Shown in pieces: positions 1 to 64,000 of a stretch of 64,000 nt of DNA. This DNA comes from Styela clava (lineage: Eukaryota > Chordata > Ascidiacea > Stolidobranchia > Styelidae): the NCBI RefSeq assembly GCF_964204865.1, contig NC_135256.1, positions 22,286,703 to 22,350,702 on the forward strand, written 5' to 3'. Position numbers and translations under genes: made by a program. The notes under the pieces were generated by a model, which saw only the letters and a program-made list of their open reading frames with translations, had not been told where the DNA came from and searched no databases. Each line of letters begins with the position of its first letter. Within the stretch, counting starts at the first letter, position 1.

Positions 1-1600
1 TACGATGAAAAGAGACTATATATTATTCGAAAATCAGCCGAAAATGTATTCGAATATTTGATTCGTTTTGGACAATCCTATTTACGAACCACAGTCTTCT
101 TTTCTACAATACAACAATAATTTTCGACCCAATTCTTTAAAAAGGTTCGCCATTCCTGCTAGACTAACCCATCAAATTGCGTGTTCCCTGACTACTACAT
201 GAAACATTAGCGTTTTCTGACCATCAAATGTTTGAGATTGTTTTGTAAAGTTCTAAAACAATTAGATTGAAACTTTTCAGTTGCAGATTAGTAGTAATTT
301 GACTCCAGTGTAAATGTCGAATATTCAGGGAAGTATTTCACTAGCTTTATTTCGCTAAATGTCCGTACAATTATAGAGACCCTGCTCAGCGCAGAATGTT
401 TTCAAAACATTTCGCCTATAAGTTTTTGAAAGTATAATTTCATTTGATTTCAATTGAAAATCTAGAAAGGCTTTTTTTATCTTATACTCACCAGAACAAA
501 TATTACAATCATTAGATATGAATATGGAACGTATTACTAGCTCAAAATTAATCCCTCATCAAACGCATTTGAACGCGAAATAACGGTGCACGAAACTACG
601 CCAGTTATAAGCACTATTAAATATTAAACAATGCGGATATATATAGCACCAAGGTCTAACCCACTTTATTCCAAACAGCACGGAAAATTTGTCGCAAATG
701 CGTCTTTCCTTGGAATTCAATTGCAACAGAGAACAAGACTTGCGTTACACGTAACACATTAATTTATAAGTTGCTCCTTCGCTATCCAGTAAGACATGGG
801 TTGGATTCTGTACCAGGTAATGGTAATTATGTTCCTCAAGAAGTAAAGCATGCAAGAAGATTCCTAAAAAGTCAAACTAGTCTTCGACATTTTCTCTCTG
901 AAAAACGATAAAATGGATGAATTTGGTGGTTTCCAACATTTTGTGTTGAAATCTTCTATTAGTTGGTTTTTGAACTGTTTATACCAAAATCCCTATGTTT
1001 AATTACCTTGCCTTTTGTAGATTCTTTGCCAGTGTTATACAAAAGTCGCATTTTCATTTTTACGCAGTTCAAATAGTTTGTCGCGTTTTCATGAATAATA
1101 TTATACAAAAGTGAGTAATACTACAACGTATATTCCTATTGAAAGACTCTCCTCTAGATAGGAATTCACCCAATATCATAAAAATCATTTTATAGCATAA
1201 TATATCGAACACATCTTTACATCAAAAGGTTATATTCAAATTATAAAACCAATTAACTTCGAAAGAAATTTTGAGAATTGAAATTAACGAAACACGGAGA
1301 ATGAACTCTTCATGCAGTGTGAGCGTGAATTATGCCAAAAATATTTTAAAGCAAAACAGGATTCTTCTACATATATACTTGAGCAATTTAAAATATTTGT
1401 AATTGAAAAGAATTGTTTAATAACAGTATTTGGAATAGAAATATCGCAGGCTTCGGGGTGGTGTAAAAAATTGTAGGGACAATAATACCAGGGAAAAATT
1501 GAAATTTCCATGACGAAAGAGATAAAACATATGACCTCATAAATGATGGCACGATCCACAATGCTATGCCAGCCAATGCAGACCTCTTGAAATATGCGCA
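1..1600. other. Intergenic, no gene recognised
   Basis: AT-rich sequence with frequent stops on both strands. The short open frames near 1284-1675 on the minus strand carry no recognisable domain and run into a repeat, so they are not called genes. Nothing else could be supported here. Confidence 0.5.
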
Positions 1601-1619
1601 ACAAGCTGGCGCATAACCT

Positions 1620-1690
1620 GAACTCAGGTTGTGTACCAGGTTAGGGTTCAGGTGGTGCGACATCTTGGTGCGCATACTTCAGGAGTACCC
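1620..1690. mobile_element. Truncated right half of the YY1/TTAGGG-motif MITE
   Basis: This stretch matches the right-hand part of the full copies at 20988-21224 and 42042-42277: an inner TTAGGG-like segment, then an ATCTTGG motif, then the terminal segment ending near GCATACTTCAGGAGTACC. The left arm is missing or too diverged to see. No target duplication could be found, so this is a degraded copy. Confidence 0.5.
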
Positions 1691-1924
1691 AAAACTTGAT
1701 GAGAGAAACGTAATAATATATCAAACATTAAAAGATTGTATTAAAATTATTAATCAGAAAAATATAAAAAAAATGTTCAAGACTTGATGAGAAAAATGTA
1801 ATAATATATAAAACATTAAAATTAATCATAAAATAAAGACACGATGGACAATACCTTTCAAATGAATTTCAAAATGTGAAACACTGATCAGATTAGTTCC
1901 TTAAATTTGACAATGTTCGTTTCC

Positions 1925-2795
1925 AAATCTGACACGCATTTCGCCATCCTTAACATGACACCCGTCAACCCACTGCCCTATTTCCCCTCCTTAATCTGAC
2001 ACGCATCGACCATATTTCATCATCTCTAACCTGACAGGAATCGACCATATTTCGCCACCCCCAATTTGACACGCTTCGTCCGCATTTCGCCATCCCTAAT
2101 CTGTCACGCTTCGACCGTATTTTGCCATCCCTAACCTGCCACGCTTCGACCGTATTTCGGCATCCCTAATCTGCCACCACGCTTCGACCGCATTTTGCCA
2201 TCCCTAATCTGCCACGTTTCGACCGTATTTCGCCATCCCTAATCTGCCACCACGCTTCGACCGCATTTTGCCATCCCTAATCTGCCACCACGCTTTGACC
2301 GCATTTTGCCATCCCTAATCTGCCACGCTTCGACCGCATTTCGCCATCCCTAATCTGCCACGCTTCGACCCCATTTCGCCATCCCATTTTGACACTCATC
2401 GAGTGTCGTTTTCCAAGCCCGAATTTGACAGGTACTAATCCATTTCATCAGCCCCAAATCTAAACACTTTGGCCATATTTCTTTGTAATTTTGAGGCAAT
2501 TGTTTATTGTTATCTGTATACTAAACAGCGCATTATGACAGTCGATTTGGCAAAAACTGACAGCCATCGACCGCATTTTGCCATCCCTAATCTGCCACCA
2601 CGCTTCGACCGCATTTTGCCATCCCTAATCTGCCACCATTCGACCGTATTTCGCCATCCCTAATCTGCCACGCTTCGACCGCATTTTGCCATCCCCAATT
2701 TGTCTTTTCGTCCCTATTTCGCCATCCCTAATCTGCCACCTTTCGACCGTATTTCGCCATCCCTATTTTGCCATCCCCAATATGACTTTTATGCT
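1925..2795. repeat. Minisatellite array, ~35-38 bp unit
   Basis: About twenty imperfect head-to-tail units are visible. Each contains TTCGACCGCATTT, then TGCCATCCCTAATCTGCCA, with an optional extra CCA that makes the unit 38 rather than 35 bp. The array is most regular at 2081-2395 and again at 2565-2765. A more unique stretch near 2465-2560 separates the two blocks. Unit drift is strongest at the left edge (from about 1925), where words such as TTTGACA replace CTGCCA. The open frames across it (2469-2663 and 2686-2997 on the plus strand) are by-products of the repeat. Confidence 0.9.
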
Positions 2796-3143
2796 ACCAA
2801 CCCTCCTCAGTGAAACAGCCACCTTTCCATCTCCCATTACAATAAGAGTCTTCGTGCAGTTGCAGGCATACCAGTACCCGTTAACCGCATTGAGGTGGTT
2901 AACCGCCGTCGCATGGCGAGTGGTCCATGGCGAGGAGGGCCATTATAGAATTAAGCCATCATACAGTTTTTCCTCTCCTCGAGGCTACTATCAGTAGCAA
3001 CAACAGGAGGGAAAATTGAAAATCCCAACTTATCGAACGTACGGTCAGAAGGTACAGTACCGTACCGGTAGAACCAACATCGATGCAGGGAGAACCAAAG
3101 CGTATATATAATATAAGCGAATCAACGCTCAGACATGAACGCC
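2796..3143. other. Spacer between minisatellite and LINE
   Basis: No gene or recognised element was seen here. The sequence leads directly into the short tandem tail of the LINE that begins at 3144. Confidence 0.4.
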
Positions 3144-5990
3144 ATCAGTAATCAGTAATCAGTAATTTATTTTATCACCAAGAAATACACACTGTACATA
3201 CAGAACGAGATAAGAAAAGAGAGGAAAATAATGCATTTCAGGGTGAAAGGGGACGCGATAAACCAGCATTGGTTATCGAGCAACGACACCTATGAATAGT
3301 CTAACATTGGGTTATACAAGAACAAAAATCGAACTAAATACAGTACTAAAGTGAGGAGTCGGACGCCAAAATACTAACATTGGCAGAAATATGTTTAAAA
3401 AGACCGGATATTTCCGGACTCACTAAGCAAACGACTCCGAACGCCGACTGGCAGATAACCATGACAACTAGTCTACGGCACAAATACGTCTAAGTGACTG
3501 GAGCACCATATTGCAAGCTGAGTTGGACGGTACCGGCACTGTGCTGATGCATGGTTCATAAAGGCTGGGGACGAATTTGTACACGAGGATAATATGAAGA
3601 GAGAAAAAAGAATAAAATGTATCTACAGGTTTGGGCAACGGATTAAGAGATCACTAAACCAGGTAATTGCATTGAGTTACATTACTTACAAATAGTCATT
3701 TTGTGTGGCATAAATATAACTAATTTCAGAATTTTAAATCACAACGGTTTTGAAGTGCGATCGAATAGGTCATGTAGAATATAGAAATCATTGATTAAAA
3801 AAATGTATATAGTCTACACAACTGTTCAACAGTTCAATAGGACGGTTCATGCAGAATTTATGTCAATAAATTACATAAATTTAAAGTCACAGCAGTACAA
3901 TAGCCTACTATGATAAAGCAATTCATGCAGAATATATAAGTCACTCAATTATAAAAATGGAAAATTCACAGAATTACAAACATATAAAATAAATATACTA
4001 ATAGTATGGGTCAGTCGGACAGCTGATTAACATAATCCCATTTTGGCCTAGACTGTGCTGTCAAATCTACTGGAACCAGAATCCTGGCATATGCTGGCTC
4101 TAATTTTTGAGACATTTTGTTTTTTGAAAAAGCGTAAATGTACCTCCACATATATCTGTGAGGGCATAAGTGAGTCAGTATATTAACAATATATATCAAT
4201 AAAAGTATTTTAAGTAGATATCCGAAAAATTTGCCAAATAAACATTGATAATTCCATTTATTAAGAATAGTAAAATGTTCATTACAGGTTACTTGGACTC
4301 GAGGACTGTGGATCAAGTCGAGTAAACTCATTGTATGATCAAGTAATCCTGGAGAATTCACTTTGCAAATTCAACTGGACCGGTAGGTGGAAATCATGAG
4401 TTTTTTATACTCTATTTTGAAAGTGGCATAAGAAGAATCACGTAGGGTTTGGGGTAGGTTATTCCAAATTCGCACACCTATGAATTTGATGGACTTTTGG
4501 GATTTGGCAAGTGAGAAGCGAGGAACAAAGTAGTTTTGCCTTGTTGAAGAACGAGTGTTATGTTCATGCACTGAACTTAGCGAGACAAAATAATTGTCAA
4601 AAGCTGCTGGTAATTGATTGTTTTGAAATTGATGCATAATTTTTGAGATTTCTAGTTTATGGATGTCAGTCAATTTAAGCACTCTAGTTTTATGGTATGA
4701 ATAATTTAAATTCGAACGATATGGACTGAGTTGTAGAGCCCCAAGCAGCTATGGCATATTGTATATGAGATTGAAAAAGTGCAAAGTAAACGGTTCTCAA
4801 GGTGGAATTTTGTAAATAATTTTTTAGCTTTCCTAAAATCCCTACGGATCTTGACAGTTTTCTATGGATTTCAGTGGTGTGTGTATTCCATTTTAACTGA
4901 CTATCAATGTGGAGCCCAAGATATTTATAAGACGAGACTATTTCCAATTCGGAGCCTTTAATTTTTATTGAAAAATTCATATGTCTAATGCGAGAGTTTG
5001 GACTGAATAACATGACTTTAGATTTATCTATATTTACTGTAAGTTTATTGCATGTCATCCAGTCATGTATTTTATTTATTTCAGTGTTCACCTTATTTTG
5101 TAATGTGGTCAAATCTGTCGCACTGGCAAGCAGACAAGCGTCATCAGCAAATAATTTGCTCAAAAGATTTGAGCTGTTAGATAAGTCATTTATGAAATTC
5201 AGAAACGCAAGAGGTCCAAGTACAGATCCTTGCACAATTCCACAATGAATGGGCATCATTGGAGATCTATTGGAACCCAATTCAACATATTGGAATCTAT
5301 TGGCCAGGTAATCACATAGTAATTTGCCCGCGGTACCTCTGAAACCGTAATGTGCTAACTTATGAGTAAGGATACTGTGATTCACTGTATCGAAAGCTTT
5401 TTTAAGATCTAAAAAAGTGCAGCAGACGAACTCGCCTTTGTCTATTTTATCATAAATGTATGAAGTAACGTCAAGAATAGCATGACTTGTTGAGTGACTA
5501 GTCTGAAATCCAAATTGACTTTTGTCGATTAGGTTAAATTTGGTACAAAAACTGATCATTCTAGTATGCAATAATTTTTCCAAAATAATGCCAATAGAAG
5601 ATAAGACAGAAATTGGTCTATAATTTGAGGGATTATTTTTGTTGCCATTTTTAAATATTGGTATAACTCTGGCTATCTTTAAAGACGAAGGAAATATTCC
5701 TAAACGGAAAGAATTATTGAATAAAAGACTTAGTGCTGGTGAAATAATATCACCAACTATTTTCAGGAAGTAAGAGGAGATGCCATCGTGACCAACTGCT
5801 TTGCCCTTTTTCAGATTCTTAATGGTATGAAAAACTTCCGATGGTGTTGTTTGCTCGAGGAAAAAAGAATTCTTCAGAGGAGTACCCAAGAATTCCATAA
5901 AAGATTTTGAGCTATATGGGATTTTGTCTGCAAGCTTCTTTCCTATAGTCGAGAAGAATTTGTGCTTCTTGTGTGCCATCTTTGTGCCAT
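3144..5990 (-). mobile_element. 5'-truncated non-LTR retrotransposon (CR1/L2-like LINE)
   Basis: The element reads on the minus strand, from its truncated 5' end near 5990 to a 3' end at 3144. The 3' end is a short tandem of a heptamer (TCAGTAA on the plus strand, three units, 3147-3167), as CR1/L2-type LINEs often have instead of poly(A). A ~1.2 kb 3' UTR follows the coding part. Relics of this UTR recur at 7600-7690, 31134-31470 and 41225-41470, which identifies the family boundary. No endonuclease domain is present, so the copy is 5' truncated. The clade assignment rests on the C-terminal tail and the tandem 3' end and is tentative. Confidence 0.85.
4371..5979 (-). pseudogene. LINE reverse transcriptase, frameshifted, lacking endonuclease
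   Basis: The first open part (5979-4690, 429 codons) is a reverse transcriptase. Seen in order are NYRPISVLS near residue 120, LKKAFDTVNH near 195, VQGSVLGP near 250 and the catalytic FADD near 278. It is followed by the usual thumb (YKYLGLHID). The frame breaks just after AAWGST at about 4740-4690, where sequence present in related proteins also appears to be deleted. It resumes in another frame with KTRVLKLTDIHKLEI (4682-4371) and ends with the family-typical motif IWNNLPQTLRD. The N-terminal endonuclease is absent. The copy cannot encode an intact ORF2 protein. The plus-strand open frames at 4779-5248 are shadows. Confidence 0.9.
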
Positions 5991-6885
5991 CTTGTGCTTA
6001 TTGTTCTCGGCAATTTAACACGGCGCCTTATGAGAAGTTCCAACACAATTATTGAAACATACCTAATATTTTCACTAATAGTTTAGGTAGAAAAATTTTG
6101 AAGGTCGCGTTTTGAAGTAGAATCTTGGCCGAACATGGTTATATCCTTTCATGTTGGCCAAATTACATTTATAGTACATTAAATTGTTTGTGAAGACAAG
6201 TTATACCGGTTCCGAGTTGCTTCCGAAGTAAATTAGCCATTCTAATCGTCATAATTAACCATTTGACAATGGCGTTCCTTATGACGTCACAGATGAAAAG
6301 TTGTATTTATTTGTCGAAATTACCGGCCAACCCAACTTTGCTTCAATGGCCGTTTCTATTTTCTGATTAACATACTTCGTCTGTCAAGCTCAATAATGCC
6401 CTACTGCTCAGCTCCAAGCTGCGCTAGAAGAACAAATGATATTGTAGGATTGTTGCGGAGACATTTTACAGCCTCAAATTGGCGTATCACTCTCAAATCT
6501 TTAAAAAAATGACCAAAAATGGTTCTACGCTTTGTTTGTGGTCAAATTTAACACATTAGATAGTTTTTTGTTCCTAATTGCGTTATATATTTAGATAGCA
6601 TATATCTTGAAGTTCAAAATCCACCCTTCGGTTTCATTCTAGCCTTTATAACAGCGGACTTATTCGATTCGGTACAACAACACGACGAAAATTTCCCATA
6701 AGACTCCATTGTTTCGCATTCCCCAAATATGGCACAAGATGGCGTCTATGAACTTGCATACCATTAGGCAAGTTGTTAGCCGGCCGTTGGGGAGAACAAC
6801 AACAAGAAACAAACATTATTACGACGTGCTATCTAGTGGATGTTTGCCGAGGTCATGCCTTCCAAAGTGAAGACATTAGGGTATA
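5991..6885. other. Intergenic, nothing recognised
   Basis: Short direct repeats of a GTGCCATCTT word adjoin the LINE truncation point (5975-6000). Otherwise no coding, RNA or element signature was seen. Confidence 0.4.
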
Positions 6886-6889
6886 CTGT

Positions 6890-7090
6890 GGTGTAGGTCA
6901 TAGGATTTGCATATTTATCCCGGGGGAGAAGAAAGCCGTTGAGAAAGCTTAGCCATATGGCGAACCACGGCCTCTCGCACTTACCATTCCATGCCGGGTA
7001 TGGCATTAGCTAGTTTTTTTTTTTTCAGAAGCATGGACTTGGTGACGGAGAAAGCCCTAACCGACCCGCGCTTAGCAGGATTATCCACAC
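6890..7090 (-). mobile_element. SINE body (copy of the family at 14962-15262)
   Basis: This matches the non-tRNA body of the SINE at 14962-15262 and 37622-37847. Shared words include TTTATCCCGGGGGAGAAG at the tail side, ATGGCGAACCACG, GTTAGC-like sequence and AAGCATGGACTTGG. It reads on the minus strand with the tail at about 6890. The tRNA-like head is not recognisable, so the copy is 5' truncated or diverged. Confidence 0.6.
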
Positions 7091-7599
7091 CGCCGCACCA
7101 CTGTGATGCCTTCGGCGTATTTCCATGAACGCAAATGACGCATTGAATTCAATCCGTTTATTACACCTTATCTCATATCCTTATAAACAGACACAGATTT
7201 TTTCTATTAAGTGCTTCAAATGAGGGAATGTTCTCAAATACTATTTTGTGACGGACACTCTCAGATCTATAAATGCACCGTTTACCCACTTTACATATAC
7301 TGTATGTAGAAATGAGAGTTTACCGATCTAACCAGTTTTTTGAGGAAGATATATAAAGCCTTTGGTTATTTTGAAATTGATTCCCGAGAAATACCGTGGT
7401 ATTTTTCGGTATCTTTTCTCGTGTTTGGATTTGTCATGTCGCTTTAAATTATATTCTTTCGTGACAGATATTACTTGAAAACACACCAGATACTGTGGTT
7501 AAACGTTTTTGTGGGTGAGAAAATACGTTTCCTCACAGTTCACCTCGGTCACGTTTTTACACTCATTGAATGATGAATTGTTATATTTGACTAATTTTG

Positions 7600-7690
7600 T
7601 TACTTGTACTCTACCCCCTCGTAGCGTAGGGGGCGCTGCTCGATAACCTTACTGGTTTATCGCGTCTACTTTCACACTAAAATTCATTTG
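7600..7690 (+). mobile_element. LINE 3' UTR relic
   Basis: The sequence CGCTGCTCGATAACC followed by CTGGTTTATCGCGT and CTTTCACACTAAAAT is the reverse complement of the LINE 3' UTR segment at 3235-3295. It is therefore a short diverged relic of that family in the opposite orientation. Confidence 0.5.
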
Positions 7691-9161
7691 TATATCTTTT
7701 CAAGTTTGTTTGAGTTGGGACTCTGAACCCAGTAAAAAAAAACTAGACCGTCTGACGTTAAGTCAGCTCTGCGGTTCGTTACTGATGTCACATGGCCAAC
7801 GCTTGAAAAGAGAGGAGTGTTTTTACCGAAAATAAAGGCACATAACGTCTCTCCAAATGAGGAGTTACTTGACGCGAGATTAAGGTACAATATTTAGTTA
7901 AAAAACGCGACCCAACTTGGTCCACAAAACAATCCATTCTCCTTTGTATCGATCACAGGACGTCATTCCCATATTGGCACTGTCGTGGCGTTTATAAATA
8001 CAACATTGAATTTTCGTGTTTCCAACCAGCATGAATCCCGACATCGGGATTAGGAAAAGAGCTATTTCCAGTTGATATAGTTTAAAAATAATTCAAAAAT
8101 ATTCTGCCAATAAATACAAATAGCTGCCAATGATTTACTGCATGCTAAAATTGTTCTGCGGGCCGTGGTTTGGACCACCCTGAGTTAGAGTATCCAAGCC
8201 AAACGTCTTACTCCGAATACATGAGCAAACAGATTTTTAGAATTGTACAAGATGTCATGTTCAAGTTAGGTAAATTAGTGAATACAATTTGCTTGCTGCT
8301 TACTAAGATTTGTGATGGTGTCATAAGTGTTTGTGGGTACCATGCGAGCACTCGTATATCAAGAAATCGATGACTGAAATGCGGAACGACATTCTAGATC
8401 ACTTTTTGGGCCGAATAATTCATCTTGCAACTCACCATCTAATTTTTGAATAGAATTAAAAAATGAAACACTTTAGCGACGCCGCTACCATGGAGGTTTT
8501 TTAGCTATGATATAATAGTGCCTAAAACTTGGGATTTTATTTGTTATCATTAAGCCGCCCAAAGTACGCCAGAATATAAATAATTTATTAAATCAAATTA
8601 CACGCATCTGAAGAATCTTTAAGCATGGATGTTTTTCGAAAATGGATTACTTTGTTTATTTCCCTAACACTATGCAATCAGCAATAAATCTACGATGACG
8701 TAATGATGGTAATTTATAAAGTCCCCCGGACAGATATTCAAACATGGTCAATCAAACTTTGGCTCGTTTTCGTGTTATTAGTCAGTTTTCAGCTGTGTTT
8801 CTATAAAATTAGTCGTAATTTAATTGTCATTATGTCTTCCTAAGAGCTTGAGTTTAGTCGCAGTAATCAAAAATTTGCGAGTGCAGTTGCAAGTATTTTG
8901 TGGCGTCTAGAACTGCCGCAAAATCATGGCTGGATTCCCAAACCACACAATTTCACTTCTTGTTTAGAAACATCATACACCAAACCGATCACCCCAGAAT
9001 CGTTGACATCAGAGGAATAGTTCTTTGCAAACATCGGAAAAATAAAATCGGATCCGCCATAACTTATTTTTTATCCAGAAAAATAGTATCCTGTAATAGT
9101 GCCTTGATATTCCCGTTGTAGAACTTATTTCTTCGTATTTCGTGATTGTACTGTAATTCTT
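7691..9161. other. Intergenic/3' flank of UNC93A-like gene
   Basis: No gene was recognised. A stretch at about 8690-8890 (containing CTCGTTTTCGTGTT and GTTTTCAGCTGTGTTTC) resembles 31590-31800 inside the nested hAT element. It is probably a relic of that family. The open frames at 8170-8373 and 8900-9121 have no domain signature. Confidence 0.35.
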
Positions 9162-12100
9162 TTATGGCAGTTTATCTCTGTTTAGAAGAACCTTTGCAAT
9201 TGACCAGCATAAAGTAGCGATTATGGTCAATGATATATTGATGTATATTTTCACACTGACACAAAGTGGAATACTCCAGGCAGTATTGATAACTATTCCC
9301 AGAAAGTGCAATAGCACTTGTATGGTAAACCCAGTGTCCTTATCTGGCGAATGAGCTGCCGTTACCACTGCAAATAAATGAATAAGTCGTTAAATTTACA
9401 CCCTTTGTTTATTTGTTGAACACGAAGAGAGACATAATTATGTATCGATTTGCTAAATTCTAGCAGCGTGGAAAACCGTTTTCTTCGCTACTAACTTATT
9501 AGTCGATTGCGAAAGTTCATGTTAAGGGTTTTGAATGCGACCGGTCAGTAGTATAAATATGAAGTTGTACTCACAGAATGAGATGTTACGTCTGATGCCA
9601 TGTGTAATTCCAAAAGTAACCGACAAAATGTATGAAACGAATTTAGTAGAAACTGTTGGTCTCCATAACAACGAACAAGTATAGTTGATCAAATCGTAAA
9701 CCAATCCCACAGTGAATATAACTGGTAAACCTATAGTCTTCGAATTTTTCGAAATAACTAGAGATGTTGCGAATGACATTATATCAACAATAGCAGTACA
9801 TATTCCAACCTTAAATTGATGCGTAACAGGTTATTTATTCAGTCACTATCAAATTTGTAGTACCACTTTGCATTAAATATGTGCACGTCAAAACTTATTT
9901 TATCACACATTGATGTTCGAAAAGTTATGTAAAACGGTCTTTCTTCAAAATTTGGCTGCGTTCGATAACAAATTGTTGCGTCTTACAAATAATTGGTAAC
10001 CATTTCAATTTTGACATCATTTACGTTGTGTCGTAATATTTTATTAGTCAATGTTCTGCATATTTTCATGCCGAACGGCGTCTCATTTCAAGAAATTTGA
10101 AGTAAAATATGCCACAAACCTTATCGACTCCAACAACGCAAGACACAAATGCCCTGTTATGTTCCGTCCAAATATACGCTATTGTTATACCGAATAGCAA
10201 CTTCACAGGCCAAGTCAAAAGTTCTTGCAAAGACATGGCATATTTGAATCTTTTTTTGATACTGGACAATAAATCGCTACTTTCATCTGTTAGCAATGGC
10301 TGTGTCATCGATGGAATGTTCTCTACTGAAAAACAAAACGAAATCCGCGCTGCCGTATAATTAATTTACAAGCAGATTTTGATTTACATCAGTTTTATTA
10401 TATTACGTTACTGCTCGTTGCTTACTTATTTGCGTAAGTAAACCTCGGATGGATTTTTCTGAGATTTTCTCTCCGGGAAAATTTCAAATACAAACATACA
10501 AGAACCTTGTATATTCACACACTAATTTTTCGACTTGTTTTCGCAATCAAATCTAGTGCTAAAGTAAAAGGTTGCAGTTTTGAATCTTTCCTCTTCTGAA
10601 GTTAAAGCTTGACGACGATCGGTTTGGACAAAGCAACAAAACTCAAATATTATTTGAACAATATACCTTTTTAGCAACCCTTTCTATGGCCATGATTAAT
10701 TTAAAATACCCTGTTCAGTCGCATAGCTTGTGCCTTTAATAAAAAAGTAATGAATGGCAGCTCCAACAATATGCATCAAGACATGGACAACAAGTAGGGG
10801 AAGGTGGGGTACGTTGGGACATGGGGCACAGTGGAAAATCAGCTATTACACTGATACTATATCCGCAATCCTGTCCGCGGCTCGATGTTCCAATCCGCCC
10901 TTAGGTGAGTTACAACGTCCCCGCGTACGGACAACGGACGGGTAGAGCGGCGCAAGCTATGGGGTGAAATTGGTTTTGGGAGGTTGAAAAAAAAATTTCA
11001 CCGTTCCAGTTTTTTCTTTTTTTTAGTTTAGCCTTTCCAACGAGACAAACCATCGTTTGATATTCTTTAGCGTCAGCCCACTGTAAAATATTCCTAACGT
11101 TAGCGAGTGGCTGTGCCTTCCGAATTTTGCCGTGGGATGGTCTGAAAATATTTGTTTCCTATGGGGAACAATGGACCGGGGTTCAGTGGGACATGCTCTA
11201 CAGGGCACAATTCGACAGTGTTTGATACAATAAGTGCTTAGAGACTTAGAGATGCGTTATATTTTGTGTAATATAATGGTTTCTTTCGACCCATGGCCCA
11301 ATATGGAATATATTCCAGAATCAATAATATTTCCAGATTTAGATTCGAGGAAGGAAATAATCAAATTTTTTTGCAAAATGTTTTGTCAAAATATCTGAAC
11401 TATTTCAGTTGAACATTGATTTTGAAAATATTAAATCTTCAAATTCGAAGTCTCCCCGTACTTTAGACGATTATGCTGATTAATTGCTTATTTTTAAGGG
11501 CATACTTCGTTGAATTTTGACAGACTGACCCATTGTGCCCCAGGGTCTGTCCGATTGTGCCCCACAAGTGGGGTACAGTGGGACACTTGACAGACGTTTT
11601 TCAAAGCATTTTGGTAGTAAGATGTGTGTCGCAAGGGAATTTCTTTGTTGCTGAATAAAAACTACATTTACCCCTCTATGCATTAGTCCCGCAAACTTAA
11701 GAGAATATGCAGAATTAACGGCTCAAAATATGCAAAAGAAAAAAAGTGTCCCAACCTTCCCCACTTTCCCCTAGAACCTGTAGCAATGTTTGATCCGGTA
11801 TCAGCACGGAAAATTTGCCAGACGTCTTACGAAATGAGTACTCAATCTAAAAAATTGTTTAAATCAATGCCACGTTCAGGTGTAAATCTGGAAAATTGTC
11901 AATAGCCACACAGAACTATAAAAACCAACCATTTTGTTACGCGTTGAAAAAGGCTGTGCAAGTTTTTACACTGTTGTTTACAATAAGAACTAAAATCTAC
12001 AATATAATAATATGATAATACGCAATTACTAAATAAGCATTGATATATATTTGCCTAGATGAAGACAACAACTCTGTGATTTTGTCGACAAAGTGAAAAA

Positions 12101-15100
12101 TGTCAACAGCAAACGCAACGAATAATAAATCTCAAATGGGAGTTCAAAACAACTTTTTATGCCAGGAGAGTTGTTTCGATTTAGTGACCGTATGGTCCTT
12201 CCAACCTCCTATCAATTCCGTTGTTAGTCGATTTATTCTTCTTTTACCTATCGAATGTTGTTGTTTGTGTTTGATTTATTGGCTAATGACTGGATGATGA
12301 ATAAACTTCTATCTATCTATCTATCATGACAAGGCGTATTACAGCATTATAATACATTCGTGTAATCGGAGAACATGGGTCATTCCATCGAAACACCTAA
12401 AAAATTTGAGACTACTCACCGGACAATCCCTCGCCCCGCATGTCAACAGGTGGTCAGACGTTATATTATACGAAAGAAAAGTACTGCTGTGATTTGAGCC
12501 CCCATCAACAAAGTTACCAATGTATCGTGCAATGTTATTCCAGTCAAGTATCATTTGCGTCACAATATTTGTGAATACCTGGTGTATAAGCGACCCGAAA
12601 TGTTAAAATACCTTTTTCTTCTGGCTGTGAAACTGCACAGAAAGATGGTGGATCAAATTTTGAAAGCATTATTCTCACATTTGCGGAAAATCTTTTAACT
12701 GATCAGAATTTTAATTATATAAGAATTTCTAATTATTTGTAATGGTAATATTGATAATCATCCAAATTCTGTCGTTAAACCTAACTTTTACAATGACCTA
12801 CTTGTGCCAGAGACAATATCGCAAGAAACATCCCAAAGTACTTTTGTGAAGATGAATCTACGTCTTGATGCATATCAGCATTGGATGCAATACTTTGAAT
12901 TATCACGGAACATCCAACCCAAGCACAGGACATTCCTATGCCAGCAAAGAATGCCGTAGAATACATTGTGTACCAAACTGAACAAAACAACATAGGGGAA
13001 AGTGGGGAAGGTTGGGACACTTTTTTTCTTTTGCATATTTTGAGCCGTTAGTTCTGCATATTATCTTAAGTTTGCGGGACTAATGCATAGAGGGGTAAAT
13101 GTAGTTTTTACTCAGCAACAAAGAAATTCCCTTGCGACATACATCTTACCACCAAAATGCTTTGAAAAACGTCTGTCAAGTGTCCCACTGTACCCCACTT
13201 GTGGGGCACAATCGGACAGACCCTGGGGCACAATGGGTCAGTCTGTCAAAATTCAACGAAGTATGTCCTTAAAAATAAGCAATTAATCAGCATAATCGTC
13301 TAAAGTACGGGGAGACTTCGGATTTGAAGATTTAATATTTTTAAAATCAATGTTCAACTGAAATAGTTCAGATATTTTGACAAAACATTTTGCAAAAAAA
13401 TTTGATTATTTCCTTCCTCGAATCTAAATCTGGAAATATTATTGATTCTCGAATATATTCCATATTGGGCCACGGGTCGAAAGAAACCATTATATTACAC
13501 AAAATATAACGCATCTCTAAGTCTCTAAGCACTTATTGTATCAAACACTGTCGAATTGTGCCCTGTAGAGCATGTCCCACTGAACCCCGGTCCATTGTTC
13601 CCCATAGGAAACAAATATTTTCAGACCATCCCACGGCAAAATTCGGAAGGCACAGCCACTCGCTAACGTTAGGAATATTTTACAGTGGACTGCCGCTAAA
13701 GAATATCAGACGATGGTTTGTCTCGTTGGAAAGGCTAAACTAAAAAAAAGAAAAAACTGCAACGGTGAAATTTTTTTTTCAACCTCCCAAAACCAATTTC
13801 ACCCCATAGCTTGCGCCGCTCTACCCGTCCGTTGTCCGTTCGCGGGGACGTTGTAACTCACCGAAGGGCGGATTGGAACATTGAGCCGCGGACAGGATTG
13901 CGGATATAGTATCAGTGTGATAGCTGATTTTCCACTGTGCCCCATGTCCCAACGTACCCCACCTTCCCCTACTGTATATATTAATCCTTATTATTGAACG
14001 GTTATAAATTCACTGACGAACGACATAACGCGACCTAAATTCTCGATTTATACGCAGGCTGCAAGCAAGGTTTGTTCGAGTCCCGGTAGAAGACATTTAA
14101 TAAGTTGATTTATAATCAAAGAAAGCATTGCACATATCGGCTAAAACATTGAATTCGGTTGCAATGGTCGAGAATTTGACAGCACTAGCATTTATTTTAT
14201 TAAATCCACGTTTTATTCAATGCCGTATCCACCAAAAATGGCGCCCGTGGTGAAGTTTAAAAATGCGCCCTTTTGATCGATGACTGAAAATTTATAACGA
14301 CTGCTGTTGAATTGAGATACATGTACGCTTTTATTTAAGTAAAAATCTGAGTTTTAATCATTTCCAATTTTAAATTATTTTAATGGAACATTTTACGAAT
14401 AAAACTTTTGCGACCTTTTCTAAAGTGCACCCATGACTGCCATACTTTAGATACGCTACTGGTTGCATTTAAATCAAACAATCCAATGTGAGAAGGAGAA
14501 GGCCAAGTTATGATAAACGCAAAACCTTCGATTCATAGCTCAAAACTAAGTTTTTTTCAACACAAACCTTCAGGTTTTTGCGCCAACTTATCAGGGCTTT
14601 CGATATTTACCGCGTGGTGTTTGTGAAACGACCGCTTGTTACAGATGCTAAATGATAGGGTACACAAGATAGATTAAAAATGACCAGTATAATTTTTATT
14701 TTTACTGAACATGGCGAATAATACCGCCTCATACCTGACATTGGTATGATCCATTGGTAATTTGATCAACACTCATCTGTAATTAAGCACGAAGTGTACA
14801 TATTGGATGGATCATATCAATCTCAGGTATGATGCATCAACATTCACCATTTTCATGTTCATTAAAAATATATCGTTTTGTTATTATTATGTTGTTGTTG
14901 TTGCTGGTATTTTTCTTCTTATCGTTATAAAAAAAATCGCCTTACTCATTAAATACTGGACCACGATTATCTATTTATCCCGAAGGAGAGGAAAACCGCT
15001 TATACGGCTCAATCATGAGGCGAACCACGTTCTCTTGTCCGGTTACCAGTTCATGTCGGGTTTGATATTAGTTAGCCAGTTATTTGTTTCGGAAGCATGG

Positions 15101-16026
15101 ACTTGATGATAGAGGAAGCCGTAACTGACCAGCGGTTACGTGAACCACCCTACGACGAGGAGGAGTACAGTAATTCTCCCGCACATAAACACCCCACACG
15201 GGATTCGAACCTGCGAACCCATTCAGAGCAATTAGAGATGCTCTTCTTAACTCTTGGCACAATAAAATTTTCAGTGATTAAAGATTGTAGTTTTCGCCAG
15301 AAGGCTATTACTTTTATTTATCTCAAAACTTTCTGTGGGCTCTAGCGATTCATTTTTCACTTTCAAATTTTGTGTGATGACCTCTTCAAAATTAATGAAA
15401 ATCATTTGTAGCGGTTCTGTGACCACTATCGTTCTACGCGGAAGTCGGAAGTTTTATGACCGTTCCGAACAGCAGATTAAATAAGTTACTGCATAAGGTA
15501 AGACAGACTACTGCTTCTCTTTGGCCCCTTTATCCTTATATTTCAGCATCGATTCAAGTTCTGATATCGATTTAGAAATAGAAGGTAGCCAGCAGCTCTC
15601 CGATATCATATAACCTACCTGGGTAAAAATTTGCCAAAGTTACGAAAATATTGAGTATTACTCCAATAATCAGAGCAACTTTCGGTCCATATCTTTGGAG
15701 TACAACAGGTACGACAATCAAGCTTCCAATGATTGCAGCTGTGGTTTTGACAAGAAGAGAGTTTGTGCCGATTCCACCTTTAACGTTCATGCTACTCTGT
15801 AAAGCCGCCAGACCTGAATAATATTTTTATTATATAATAAGTAGAAAATGTAGATGAATCACCATATATACTTCACTTCACAACTGTTTCGAAATTTACA
15901 AACTGTCAATATTATTATTTCTCTCTCACCGTTATCTGCTCCAATGGCGATGGCAAACCCTAATGCACACGGATAAAAGTTTCGTTCACTTCCAAATTCA
16001 TTTTTACCGGAGTTGTTTATCTTCAT
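9162..16026 (-). CDS. unc93a: UNC93A-like major facilitator transporter, 8 exons, exon 5 split by a transposon
   Basis: Minus-strand exons: 16026-15930, 15813-15619, 12977-12802, 12578-12420, exon 5 as 11777-11774 plus one TA plus 10794-10710, then 10325-10120, 9809-9575 and 9367-9162. Omitting the 975-bp insertion gives 1365 nt, 454 residues, and every phase agrees. UNC93A proteins are polytopic MFS-fold membrane proteins of about this length whose substrate is poorly defined. Family signatures seen are GLAALQSSMN (family GLQNLQSSL), NFYP-WYTMYSTAFFAGIGM, the extracellular TCGARDC motif, YIWTEHNRAFVSC, GITHGIRRN and a last helix beginning HFLGIVINTAW. A good acceptor at 16090 and an open frame up to 16089 suggest an upstream exon or 5' UTR. 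Exon 5 carries a transposon six bases after its acceptor, so the allele may be inactive. Skipping exon 5 would join exon 4 to a TAG. UNC93A itself versus an invertebrate paralogue cannot be separated here. Confidence 0.85.
10797..11771 (+). mobile_element. 975-bp TA-flanked TIR element, copy A (in UNC93A-like exon 5)
   Basis: Flanked by TA at 10795-10796 and 11772-11773. The ends are imperfect inverted repeats of about 25 bp: GGGGAAGGTGGGGTACGTTG on the left and, reading inward from the right, GGGGAAAGTGGGGAAGGTTG. The body contains no long open frame (the 61- and 67-codon frames on the minus strand are also present in copy B), so it is non-autonomous. A TA duplication is typical of Tc1/mariner and pogo elements, but no transposase is present to assign it. 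Copy B at 12995-13969 has the same length, lies in inverted orientation and is nearly identical. Confidence 0.9.
12307..12325. repeat. (TCTA)n microsatellite
   Basis: Four to five TCTA units lie in intron 4 of the UNC93A-like gene. They are preceded by GACTGGATGATGAATAAAC, which resembles the 3' end of a retroposed element. The parent element was not identified. Confidence 0.6.
12995..13969 (-). mobile_element. 975-bp TA-flanked TIR element, copy B (intron 2)
   Basis: This is the reverse complement of copy A with few substitutions and the same length, flanked by TA at 12993-12994 and 13970-13971. It lies in intron 2 of the UNC93A-like gene, and its edge is 15 bp upstream of the exon 3 acceptor AG. 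The original pyrimidine-rich tract (TGTTGTTTTGTTC) is retained, but the native branch-point region has been pushed about 1 kb away. It encodes no recognisable protein. Confidence 0.9.
14962..15262 (-). mobile_element. tRNA-derived SINE
   Basis: Read on the minus strand, the head (about 15262-15180) has an A-box-like segment TGCCAAGAGTTAAG and a clear B box, GGTTCGAATCC, spaced roughly as in a tRNA gene. The body follows, with GGTGGTTCACGTAACCGC, AAGTCCATGCTTCCG and ATGAACTGGTAACCGGAC, and the tail lies near 14962. The same body occurs at 6890-7090 and 37622-37847. It lies in intron 2 of the UNC93A-like gene. The open frames over it are not genes. Confidence 0.75.
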
Positions 16027-16121
16027 TTTGTATTTGCGTGGAAAACCTTTTTCAAGCTGGTGATGTAATGTATAATTGACTACATTTAGCTGGGAAAAAG
16101 AAAAAAAAAATACAAATTTGG

Positions 16122-16319
16122 GGTACTCACGAAGTATGTGAACCAAGATGGCGGAACGTTTCCAATTTTCCTTATTTTAGCTCAAGTAAGAGTTCGAGGA
16201 CTAGTCAAATGACTCCCGTAGTATTTGTACCTTCAATTATGGCCTAAGTAACCCTAACCTGGTATGCATACTACGCTCCGATGTCCGCCATATTGGTTCA
16301 CATACTTTGGGAGTATACC
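16122..16319. mobile_element. YY1/TTAGGG-motif MITE, diverged copy
   Basis: The inverted arms start GGTACTCACGAAGTATGTG on the left and end near CACATACTTTGGGAGTA on the right. An AAGATGGCGG motif lies on the left and its inverted counterpart GTCCGCCATATTGG on the right. The copy lies about 30 bp upstream of the splice acceptor of the first called UNC93A-like exon. No convincing 8-bp duplication is seen for this copy. Confidence 0.75.
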
Positions 16320-16529
16320 CAAACATGAGTAACACAGACATACTAACAAAAGAATGATCAATAAGATTTATTAATGAGGAGTTTAGGATTTCTCTGTCAA
16401 CACGGAGAACTACCGTATTTAATTTAATTTGGCACCGATGTGTTTCAGTTTACAAATATAATACACAAACAAAAAAGTCTGTGTGATTGCCGTCTCGTAA
16501 ACTTTGTAACAGCACAACACCGTATTTAA

Positions 16530-16735
16530 ACCTTTTCTAGTGAACTGCAGTGCGTATAACAAAGGGATACAAACACTTCAGCGGAGATGCTGCGATGATG
16601 GCATTGTTTTTCGAATCATAGCGATTTTTATAAATTCCATCAGTAGAAAACTATAGGCATATTGAAAGTTGGTTTCAATTTGTCCGGCGCATAGACTTAA
16701 ATTGGTAAAAGCACCTCATACTTTCATGCAATACA
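16530..16735 (+). mobile_element. LINE C-terminal relic (family of 25100-25380)
   Basis: The words CTAGTGAACTGCAGTGCGTAT, GCTGCGATGATGGCATTG and CTATAGGCATATTGAAAGTT, then TTGTCCGGCGCA, line up in order with the LINE tail at 25140-25360. The copy is too decayed to translate. Confidence 0.5.
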
Positions 16736-16814
16736 ACACCATATTTTAACAGACCTCACTTGTTCTTCACTAAGGATATAGAAACACGCGAACGTTAGTG
16801 CAAGAATGGTGACC

Positions 16815-17018
16815 GTACATTTGAACCCACGTACATTTGAGCCCATACATTTGCACCCGTATATCCGCGAGTTCATGAGGGTACTAAAATTCATGGGTTA
16901 GGGTCAGTATGGGTTCGAATATCCATAAAAAAACAAATTTCCATAGGTGCAATAGTATGCAGGTGCAATTTTCGTGGGTTCAAATTACGGGTTCAAATGT
17001 ACGTGGGTTCAAATGTAC
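16815..17018. mobile_element. ~204-bp inverted-repeat MITE
   Basis: The left end GTACATTTGAACCCACGTAC and right end GTACGTGGGTTCAAATGTAC are exact inverses, and a further GTTCAAAT copy lies next to the right arm. No target duplication could be confirmed. There is no coding capacity. Another copy was not seen in the window. Confidence 0.7.
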
Positions 17019-18259
17019 TGGAACCTGAAAGAATAAGTACAAGTTAACTGGCTGGCAGTCGTATGCAGTTCTGACTTAAAAGTCTAACCCGCTGACGGTA
17101 TAGCTAATATTCCAAGTATCTACACCAGCCACTATATTTAACCAGCCGTAATGGCTTTATAAATCAGTATCGATATTTAAAAAATATTCCGTTACCGCAA
17201 CCATGCAACAATAAATGTTCACCTGTCATATATGACAATATATATACCAACGTACGTTACTTATCGATTTATTTTACAGAAGAGGAAATAGAACTACGCA
17301 TCATTTCCTCCAACTTCAATATGAAGCAATTATGTCCTCATCATCATTAAATATAGTTATAGAACTTCATTGCAGATACGCTTCACTGATCTAATATCAT
17401 GAATGTATTTTTTTTTTGTGAAATATAAACAAATCCATGGATCAAAAGTCTGGAAACTCTTTTCAGATGTTCACCGGAATGCAAATTCCAAATGACGAGT
17501 CAAAAGCACGGGAAAGAAAGAATCATAGAAAAAAGAGATTTTGTATACGCATCATGTATTTCAAACATAAAATGATTCCTAATGTCAGGTTCAAACTCTA
17601 TACAACACCCATCCTCTATATGTTCAAACTCTATACGACACCATCCCCTATGTCGTATTGCAATGAATTATGTAGGCAAAGTCGACCCGGCTAGCTTGCG
17701 GTTTTATATACTGGGCGAGGGGTTGCTTTTTCGGTGTCAGCTACACAAAACGTGTACTTTCAATCAAGGCAGTATAATCGTAAATATATACTACTACTAG
17801 ATGTCCAACTCCGCTCGCCGTATAATAAACAAACAAAGGCGAAGTTGCACCTCCAAGTGGCGGGCGTCACGGTTGGTTTTGTTCAGACTAGATGCTTAAC
17901 GACGACGACGCTCCTGCATCACAGCTCGAAAACTAGCCCTGTTTATTGATGACTGATCGAAATATTTGCTGAAGGACGGAGAAATTCGATAAAAATGAAC
18001 AAATAATTGTGAAAATGAAGACACGGTCTGTCTTGCAAATGACCAGGATGATGTGACAACTTCCTTGTCGAAAGGAAGCAAGGCATCAAAAATGCGATGC
18101 ATTGCAAAAATGTCAGTCAGATGTAGGTAAAGTGGTGACGAAAATGAATACTTTGCACTTTATATAAAAAAAAAACGCTCAGTAGCACAGCATTTTGATC
18201 TCACTCCATCTCAAGTATTGTAGCTTTTACAGAAGTTTTTTCTCAACTTGACCTATAAT
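17019..18259. other. Intergenic, small tandem duplication only
   Basis: A ~35-bp direct duplication (GTTCAAACTCTATACRACAC) sits at 17590-17655. No gene was recognised, and the overlapping open frames at 17437-17949 are not supported by any domain. Confidence 0.4.
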
Positions 18260-18664
18260 CAGGGCTGCCACAACGTCCTTATTTTTAAAATTTGTCCTTA
18301 CTTTGAAGGTCTTTGTTTTAGGAAATGTTTTTGTCCTTATTTCTAAGAAACATCTTTATTTTGACGTGTGTCCTTATTTTTAACCTTATAAATGAATACA
18401 CCAGTAAATTAAACTTTGAATTTAGTTTAGATCTGGAACTTCATAAGTGATAAAATGAGTGAACGTAAAAAATTTGCTGTGATGATTATGAGAAAGAATT
18501 CAACGGCGTCGAACGAAATGAAGGGCCAGTGATTTGCGCACTGCAGCTTTTGTGAATGTGACAACAATCTGGAATGCATAGGTAGAGCAACAATGTCTGT
18601 TAATAATGCAACCCAGAAACACAAGGCTCTGCTCAAGAAATTAATCAAACCAATCTATAAATAA
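18260..18664 (+). pseudogene. hAT transposase N-terminal BED-finger relic
   Basis: A hAT-like terminus, CAGGGCTGCCACAACG, begins at 18260. From an ATG at 18455 one frame reads MSERKKFAVMIMRKNS, then a stop (TGA at 18530-18532), then a C-x2-C...H-type finger (CSFCECDNNLE ... NATQKHKALLKK) ending in TAA near 18664. This is the layout of the N-terminal BED-like zinc finger of hAT transposases. The catalytic part is absent, so it is a truncated relic. Confidence 0.5.
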
Positions 18665-19008
18665 CTTTTTTAAGAGTCGATTATTATACAAAGGCTATCT
18701 CAACACATGCAAGCAGCTGAAATTTATTTCCATCATCACATCATTGAACATCCGACACTTGATATAAAAAAAAAATATTTTCAAATAATTCATGAGCGAA
18801 TACCTATTAAACAATGTAACTGAATGTCAAGATGTAACAACACTACTTGAGAAAGTATTCAAAACATTTGAGCAAATGTATACGCAACGTACTGCAGCCA
18901 AAATAATAACAACAAGATGGACAATAGGACTCATGGAATACGAAACCAATTGAAGAAACCCAGCAGCTATAACGAAGATTAAGATGTATGTGATTACAGT
19001 CAAGTTTC

Positions 19009-19124
19009 CGTACTCCTGAAGTATGCGTACCAAGAAAGGAGGACACTGAAACGTAGTATGTGTACCACGTTAGGGTTAGGCCAAAATGTCCTTATTTTAG
19101 TTCTATTACGAGTTCTGGAGTACC
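19009..19124. mobile_element. YY1/TTAGGG-motif MITE, internally deleted
   Basis: The left arm (CGTACTCCTGAAGTATGCGT), the inner TTAGGGTTAGG and the distal end GGAGTACC are present within about 115 bp. Flanking octamers CAAGTTTC and AAAGTTTT agree at six of eight positions, as expected for a decayed 8-bp target duplication. Most of the right arm is deleted. Confidence 0.65.
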
Positions 19125-20987
19125 AAAGTTTTTTTCTCAATAATCCATAGCAATACAAATTACCATTTTAATTACTAATGTGAATAAACACTGAATAGCA
19201 AGTTATATTAATAGTGGTATTGATGTTTTTTAAGGCTTTGGGAGTGGTTCTTAGCTGGAGTAAAAAGGCAATTTAGGTTCTATCACGTGGACATTGCTAC
19301 ATATTTCTTTTTCTTTGCTGCTTTTCAATCAACTGGAGCACCGATGGATTCCCAGCCCCGCGACCTGCAAAATATGCATCTTTTAAACTGAAAATCTTTT
19401 GCCGATTCCTTCAATATTTAGGGTGAGGCCCTACGGGCATAGCTGAAGATTTTGAAGGGGGGGAGGGGACTGAAATCTTTAATTGACAAGTTAGACCAAA
19501 ACACCTAGCAGGTCTGATCGCAAATGTTAGTTTATAATAGTCCCGATGGTCTAACTCTAAAAAGTGTTTCACGCCACGAAAAATTTATATGTATGATATA
19601 GTAGAACAATTTAGAAGACTTTTATCTCACACTTAAAGGACACTGACAGATGTTTTGTCTAATATGGCATATCACATGTTGAAGGTACCAGTATTTGAAG
19701 CCCTTCATACGCTGGAGAAGCAATGAAATGCTGTTGTTTTTTAAATATGACTACAGAATGTGTTGCATGTAGCTGTATAGCATTTATTTTGTTAAAAAAT
19801 CCTTGAGCTAATCACCTGTTGTAGACTGCCAGTGTGTAAAATAGTTTATGAAATTTTAGCTTATCTACTGCAGTCTTTTGTCTTCAGATGTTTCAGAGAG
19901 TAGTAGTAGATTTCCGTTTCTGAGGGAAGCCACGTCAGTAGTGCTGTTGCATATGTCAAAAAAAAGGTATTTTGCAGTTTGCAAAACTTGGCGTTGCTTC
20001 AAATTCAGACATCTCCGAAATCCTAGCAACAGATGCAGGAAGAACCTACAAAGAAAAATTTCCCCTGTTCATCTGTTATTAATGACCTGAATACTGTTGG
20101 TAATTTTAGAAAAAATAATCATGATCCAAGTATTTAAATGCTCAATAGAAGATAGATCTAATAGGAAAATAAAAAATAAATTAATACCCAAAACAATTCT
20201 TTGTGCTATACCTGTGCCCAATATTTAACAGACATTTTTATCAAGCTATTGAGTTAAACATGTTGGTCTGTTAGTTTACATGGCTGTTTCAAATGTTTTT
20301 TTAGACATATCTTCATAAATTCCCTCTAGATGTGTTTCCATGCCAAAACCCCATCTGGTGACAGCAAATCATTCTTCAAAAGTGAGTTTCGAGACGTCTG
20401 CAAAAATTTATATTTTAGTTACGATATTTTGAACTTAATTGCCCACAACGATTGAACCTTGTCTACCATCTAAGCATGTATGTGTTTATATATAAGTATA
20501 ACAGCCATTTCGACAAAGTATTATTTGAAACAAAAATATAAATACCCCACAAAACAAATTGGAATTAATAAAATGTAACGGTTCCAGGAGAAATATTAAT
20601 GCATTCAATAAATGTGGTGGATTTTGCAGTAGCAAAAAAGTTATTGCTATTGATCACAAATCAATAATTTAAAAACACTCGACAAAATAATTCAAAACTT
20701 TTTGGCACATCTAAAATTATAAATATACATATATGTTGAAGCCATGTTTAGATGATGGCAATAATAGGTATCCAATTTATGTGAAAAAGGTTATTAGTAC
20801 CAGCCTGAAATCAAGCAAAATGGATTATCATGACAAATGCAAAACACCTCTTATGTTGTAATATGCAGCTGGTGACTCCGTATACAATGACAGAATGAGT
20901 TTGGGAAAAAATTATCAAGATCAGTAGAACTCCATCATAAAACACTAATTAATTGAAGTTAAAATATGTGTGTTTAATTTATTTTTT
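19125..20987. other. Intergenic, nothing recognised
   Basis: AT-rich sequence without recognisable exons, RNA genes or elements. The open frame at 19878-20090 on the plus strand shows no domain. Confidence 0.4.
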
Positions 20988-21224
20988 GGTGCTCCCGAAG
21001 TATGCGAACCAAGATGGCGGACATCGGAACGTAACATGGGTAACAGGTTAGGGTTAGGCAATAATTTTTTTTCCAATTTTCCATATTTTAGTCCTATTAT
21101 CAGTACGAAGACTAGCCAAGAGCCTCCAGTAGTATTTATACCTAAAATTATGGCCTAACCCTAACCTAGTACACATATTACATTCCGATGTCCGCCATCT
21201 TGGTTCGCATACTTCGGGGGCCCC
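20988..21224. mobile_element. YY1/TTAGGG-motif MITE, full copy with perfect 8-bp duplication
   Basis: The element is flanked by TATTTTTT at 20980-20987 and 21225-21232. The terminal arms are about 80 bp (GGTGCTCCCGAAGTATGCG on the left, its inverse on the right). Inside each arm are AAGATGGCGGACATCGGAA and a TTAGGGTTAGG stretch. It is about 237 bp long with no coding capacity. An 8-bp duplication is known for hAT-type transposition, although the GG...CC termini are not the usual hAT CA...TG. Confidence 0.9.
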
Positions 21225-22115
21225 TATTTTTTTCATACAGACGTCACAATTTCAATCACCCATCAGTCAATTTATATTCTTGCATACTGCTTTGATCACA
21301 CAGCATAAATCCTCACACTGCCACTTTTTTATGATCCTAAAATACACATATCTCTTATCAAAATTTACATTTCTTGACTTCATTATTGTATTGGGTACCT
21401 ATAGGAACATTTACAACTTTTTTATGCTGAACAATCGTAGTACAAAGCGGCTCTCTACTAGACTACATCTACTCATGGGAGCTTTAAAGTGAATTTAAAA
21501 TCTTACTGTCAACGTGCTTTCGAGTGCTGAACCGGTCCTAGGGTCTTCCCACTCAATTGATTGTTCCTCTATTTTGTTTTGTAATCTGTATTCTATCAGT
21601 TCTATAGTCAAGTATATCGTGTAATATTCCATGTGCACAACTAACTTGAACATTTATAAGTCACTCACTTAATCTTGACGCGAGACAGCGCCGTCAGAAC
21701 ACAGAAAAATGCACGATGATTTTCGAAGCAATAATAATCTGTCAGAACCAAGTCAAGCGTGTCGGGAATTCAACATCGGGAGAAATTTCCGGAGTTACAC
21801 AGGGGTTGGTATAATACGTCTAGACTTTTTTTTTTCAATGTGAGAATCAGTGACAAATATTCCGAAGTTTGGGCGAAGTTTTGTTATAAAATGTTTGAAA
21901 ATTGAAAAGTGAGCCAAGGTAAAAATATAGGAAGGCAAATACAATAAGAGTGATAAGCAAAAAAAGGCGAGACATATGAGATGAGGGGAATGAATTTGTT
22001 TAGAAGTGAAAGCGGTCAAGCCGCTGTTAGAAGTGACACTGGTTACAAGGCATTCTAAGTTATTAAAAATATAAACACGCCAAACGAGCGCGTGCTGAGT
22101 GTAAATTTGCGTTGG
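21225..22115. other. Intergenic, nothing recognised
   Basis: No gene or element was recognised. The open frame 21795-22154 on the minus strand runs into the next MITE and has no domain. Confidence 0.35.
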
Positions 22116-22373
22116 TGAGGCTGGGCATTCCGAATCGAATAGTAAATTATTCAAATCAGTTCAGACGACAATTTCGAATCGGCGCAACAATTTTTTTCTG
22201 TGCGTCAAAAATCGAGGTGAATCCCCATATTTTTATTGAAGTCATGATTCTAACATATGACTCTTTCTAGTGAGTTATTGACAAAACGTGCTTTTTCACA
22301 TACAATTACAAGACTCGATTCGAAAAAAATATTCGTTTAGATTCCGAAAGGTATTCGAAAATGCCCACCCTTA
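22116..22373 (+). mobile_element. hAT-type MITE (same family as the outer element at 28250-33486)
   Basis: It begins GAGGCTGGGCATTCCGAATC and ends GTATTCGAAAATGCCCACCC. Over most of its length it parallels the split element at 28250-28523 and 33371-33486, for example AATAGTAAATTATTCAAATC and TCTAACATATGACT. It is shorter and has no convincing target duplication, so its exact ends are approximate. Confidence 0.75.
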
Positions 22374-23049
22374 TTGCTGGGAGTAATCTATTTGGTTCAG
22401 ATACTTGAAGTTGTGCTATACCGCTCGTAATCGGGTTTCTCAACTAGAAAGTATAAAGATGGGGGCACGCTGTTTAGACACCCGTACTTTCTATGCTGTG
22501 TGATACCGCAAGTATCATTTGGAACAAACTTTTATTCCGGGTATATTGTTATTCGGTTTTCAACACGGGCCCCACTTTTTATGCATTTCTGCTTTTACAG
22601 AAGTAAATCATTTTGACAAAAATACTTTTCATAGCGATAAAAACTATATTGTATTGAACTGTAAGTTCCTGAAAATGATCTGAACGATTCATTAAAGATG
22701 ATGATAATGACGTCCATATATGAAAATTTCCAATCTGTTGTATGAAAGCGACATTGGCAGTTAATATAGACATACGATATAGTCCCTATTGTCTGCGCCA
22801 GCGGAAGTAGGCTACTAAAAAACGGGAGCCCAACGCTTTGCGACTGGAAATCCCTGATGTACTTCCGAAAATTGTTAGTGCGTAGGCCTACTGTAAGGTT
22901 TTCCCCCAAAGCTATACTAGCAATCCGGATTGCCAGATATGTTGCTATCGACTCTCGCCTATGAAGTCTAATTTTGTCCCACTCTCATATTACTCATCGA
23001 CTAGTTAGTTGCACCGTTTTATTATGGTGGTTGGTTATCGTTTGTGTAA
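22374..23049. other. Intergenic, nothing recognised
   Basis: No coding or repeat signature was seen. The minus-strand open frames at 22579-22909 overlap in two frames without domain content. Confidence 0.35.
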
Positions 23050-23057
23050 GTGTAAGT

Positions 23058-24017
23058 CAGTGGTTCTTAACTATTCCAAGTCTACCGAACCCCTGCGCTA
23101 TTTGGCATGCTCCCGCCGAACCCCATTGTTTTGAACGGTTGAAATTAGGATCCCTATTCTAACTTTATGAAGGGAAGCCAATTTTGAGCAAGATTATAGA
23201 AAATGAACATTATGGTGTAACTTTAGATACCAATATCCCCATGTAGAAATAGCCAATGTTTTGTCACAATAGTGTCGGCGGCACGGGAAGCCGATGTTGC
23301 TTGTCGTATAAGTTATGCGAGTGAAAAAACAGCAACTTTGAAAATCCAAAAGATTATAATATGCATCATAAACGTTGGTAGGTTAGGACATTCGTTTCAC
23401 AAATTGCATTGAAATGCGGATAAAGGCGTTTGCCAATTGTTTTACTTTACTAAAATAGATTTACGATATGACTCGGCGCCATATCGAGGTTTTCCCGAAT
23501 GGATGATGATAATTTCAAGCAACGCTATGTAATTAAGTATTCTTTAGGCAAATTTAACACTTATCAAATCAAACACACTCTGATTTTTCATTCATTCATG
23601 TACATCTAGCCTACTACCAATCTTCGATTTATTCCGTGAAAGTGCGTTTAGATTTTATTAGTACGGTAGATAACGAATAAGGGTCATGCAAATATTCAGC
23701 TTAAAAATCCTTGGTTTGTCATAACAACGCGCGACATCTGTGGAGATGAGTTTTCTTTGAAACGTACTAGAATCTAAAAACATCGACGGGTCCAATAAAA
23801 CTTATATAGCTATACACACCGCTGAGCAAATTGATTGCTCGTTGAGCGTTTGATCTTGAATATCTGCGACGAACTATAGGTATTTTTGCATAATTAGTGG
23901 ACGAAGTAATATAAAAGTCCTGTAATACGTAACTGTTTCATGGGACCTTCGTCGAACCCCTGGTACAGCTCCGCTGAAACCAAAGGGTTCGATCGAACCC
24001 AGGTTAAGAACCACCAG
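23058..24017. mobile_element. ~960-bp non-autonomous hAT element
   Basis: The left terminus CAGTGGTTCTTAAC has its inverse, GTTAAGAACCACCAG, on the right. Flanking octamers are GTGTAAGT (23050-23057) and GTGTGAGT (24018-24025), one mismatch in eight. The interior has inverted GAACCCC/GGGTTCG words near both ends but no transposase. The termini and duplication length are those of the hAT superfamily. Confidence 0.75.
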
Positions 24018-24839
24018 GTGTGAGTCAAAAGAGGTATTCAAGAACACAAGACTATAAAAATTCACGGGAAGCTCACTTTCAAATATAACTTTGGTGAACG
24101 ATGATGTGAAAACAATTAGCACGAGAATTTCACCATGTTGTTGAACGTCACGAACTGTTAAACTTCACGAAAATTGAAATTATTCAGTCGTTTCTGCGGA
24201 TTATTCGTTCATTGCACAAAGTTACTGGCTCTGGTAACATTGTACAAACGGAGTGTTGAGCGTTTTTCAAGGATCGAAGAACAGATATTTCAGTCAACCT
24301 AATGGGTCACATGAATATGCTATGATATATAGAAAGGGTGTTACATAATAAGTATTCGAAACGTATAATATCATCTCGAAGCGTTTCATGTAAGCAAAGT
24401 TTCAAACAAACTGATTTTTCAATGAATTTCATGGTTGAGAAGGCAATTTCTGATCAAGATGTGACATTGGTAAATTCTTTCATCTTGTGTATTAACGATC
24501 CCTCTGCCAAACTCTTAGAAATGTACGAAGACAAATCAGCCGCTGGAAATGTGAGTAAAAGTGGAAGTGCTTTGATTGCGTTACAATGGGCAGAAGAGCA
24601 ACGAAGTTAGTAGGCTAATAATAAAAATTTCGATGATGAAAGACGCAATACTGAAGATTAAAATCCAGCACTGAAGAAAAGCTTTAATTTGCAAGCAATA
24701 ATGCAAAAACAGGAAATTCCTATTTTTGGTGGACCAAAATGTTAGACTTCAAAGGGAAAATAGCGATGCGCATCACTACATCTTAATTATCATCTGTTAA
24801 CCGAGTCATTCTAATATTTCTTTATTTTCATGATTGGAT

Positions 24840-25078
24840 ATGCTTGTTCACAACTGTACGTTCTTGAAAATTGACAAATCCAGAATTCTGCATTTCTTAA
24901 CAATACTTCTCTGAAATGATATATATAACTCAGGTAATGAATTCAGTTGGAAAACTTCATACAAAACTTGGTTTGACCTCAAATTCAGAAGTTCCATTTG
25001 AGTATCGATATCACCAATATATTCAACATCCACACTGAATGGTATCAGAACAAATTCATTCGCGTCTTCCAACCATTA
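24840..25078 (-). repeat. Direct repeat unit 1 (partner at 25440-25670)
   Basis: About 230 bp align in order with 25440-25670, sharing TGTTCACAACTGTACGT, CAAAACTTGG, CACCAATATATTCAAC and ATTCGCGTCTTCC/ATTTGCGTCTTCC. Both are open on the minus strand in the same frame, and each encodes VEYIG-(D/E)-(I/T)-DTQ followed by a conserved leucine-rich stretch. This hints at duplicated coding or element sequence, but no known family was recognised. Confidence 0.55.
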
Positions 25079-25094
25079 AGATCTTGAAAACGTT

Positions 25095-25380
25095 TCGAAA
25101 AGTTTTCACTTTGCGATTTCTGTAATGATCCAGAGACAGTAGAACATTTTCTAATGAACTGTCGTGCATATAGAAATGAAAGACGCATACTAAAGATGAA
25201 ATGCCGCGATTATGGCATTGAATTTCAACTCAAAGCTATCTTACGCGACCCTAGCATTTTCCCTGCTCTTGTTGATTTTGTGAAATCTACCAAGAGAGTA
25301 CTATAGGCATATACAAAATTTTGATTTAAATTGTCTGGCGCAAAAGACTCAAATTGTTTAAAGCGCCATATATTACCATA
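25095..25380 (+). pseudogene. LINE ORF C-terminal fragment with CCHC-like knuckle
   Basis: The plus frame from about 25110 reads CDFCNDPETVEHFLMNC, a C-x2-C-x7-H-x4-C arrangement. It is followed by RAYRNERRIL and an ending FVKSTKRVL before a TAG near 25305, with a 3' tail to about 25380. Such a knuckle ends the ORF2 protein of several LINE clades, including those with an RNase H domain. No RT or RNase H remains upstream. A second relic lies at 16530-16735. Confidence 0.6.
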
Positions 25381-25439
25381 CCACACACACACTAATTTCC
25401 CCAGACATGTGTGTGAATATAAATTGTGATTTAGTTTAT

Positions 25440-25670
25440 GATAAGTATGCCTGTTCACAACTGTACGTGCTTGCAATTGACACTTATCGACAAAACTGGA
25501 TACTTCTCTTCTTCGGGGCAAAAGTGAAACTGATCTAATGAATTTGCAATTGTCATGCAAAACTTGGCTTAACCTCAAGTACAGAAGTTCTAGTTGAGTG
25601 TCAGTCTCACCAATATATTCAACGCCTTTGAACAAATACATTTGCGTCTTCCGGTCATTGAGATTCTGAA
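25440..25670 (-). repeat. Direct repeat unit 2 (partner at 24840-25078)
   Basis: This is the second copy of the 230-bp repeat. It sits downstream of the LINE fragment in the same orientation as unit 1. Its minus frame reads FKGVEYIGETDTQLELL, parallel to VDVEYIGDIDTQMELL in unit 1. Confidence 0.55.
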
Positions 25671-25679
25671 ATTTTATTT

Positions 25680-28241
25680 TTTAATTATATAAATGTACAG
25701 TGTCAACAGGATTAAATTTGATTTTTTGTACCTGGTTTTCTCCATCACTGCACATCGTTACCACTTCGCATTTTGACCACATGGGTAGCTAGGTCACCTT
25801 CGAAATCCCCCAAACTACCGTGTTTCCCCGAAATAGGACTGGGTCCTATTTCAATTTTTTTCCGAAAACACCACTAGTGCTTATTCTCGGGGGATGTCTT
25901 ATATTTTTATTTATCAAAAACAAAATTAAAACGTAGAGAATGTCGCGGACCATAGCGTCCGCGTTTATATATATATTGTGTGTACATATATTTTCATGTT
26001 TATAGACTGTTATGTTGACCCTTATTCAATGCAGTGTTGTCGAATCTGGACTCCAACCACTCACTCACTACACGTGAGAGGAAAACTATATCTTTCGCTT
26101 TTTCTTCGGCCGACGGGCTGGAGGTCGGCTACGTTTTGTTGTGTCTTCTGTTTTAAGTGTGAAGTTACCGTATAATAAACCACAAATCCGGAATCTGAGT
26201 CTTCTGATTCATTCAACACACAGTAGCAACATCTTTTTTTTTACCGTGACAAAAATGACGAGATTTTCAAATAGGCCTATACAAAATATGAAAACCGATA
26301 CCCATTTACTTATAAATACCAAGTTTTTATTTGAAACAACTGCAAAACATAGGCTATCAATCATCAAACGTGTAGAAGAGATTTCTTGCTATCGACTAGG
26401 TTAGTTATCAAGAACCCTTTTACACAAATTTCATCTATATCCATTGCTGTATCAAAAACTTACCAGGCCTCAATTAGTTGTGAGTTGCGACTTCATTTTG
26501 AAAATGTTTGATTCGAGTCTTTTAATTGAACTCGGGTTTCCGCCAGACAATCACATGATATACGTTTGTCGATTTCTTTGTTCCTGAATAATAGAATTCA
26601 CTGTCACCACTGGATTATGCTAATGAGCAAACAAAAAATGATTGCTATTTTATTGTCATGTTCTATTACTACTCTTTTTATTTGTTTCTTCTGTTCAATT
26701 TTTTTTATTATCTAAAGGTACTGTACCCTCGATGACGTATCATTCCTTCCTTCACAACACCTGTCATTTCAATATTTATTTATTACATATATTATGCTGT
26801 TGAATGTTCGTTTTTTGAAGTTGCAAATAAAATAACTCTGACAATAACAGTAGTTCCATGAATAAATTACCCGATCTTCTTAACTAGATATTAGAACCTT
26901 GGGTGTCGCTGTTGCTCGATAGCCATATTTGATTCCCCGCGGCTTCCCTTCCATGGTAAAATTGTATGATTATCTCTTGTTTTGAATATTGTATAAGATT
27001 GTTCTGTACTGGATGGGAAAAATAAACTTGACTTGAATGAAAAGATGTACCACTTGTAATACACCTCAGTGGTACCACTATAGCATATATATTGATAAAT
27101 TAATGTGATGTTCCCGTATATTGCTAATTTGTAGATTGTCTCTGACTTGCAAGTCACCCGTTCACCCTTCAGCTTCAACGCCCACGTGATTCAAGACTTT
27201 AGAAAACTCTGTTTGATTTTATTCTCAGATTTCCACGACACACAGAATACAAATCTTAAAACATTTATCCACACTAGCCTAGAATGGTTTACATCGCATA
27301 TATCGAAAGATATCGGAGTGGCATTTATACGTCGATCATAAATCTTATTAAATACTGTAAACGTGAGCTCGTGATTCACGTTATAAACAGAAACTCCTAT
27401 TATCTCAGTAAGGGTAATTATGTACATCGTACGGATGGGAACTTAGATATAATTATTTCAATCAGTGCCAAAGGTCTTGAGAATATAAATTTTAATTTGA
27501 TAATGACTGGGTGGAACATGTTGTGTTCTTAAAATTGGTGTAATTTGATTCCTACGAAAGTCTTTGTTCGAATTTTGGGAAAATTTAACTTTGTTTTGAT
27601 GATTTCAACATGAAATGGGGTACATTTGGGGGTTGGTTGCTATATTATCTCCCCATCTTACTAACTGGAAGTTTAAAGATTTGGCACCCTCTAATAAATT
27701 GAAAATATATAGAAAAATACAATATACAATGCTAAAATTAATGATATAGGGCAAAATTTTTTTGACATGTATATGATCTACAATGAGACAAGACATTGAA
27801 ATAAAAAAGAGTTTATAGAAAGGGTAAAGGTTATAAAGTAGAATTACAGAAGGATGGCGTATTTTTATATTAAAAATTTTGGTTTGGACGGTTGAAACAT
27901 ATTTTCAATTTAATGTATTTCGCTAAGTTAAAATACTTAATGCTCGCATTATCGCATTGTTACGATTTTGTCGACCTAGTTGGTCAATATATGCTTGTCC
28001 CATGTCGGGGAGAAAAAACGTATTTTTAAGTTTATTCCATCTCAGGGCTTTTTTGAAAAATAACGCTTTTGGATACAATTTTTGTTTAACGAGCTTATTA
28101 TTTCACCGTTCTATATGACGGCTTTGTAAATAATTAAAAGTATGACTCGCTCGAATCTACTTTTAGAAAGCATTTTAATTCTAACGAAATCTATTTAATC
28201 GAAAAGGAATGCTAACCACAAATATTCAATATTATAAATCT
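25680..28241. other. Intergenic, no gene recognised
   Basis: AT-rich sequence with many short overlapping open frames on both strands (for example 26884-27532). None has domain content or consistent splice signals. A stretch near 25820-25900 (CCCCGAAATAGGACTGGGTC) looks like one end of a transposon, but its partner end was not found. Confidence 0.4.
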
Positions 28242-30175
28242 CTTGAAAGTAGGGCTGGGCATTTCGATTCGAATAGTAAATTATTCAAATCGGTTCAGAG
28301 CTAAGTTTCGAATCGCCGCCATCTTGTTTTATCTTTCCGCTAATGGTCGAGGTGAATTCCCCAATTTTTATGGAGTCATATTTTTTCAACGAAATTCTAA
28401 CATATGACTATTTTCTGTAGTGAGTTATTGATAAAACGTGTTTGTTATTCTGTGTGAGCGCTCAGTAATCTATCTGGGTGATTTATTCTCTTCGGTAATT
28501 CATTTGTTGAGAGGACCAATTACCAGTGGCGGCGCGTGGTCATTTTGACAACCGGGGCAAGCTACTGCGGGACCAAGTCACCCCCATCTACGGGGACAGG
28601 ATAAGCGCTGTAAGTTCTCCCATCATTTTATGAGTATAAAACCCATTCCATCGGTAACAACCAATCGGCAAAAGCACAAATTTTTAACGATAAGAAAGTG
28701 TCTTTAAAACCGGTCCAAGTCAAGGGATTAATAAATATAGACATAGTTTATTTTGAAACCTCTTTCAAAAGGAAAGGCAATATTTACCCAGATAAATACA
28801 ATGACATATTAACAGAAACTTCGGGAAAGCAGACAAAACCTAAAATATGGTTTAAAACGTTACTATGAAGAATAGAAAGGTAATGCAAAGATAAAGACAT
28901 GCGTCGCTCACTCATAGATATATATGCTGCTAGACTTCTACTGCTTGAACATATATGCAACACGCCGCGGTTTCTTGGAAGCAAAATGCTCAATAACGCG
29001 CTGATTAAAGTCATGCATCCCAGAGATAACGTCTCTGTGAATGGATAAAACAGCCAAGGAATTTAATCTATCTTGCTTCATTGTGTTTCTGAGATACGTT
29101 TTAATACGCTTCAGCGTGCTGAATGTTCGCTCTGCGTCGGCGGAAGAAATAGGCGTCGTCAAAATGATGTCCAGAAATTTTGCAGACGCCGCAAAGGTAG
29201 TTACTAAAGTGTTATCTATGAGGAACCCATAGAGCGCGCAAGTTGATGTGATGTTCAAAAAAGTTTGATTGGTGTATATACATCGCAATTCATTTTCCAA
29301 TTTACCCACGTTTATCATGGGGTAAAATTTGGAGACAGTAGCCAACAAATGGATGGGAAATTGACGTGCAAATTTTGAAAAATTTTTGGGGTTCATCAAA
29401 GAGAACGCGGCAAGGTGTTCAGTGCGCAGACGATCGCCTATTCGATTCACCAGAATGTCACAGCATTCCTTTGCAGACAAAATCAAACGCTGCGTTGTTT
29501 GCCCGCGGCGTAAAGAAGCACTCCATGTGTCGTCGTATTTTATTGTTTCCCGGATACGAGATACAGCATCGCAGAAGTCTGAAATACACGACTGCACAGA
29601 CGCTCCATCCATTAGCCTTTACTGCAATGCGCCGTATAATACATCCACGTGATAGAATATTGTGGAGGAAAAAGCGAGAAAAAATGAAAACTCACCATCT
29701 TCTAGCAGACGCTTTAGACCAATACTGTATTCAGGGGCGGACTAAGCCCCTTTGGTGCCCTAAGCACTGGAGGCTTTGGTGACCCCATATGTGTCTTTTA
29801 AAATACATATAATTAAGTGTATTATCCATCAAAAATACTCACAACCGACAGTAAAAAAATACAACTTCTACGAACATTTTTAGGTTTTCTTACATTTTTT
29901 TGACTGTGAAATTTTGCTCATATTCCCAAACCTAATCTTATTCTTACATAATACATCTTTTATATTAAATAATGAACAACACAAAATTTTGAAAAGATGA
30001 AATTGAAATAAAACAATACCAACAGTAAGGAAGCAAACGATGTTTTTCGGTGCATTTACTTGAATTTGATTCTGATAAATTTTCTCATATTATCAAAACA
30101 AGTCTCTCTCCATACTAGATACTACGCCACTGACATTACAAAGGCACCACTAACATTTGAAAAGACAGAAGTCTT

Positions 30176-30824
30176 TCACTTACTTTTGAAAAGTTTTTTC
30201 CTAATTTTTTTAGCTGCAAAGTCTTTGATTAGATCCTCAAAACTAAGCTTATGTAACACATCTGCCTCTATACTCAACAGAGATAAAGCGTCTAGTATTC
30301 TAGTCTGTCTTGTTTCATAGTTGTTCTGTAGGGGTTTTTAATATACTTCAGCTGAGAAAATGAACGTTCTGCTGAACAATTTGTGGTCATTAATGTTAAA
30401 AATATTTGAAAGCTGCTGTCTACATTTGAAAAGGCGCACTCAATGTTATATTCTACAAGAATTTTGTAAAGTTCAGCATGACTGAATCTTGATTTTTTTT
30501 TCCTGTGTCATTGAATTTATGGAGCACATATAAATGAAACTGCTGAAGCTCAGCTGAGAAATTACTGTTGAAATCTTCTGGGTAAGCATCAATAAGCTTT
30601 TGACAACCCTGCGAATACCTTTCCTTCTCAGCAGATGAAGAGACATTTGGTTGCAGTGGTAGCGTGAGCGCTTCATAGCGTTCAAATTCATCTCGTGGAA
30701 TGCGCAGCTGGCCTCGTAATGATGCATACAGATGCGCGCATGTTTGTAAGTCTACATTCTCACTTTGCAGAACTTGACTTACTCTGTGAAAATTCTGTAA
30801 AATTTCATTCCAAAACAATAACAT
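30176..30824 (-). pseudogene. hAT transposase of element B (C-terminal part)
   Basis: The minus frame begins LLFWNEILQNFHRVSQVLQS and continues to about 30453 without a stop. It then resumes after stops with the hAT C-terminal dimerisation signature NCSAERSFSQLKYIKN, followed by TTMKQDRLEY, and the end FEDLIKDFAAKKIRKK before a TGA at 30176-30178. This is the layout of P52rIPK/ZMYM-like hAT transposases. The N-terminal finger and most of the catalytic domain are not recognisable. Several stops and shifts make it a pseudogene. Confidence 0.75.
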
Positions 30825-31133
30825 AAAACGAATTCCAGCTCTTGCATTTTATCTGCAATATAAGTAGTCTAGCTGCCTAGGTTTGCATCAACTGGCTTAG
30901 GAGAATATGATTTCCATATATTCTGGGAATTGTCACGATTAAGACTCACGCGTCAAGTCTCAACGTGAATCGAAATACCAGATGAACCGAGTACAAACTG
31001 CAGTTTAAAATTTTACCAGTACTTATTAGTCTAGTATACCTTACCAGAAAACTGCCCAACTTCGCTGACCTCTAGATCGCTGAAATGCGATCGCGGAACC
31101 GCCACATAGTGCGCCATTTTTAATTTTGATGTT

Positions 31134-31470
31134 GTCAGTAATCAGTAATCAGTAGTTTATTTTCTCACCATACTAAATGCACACTTGATATACAAATTGC
31201 AATAAATAAATAAAAGGCATTTCAGGGTGAGGGGAGCCGCGAGAAACCAAATTTGGTTATCGAGCAGCGGCACCCATAAGCAAGTCTAACAAGGAAATAA
31301 TAACAAAAAAAGTCGAACTGTGTATATATAGTATCATATATACGTTAATTTGAAAATAAATATAAATACGTCAAGGCATTCCAACCAGGTATGCCCAGTA
31401 ATCTCGCGTTTCAACAACAACAAAACAAGAAACGACTCCGTGCACCATTTATCTAAGTAGCCATGTCGCT
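31134..31470 (-). mobile_element. LINE 3' UTR fragment nested in hAT element B
   Basis: It begins with TCAGTAATCAGTAATCAGTA, the tandem tail of the LINE at 3144, then GTTTATTTTCTCACC and GGCATTTCAGGGTGAGGGG, each lining up with 3150-3300. The match fades near 31470. It is the deepest layer of the stack and must have inserted after hAT element B or travelled within it. Confidence 0.75.
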
Positions 31471-33494
31471 ACACCAAACTTTCGACAAGTAAGTTTCAGT
31501 GTTTATCACTAATGTACCTTCCCCGAGCATCAACCTCCTTGTTGACTTCGAGTAATTGGCCAATCAGCAAGATGCAAAAAAGTGACGTAACAATGCACCC
31601 TTTTCGCATCCGCTCAGACACTTTTCTCACTCAGACAGATTTTTAGGCATGGTTGTAAACATTAACTCGTTTTCGCGTTTTTTATCTCTATTCGTTAGTT
31701 TTCAGTTGTGTTTCGGAAATTTGAGTATAAATCAGATAATTAAATGATCACCATGTCTTTTTATAAGTTTTAATTCAATTGCAGTAAATGAAAAATTGGT
31801 GTAAAAATAGCTGTGTTAGACTAGGCTAAAATTCCTTACCGGTACTTATAAAAAGGTGATTATTGTACGCCATGAATGATGGTCTCAACAAATACAGGGG
31901 CCCCATTTTACAGGGGCCAACTCGCGAAACCACTCTTAAAATAAGCCCCGAGAATTTTGCAATTGTAAAGTATAGGAAGAATTTTTCGGGGGTCAAAGGT
32001 CGGGGAAAGGTCCATTGATGTACACGATTTTTTAAAGGTAGTTCGCAAACCTCCAAACATTGATCGAGAAGCTCAATATGATGCTTGAGGAAAAGAAAAT
32101 ACGAACAAGTCTGAGTTGTCTGTTCAACTCGTAATATTTTATTAAACACCGATGAACTATTGAAAATTCTGATATAAAAATTTCTGTGGTGCCCCCCTTT
32201 GCTTGGTGCCCTAAGCACGTGCTTATATTGTTTACTGGTTAATCCGCCCCTGGGTGTATTCCACCATATCCAAAAATACCCCTCTATTAGAAGAGCCAGC
32301 CCGTTCATCGTGCCCACGGAGGGACAGCTCGTGACAACCAATGAACTTCAAAACATCTATCAATCGACCGAGAACATGGCGGTTTTTCTCGACGTTTTGG
32401 TTGTGCCGACGGATAGAAACCGCGCGTCCTTCATCCAACTGTGCTGCAATATTAACATTTCCGAATGTTCGGTATTTTACTGCATTGTACAGATGCTCCA
32501 TAGAAGATTGATGATCCCTGGCACGCTCGGAAAGATGTTTAAGATCTCTAAAACCAAATTTACACCAACGTGAGTCACGGGCGGTAGAAAAAAGTAGGCA
32601 ATAAAAACAAAAAAGTTCATTTTTGTCCTCGCTGTAACACAACCATTTGTGTTTTTTATACCAAGTTTCTGCGCAGAATGTACGCCGACGCTTTCCTCCG
32701 TCATGGGATTGTTTCAGTGAACAATTTTTTGGTTGATAAGGCCCAAGACGTTGTACCTCTAATTTTTGTTCCAGCGGCAGCTGCGAAAACGGAGTACGAA
32801 GTAGTGCATCAACCTTATTCATTATGAGGTCTAAGGCTAAGAAATGCGAAGCCGGAAAGAAGTGAGGAGCTCAAAAGGAATGTGGAAAATCGAAAGCAAA
32901 TGGACTAAATGTCTCTAACTGATTCAAATAGCGAAACAAGCGACAAAAACGAAGGCGAGGAAACTATCAACTCTTCAAGCAACCAACGAACGAGAAGGAA
33001 TGCGTGAATATGTCAACACGTTGTTGTAAGAAACGTCGGCATTGTGTCGTCATAATTTTGGGGCTAGCCCCGATCGGCCCCTGATTTAGTAAAAGAAACA
33101 GAAAACAAACGAGACAAACGCGGCGAGTGGAAGATAAAAGAGAGAATACGATATACAATGAGCAACCGGGGCAAAATCGGCGTCGCCCCGTCCACGTTCG
33201 GCGATAGCTTTGCGAGCCGAAAATGAACCATGTCGGGAGAATATGGCTAGTGTAGACAGTCTGTGCAACCGATATTGAGGTATTTTTCGAATATTTTTTT
33301 GTATTATACCGAAAAAACAACCGGGGCATTGCCCCGGTTGGCCCATTGACGCGCCGCCACTGCCAATTACTATAATAAAATCGCTTACAATTATATATTT
33401 TCAAGTATTCGAGATTCGATTCGATTCGAAAAATATTATTCGATTCGATTTTGAAATCACAAGGTATTCGAAAATGCCCAGCCCTACTTGAAAG

Positions 33495-34690
33495 ATATTT
33501 GAAATTAGAATATTCAAAGTTGTTACCATTAATTAATTTATAAAAATTGAAAGCCGAATGAAACGCCATGTATATATAAGAAGAAAAAGAAGTACTTTAC
33601 CTTAGTATTAGTGGAAGAATGAAAAATGTCTGTCCCAATGAGAAGAAAAACCTGCAAATCATGAAACAAATTGTAGAATAACATGCTCCTGATCTGTATA
33701 TCCATTAGGTATGCGCGAAAATTCCTCTCTCTATTATTCGGAATAGAGCGCGTAATTTACCGTAAAACAGTCCATATAGTTCATTGTTTTCAACAGTTCG
33801 TTTTTGATTTGGTTTTCCACCTCGAACTTATATCATGTTCTAAAAGAATTCACTTCGATCGATGTTCAATACAGTCCATATTCATGATTTTAACGTTTCC
33901 AGAGTCCGTTACCATAGCTCAACTGTTTTCAATTGAGATTATTGTCTTTTCATAATGTTTTTGATTATTTCGGCTTGATAGCAATTTGCTACTTCAATCG
34001 TTGTTCCAGGCAATTTGAATCTCCCCGACGTTCGTAAGTTCGCACGTTTTGTAGAGACAGTTTCTCGGCAATTGTTGAAAGCTGCTGAAAGAAAACAGAG
34101 ATATTAGATCAGCAAGGGCCCCAGTTAACGACTTACAAGTATATATGATAGAAAAGAAACTTATCTTCTGCTTGGTCAGCTTTTTGGGTGATTTCGTCCA
34201 ATTGTTGCCTGGTTGTTGTCCGTTGATCTGGTCCGTTTCAGAAGGTTAATTCAAGTCGGTTTTAGCTTCTAGCTATACAAATATGACTTTATATGTATAT
34301 CAGAAGGTTGCGTGTTCATATCACGTCGGGTCACCAAATATAGTGATTTGTTATCACTACACATAGATTGTTTGTAGATTGGTCTGGTTTGTGTATTGTA
34401 ACACCAGCATTGACTGACAAGAATTTTGTCTTGCGTTCGTTAACTCGAACTGTCTATCTGTCGATAGCCTTCGGCCGTAGTAAGGAGACGTTTGAAAATA
34501 CCTTATGAGTTTATTACAATTCCGACAATATATACAGAAATACAATGTAACAATGTACACACAATTAGATCAAATCTAGTCTGATTAACACAAAACGCAT
34601 CGCTGAATATATAGCTTTCTGTCATTTAATTAAAATAGAATAGAGAAACAGATTTTTACATTAATAATACAAGAATCACGCAACCACGTA
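33495..34690. other. Intergenic upstream of SLC66A1-like gene
   Basis: No gene was accepted here. Short minus-strand coding-like segments near 34000-34080 and 34165-34250 have pyrimidine-AG and GT signals, but no frame joined them convincingly. Confidence 0.35.
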
Positions 34691-34906
34691 CCACTTCTTT
34701 TTGGTAACACCTTCCATCTTATATTTCGTAGGTTTTAAACTTCATCCAAGTTTTGTTTACTCTCCTGATTTCATAATCAGTTTTTATTTATTTGTTTTTA
34801 TCAATCATTTTCTCGCCTTTTATGATGACTATAGAGTCGAAATTAACTTATTTTATGTTCCGGCATCCTTGCAGTCCCACAAAAACCGCGAGGCGATTAT
34901 CAATCA

Positions 34907-34914
34907 TCACGTGA
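34907..34914. promoter_or_regulatory. Palindromic E-box TCACGTGA (CLEAR-like) upstream of SLC66A1-like start
   Basis: TCACGTGA lies 163 bp upstream of the start codon at 35077, within an ATCACGTGAT palindrome. The CLEAR element bound by TFEB/TFE3/MITF has a CACGTG core with the ideal form GTCACGTGAC. The position and the lysosomal nature of the gene fit such a site. CACGTG cores also occur elsewhere in the window without a recognised gene (for example 60328-60337), so chance is possible. Confidence 0.4.
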
Positions 34915-35076
34915 TTTCCCTTTGTTTACAAATATTGACTGCCTCTCCAGCCGAACGTCCCGACGTTGAACGTACTGTTTATGTTTATGGTCTTTCCTGC
35001 TGTTCTTTGTCGTGTTGTGTTTTGAGATAATAATATTAATATTACCAGGTTAAACAACTGCATAGTGTAATGAAAA

Positions 35077-38000
35077 ATGTATCCATTAGTATTTGATGTT
35101 TGCTCGAATTGTGGCGTATCGAATAAAAATTCTACCAACCTGACTTGCGAGAGCAACCAAACTGTAGAATGGATATTCAACGTTTTCCATGAGTGTGTAG
35201 ATACGCCAAAGGAAGAAGTTGGGTTTATATTAGGATTAGTATCAATATGTTGCTGGGTTTGTGCGTCAGTTCCGTGAGTATTCGTTTTTAGCCATTTTAC
35301 TCAATCTTTAGATCTTGATTAATAAAATCAAAATTTGGATTTTTGGAAAGATTGTTTTATTGAAATGAATGAAGTCTAATATGAAGGCTAGTTAGACAAA
35401 TTCATGCATTTCACTATTTTTACCCTGTCAGCTGACAAGGATTACTGGATTTTTAGACAACACATTCAGACATTTGGCAGTTTGGATTTGAGGCTTTGTC
35501 TACCTTCAAACTTGTGCACGATTAATGTCAGATCCAAAAAGTTATGGCCCCCAAATAATTCTTGTCTAACTTTATATTTATTTCTTTGTTGTTTATATAA
35601 TAATAATATCTGAATATGATTATTCATCCGTTACTGCCTTACTGGTATCTATTTATCATTTTGTCACATTTCTCAATATCATGTCTGTATGCAGTTATAT
35701 TTTCACTGTTCTGAATTACGATGATGATTTTTATATTTCAGGCAACTTATTGAAAACTACCGCAAGAAGCATGTTGAGGAAGCAATATCGTTTTTATTTC
35801 TTATGTTCTGGTTATTTGGAGACAGCAGCAACTTGGTGAATAAATCTATAGATTTGTTATCTTATATCTGTTTTTCAAATCCTTGCTATTGGCAGAAGTC
35901 TCTTTTTCAAATCCATTTGATTTGGTCAAATTGGTATAAAATTACAACCATGCAATTAAGTTTTTTTTATTTTTTGAATAATTGTTTCAGGCAAGCCTTA
36001 AATTTAAAACTAAATGAAAATAATACTCATAATTTGTTTTTGCTTTCGGATTTTTGATATCTCTGTGAAATAGATGTATCGTAAGCTGTATGTATCCTAA
36101 TTAAACATTGTAATTACTATCAGCTTGTTAAACATGTTGTATGTACAATCTTTGACAAATATTTTCATGCATTATTCTGCAAATATCAACTTACAATTGT
36201 AAATTTGCTATTTCTTGGTTAGATTGGTTGTTTACTCACTGGGCAACTTGCAATTCAAATTGTTACAGCAATATATTATGTTTTTATGGACATTGTGATG
36301 ATATTGCAGTATTTGTACTACAGATCTAAAAATCGACGGCAGGCTAAACTAGGTATGTTTTTCCATTGACATTTAAAATTTAGTGCCCATGTTCAATAAA
36401 TCTACTCGAATATAAATATTTATTTTTTCTTATTTTTCAGAGAGAAATGGCGTGATAAATGATATACTGGTCAATGGGAATACACGTACTAAGAACATTG
36501 TTGTGTGTGCCTTTTTCTTAGCAGTTGTTCCTTTATCATTTCTGCGACGTAAATCTGAATCTCAACTAGTTTCTGATTTCGAACATCAAAAAATTGGAAG
36601 AACATTACTTAGCACCGGTGATGTAGAGCATGGTGGGCCCTTGCTACCCACGGTATAAATGATTAACTTTTATAATTATTAGTCTTATTATTATTCACAA
36701 AAAACATGATATGAACAATGTCTGATCATATCATTGCGAGCATTGCCATTACCATTAAGCATTTGTACTCAGGTGCATAGCATGGTAAAATTGTTTCTAG
36801 TATCAAAGTTTGACAAACTATGTTCAAATGCTTGTACCAAGAATTAGATTGCATTCAGAATTTTCCATTGTCACTAATGGGAAATATCGTCTGTTTTATA
36901 TTTGTTTAGGACACAGAAGATGTGATAGGTTATGCTATTGGATGTATTTCATCTCTGTTCTATCTTGCATCACGATTACCTCAAATAAGAAAAAATGTGA
37001 GTAGCATTGGTACAAGATGAATTCTATACAACAATATGATTCGATTTTACAAGACCTTGCAGTCTGGGCATTGGAATTATTAAAATTTTCATTGAGAATT
37101 CGATATCTTTAAATGTTCAAATTTTATATATTTGTACTAGTGCTTTTTACTTGTTTTTTCGCTTCCTCTGGCTTTTGATAATTAAGTCACCCAATTGCTT
37201 TCACATTATCATTTATGTATTTGAAAATTTCTTTTCATGCTTGTAAATGTGATGACCTTATGATTAAGATTTTATCAGGCCTACTATTTATTGTGTAAAA
37301 AAAGATTTGCTAAAATCTCAAATCAATATAGAAGCTTATCAAACAATTTATTATATTGAATTAATTTGGACAGCTTGTTTATGTATTATTTTTTGTCACT
37401 CATGTTCATGAATTTGATTCCTATTTTTTACTTTTTTTAGTTTAAAAGGAAGCAGACTGATGGAGTGTCAATTCATCTATTTATATTAGCAGTTGCTGGA
37501 AATGCGCTTTATGGGACTTCAGTGAGTAATTCGGTACTCCCGTAGTGTGTGTACCAGGTTGGGGTTAGGCCATCGTTTTATTCCGATTTTCCTATTTTAG
37601 TTCTATTACGAGTTTGGGGACTGTCTGTATCGCCGTCGTTGGGTGGTTCACGTAACCGCTGGTCGGTTACGGCTTCCTCCACCACCAAGTCCATGCTTCC
37701 GAAAAACAAACAATACAGTAAAACTAATCCCATACCCGACTTGGAATGGTAACCGGACGAGAGGCCGTGGTTCGCCATATGGATAAGCCGTCTTATCGGC
37801 TTTCCTCTCCCCCGGGATGAATATGTAAATCCTATCCTATCCTATTAGTCAAGTGAATATACTCCCCTGCCCATAGGTTTCAGTCTCTTTACACAACTTG
37901 ATGTAAAGTAGGCAAACAAAATTAGTTACCTCCATATTGGTACACACACTTCAGGAGTGCCAGTAATTCTCTATATTGTGAATGCTTTTTTATTTGTTTG

Positions 38001-39279
38001 TTTGTTATATAGCAAATTAGGAGTGTTGTTTGCCTGGCTTGTGTTGAAATTTGATGATCAATATATCTTCACTGGGAAATGAAATAAAGCCTCTTGCATA
38101 TGATGCAATCAGACGCCAAGTTATTTTAACATTTCATATTGACACATGGAGCTGAGTCATCAGTATTAAACAGAATGAAGATTTCTGAATAATCATGTGA
38201 CTTTCCTATGCACCTTTGTCTATCATATGATTGTTGGCTCTGTGTATATGTTAGCTTTGTCTGATTAAACGATTGCGCAAGTTTATTGATTTGTCCTTGC
38301 TTCAATAGTTTCTGTTTTAGAAATATAACTATAAAATGTTGTGATGTATGTCTTGTGCATACAATTGCATTGCATGTTGTAAAATTTTATAATGTTTATC
38401 AAATTTAAATGATCAAACAAATCTCATTATAATGCTTTCTGAAAGTCCGTTTGGATATCATACCATATATGCATATATACTAAAAAATTATATTACCGGA
38501 AAGATAGCTGTAATTTACTAGTATTTAAGTTTTAAATGCAAATAATTTCACTAGTATTTGCTCATGATTAAGAGTGTAAACACATTCTTTGAAACAGATC
38601 AGGCGGTCCAACAATCATTCTTCCTGTTACTAAACATGAAATGAATTGTCATAATATAATCAAATTAATTATATAAAGTATATTTAATTGATACTACCAT
38701 CATACCATGACCCTACTAAAGTTTGTTGACATTTTATTTCACCCTTTTCTTAAAAGTATATATATATATACTGGTAGTTGTATTATATATAGTCAAATAT
38801 CTTAGTTTTATTTTTTCAAATTTTAGATATTACTGCAAGATCCAGATCCTGGTAAAACTTATACTCAATTTATTTTGCTTCACCTACCATGGTTGATTGG
38901 ATCACTGGGAACAATGTCACTGGATTTCACTGTATCCTTTTTATAATAAAACTACTGATGAAAATTGGTACATGTTATGCTTATCTTTGGTATCATTTAC
39001 AATTGAAACTTTTCCTAACTATTAAATAGCTGTTTTCATTTTCTGGTACTCCATGTTTTAGAAAACTGAAATATATTTATAAATATATCTGGTCAGACTT
39101 TTTGAGGAATGGTTTGCTGTTGATGACGCAGAACCATCCATTTCATAACAATTCATTTTCCTTAATTAAACCATATTCAGCTGCTCATACAAATACTTCA
39201 TTATAATCCACCTTGCAAGAATCGTGGATTAAATGACAACAACAGAACTGAAGATGATGAAGACCCTTTGTTGGCTTAA
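35077..39279 (+). CDS. slc66a1: Lysosomal cationic amino-acid transporter, SLC66A1/PQLC2-like, 8 exons
   Basis: Exons: 35077-35273, 35742-35835, 36223-36352, 36441-36652, 36910-36996, 37441-37521, 38827-38931 and 39181-39279. They total 1005 nt and 334 residues with all phases consistent. SLC66A1 (PQLC2) exports cationic amino acids from lysosomes and is a seven-helix PQ-loop protein. The two PQ motifs are P66-Q67 (split across intron 1, followed by LIENYRKK) and P235-Q236 (SRLPQIRKN). Typical neighbouring words are FWLFGDSSNL, TAIYYVFMDIVMI, GVSIHLFILAVAGNALYGTS and LHLPWLIGSLGT. The lumenal N-terminus has N-glycosylation sequons (NST, NLT, NQT). The tail ends DEDPLLA, an acidic dileucine sorting signal as in PQLC2. 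The loop encoded by exon 4 is longer than in the ~290-residue vertebrate protein. The exon 7 donor (GTATCC) is weak. Intron 6 holds a MITE and a SINE. Confidence 0.92.
37533..37961. mobile_element. YY1/TTAGGG-motif MITE in SLC66A1 intron 6, carrying a SINE
   Basis: Perfect 8-bp duplication AGTAATTC at 37525-37532 and 37962-37969. The ends are GGTACTCCCGTAGTG and CTTCAGGAGTGCC. The MITE halves are 37533-37621 and about 37848-37961, with a SINE between. The left duplication begins four bases after the exon 6 boundary, so the insertion lies just behind the splice donor. Confidence 0.85.
37622..37847 (+). mobile_element. SINE nested in the intronic MITE
   Basis: The body matches the SINE at 14962-15262 in forward orientation: GGGTGGTTCACGTAACCGC, AAGTCCATGCTTCCG, GGTAACCGGACGAGAGGC and GGCTTTCCTCTCCCCCGGG. 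It ends in a short tandem tail of TATCC units (37829-37844). The tRNA-like head is missing, so it is 5' truncated. Confidence 0.8.
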
Positions 39280-39974
39280 TATAATAGTGACAATTGCCAG
39301 CTTCAGATTAGACCAGCGTGATTTGGAATCCAAAGAAAGTGGCATCAAACAGCAGCTGTTTTAGTTTTAAATCAATGATCAAAAATAAGTTTTATTTTGC
39401 CCATGCCAAAAATAGTGGTTTTTGATTTGATATTTTATAGCAATTTTCTAAATATTGTATAACGTAAAATGCACTTGAGGAAACATATTTTTACCTCAAA
39501 CATTCTGTTTGTCTGTCTTTTCTTTTTAGGTATAGTAATCTTATGGTCCAAAGGTCCGATTGTTACATTGAAAGCCAAATACATGGACCGACTAAGACCC
39601 TGTTTCTGAATATGTTTCTTTCATATTATGAGTTTTATTGTTGTTATTTTTGCTGCTATTGTCATGTTAGCATTTTTTATCATCATTCGCACTATCTATG
39701 TCTGGTTCCGAATTTTGTTTTAAAAACTTCGTACTTGTCTGTGGGGAAGGTGATATGTGCCTGACATATTTTATATTTCGTTTTAGTTTTTATGTAGTTT
39801 ATTAAAATGTCTATTGTATTGTTTAGACATGTTTTTATATTTTTAATGAATTGATTAAACTTGCTGCTTTTATTAAAAGAAAAACTAGGTATTTGTTAGG
39901 TATCTGTTATTTAATACAGATACACATTGCTACCAGATTTTTCAAATGTTATTGAATCCAATTCTTGCCAATAT

Positions 39975-40146
39975 AATAAATTGTATAATGAACGTCTTCA
40001 ATTTTTATTCGAAATAAATTCACCAAAGCCCTCAATTTGTTTGCAAATAATAATTTCTGAAAAGTTGATATGAACATGTTTAAAATTGATTTGTTATGGA
40101 GATGTTACGTTTTTGTTTCCTCTAATAGTATTATCCAATAAATAAA
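39975..40146 (+). terminator. Candidate poly(A) signals of SLC66A1-like gene
   Basis: AATAAA hexamers occur at 39975-39980, 40013-40018, 40137-40142 and 40141-40146, about 0.7-0.9 kb after the stop codon. Any of them could end the transcript. In AT-rich DNA some will be chance. Confidence 0.3.
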
Positions 40147-41220
40147 ATCTCAATCCACATCACGATATTAAATTACTGGTACCTGGACACCTTTCATCAT
40201 CATATATATTCCACAGCATTTGTTATGTTTCATGAAGGCACTATTCTGAATCTAATTGAAGTAATAAATTGAATAAGGTTGAATGTTCCTGCAACAGTAT
40301 AAAAATTAGTGTATTATAGGCATTTTTATTAACCTTTTACTCATGATTCTCATTCCTAATTTTATTTCAATATTGTTACTCTTACATTTTTCAGATTATG
40401 TGCCTTTTAATGTATAATATTTCATATTTTACCAGCTGTTTATAGTTGTTTGCTCTCTTAAGAATTGTTTCTCTGTTTAGTTACTTTTTTCGATGGAATT
40501 TGCCTTTCGAGATCTATGACTCATCTCTCATTGCAATTTACATGACAAGTTTTTGAATTGGGTTTTCAGTTATTTTTTTTTTATAATTCTTCAATATTTC
40601 CTGGACGAGAATGCAATTTTCTCAGGTTCAATGTGAGGCAAAGGGCATACGTTGGTATTTTATAGTGGGTTTCTATTTAATTATTTAATTCAAGTATTAT
40701 TTTGTGTTTTCTATTTTTCTGATGTCTTTTTACAATAACTAAGAGAGCTTGCATGAATATTGTGCATTTTCCTTATTTAACAATAAAACAGTAGCCAATT
40801 GCAATTATGTAAAAAGTCTCTTACCAACTAAATTTGTCAGCAACAACAATGGTCATGGTTGCTGTCTACAAATCCAGATCCAAAAAATGTGGTGGGCATG
40901 CCTCTTGATGAACCGTGCATCCATTTATCTACAAGGAACTCCACAATAATTTTGTTGTATGCCTTGATGAACCGTGCATGCATTTACCTACAAGGAACTC
41001 CACAATAATTTTGTTGTATGCTTTGTGATGAGCCATATTATGTTGGAATCCATGAAAGTGACTTTGAATTTCGTAATGAAATGTTTAAACCGATATATGC
41101 CAATCCTTGTATGTAATATGTATGTAATCCTTAATACATTATGTTAAGTCATCATGTGAGTATGCCTGGAACTTTTTCCCCAGAAGTAATTGTAGTTGTA
41201 ATAGCAGATTTTCGCACTTC
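40147..41220. other. Intergenic, one small direct repeat
   Basis: A ~50-bp direct repeat containing TGATGAACCGTGCATSCATTT and TACAAGGAACTCCACAATAA occurs at 40908-40960 and 40965-41015. No gene was recognised. Confidence 0.4.
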
Positions 41221-41224
41221 CTGG

Positions 41225-41470
41225 TTTTGTTCCAAACGGCGCTTATGCTCTGGCTGTCGCCTGAGGCTGTTATTTAGGATCGCTTGGAGTCATTTTTGTA
41301 TTTATCGGGTTCGTTTTTTGTTCTGCTGTAATCTTTTTTTCAAGATATAATGTTTGACGCTTTTCTCTCCATTATATTAATTACTGTTAGACTTTATCAT
41401 GGGTGTCGCTGCTCGTTAACCAGTATTGTTTCCCGCGCCACCTTTTACCCTGAAATGCCGTATTCAAGTT
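41225..41470 (+). mobile_element. LINE 3' UTR relic, plus orientation
   Basis: GTGTCGCTGCTCGTTAACC, then CGCGCCACCTTTTACCC, then TGAAATGCCGTATT is the reverse complement of the LINE 3' UTR at 3230-3300 and 31200-31290. The coding region is absent. The plus-strand open frame 41426-41761 starts inside it and is not accepted as a gene. Confidence 0.6.
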
Positions 41471-42041
41471 TCTTCATCCTATTGTTCGCATAAAGTGTAT
41501 TTTCTGTATGGTGAAAAAATAATTACTGATCGGGTAATATACATTAAGCTTCAACAAAACGAACCTGTACCCGGCAATTTGTCGTTCAGGCCAGTGATTC
41601 TCAAACAATCCCACCCAGGGGAATCCCGTAGGGTGTTGCGCATTCTCGAAAAATCAGAATTATCACGAAACTTATTTTGTTTATGTGACAATGGATTTAT
41701 TCATCTCATTAGCGCAGAAGTAGGCAATTACTTTCTGCGTGGGCCGGATACAGGTAATTGACTTGGTTACTGGGCCAGATGCTCAATAGTGTTGCAATTG
41801 TGAAGTCGAAATGAACTTATCTTATCTCGGGGAGACTTTTTCTCCGATCTCGAGTTTATTTTAAATACAATTCAGGAATTGAATACGTGATGTGGTGTTT
41901 TCTAAAACGGTTTTACTGCGCATTTCGTAAATTGGCTCGTCAAAAAAATTACTGACTTGGCGACAAATATCCTTCAAATATTGTTCTGTACTGAAGAATC
42001 CGATCTAGACCCCAATAAAAAAGCTGAAAATTAAAAAAATA

Positions 42042-42277
42042 GATGCTCCCGAAGTATGCGAACCAAGATGGCGGACATCGGAACGTAACATGGGTAACAG
42101 GTTAGGGTTAGGCGATAATTGTTTTCCAATTTTCCTCATTTTAGTTCTATTATCAGTTCGAAGACTAGCCAAGAGCCTCCCGTGGTACTTATACCTAAAA
42201 TTATGGCCTAACCCTAACCTAGTACACATATTACATTCCGATGTCCGCCATCTTGGTTCGCATACTTCGGGAGCCCC
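42042..42277. mobile_element. YY1/TTAGGG-motif MITE, full copy with perfect 8-bp duplication
   Basis: The element is flanked by AAAAAATA at 42034-42041 and 42278-42285. It is nearly identical to the copy at 20988-21224 and of almost equal length. The inverted arms carry AAGATGGCGGACATCGGAA and its inverse, each with a TTAGGGTTAGG-type inner segment. The similarity of the two copies indicates recent spread. Confidence 0.92.
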
Positions 42278-42468
42278 AAAAAATAAGATAGCAGCCACGA
42301 CAGAGACACCAAATGACGTTGGCGCAAGCGCTTCATGCTTTCGTTGCACGCGATGAAAATGTGAAGGAACTAAGGTGTATTATCGATTACGAACGGTGGC
42401 TGAGAAAGAAATGCTGCTATATGAGATAAGCAGGTAGAGGTTAGAAAACTTGGAAAAGTTGTATGACG

Positions 42469-42593
42469 CACTAAAATCAATAAAATCTACGTCAGATGAG
42501 GCCGAGCGTGCATTTTCAGCACTTGAATTTTTTGCCGACGAAATCAGGAATCGTCCTCTCGATGATGTGATAGGGATAATGTTATTATTTTAG
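42469..42593 (+). pseudogene. hAT transposase C-terminal fragment
   Basis: One plus frame reads STSDEAERAFSALEFFADEI followed by RNRPLDDVIG and a TAG. This is the hAT C-terminal dimerisation motif (S-x-D-x-E-R-x-F-S) with nothing recognisable upstream. It is a short relic unrelated in sequence to the nested hAT elements at 28-33 kb. Confidence 0.7.
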
Positions 42594-42599
42594 TAAGGT

Positions 42600-43459
42600 C
42601 TTCTGTTGTTTTTCAGATTAATACTATTAAACGGAGTAAATTTGAACTTTCTTAGAAATATAAACTGTCATAACTTTTTTCTGTAGGCCCTACATAATTG
42701 AATAAAATAGCCCCATTCCATATCGCAATGGCTAACCCAACGACTAACATGGACTAACCGGTTTATTATATATCTGTTTCATGCGTGATCAGGACATTTT
42801 CATGCTTTGTAAATTCAGTATAACACTGCGAGCATATTATACTGTGTTCGTAAGTTGGAATCTGATAATAAAAAGATTGTCTCGTCAAAGTGTCTAACAA
42901 AGACGTGGGGGATTGGACAGTCGGCGTTGCTGTTGTTACATGTCGTCCACCGAACAAACAGCCAATATATATATATATACTTTCTTACCACTAAAATGTC
43001 ATGTTTTTGCATAAGAAACATGAGAGTTGCGTGTGTTTTTTAATTTTACTCATCCCAAGATTAGATGGTGAAAATCCCGACCTCACCGACTAATGATATA
43101 GCAGAAGCAATTACTGTCTAGTGGTGTAGATTATAAAGAGAGATATGGAATGGGGTGCGCGGGCCGCACCTTTGTTATTAATCTTATACGCAAGTGTTTG
43201 ATTTTTTATGTATGAATTATACTTGAAGAGCGAGCTTAAAAACACAAATTACACAAATTTGAAAAAAAACTAACGCGTATCGCGTTTTTACACACATTTA
43301 CTTGCTGACGTACCAGATTAATCAACTAAACTAAAAACTAGTCTCGCGGGCGTGCACACCCTTCAAAATTGGCACTTGCCCGGCGGGTCGGGCCCAACGG
43401 GCCGCAGTTGCAAACAGACCTATATAAGGAACGAAAACACTCGACCAATATGTTTCAAA
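42600..43459. other. Intergenic, (TA)n tract
   Basis: A short (TA)n run lies at 42965-42980. No gene was seen between the hAT fragment and the 3' end of the ZP gene. Confidence 0.4.
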
Positions 43460-43465
43460 TTTATT
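43460..43465 (-). terminator. Poly(A) signal of EGF-ZP gene
   Basis: AATAAA on the minus strand begins 11 bases after the stop codon (43476-43478). The 3' UTR would be unusually short if this signal is used. Confidence 0.5.
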
Positions 43466-43475
43466 GTAATCAATA

Positions 43476-45726
43476 TTATAATTTGTTGGTTGTCAAAGTA
43501 ACAGAACGATTACGGAGCAAAACAAATACTAACGAAACGACAACCACGATGAGAATACATCCAGCGATGATCATAAGCAGAGTCAGCTGATCCATCCCTG
43601 AAATGATTAAATGCAGTTAAATGATTAAATGCAGTTAAATGATACAAACGGTGCAGCGAAGTTTCAGGTATTATGGGTTTTGGTATTGCGCTGACGTTGA
43701 TATTTACCTGAAGGCAGATCAGACGGTGCTTTCACTTCTTTCGGAGTCTCTTCAACATTCTGCAGGACAAGCGCAATTTTCTTATCGGGAATTTCCAATA
43801 CGCTGACGCCTTCGTCCATGCCGTTGAGGCGGACGTTGGGTATTCCAATCGAACCATTTATCAATACAATTGGCCCGAGTGCAATGGGAGCAGAGTCAAC
43901 ACTTCTTCGCTTACGCGATACGAGGCATCTGTTGACACTGGCATTATCCGAACAAGTCTGAAAATCACGAACCATTAAAGTTTTTTGAAGCTAGATACCT
44001 ACAAAGCGAAAAAAACAAAACTTACGCCCACACTTCCTCTGTCACAAGAAACCAACTTTGCGTGGATATAAAACTCCTGACATGACATGCTCCTGGGAGT
44101 CTGAAACGATACACAGACAGTATGACCAACAGCACTGGTGGCGATTTCACATGGAAGACCAGCTGTGGTTCCACACCCAGCTTGAACAATTCCAACAACA
44201 TTGGCCGTGGATGGCACAGGGCTGCAGGACAAATACATTTCATCAATACCAGTGACCTGGTTACCGGACTGCAAAACAAAATATTTATTACATTCCTTTT
44301 TATACTACCATTTTATGAACTAGGAAGATTACTTACATCTAGTGACATTGAAACATGCATCATTTCTCCCACAGTGTAGACCGCCCCTCCGCTAACAGCA
44401 AAATTCGTAGGACAAGTGCTCGGACACGCGAGCACTTTACACAACGAGATGCTGGGCGTGATCAATTGGCGTCCGGTTATCACAGCTGGTGTGCTCACGC
44501 TGGAAAAATTACAGACTCAGTTATAATACTGTGTGAAGTTTTAAACAAAAGACTTACTTACACTGGTCGAAGAGAAGTCACTACTCTATATTGCCGTTCG
44601 TATCTACACTGAAATTCAGCAACAGGAATAGGCATATCAAACATGGAATTCGCAAGGCGACGATTAAACCACATTTGATTAGTGAACACAACCTGTCCAC
44701 CTACTGATGTCATCTCGGTGCCACATGTACTAAATGGAATTGGGATTTGAATCTCGTAAAACTCATTGACAGCGGCCGCGACTGAAATGCAAGAAAACAC
44801 GATTTTAGAAATTGGAGGTAATCCGCGTTGATAAACCGAAACGAAAAACTACCTTCACATCCATTGGTGCCGCCAAGATTTCTGACAATATTTACGAAGC
44901 TGTTTCTCAGTCCAAGGTCGTATTCCTGGACGAAACTTTCAGATACAGAGAACACCATGCGATTAGTCTCGCAGCGGAGAGAAGGCATTGCTGAGAATGT
45001 AAAGATTTCTGGGAGTAACACAAGTCTCGTAGCCATAATTACATATCGGCAGCTACTTACGAATGGTGCAGTTTTTGCCGAGATAACCAGAAGCACTCCT
45101 GCAGTAATATCCGCCAGCGTGTTGGCACGATTCGTGACATTGACAATCCCGCTGGCATGGATTTGGAAAGCAAGCTCCAATTTTTGGCTTGACAACTGAA
45201 AACCACAATGGGTAAAACATATATTTATTTGTTCACAGCCCCCAACTTCATGCAGTACATACCATCACAATACTCGCAGTGTTCGCCTCCACAGTTACTT
45301 GGGCAACCGCATTTGTAAGAACCGCCATAATTGACGCATACACCGCCGTTCATACACGGATTTCGGTTTGAAGAGCAATATGGCGGTGAAGAGAAGCCTT
45401 GAGCGTTTGCCCCATCACCTGCAAAGGAAGTCTTGAGTTAAGTCCTCTAATCGAAGCGGCGGTAACAAGTTACGAACTGGCTCACCTCTGTTCACGCTGC
45501 ACAAAACCACCAAGAAAAAACTAAAAAAATAATTTCCGATTAAAAAACCTAGAGTAAAGACGTAATTACAAAACTAACAGGGCAATATTACAGTGCATAG
45601 CCAGTTTAATTCGGCGCATCAGATTCAGGTTTCTGCAAGATTTTTTAATGAAGGTAGCAACATCAAACAAATCAACTGCGTATAACATATATATGGTACT
45701 TACAGAAAAGAGAACGCGAAAGTCAT
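43476..45726 (-). CDS. Secreted/membrane EGF-ZP domain protein, 10 exons
   Basis: Minus-strand exons: 45726-45704, 45520-45486, 45418-45263, 45195-45061, 44990-44853, 44781-44562, 44499-44337, 44268-44026, 43957-43708 and 43597-43476. They total 1485 nt, 494 residues, and all phases fit. Order: signal peptide (residues 1-19, MTFAFSFLFFLVVLC core); an EGF-like module (about 34-70, CMNGGVCVNYGGSYKCGC); a second cysteine-rich EGF-like module (about 78-113); a ZP domain (about 122-375) with the ZP-N cysteines C123, C161, C182 and C221; a furin-type site RKRR at 386-389; and a transmembrane helix near 459-480 with a short basic tail. ZP proteins polymerise into extracellular matrices after cleavage at such a site. 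The role here (egg coat, tunic or epithelial matrix) cannot be told from sequence. Most introns are under 200 bp and most are in phase 1, as in modular extracellular proteins. Confidence 0.92.
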
Positions 45727-46037
45727 CTTCAACTAATAGTTTTAACCAAACAAAAGTAAACCCAGGAAACAAATGAATGCAACGACCGACCAACAAACGT
45801 AGACAAACAGAATAGAAACCACGGCGCTTTTCAAACCGTTTTTATCGACTTGGATTCTGGCGGCCAACAATCATCAGATTGCCCAGTAATAATCACTAAT
45901 AACCTAAGTTTCTTGGTTGTGATTCTAGTCTCATCACGATGTGTTGTTGTTTTTGTTAAAGTTTTTTTAAATTTGAGATTCAACAAAAACTCGAACATAA
46001 GTGAACAACTTTCTAAACGTACGCCTTATTTTTAGGA
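45727..46037. other. Upstream region of the EGF-ZP gene
   Basis: About 310 bases separate the start codon from a hAT MITE. On the minus strand a GATAAAAAC stretch near 45840 could serve as a weak TATA element, but this is not provable by reading. Confidence 0.3.
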
Positions 46038-46500
46038 CAGGGTTGTCCGACCTTTAAGGCCAAAGGGCCACATGTAGTTTACGAATGATTGCGCGGGCCA
46101 CTTGTAGTTATGTTCTAGTTTTCACTACACTGACTACAGGTTAATGAAAAACAAACAAAACCCCACACCAAAATTAAAAGAACAGTGAAAATACGAAGAT
46201 ACAGTAAAGTCAAAAGTTTTTATCACACATAGATATTTCAATCTGAAATTTCGCACTGCTTTTACCCAATAAGTTTGTCAATATTCGGTGCAATCGACGA
46301 CGTTCATCCGTGAAAAAACTTGCTCGTGCTGTCAAATATTAAGGTCATAAAAACTGCCTCTTCTAGCTTCATGGAAATTAGAGGTTTCAATAGTGGCTCA
46401 GATTTTTGAAGACATCGGGCTTCGAATAATACCGCGCGGGCCACTCGGAAACGTTCGTCGGGCCACATGTGACCCGCGGGCCTCGGGTTGGACGACCCTG
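46038..46500. mobile_element. 463-bp non-autonomous hAT element
   Basis: The termini CAGGGTTGTCCGACC and GGTTGGACGACCCTG are near-perfect inverses. Inner GGGCCACATGT words are inverted near both ends. Flanking octamers (TTTTAGGA, CTTTTGGC) agree at only five of eight positions, so the duplication has decayed or the ends are shifted by a base. No transposase is present. Confidence 0.8.
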
Positions 46501-47309
46501 CTTTTGGCCGTTCGACCACAGACTCCGGTACCCGTTTTCAGATTAAAAGAGGGTGGACCGCATTGGTATTCGTAGTTGAAAATTCATAATTGATGTAAGG
46601 AGCCGCCGAAACAACTTACCGGTAGTTGCGTATATACGTATAACTATGAGACTTAGCATTTAATGTATATCAGCTTCCTCAAATAAAAGAAATTTGGCCA
46701 TAACTGTTTTGTACATCTCAATGATATTGCAAAGTTTTGGGTATTTTTGACAAAAACTGAAGATGTTCTGTTACCATGGTTTTCATGTGAGCTATATGCT
46801 ATGTCAATGTAATGTACAACTTACTGAGTGGGTTGATACCTGCCGAAGAATTGCTTCTCTTAAAGTTAAAGCACCTGATTTAGTAGTTCTTTATTAACCT
46901 CTACTACCTACATTTCTATTCTTCTCAACTACAAATCAGGATATTGGGAAGAGATTGGAAATTCGAGTCCGTATGTATGAGAGTTGCTCTCCTGAAACGC
47001 CTTTTGACTTTCTTCCAGGCTTTCTCGCACGTGTTCTCTTCCGCCATTCCTTGCGTTGATGCGTTTGCATGAGGTGGATGTCTAATTTCAGAGTGCATGG
47101 AGGATAAAACATTGGTTACTATCCGCATTATCTGCTCGGAAAAGATTATTTTTCATCAATATAGCAAAATTTATTCATTAGCGTAGGTGCTTAAAAACTT
47201 GGGATTAGGGTGGGTCTGAACCATTTTTTGCGTTTCATTCATGTGACATTAAACGACAGCTTTTTCCCGAGGAAATATTGGATAGTATTCATCTGTCGGA
47301 AGAAGAAAA

Positions 47310-48006
47310 TCTGAACGATTCCAACTATTTGACAGTGACGATTTCGAATCGGAATTTGATGACGGTCTGATGGAAGATGATGTTTTTACGTTAACGTCTG
47401 AGAACGTGCAGTCTTATGAACCGGCCAATAATATGCCTGCAAGGGATCATGCAAACATGTCATCAGGAAATATTGAACTGGCATGGGAATTTAAAACAGT
47501 CGACTAGACAAATGATGCTACCGGATTTACTGATAGACTGTTTACTCCAACAATCATCCCCGGACCGAAAATCTTACCAACATCAATAAACGCTGATTCG
47601 ACTCCAATTGAATATTTGGATATATTATGGGACGCGAATCTTTGGGAGTCGTTGGTCAAGGAGACTAATCAGCACGATCATTATGTATTGAGGAAAAACA
47701 GCGATCTAAAAGCTGAAAAATCAATCGCAAAGAAAAACATAATCTTGGATGAAATGAAATCTTTTTTTGCTCTGCGGGCCACCATGGAAATGCTTTTGTT
47801 TAAAGACCGCTACGAACAATACTAGAAAACAAAGGATGCTAGGATGACCTATGCACCGGGATTTGCAGAAATCATGTCCCGAGACAGATTTCTCGCAATT
47901 TGGTCGGTGCTGCATTGCGTTGACGAAGATGATTCAACATTAGACAAAACAGACAAAATCTACAAAACGCGACCCATTTTCAATTCAATTTTGAATTATT
48001 TTAAGT
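47310..48006 (+). pseudogene. piggyBac-type transposase relic (N-terminal half)
   Basis: A single plus frame shows an acidic N-terminal segment (DSDDFESEFDDGLMEDD), then the start of the DDE_Tnp_1_7 region: TPIEYLDILWDANLWESLVK, TNQHDHYVL and NIILDEMKSFFALRATMEML, then SRDRFLAIWSVLHCVDEDDS and KTRPIFNSILNYFK before a TAG at the end. Two internal TAG codons (near 47505 and 47824) interrupt it, each at a place where the family commonly has tryptophan. The catalytic aspartates and the C-terminal zinc-binding tail are missing. It is thus a truncated, inactivated copy. Confidence 0.8.
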
Positions 48007-51000
48007 AGGTTATGATTAATGCTTACAATGTAATAATTCCTTAGGTTCAATCAACACATATTAATTCACCTTGGAATACTTTATTTATGTAGTTCAAAAT
48101 TGTGAGATTGATGTGATGCTTCTGTGTCACTCATTGATGCAAGGATAGTTTTCAATACGGATAAATCAATTGCAAAAAGAGTTCGTGATGTATTTTTTTT
48201 TCATAAAAAGAGCACAACTTGTTGCAATTAATTAATGCTTTAAGAAAAGGCTTTTATAATTCAGAAAGCGTCTTTGTCATGTTGTGGAAGACAAACTGCA
48301 AGTATTTAACGATGTCCATAAACTCTAAAACTGCTCAAATTTTATTAGCAAGAACAGGAATGATATACATTTTAATACAACATTTGAATTTTGTTTTCAA
48401 GTTCAGGTGTTCATATCTCACACGAGGATTTTTAATGTGATCTAATGAATATTCAATTCTTCTTATTCTCAAAAACAATGACTGGGTTATCATAGTCAAT
48501 CAGCTACGAGCACAAGATGGAGCAATGCGTACATGCAAATTTGTCAGATAATTTTTATGTTCTGAATAAAATATTATTTATTATTTGAGAGAGGTATTTA
48601 TGCCTAATGATTTTTTGTATTATATAATCCTATGTTGTATAAACATGCAAATATATTTCCGAATGTATAATCTTTAGACGCTGTTGTTCAAAACTTGCTG
48701 ACGTATTCGAATCTGGTAATTCTAGCAATCGATACGGAGCCACCGAGTTGAAACTAACTTGATTGATCGCTGCATATTCTGCATAAGCCTTGCGTCAGTC
48801 ACGTCCCCTGAGAACAAATATACTTTCTGCTTTTGAGTGCGTATTGTATAAGTGCAGTAACAGCCTCAATAAGTCACACACCAAGTTGCGTTATTGTAAA
48901 AGGCAATATACACCTACTTATTTGATGAGCAGTATTTATTCAGTCAGAGCCACTAGAATTTTTCTTGCTTATATATTTGCATTTCTGTACGTAATAATAC
49001 ATAGAATGGGAATTTGTTCATATTCAGAGATTATGCAGTTGACATTCACGATGTCACACAGTTCTGATCTTTCTCGGTTTAATTGAATGATTGATCAAGA
49101 AGAGGCTTTTTAAGCCAATTACATTGAAAAAGCATTAATTTGCTTAAATGTGGTGTTTAGTAAGATGTAGGCCTTTAGTAATGTTGAATGGACCTAGATT
49201 TGTCTTGTCTGTGGCCGAAATCGATGTGGTTAGAAAATAAGTTTTCTAGAGAGTAATGTTCTGTGCCTGGTTTCTGTCTTCGGGATACACATTTCGATGA
49301 TGCCATATGATTGTCTCTAAAATACTAATTACCGGGGTTGGGATAGAAAGGCGATATTTTCTTTTGTGGAAAATCAACAATCTCTAGCATAGAGCTGGAA
49401 ATACAAAGGGAATTGGCAAACAGCGATACCGATGTCTTATATGAGGATAGATTATATAGATGTGGATTGATTATATAAGTTGAGTCGCGGGAAGAAGTGC
49501 CCATTTCCAAAATGCTGAATGCTTGCCACTAGTTGAATGTCATAGCGGTTTATCCTCTATTATGTCTTCTTATAGCAATTATTTTACAAGATGGTGTATA
49601 TTTTTGTCACATATCAGATTTGCATGATTTTGAAACTTCATATCATATTTTCAATTTTATATTCCCAAAAAACGTTCAACTCATCATCTTGGATTTCCAT
49701 TTTGAAACTATTCGACATCTCTAAGTAAAAGTCGACGCATAAATTTCGTTCTCAAAAATAAGTTCAAAAAGGTTTCAAATTAGACACCATTTGTCCGTCC
49801 AAGAGACGGGTGTGTCTGTTTGATGACTGTGGTTAAGTAAATACTGTGCAGTATAATGAATTGTTGCTGAAAGAAATTGGAATCGTAATAAAACCACATT
49901 TATATCAGGTATAGTATTTTTTGAAGATTAGTATTAACTGTTTCAGAAACAACTATTGGAAAGTAGTCCTTCATTACTCTAAAACGTTGTTAAATTACAA
50001 ATCCAATTTCAGATTCATCACAAATAACAAAAAAATACTATAAATCTAATGTGACAAAAAAATAAACAGTTCGGATCTTGGTGATTAAGGCCAACGTTGC
50101 GTTCTCTCGTAATATGTAAATATACGTAATAACTTTTTATAAAAAAGTATCTTGGCATATTTGAATCTCGATTGATATCACTTCAATTAGAAAATCAAAG
50201 TTATATTTTTATCAAAAGTTGTCAAGTAAATTCAGGTTGTCTGTCTACTCGTGGATTTTAAGTTTCGATTTAGACGATATCTTTGTTTTCGTGGATAATC
50301 CTTATTGTAGAACTTTATTGTAGGGTATTTCTTATCAAAGATTTTCCACTTAGATTCTCTTGTGCAATGTGGTAACTATGAGACAGTATAATATTTACGT
50401 GACAAGTGTTATTGATGATATCATTTATACATAAAAGCACTATTTTAGATCTGTCTATGAAAAAATAAAACGTTTCGTTGTTTACAAACCTATTGCTCAT
50501 AAGCAATGCAGAAAAGAACTTTTAAGGCGAATTATCAACTAAAATACAAAGTTGAAATACACCAAAAGGAAGCAATCAATGCCAATATCGATTTCGGAAG
50601 CATTCGTTCAATTTTGACATTGCGCTTGGTAACTCGACTGCGTGTAATATAGTTTAGGAAAGTAAGCAGAAATGTAGCTGGATTCAAAGATGATATCATT
50701 GGGACGTTCAGACTATTGTGTTGAGTTTTGATTAAATTCCTTTCTGTCGACAATGACTGCAAGATTGCCAATATCCAAGTTTAATATTGTTTACCTTTGT
50801 CGAGAAATGGCAGGTTCAAAGCGCTCAGATTCACTGTTTGTCTTTTCGGTATACAATATTAAAGATACGCAATCGCACAAAAACGTTTTTATTTGTGTTT
50901 ATGATATTAAGACGTTTTCTTCAATATGAGTTAAACTATAGTTTATTTGAATGCACTTTATACTTTATTTGAATGTAATCATTAAGAACGCCATTACTAC

Positions 51001-51660
51001 GTCGTGTTTTCCTAGGACACAGAATCATTTGATCTCGACGATCACGACTTATCGCTGGCAGGATAGTCTATTGGTTTTACAAAAATTATGCTATGCCGGT
51101 TAACCTTGATGAAGCTAATCCGGATTTAGGGTTTTTGCTTCCTTGATTTAAATCGATGCAAAATATACAGTCATGTCGCGTTTTTTTATATTCCATATGC
51201 AAGATGACGACTCCGCAATGTAACATTTGTCGTTTTTCGCTTCATTTAATGATCTCCCTTGATGCTCGATTGACTACACTTACGTCATTGATTGTTTTAT
51301 GCAATCGACCACGATAATCTGACTCTAGCATCAATTTTCACTAATAAGGTTTTATGTTAATGGATAGAGGATGGGTATCCATTGGGATATTGCGCACTCT
51401 AGAGTGCTACGTGCATGCTACGCGTTTTGGACGTATTACTGCCAGTCGCCAATACCCGTGACCAGTGGGCCATACGTAAAGGCAAAGCAGATCAATTGTT
51501 TATCCCACACGAGACCCCTATTTCATTGATACGAAAGCGAAATACCTGAATGATGTTCAGTGGAGCGTGCCTTTCCGGATAATGAAGTACCCTACAATAC
51601 CATCCAAACGTAATCCATTCAAAGGTTAGCGTGTGCGGACCGCATTGTGAAGTGGTGAGT
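48007..51660. other. Intergenic, no gene recognised
   Basis: AT-rich sequence with many short open frames, none with a recognisable domain or matched splice signals. No inverted-repeat element was found. Confidence 0.35.
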
Positions 51661-51673
51661 CCGAAAAGCCATA

Positions 51674-51991
51674 ATGGACGGTAAATCATTTCTAAATATG
51701 TTGGTAGGTTTTGCAAAACTCGACAACTCAAACTGTTCGGAATTTTGTTGTACATTTCCTATCTGTAAAACAAACATCCGGTATTTCTTTGTGCACTTGC
51801 AAAACTATAATCGATACTTAATTCAAACGAGGAAACTTTGTATGGCAGCTGTAGGAAACTTTTGTCAGAAAGTTAGCTTAGAAAACTATAGTGATGTTTA
51901 TTGTCAAAAGTTTCTTTCTAGACAGAACACAACTGATGTTTCTGTCAATGGAAATATCAGGCAAAGTGTTTTAGAAGACTATCGTTCGTAA
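51674..51991 (+). other. Unrecognised open segment, 105 codons
   Basis: Opens MDGKSFLNMLVGFAKLDN and is cysteine-containing. It ends at a true stop after SVLEDYRS. No known family was recognised. An AG at about 51708 could be an acceptor for a last exon, but no upstream partner was found. It may be chance in AT-rich DNA. Confidence 0.15.
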
Positions 51992-54458
51992 TTGTCCAGC
52001 GATTCGATAGATCTTAGGAAGATTTGTTTTAGACTTGAGATCATAGCTGAGCTTGTTTTTGTTTGGTAACCTCGAACATATGGGCTCGAACGAAGAGCAC
52101 TGTTTAAATCATACGATATCGATGAAATTATGTAAGATACGGCGTGATTGCTATTTTATGCTAATTTTTCTGTGTGAATTGACATAATTTGTAGTATGCA
52201 TATTTATTGAATTATGATCGAAGTGGCTTAATCTTTGAAATTTCGTTGGTCTTGTTTCTTCTAGCAAATTTGCTTCGTGCGAATATCTTTTTGGTATATT
52301 TTTCACGCAAAACCGCCGTCGTTTACTCCGTTCGTCACGCTCTTTCGCGCTAATAAAACCACTGAAGAGTATTCATGAACTACTCTGCTTCATTTTCTAC
52401 GAACTTTCTCACATGATCTTGTTATATTGTCGGGATGTTAAATGATGACACTCTATGAAACGTTGATTTAATATGTTTCCCTAAGAAGGCGTTTCTAATT
52501 TACATGGAATATATAGTTAAACTTACCATAAATTTTAACTCATACAACAAATAGGTCACAATTAGATGTAACCCCATACGTTTGTCCGATGTAATCATTC
52601 GTATTTTCCTTCATCATAGATCGTAAAGCGTGAAATAACGCGAAAGACAGTTTAAACAGTTTTATGGCTTATAGGTTGCTACATGATTTGGATAGATGTT
52701 AGCTGAGAATTAGTTGAATAATACATACTAGGATAAGTTCCTTTTATTGAGTAAGTTGATGATAAGTAACAGAAATAAGTAATTCCTCCGGATGTTCCTT
52801 AAATAATTCTTTTTTTGTCGTTGTGCTATTAGTTCATGACCCAACTTGAGGTCGGCCTTTTGAACTACTGTCTACCTTTTACCTTTAGCCAGTTTAGTCA
52901 AGGTTCACCTCTCGATAGCCTTTGTCACTGGGTATACTTGCAAAGGTAAAATAAATTAAAATTGGAAGTTTTTGGTGATGTGACTATGGAGAATGCAATG
53001 TCTTAAGGATGGAAAAGGAGTGTTCAGTACCATACTTGTAGTTTCCGCTGGTTCATTTTAAATTTTTATATTGTTGAACTATCCAATTATGAACATATTG
53101 TATATAATTGGAATTACTCCATTTAAGCACATACATGAACAAGGTATAAAACATTAATGCATGAAACAACTTCAGACCATCGCAATCGAAATTATACAAT
53201 AACCAATTTCCAACCGACCAAACCCAATTCAGTTCAGATGTTCAAAGTACTTTTGTGTGAATTCTTTCGTACACGAATGGTGCTCTGCGGGTAACCGTGT
53301 GACGTCATGTTCATAATGTTATCCATATGTCTCCATGAAAAGCCTAGATTTAATCTTGTACAAAACCACCTTGAGCAAGCTATAACGCTCATTGTGCTCA
53401 TGACAACGTACAACAAAACCAAGAGTCTACATATTCATAAGATTTCTCAACATCGGTACCATCAACTGAATCGTATTGGTTCGACTGCCACATAGCCAAT
53501 TTTTACACATTCGGTGATCAAAGTGATAATTGTTGAATGATTGATTTGAATGACAAAAATGAGGGACCTTTTTTGTTACCGTGATACTATAAGTGTCATA
53601 TATTTCAAGCTATCCTGTTCACCGATGATTTTTCTAATAGTATTATCTAAAATGTAAAAGGTTTCAGTAAAGAGAAAAGAGAATTTAGGCAGTCATATAC
53701 ATATTTTTCAGGCCAGGTACTCCAGATTGGCATTTTGAATCTTTAAAAGCGCGTATAGGATATCAGCGTTTAAAATGACTTTCATAGAATATAATCACGT
53801 TCAAGGTCGTGTTCCGATATGTGAGTCCACTTTAAAAGTATAAAAACTGAATTATGCGCGAATGTGTATGGGTCAATTATATAGGGCGACGAAAAGACTC
53901 TAAGAAATATTGCGCTTTTTATATGGATGTGAGATCATGAGGCGAAATGTCTCTATACTACCTGCTCTTCCTTTCGCGTTTTTTTATGTGACTTGTGTCA
54001 TGAGTATGTTTGAATGATATGATGTCAAAAGTTTACGATTGCAAAACAAGAAGATCTCACTTCACGTAATATATACAAGTCTTACCAAATGCACTAGAAA
54101 GAACTCTTAGTTTAGCACATGCTTTTCAATTTATATCTTACTTACAACCATTATTCGAACAGCACGCCCAATCATGTTACTCTTAGTGATTTCTGCAATC
54201 AAGACTAAGCGATTAAAAACGCAAGTTGTCGCTTGAATAACTGTAAGTTTGAAATTTGTTTTAAAACAAACTGATTAAACTATTAAAGCTTAACCTTACA
54301 AAGGAATTGACCCTGGGACCGATCCGAAAGCGCAAAATTGTTTCAATAGCAAACACCAAATTATTACTTTTGAAATTGGCAAGTTGGCGATCAATTGTAT
54401 TTAATGAAGCCGTGTAAGTGGGTTCATATCTGGCTCTTGACCTTACAAATCGTTTTTG

Positions 54459-54674
54459 CTGAAGGATTTCAACGTTCATCCAGTTCTGGGGCATACTTTC
54501 GTACGTCAGAGTGTAGAGTTAAATCCGCATACCTTTGGATTAGCTGTCGACGTAAAATACCTAAAATTGCACTCGCGCATGGATGGTCGCTTAAATTTGG
54601 CGCAAATAATGATAGATTATGACAGTTTTACGAATATTTCAGACGCCAGTACTAGAATATTTAAAATACATTAG
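54459..54674 (+). other. Unrecognised open segment, possible terminal exon
   Basis: The frame KDFNVHPVLGHTFVRQSV continues through LNPHTFGLAVDVKYLKLHSR to a TAG near 54674. It is preceded by a pyrimidine-rich tract and AG near 54460. There is no ATG near its start and no recognised domain. It is recorded because its composition looks more coding than its surroundings. Confidence 0.15.
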
Positions 54675-56579
54675 GATATTGTAGTAATTCTATGCCAAAT
54701 TCTTACAATATTGTAAGCTTGGCGTTATGCCATAGAAACGAACGTATTTAGAATGTACCTGAATGATTGTGTTTAAAATTTGAATTCAACTTCGAATATT
54801 CTAAAAGAATCCGTAATTGCGTAAAATCGTTATTGCTTATTAAAATTCCATTTTTTATAAAAAAAAAAGCTTGTTAGAATTGTTGAAATGTGTGGGAAAC
54901 AATCGGTTAAATCTGTGCTTGTCGAAATTTAAACGGAACTAACGAAAATGCCACTACATTTTTTAACATCAGTGTTCGCAAAACAAGAAATATCATTTTT
55001 GTAACAGAATTTTCTCTATTTGAGATTAATCAACCAATTACCATGATAAATTTACCTTTTTCAAGCTTGAATTAAGGTTTGTTTCATAACTTCCTTCTGC
55101 GGCAATCGCTAATATGACTGAAAATATTTTCGTTGGAGCTCGTAACTTCATCTCAATTAATTCTAATAAACCCAGTGGAGCTTAAATGAAAGGATTGTTT
55201 GTTTAAAAATATTAGAGATTTATTTTCTGGCATAATGACTGATGAAAGTCATGAAATAGATTGAAATGACGGGACCTATTTGTTTTTGCATCTCAAAAAT
55301 TGTGAATTATTTGTTATTAATTTTCAACAACTGCTGTTTGCTTTGCAGTATTGCAATTTTACTTGCTTGTGTGCGAGCGTCCAATATTCAATAAAATCAA
55401 CTTGACTGTATAATTTGCAAATTTTTATAAAATATATCTAATTTTGATTGTGGCAATCGTCAATGTATTTCAGTCTATATAAAAATATTTTTGCAAAATT
55501 TCTGTACGTCTCACAAAAAAGAAATACGTATCTTAGGTACCAGGACGTAATTTATATAATTGGCTATAGCTAAATTTCCGACGTTTAAAGCTCTTTAGTG
55601 TCTTCCAGAGTGGTACTCGTTGCGGTGGCATTGTTTGTTGAAGCCCCAATTGTTTTTTCATGGTCCGTTTCTTGTCTAAACGTGCGCGCTGTTCTCCGTA
55701 CCGATAAAATCCAATGTGTAGTTCGGGCAATCATTACGTTATCTCAGACTGTATTACGTGGCTGTATTCCCCGAAAGCATGCCGCATTGTAAAGTTGGAC
55801 TTGATTTAGATGTCAATTTTTGCCTACGTCATGCTGTCGTCATAAGGCCATTATCGACAGAAAATTGGATTCGCGCTAATTGAGGTCAGTTGCAATCGAC
55901 CGCAGTTTGAGCTGGGAATGAATGTGTGTACCGATATTTTCTACAAAGTTAACATATTTTTACTCATCTGCTTTTAATAGTATAATAGTGAAACATTACC
56001 AAGTGCTAATTCATCCTGCAATCCTAAATATTAAAATATGAATCAGATGTTCGTGTTATGATGTGCTCGCGTTAAAATATGATATTGGATTTTCTTATTT
56101 TTGATTTGCAAAGCACCGACCACATATATATAACATATTTTCGACAAAATGGCTGATTTCTTAGAAGTCGACAACAATCTCATAAACAGGTTAGAAATAA
56201 TAAATTGAATTTTTGCTCAGTCGGGGCGAATAAAATTTCGTTGTTTTTTTCAATCGGATAGAAAAAAGAGGATCGGTAGATACCGAGAGTGAACTTCTTT
56301 GACTTGCCTGTTATTCAAATATATAGGAGTTTTATGGCGGTAATATATGCTTGGGTATGGCCAGGAAGTTTGAAAAGGTTTGAAAGAATCTGATCTGTAA
56401 CAGAAATATCTGATTTTAGATAATTTGCCAAGCTAGTAATTTTTATTTGTATAGATTTGAATTATTGTGAGACACACATAAGCAATAACTGAGAAATATT
56501 TCATACATACCAAATGTAAATCAAATTGTAAGTAAACTTTCCATAAACGTAACACTGGTAGTGAGTCGAATATGCTGGG

Positions 56580-56911
56580 TTGCTTGGAATAGAGTCGCTA
56601 GACAAACATTCGGTCCGAAGACCGGACGCTGACAGTGTATGTTTAACAAAGACTTTTATAGAAGTCGATTATCAAAAACTGTGCATTCTATTCAATAAAT
56701 CCCAGATGGGTGTGTCAGATCAGAGCACAGATTACGTAAACTATATTATAGTTCAAGATAGAAATAATATGAGATATGAAAAAAGGAAAACAATTGTGAG
56801 TAAAATGCCAACCTGGGAAAATTTCCAATATATATTTGAACGCCGGAATATGCAACCGGCGATGCATTTGATTTATTCAAACTCATATCTGCCAATACGC
56901 TTCAGATTTAA
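56580..56911 (+). other. Unrecognised open segment ending at a good splice donor
   Basis: One frame is open for about 330 bases and reaches AGATTTAAT followed by GTGAGT at 56912, a consensus donor. Residue stretches such as KMPTWENFQYIFERRNMQP look protein-like. No family was recognised and no confident acceptor or partner exon was found, so it may be an internal exon of an unknown gene or chance. Confidence 0.25.
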
Positions 56912-59900
56912 TGTGAGTATGCATGCTTTTGAATAAACCTCTCATTTTTCAGGGAGTACTAACACGCATATATTATCAATCATAATAACTTAGATTGGTG
57001 CATCAAATTTCATACTGAAACGCAGTGTCAAAATGCACAGTTAAACAAACGTGTTTGCGCAATTCCTTGTTCAGTGAAATAATTTCGCAATCAAGTTTTA
57101 ATTCTAGATGTTCTTTGATCGCGTAAGAAATATGTATGTTATTTAATAATCTTTGAAGAATAGTTCAGTTCCACATAACTAATGTTGATGTTACTTATTT
57201 TATTACTGTGCAATGGATCAGTGTTTTAATGATTTTTTCTACGCGGAATCGATCGTGTTAGGCAAAGCCAAGGCGTTTCACGCAGTTAACGTCAGACGTG
57301 TTCAAGTGATGTATGAAGTACATTCAACCGGTTTCGTCCTTCAGAAGTAGGAATGGGCCATATGTAAACTGAAATGTTGCTCGTGTTCGGAAAAGAAGCC
57401 GCAGCGGCCCGACTTGTCCAGAGTCAAGAAATGTTTGTATTTTTTTCAGCTGATTAAGGAGATATACATTGCAATGAGAATTTAAGGCTAAACTAAACGT
57501 TTGGGAGTACCATCGATAATTGACCAACTAAGAGTATTATCTTCTTATGTGCTGTTTGCCAATTTACTCTGACAAATTTAAACTTTAAAGAAGGTCTGTA
57601 GATATACTTTCTCAATTGGAGTTTGTATATATATGTGACAAGTGTGAGGGTTAGAGTGAGCTCAATGTTGACTGAATAGAGGGCTGAAGTGTGTGATTGA
57701 AACAAATTGACCGCATATTTGACAAAATATGAGATACCACCTATGATAGGACGTACGTTATCTAGAAAAGCTGTTTGATGATAATTATCAACAATTAAAC
57801 ATTACACGAAGCTCCTCATCATTACGCCTCAAAATTTTGATCTATAGATAAAATGGGTTCATGGGTGAATTCTATTGACAGTTTCATTGTGGCACTAACT
57901 TGTAATCTTTTACTGACTTGGTAGTTTTAACTAAACTTTCATGTTACCGTGCACGACGCTGAAATACGATTAGTTGTTCGCAACTGCATGGTAATAATAT
58001 AAAACAAATTAAATATTCATGTCGTCAATCACTATATATTCTCCCTTTGTCTGTTGTTTGTCAACAATAAGAGCTCAGATAAGGTTAATACCTTTTCAAG
58101 GAAATTTTGTTTCATTTCATTACGCAATTACGCTTTCTACTGGGCCAGCAAAGGACGAGGTCATTGCCGCGATAACATGCAACTATTTAGCAAATATTAT
58201 GTCTTCTCGTATTTTCAAGCATTTATATTGACGATGAGTAATTGAAAATAATACAGCTAATAACCAGCTGGTATTAATTTTAAATAAGTTTTCATTAAAT
58301 CATCACATTATGACTCGGCACTTTCATGTTTTGCAGACTGCAGCATACATTATAGTTTGTGTATTTTTAATTATGCAAGCCGACTTTCATCCAGCTAGTA
58401 TAATCTGAACAGTGAACAGTCGTCACACTAGATATCTGAACAACGTCACCCTGCTCGATGCCTCTCCAAGTCGTACATAATTTATGGACGAGGGGCCGCT
58501 GATGACGACGAACGACGACGAAAAACGAGACTGCTAAATCAACCCTTGGCGCATCACCAACAGAATAGCGAAATCGTATGGAAAAATAAAAGTCGCTGCA
58601 TTTAAAAGAAGTGAGAGCATACGATTTTGCAACTGGAACAAAATAAAAAGGAACAGTGCGTTTGCACATTTACAAATAATCGGAGAACTATTATACCGAC
58701 ATTTACTACACAACGTTATATAAGGAATTAGAAGTGACGTTGTTATAGCAACAGTGTTTGTTTACGACTGAATTTAAGTTGAATTTTGATCAACCGGAAA
58801 GTCACATCATGACAAGGTAAAAAGTTTTTTTTATGATAATTTACTTCGACTAGAATATCTGATGAGATGACTGTTGTATTGGAATCATTAAGAAGTCTGT
58901 GGTTTGTTTTATAAAATCAAATTTGAAGGTGGAATGAGAAATAGTATAACTAACGCGAAGGAATTTTCTCGAGTATCTAACATTATATATCCAGGACATT
59001 TGGGCCACTGAAGGCAAATTTCAAATGGGCCATTTCAGTACTCTCAAACTACAGGCTCTTTGATTTCTCCCTGCTACATTCTGTTGAGTAAATTCCCTGT
59101 GTGAGATAGTTATTCGAAAGTTGACTGGTGGATTGCCGTTCTCCTCAACTTTCCATTGATTACCTCTCGTAGATTCTTAAGGGTGTTGAAATAAAGATCT
59201 GGGTTTCAATAAGTTTTGGTCAGTTGTTATATTTCCTCTTTGAATTATCGAGCCAAAAGAGTTTAGTGTTACACGAGATATAATTTGAAACTAGAGATCG
59301 ATTAATCGATTTTGAGGTAATTAGTCTGTTTATATAATCCATAGTTCTTTTGTTTAAACAGTGAGAGTCGATCCGAGAAAATATATAAAACAATTGTATT
59401 TATTGGTATAAATTAAAAACTAAAACGTAGAAAACTCACGTTTGCAAAATTTGATTATTATTTGCGTAGAGTATGTTGCTTGGTAGTACCTATATAATAT
59501 ACCGGTTTCCATAACATTCTCGTGTACTTGGCGTTAGAAATCGTTAAAAATACCCCAAATAATATTATGCCAGGTCATAAATCTAAAATAGCCTAACCGA
59601 AAGAATGGAAAGACTCGTGAAACTAGGACGAAAGACGTTTTACAACGCGTACCCAATTTCGTTGACACTAAGCCCTATGTTAAGGCACACCTTTATGTGC
59701 TTTGAGACCTTTAAAATCCGTAAAGCAAACAGAACACGGCTACTTACATTCCGTTGAGACAAGTGTAATATATCAGACGCACTTTATTTCATGTCCTGTT
59801 GGAATCGATCCAGATGGGACTTTACGAGTTCGTCAAGTAACTAATACCGACTATAGTTTTCATGGAAAAACCTCCCCTCTATATCTAATATTAAGAGTAA

Positions 59901-61652
59901 AGCTGTTACCCACTTGAGATTTGAAAAAAAAAATTTTGACTTTATGGTTGGACTACACCGAAGGTGCAAAACATGCTTGTCCGTAAAGCAAACGCACTTC
60001 ATTTACCAATGGGGCTGTTTCCCCTATAAACTCTCTCTGTACCACACACTCTAATCAATTTATCACGCCGTGAGTGAGGTGGTGGCATGGGTAAGTCACG
60101 AATTAACACAGATTCGATTCCAAGATCTCTTACTTTTCTATAAAGAAAAAACTAATATTTATTTCCGCGTTCGAATAAAAATATTCCACGAAAAATTCGT
60201 GTTCAAAAAAGCTAGATTTAACTGATGAAGTGAGGGAGATAATCAATTAATTCAAGTGTTGGCATGCGGCAGCTGAAATCCTGAGATCATTTGACGACGC
60301 AGGGAATGTATTCTTCTGACGTAGAATGTCACGTGACTGTCCCATGGGAAATAACTTTGGACGCGTGTTTGTTGCGCATGCTTGTTAACAAACCTAGACG
60401 TAACATTCGAACAGTCCAACCCTGCGTGTTATCGAAAATCATGTAAGGGTAACAGACACTGTGCCATAGACCTGGAAAATTTCCAAGTACTTTTAATAAA
60501 TGCAATATTTGTTTATAAACAAACGATTGTGTTAGCAAGTTGCGTTTTGTGGGTATGCACCTGGCTATGAAAACAGTACATATTATTATAGCCACTTTCA
60601 GACCTTAACGAATGGCTATAATTATGCTTTAAAAACAATGACTCTAATCAAATAAATTTGACAGTTCTTTATGCACGATGTACAATTTGCATTATTCATC
60701 ATGTACAAATACTATACTGAGTTTATGCAGATACACAAACAGGCTGATGAAGTGCGAATGACTAAATTATTTCACTGCAATTTGCATTCTGTAGAACATT
60801 GAAACAGTCTGATAGGTTTCAACCGGAAGCCATTCAAATGGCTGTTTTGGCTCAAATTCCAAATTCAAAACAGAAGATCGCAAAAGTATGATAAAAAATT
60901 GGTTATGGTTTTCGCATGTTGCAGTATTCTTTAAAGTGTAAGGGTAGTATATTCAGTCTGGTACTTTGATTCTCACTATCTCCACAACAACATGTTTCTT
61001 TTGAAAATATTGAAACCAAAAACAAGTGGGTGTTATTGCTAGATTAATACTCCTTTACGATGTTTTCGATATCAAATAGTGTTCCAAGAGTAGATGCTAG
61101 TAACATGACTAAAAAACGAAATCCGTGAATAAAATCAAGTTTCTTATCGTTTTCGAACGACCTAGGCAAGGAAATCTCTCAGTGTAATTTCGAAAAACAC
61201 CTTATTTAGGTAACTTCAAATCAACAGTTTTTTTGGTTTGTATTGTTAGAACCATATTTTTGTGATTTATCGTCAACTTAGTACATTATTACTCGACAAA
61301 TATCTAAAGTTAATTTTATAAGAAGAAATCATGCAACGGATGTAGTAAAGTCTCAGTTTAATCAGACGATGATGAAATGTCATTTGGTATTTATGCCCAG
61401 CTGTGTATGTCCACATAACAAGTTGTTGATTAACTTCAAAATATTGATTGGTGACAACAAACTGGGCAATGTAATGAACAGATTCAGACAGATTCTTCCA
61501 GACACGCCAAGTCACTCATTTTTAAAATGGATCTTCACAATATTGATGATTAATAGACATTGATTTTATTTTTATCATCATTAACCATTTACCAATACAA
61601 TTATTTAATATTATACCAAAATTCAACAGAATATTACTTTGAATCAAATTGA

Positions 61653-62038
61653 ATGCCGAACCAAGCTGAATCCGAGTTCGCTAATTTTACTGCGAGCTTA
61701 ATGCGAAGGCAATTTTGTGCTTGTCAAAAAGAATCGCAAAATTTTCCTTATATGCGTACATGTCTTGCGGTCGGAATTGAGGATAAAACGCCAACCTATT
61801 TAATACCATATTACCTCATTGAATTTGCACCACATAATATATTCAAAATGAAAAAATAGACGATGTAAACAAGCTCATTAAGAATGGCTTTTATATCGAG
61901 ATACATAATATCAATGAATACAACGCACTTTTGCAATTGCGCGTTATATTTTGTTTTGAAAAATTTGTCATTGGCAAACATCGGTGTTATATTTCTATTG
62001 GATTGGATTCACGGCGTCTGAATTACTTCACACAATAA
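61653..62038 (+). other. Unrecognised open segment with a one-base shift in a homopolymer
   Basis: From an ATG at 61653 the frame runs 68 codons (MPNQAESEFANFTASLMRR ... NIFKMKK) to a TAG that immediately follows a run of six A. Adding a single A at that run would open a further ~60 codons (IDDVNKLIKNGFYIEIHN ... YISIGLD) to a TAA at 62038. Either a sequencing error, a decayed gene or chance would explain this. No family was recognised. Confidence 0.22.
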
Positions 62039-64000
62039 GTATCAATCAATCAAAATACTACAGACAGTTGCTACATCTAGTTTGTCACGTCCACGTTCTC
62101 CAGATGAAACAACAGTAATTTTCAGAGCACAACTCAAATCGTTTGATGGTCAACAGTCAACATTATATAAAAAACAATATACCAACTAATTGTGGAGTAG
62201 AAATTAGAAGAGCCCATTGATATTTGCCATATATGCATAAATTTATATACATTTCAGCTAATGTTTATATCATATTTTCAAATCCGATTTATTGCACATC
62301 AGCAATATGATCACCATTTGTTGAAGAATGATAGAGGCGGATAGCATAAAAAATGTTACGAACTGACGTCCGTGTATCGTTAGGTTACTGTTTGCATGTC
62401 AAATATATTTTCCTATTGCTCAGTATAATTATATTATCAGTTTTGAGTTTAACACGAAAAAAAAGCCCATCACACCAGAAGGTACATTGTATTTGAAAAA
62501 CATTCCACTAACTTCAATGATTTGGCGGTGAATAGACATGATTAATTTTACGTAAGAATTAGAAAAGTTGAAACAGAGCTCCGCTGCTTTTCACACGCAC
62601 TCGATTGTATGCATATACCCAGTCTTTTTGTTTTAATGAGGAAATCCTATCCCCTGTAAATTTTATTTTCCAGCTCAGAATTGGCAACTAAACATTGAAA
62701 TTCTTACAAAATTTTGTAATATACACAGTCTATCAATCGTCTTGTCGTCATATTTTACGTCAAGGATATCGAGACAAAATGAAATATTAATATTTGAACT
62801 ATACTACACAGCAAATATGATATCACTTAAATTGTTATTTTTTTGATAAGACCATTTAAATTATAAATTGATCAAGAGAGTACGAAGCATGAATTGCATT
62901 AGAAAACGCCTGGCCAAGTAAATAAAGACGAGTGAATTGATAATTTTAAGTCTTAAGAAAATTTTAATTAATTTTATCGGACCCGAGAAGCAAATGCTAA
63001 TGCGTATAGGCATTTGTGCTTATCAAAGTGCAATATTTCAAGGCGTGACTTGATTTTTTGTCTTAATATAAGACAATCTACCGTTTATTATGGTTACTGT
63101 ACTACTCTGTAATGCTGTTTTCGTATCATTTTTTTTCATTTTGAAAATCATAGTATGCTTCGTGTTTCAAGGTAAAGAGTTCACATTGCATTTAAGTCTG
63201 CATAACATCATTTAAGACGTGTTATTTCGTTCTGATCGCACCCTGTTATTTGTTCCCTTCCATTGCCTGGTCGCTTATTTTCGGATTTAGTGTCTGGTGA
63301 ACGGCTATTTTGAGAATTTCATTTTGTGTGACTGTAAGCGTAAGGATGCAGATTATGCGGGGTGAAAGTGTGGGTGGCGTTTATTTGTAATTTCTTGTTT
63401 ATAAACTCGAGACTACCGCTCCATTCCATGTCCATTACTTTCCAAGTACAATAATCATATTTTTATTTTAATGCGTAAAGCAGATCATCTTAATGTATAT
63501 TGCATTGGGCAACTCCATTGCCGATGTTAATTGACCACGAAATGGCTCCTAATATTGACAATCCAAGCTGTTTTTTCTCGAGTTTAGGCGACCTTTCCCA
63601 TATCTACTGTTATTTATCTTCTATATCGCCTTATGTAGCAGAAGTAAATACTTTACTGAAAAATAACAAAAGTCGAAAACAACAGCATGCGCATCTAATT
63701 AAAACTAGTTGCTTGTTCAAATATCGGCCACCATCAGGAATGGATTATTCAAACTGAATTAGCCATATTTATGTTCTAGAAATAACTTCACAAAATACAT
63801 ATATATCTTTTACTTGATCACTTGATCACTTTTTTTTTCTTTTGTACTACAAAGTATACACATTAAAAGTGAAGATTTTGAGTTGTACTTTGCCCAATGG
63901 TGTGCGTCACACGCAGTGATGTCCAGTAACCAAGGCTACCTTTTAGCTTAACGACCATTTTTCTCACGGAATCGTAAATTTTATATTCCGACTCATATAA
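62039..64000. other. Terminal region, no gene recognised
   Basis: The longest open segment, 63500-63757 on the plus strand (85 codons, containing MAPNIDNPSCFFSSLGDL and ending PPSGMDYSN), looks protein-like and could be a first exon or single-exon fragment, but no family was recognised. The rest is AT-rich without signatures. Confidence 0.25.

Follow-up and report, generated by a model that had tools for sequence, protein, structure and literature searches.

Can a gene with a transposon inside one of its coding exons still yield an intact protein? The question is raised by a minus-strand gene in a 64,000-nucleotide stretch of the Styela clava genome (the window; all positions given here are positions within it), where a 975-bp element bounded by TA on both sides interrupts the fifth of eight exons. 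Null alleles are known to arise when a transposon lands in a coding exon, so that the case is ordinary in kind, although its arrangement is unusual, and the locus would provide a clean test of how the animal responds to a transposon that lies within a few bases of a splice site.

A transporter-like gene and its interrupted exon

Scripted splicing of the minus strand, with the element and one TA removed, gave a gene of eight exons with GT-AG introns, agreeing phases and one open frame whose last codon is its sole stop. The exons measure 97 nt (exon 1, 15930–16026), 195 nt (exon 2, 15619–15813), 176 nt (exon 3, 12802–12977), 159 nt (exon 4, 12420–12578), 91 nt (exon 5), 206 nt (exon 6, 10120–10325), 235 nt (exon 7, 9575–9809) and 206 nt (exon 8, 9162–9367, which carries the stop codon), for a sum of 1365 nt. 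Exon 1 was recognized by three features, an ATG, a phase-1 GT donor and the length still lacking from the total; two candidates of the right length fitted in a search of 15830–30000, and the one at 16026–15930 was picked for its hydrophobic end and its nearness. In the version of exon 5 given in a preliminary description of the locus, the first 6 nt (GTTCTA) lie at 11772–11777 and the other 85 nt, which encode most of transmembrane helix 6, at 10710–10794 in the empty-site splice. Exon 6 opens with TAG, of which only the TA is read in phase. The remaining exons of the gene have neither stops nor frameshifts. A further UNC93-like gene was sought in the 64-kb window and none was found (next best match, E 4.0).

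The element in exon 5 (c1; core at 10797–11771, minus strand) is bordered by the two copies of its target duplication, TA at 10795–10796 and TA at 11772–11773, and has imperfect terminal inverted repeats of the form GGGGAA.../...TTCCCC that extend over 27 nt at 89% identity with the TA counted. Its longest open stretch is 82 codons in 975 bp, with no long ORF, and 10696–10842, the sole element-overlapping stretch searched against Pfam, had no match. Two copies of the element are present in the window, both with TA on either side. An autonomous relative or transposase was sought with exact 25- and 21-base patterns, which had no matches in viral_contigs and genome_contigs, and Rfam returned none across the window. 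To judge by its TA flanks, inverted ends and lack of a transposase gene, c1 belongs to the MITE kind of non-autonomous DNA transposons that target TA. It resembles MITEs and other TA-duplicating non-autonomous transposons in being short, lacking a long ORF, having inverted ends and occurring as near-identical copies, but its inverted repeats are short and imperfect, and its 975 bp exceed the length of many MITEs. The TA duplication is common to both copies and Tc1/mariner-type transposons, a likeness that stops short of a superfamily assignment.

On the minus strand the flanks of c1 read CTACAG|GTTC-TA and TA-CTTGTTGTCC. Removal of the element and one TA joins them into a 91-nt exon that closes GAACAGG|GTATTT, and in a transcript the joined string GTTCTACTTG after the exon 4 junction would mark an empty allele. 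The sequence itself shows the insertion, its ends, the restored frame and the reading-frame result of each splice route tested. The preliminary description had reported a 975-bp TA-flanked element interrupting a coding exon, and the ends, flanks and restored frame were all reproduced; scripted removal likewise recovered the 91-nt exon with its donor, its acceptor, phases that agree with exons 4 and 6, and the 1365-nt frame. That description had also placed the break six bases after the acceptor. The break does fall within the exon, but both the six bases and the total of 1365 nt belong to one of four acceptor options: in-frame acceptors at 11777, 11825, 11840 and 11846 give frames of 1365, 1413, 1428 and 1434 nt, with the element 6, 54, 69 or 75 nt into exon 5 and inside the exon in all four versions. 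In UNC93A proteins a linker separates the CGA-DC motif from helix 6, which would speak for one of the longer exon 5 starts. Pfam was tried as a judge of the start and set aside, as the UNC-93 scores of the versions with other starts (20.4, 20.5 and 22.3 bits, compared with 21.5 bits for the 1365-nt version) gave no decision; a hand-typed near-scramble of the linker gave 19.6 bits.

The region from exon 4 to exon 6 was surveyed for in-phase open cassettes 57 to 239 nt long, with a hydropathy window of 19 residues and a peak threshold of 1.6. At the empty site, 4 of 27 cassettes reach a peak of at least 1.6. The restored exon 5 is more than chance, because every one of these four hydrophobic cassettes is exon 5, each with its own start. 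With the element present, a strong hydrophobic peak is found in 1 of 71 cassettes, which is exon 5 entered via the element. An origin of helix 6 in another exon of intron 4 or 5 was rejected, with no such in-phase cassette of 57 to 239 nt found.

The 454-aa product scores 21.5 bits against the Pfam UNC-93 family (PF05978), below the gathering cut-off of 22.9, and 24.0 bits against MFS_1, for which the cut-off is 33.4. It has 11 hydropathy peaks of at least 1.0, of which the sixth is exon 5. In PDB, the N-terminal half matched the corresponding region of UNC93B1 (7c76_B) at 13.3 bits (E 0.4), with glycerol kinase ahead at E 0.23, and for the full product glycerol kinase alone was listed (E 0.59); NCBIfam gave nothing meaningful. 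On these profile scores the product is likely a divergent UNC-93/MFS protein that falls below the threshold for strict UNC-93 membership, and the earlier label "UNC93A-like" is plausible but weakly backed, with the family cut-offs missed. In the portion available of one account of UNC93A orthologs, these proteins are reported across animals, 12 helices are predicted for CG4928, their counterpart in Drosophila, and a comparable insertion is not mentioned (PMC7591606).

Exon 5 itself was also compared with shuffled versions, of which four were made and three scored against Pfam. The three gave UNC-93 scores of 17.9, 19.2 and 19.4 bits, all below the native 21.5. The shuffle comparison mildly backs exon 5 as a genuine part of the gene. 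MFS_1 had no preference for it: the native version was the lowest, at 24.0 bits versus 24.7 to 25.4 across the variants.

Splice routes with the element in place

If exon 5 is skipped in the interrupted allele, exon 4 runs straight into TAG, and this immediate stop, which the preliminary description had pointed out, was reproduced in the spliced frame. If the acceptor at 11777 is used and followed by read-through into the element, 20 further codons precede a stop. The preliminary description had also raised the possibility that splicing removes the element as a new intron, and this did not hold as worded. The strings whose removal restores exon 5 exactly are TAGGGG...CCCC, AGGGG...CCCCT and GGGG...CCCCTA; none has the form GT/GC...AG, so neither a GT-AG nor a GC-AG intron can remove c1 exactly. 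For inexact removal, 1524, 1734, 1777 and 1820 GT/GC-AG pairs were tested for the respective exon starts and 1, 2, 2 and 2 of them keep the frame, every one through a single weak acceptor in c1, 10843|10842. Removal of sequence in two steps within the element was rejected as well, with 1 of 1524 pairs keeping the frame for the 1365-nt start, again with the acceptor at 10842.

This acceptor (TAATAG|CTG; 10842–10843, minus strand) lies 47 nt inside the element and is the sole one found that rescues both the frame and helix 6. Its use would turn part of the element into exon, with exon 4 joined to the 48 nt that precede the remainder of exon 5, helix 6 kept, one Val swapped for LIFHCAPCPNVPHLP, and an open frame of 1407 nt; from the upstream starts (11846, 11840 and 11825), the donor at 11777 (CAG|GTTCTA) and the 10842 acceptor would instead define a new intron of 935 nt. 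Such exonization offers the single frame-keeping solution, remains open to the end and leaves the hydropathy of helix 6 almost the same (1.98 vs 2.02), and it has a precedent in Aureococcus introners that add four amino acids, as described in the part of that report available to us (PMC9860276). However, we consider it very unlikely. By a matrix whose very small training set comes from this gene alone (six acceptors, six donors), the acceptor scores −9.2 and ranks 67 of 76, with pyrimidines at 7 of 17 positions, whereas the gene's six other acceptors, each left out in turn, score −2.9 to 4.9; the exon 5 acceptor at 11777 scores −0.6 (rank 22). The resulting product has an UNC-93 score of 18.6 bits. 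The presence of a rescue acceptor also means little, because when the element was dinucleotide-shuffled 1000 times one arose in 524 cases. Branch-site motifs were without discrimination, as 6 of 6 matches were reached at 370 of 2000 random places.

The top acceptor of the intron 4 region lies in c1 too (TTTTACAG|TGG; 11080–11081, minus strand; score 14.2, rank 1). A transcript that passed from exon 4 to 11080 and left the element at 11002 for exon 6 would stay in frame, and its product would carry, where helix 6 should be, 26 element-encoded residues and the Val of the junction, with no early stop and a broken topology. This route has the top combined splice score, 19.7, among the 71 cassettes, and a CGCTAAC 20 nt 5′ of TTTTACAG also speaks for it. 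Nonetheless, the score derives from the six-site matrix, and frame-keeping cassettes are frequent (95), so that frame alone is no evidence. The encoded segment has no hydrophobic helix (peak 0.02), and the product would hardly be a working transporter. We therefore regard an element-derived replacement of helix 6 as quite improbable.

The reading that we prefer, to which we assign a probability of about three in four, is an insertion of the MITE kind in the helix 6 exon that makes the assembled allele most likely a null or a strong hypomorph. A non-autonomous TA-targeting transposon would have landed in the helix 6 exon of a gene for a 12-helix MFS/UNC-93-like transporter, leaving an allele in which exon 5 could not be spliced whole. 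Splicing into exon 5, splicing to the stronger sites of the element, or skipping would yield a protein that ends after helix 5 or, with some in-frame cassettes, one without helix 6. Because exon 5 is not spliceable whole and these routes either end early or lose helix 6, we favor a loss or strong reduction of function. In support, the highest-ranked acceptor in the element yields products without helix 6, and the acceptor that would rescue the helix is near the bottom of the ranking. Against it stand the presence of one in-frame rescue route and the independence of the UNC-93 score from exon 5, as it climbs from 21.5 to 23.6 bits once the exon is deleted. Three points are ones that we infer: the use of the routes listed here by transcripts, a recent date for the insertion, and the existence of the empty site on other chromosomes. 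An annotated gene model at this locus would be called broken or be wrongly extended into the element.

A second copy and the inverted pair

The second copy (c2; 975-bp core at 12995–13969, plus strand) is TA-flanked, lies in intron 2 and is inverted relative to c1. The copies are identical at 957 of 975 positions, with no gaps, and 12 of their 18 differences are transitions. The preliminary description had called the allele a possible recent null. A null is compatible with the results given above, but as to recency, 18 differences from c2 in 975 positions cannot date the insertion of c1; they permit an old c1, in which case the intactness of the rest of the gene would need a reason. Between the core of c2 and exon 3 (12978–12994), 15 nt separate the TA of c2 from the first base of the exon, so that the expected position of the intron 2 branch site falls in c2 sequence. 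Both copies are near acceptors, and 17 of the 525 TA sites in the gene are equally close, a post hoc count for which two insertions prove no preference.

Near-identical inverted copies 1219 nt apart are a known assembly trap, and the element in exon 5 could have been joined there from the other copy or another haplotype, with the true gene intact. However, like real insertions, each copy ends cleanly at TA and has flanks of its own, and we judge an artefact of this type to be highly improbable.

The pair (10795–11773 and 12993–13971; 98% identical) lies on either side of exons 3 and 4. For RNA of the minus strand between 13973 and 10795 the predicted fold is −2100 kcal/mol with 965 inter-copy pairs, all in register, compared with −897 kcal/mol for a control of the same length in which c2 was flipped. 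The predicted hairpin loop is 1219 nt long and contains exons 3 and 4, one strand of the stem comes within those same 15 nt of the exon 3 acceptor, and the break in exon 5 is on the opposite strand. The modeled hairpin suggests that circular RNA may form, that dsRNA may have effects, or that the locus may be genomically unstable. If the copies did act jointly in RNA, through a stem of ~965 pairs with exons 3 and 4 looped out, the gene would be a self-silencing hairpin gene and not a plain null. We think this unlikely. Were it true, it would favor a circle of exons 3 and 4 (335 nt), RNA editing or the production of small RNAs, and the second insertion would have made a harmless intronic copy part of a self-silencing hairpin. 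With the inverted pair around exons 3 and 4, circular RNA, dsRNA and splice-site capture can be tested at one locus. The inverted repeats that favor circular RNAs likewise bracket exons, and in the portion available of one report they facilitate back-splicing but in mammals are not sufficient for it (PMC4479058). The pair described here differs from them in having one repeat in an exon, and its circle is a prediction.

Related systems and other repeats in the window

DNA transposons that have inserted in exons and are partly removed again by splicing are already known. Rushforth and Anderson reportedly described in 1996 that Tc1 insertions in C. elegans are removed by cryptic splicing. Like Tc1, c1 targets TA, lies in a coding exon and may leave the pre-mRNA, but for c1 there is one weak in-frame route, on paper only. 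Introners, as far as the available part of their description goes, are also DNA elements in coding exons, and if the acceptor at 10842 were used c1 would share with them a 3′ splice site carried by the element (PMC9860276). In contrast to introners, c1 does not end at GT and AG, so that precise splicing is impossible, and no family of spliced copies of it is known.

The window contains several other repeats. A reverse transcriptase ORF of 435 codons at 4690–5997 on the minus strand (Pfam RVT_1, 99.1 bits) marks a LINE-like element. Pieces of a hAT-like transposase are found at 28938–32870, also on the minus strand, with Dimer_Tnp_hAT at 28938–29618 (40.3 bits) and DUF4371 at 32232–32870 (24.1 bits, below the cut-off). 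Similar ORF peptides (such as NPNLVHILHSDVRHLGSHTSGA) occur on both strands at 16237–16449, 21133–21492, 42005–42379 and other positions, and their recurrence suggests another dispersed repeat family.
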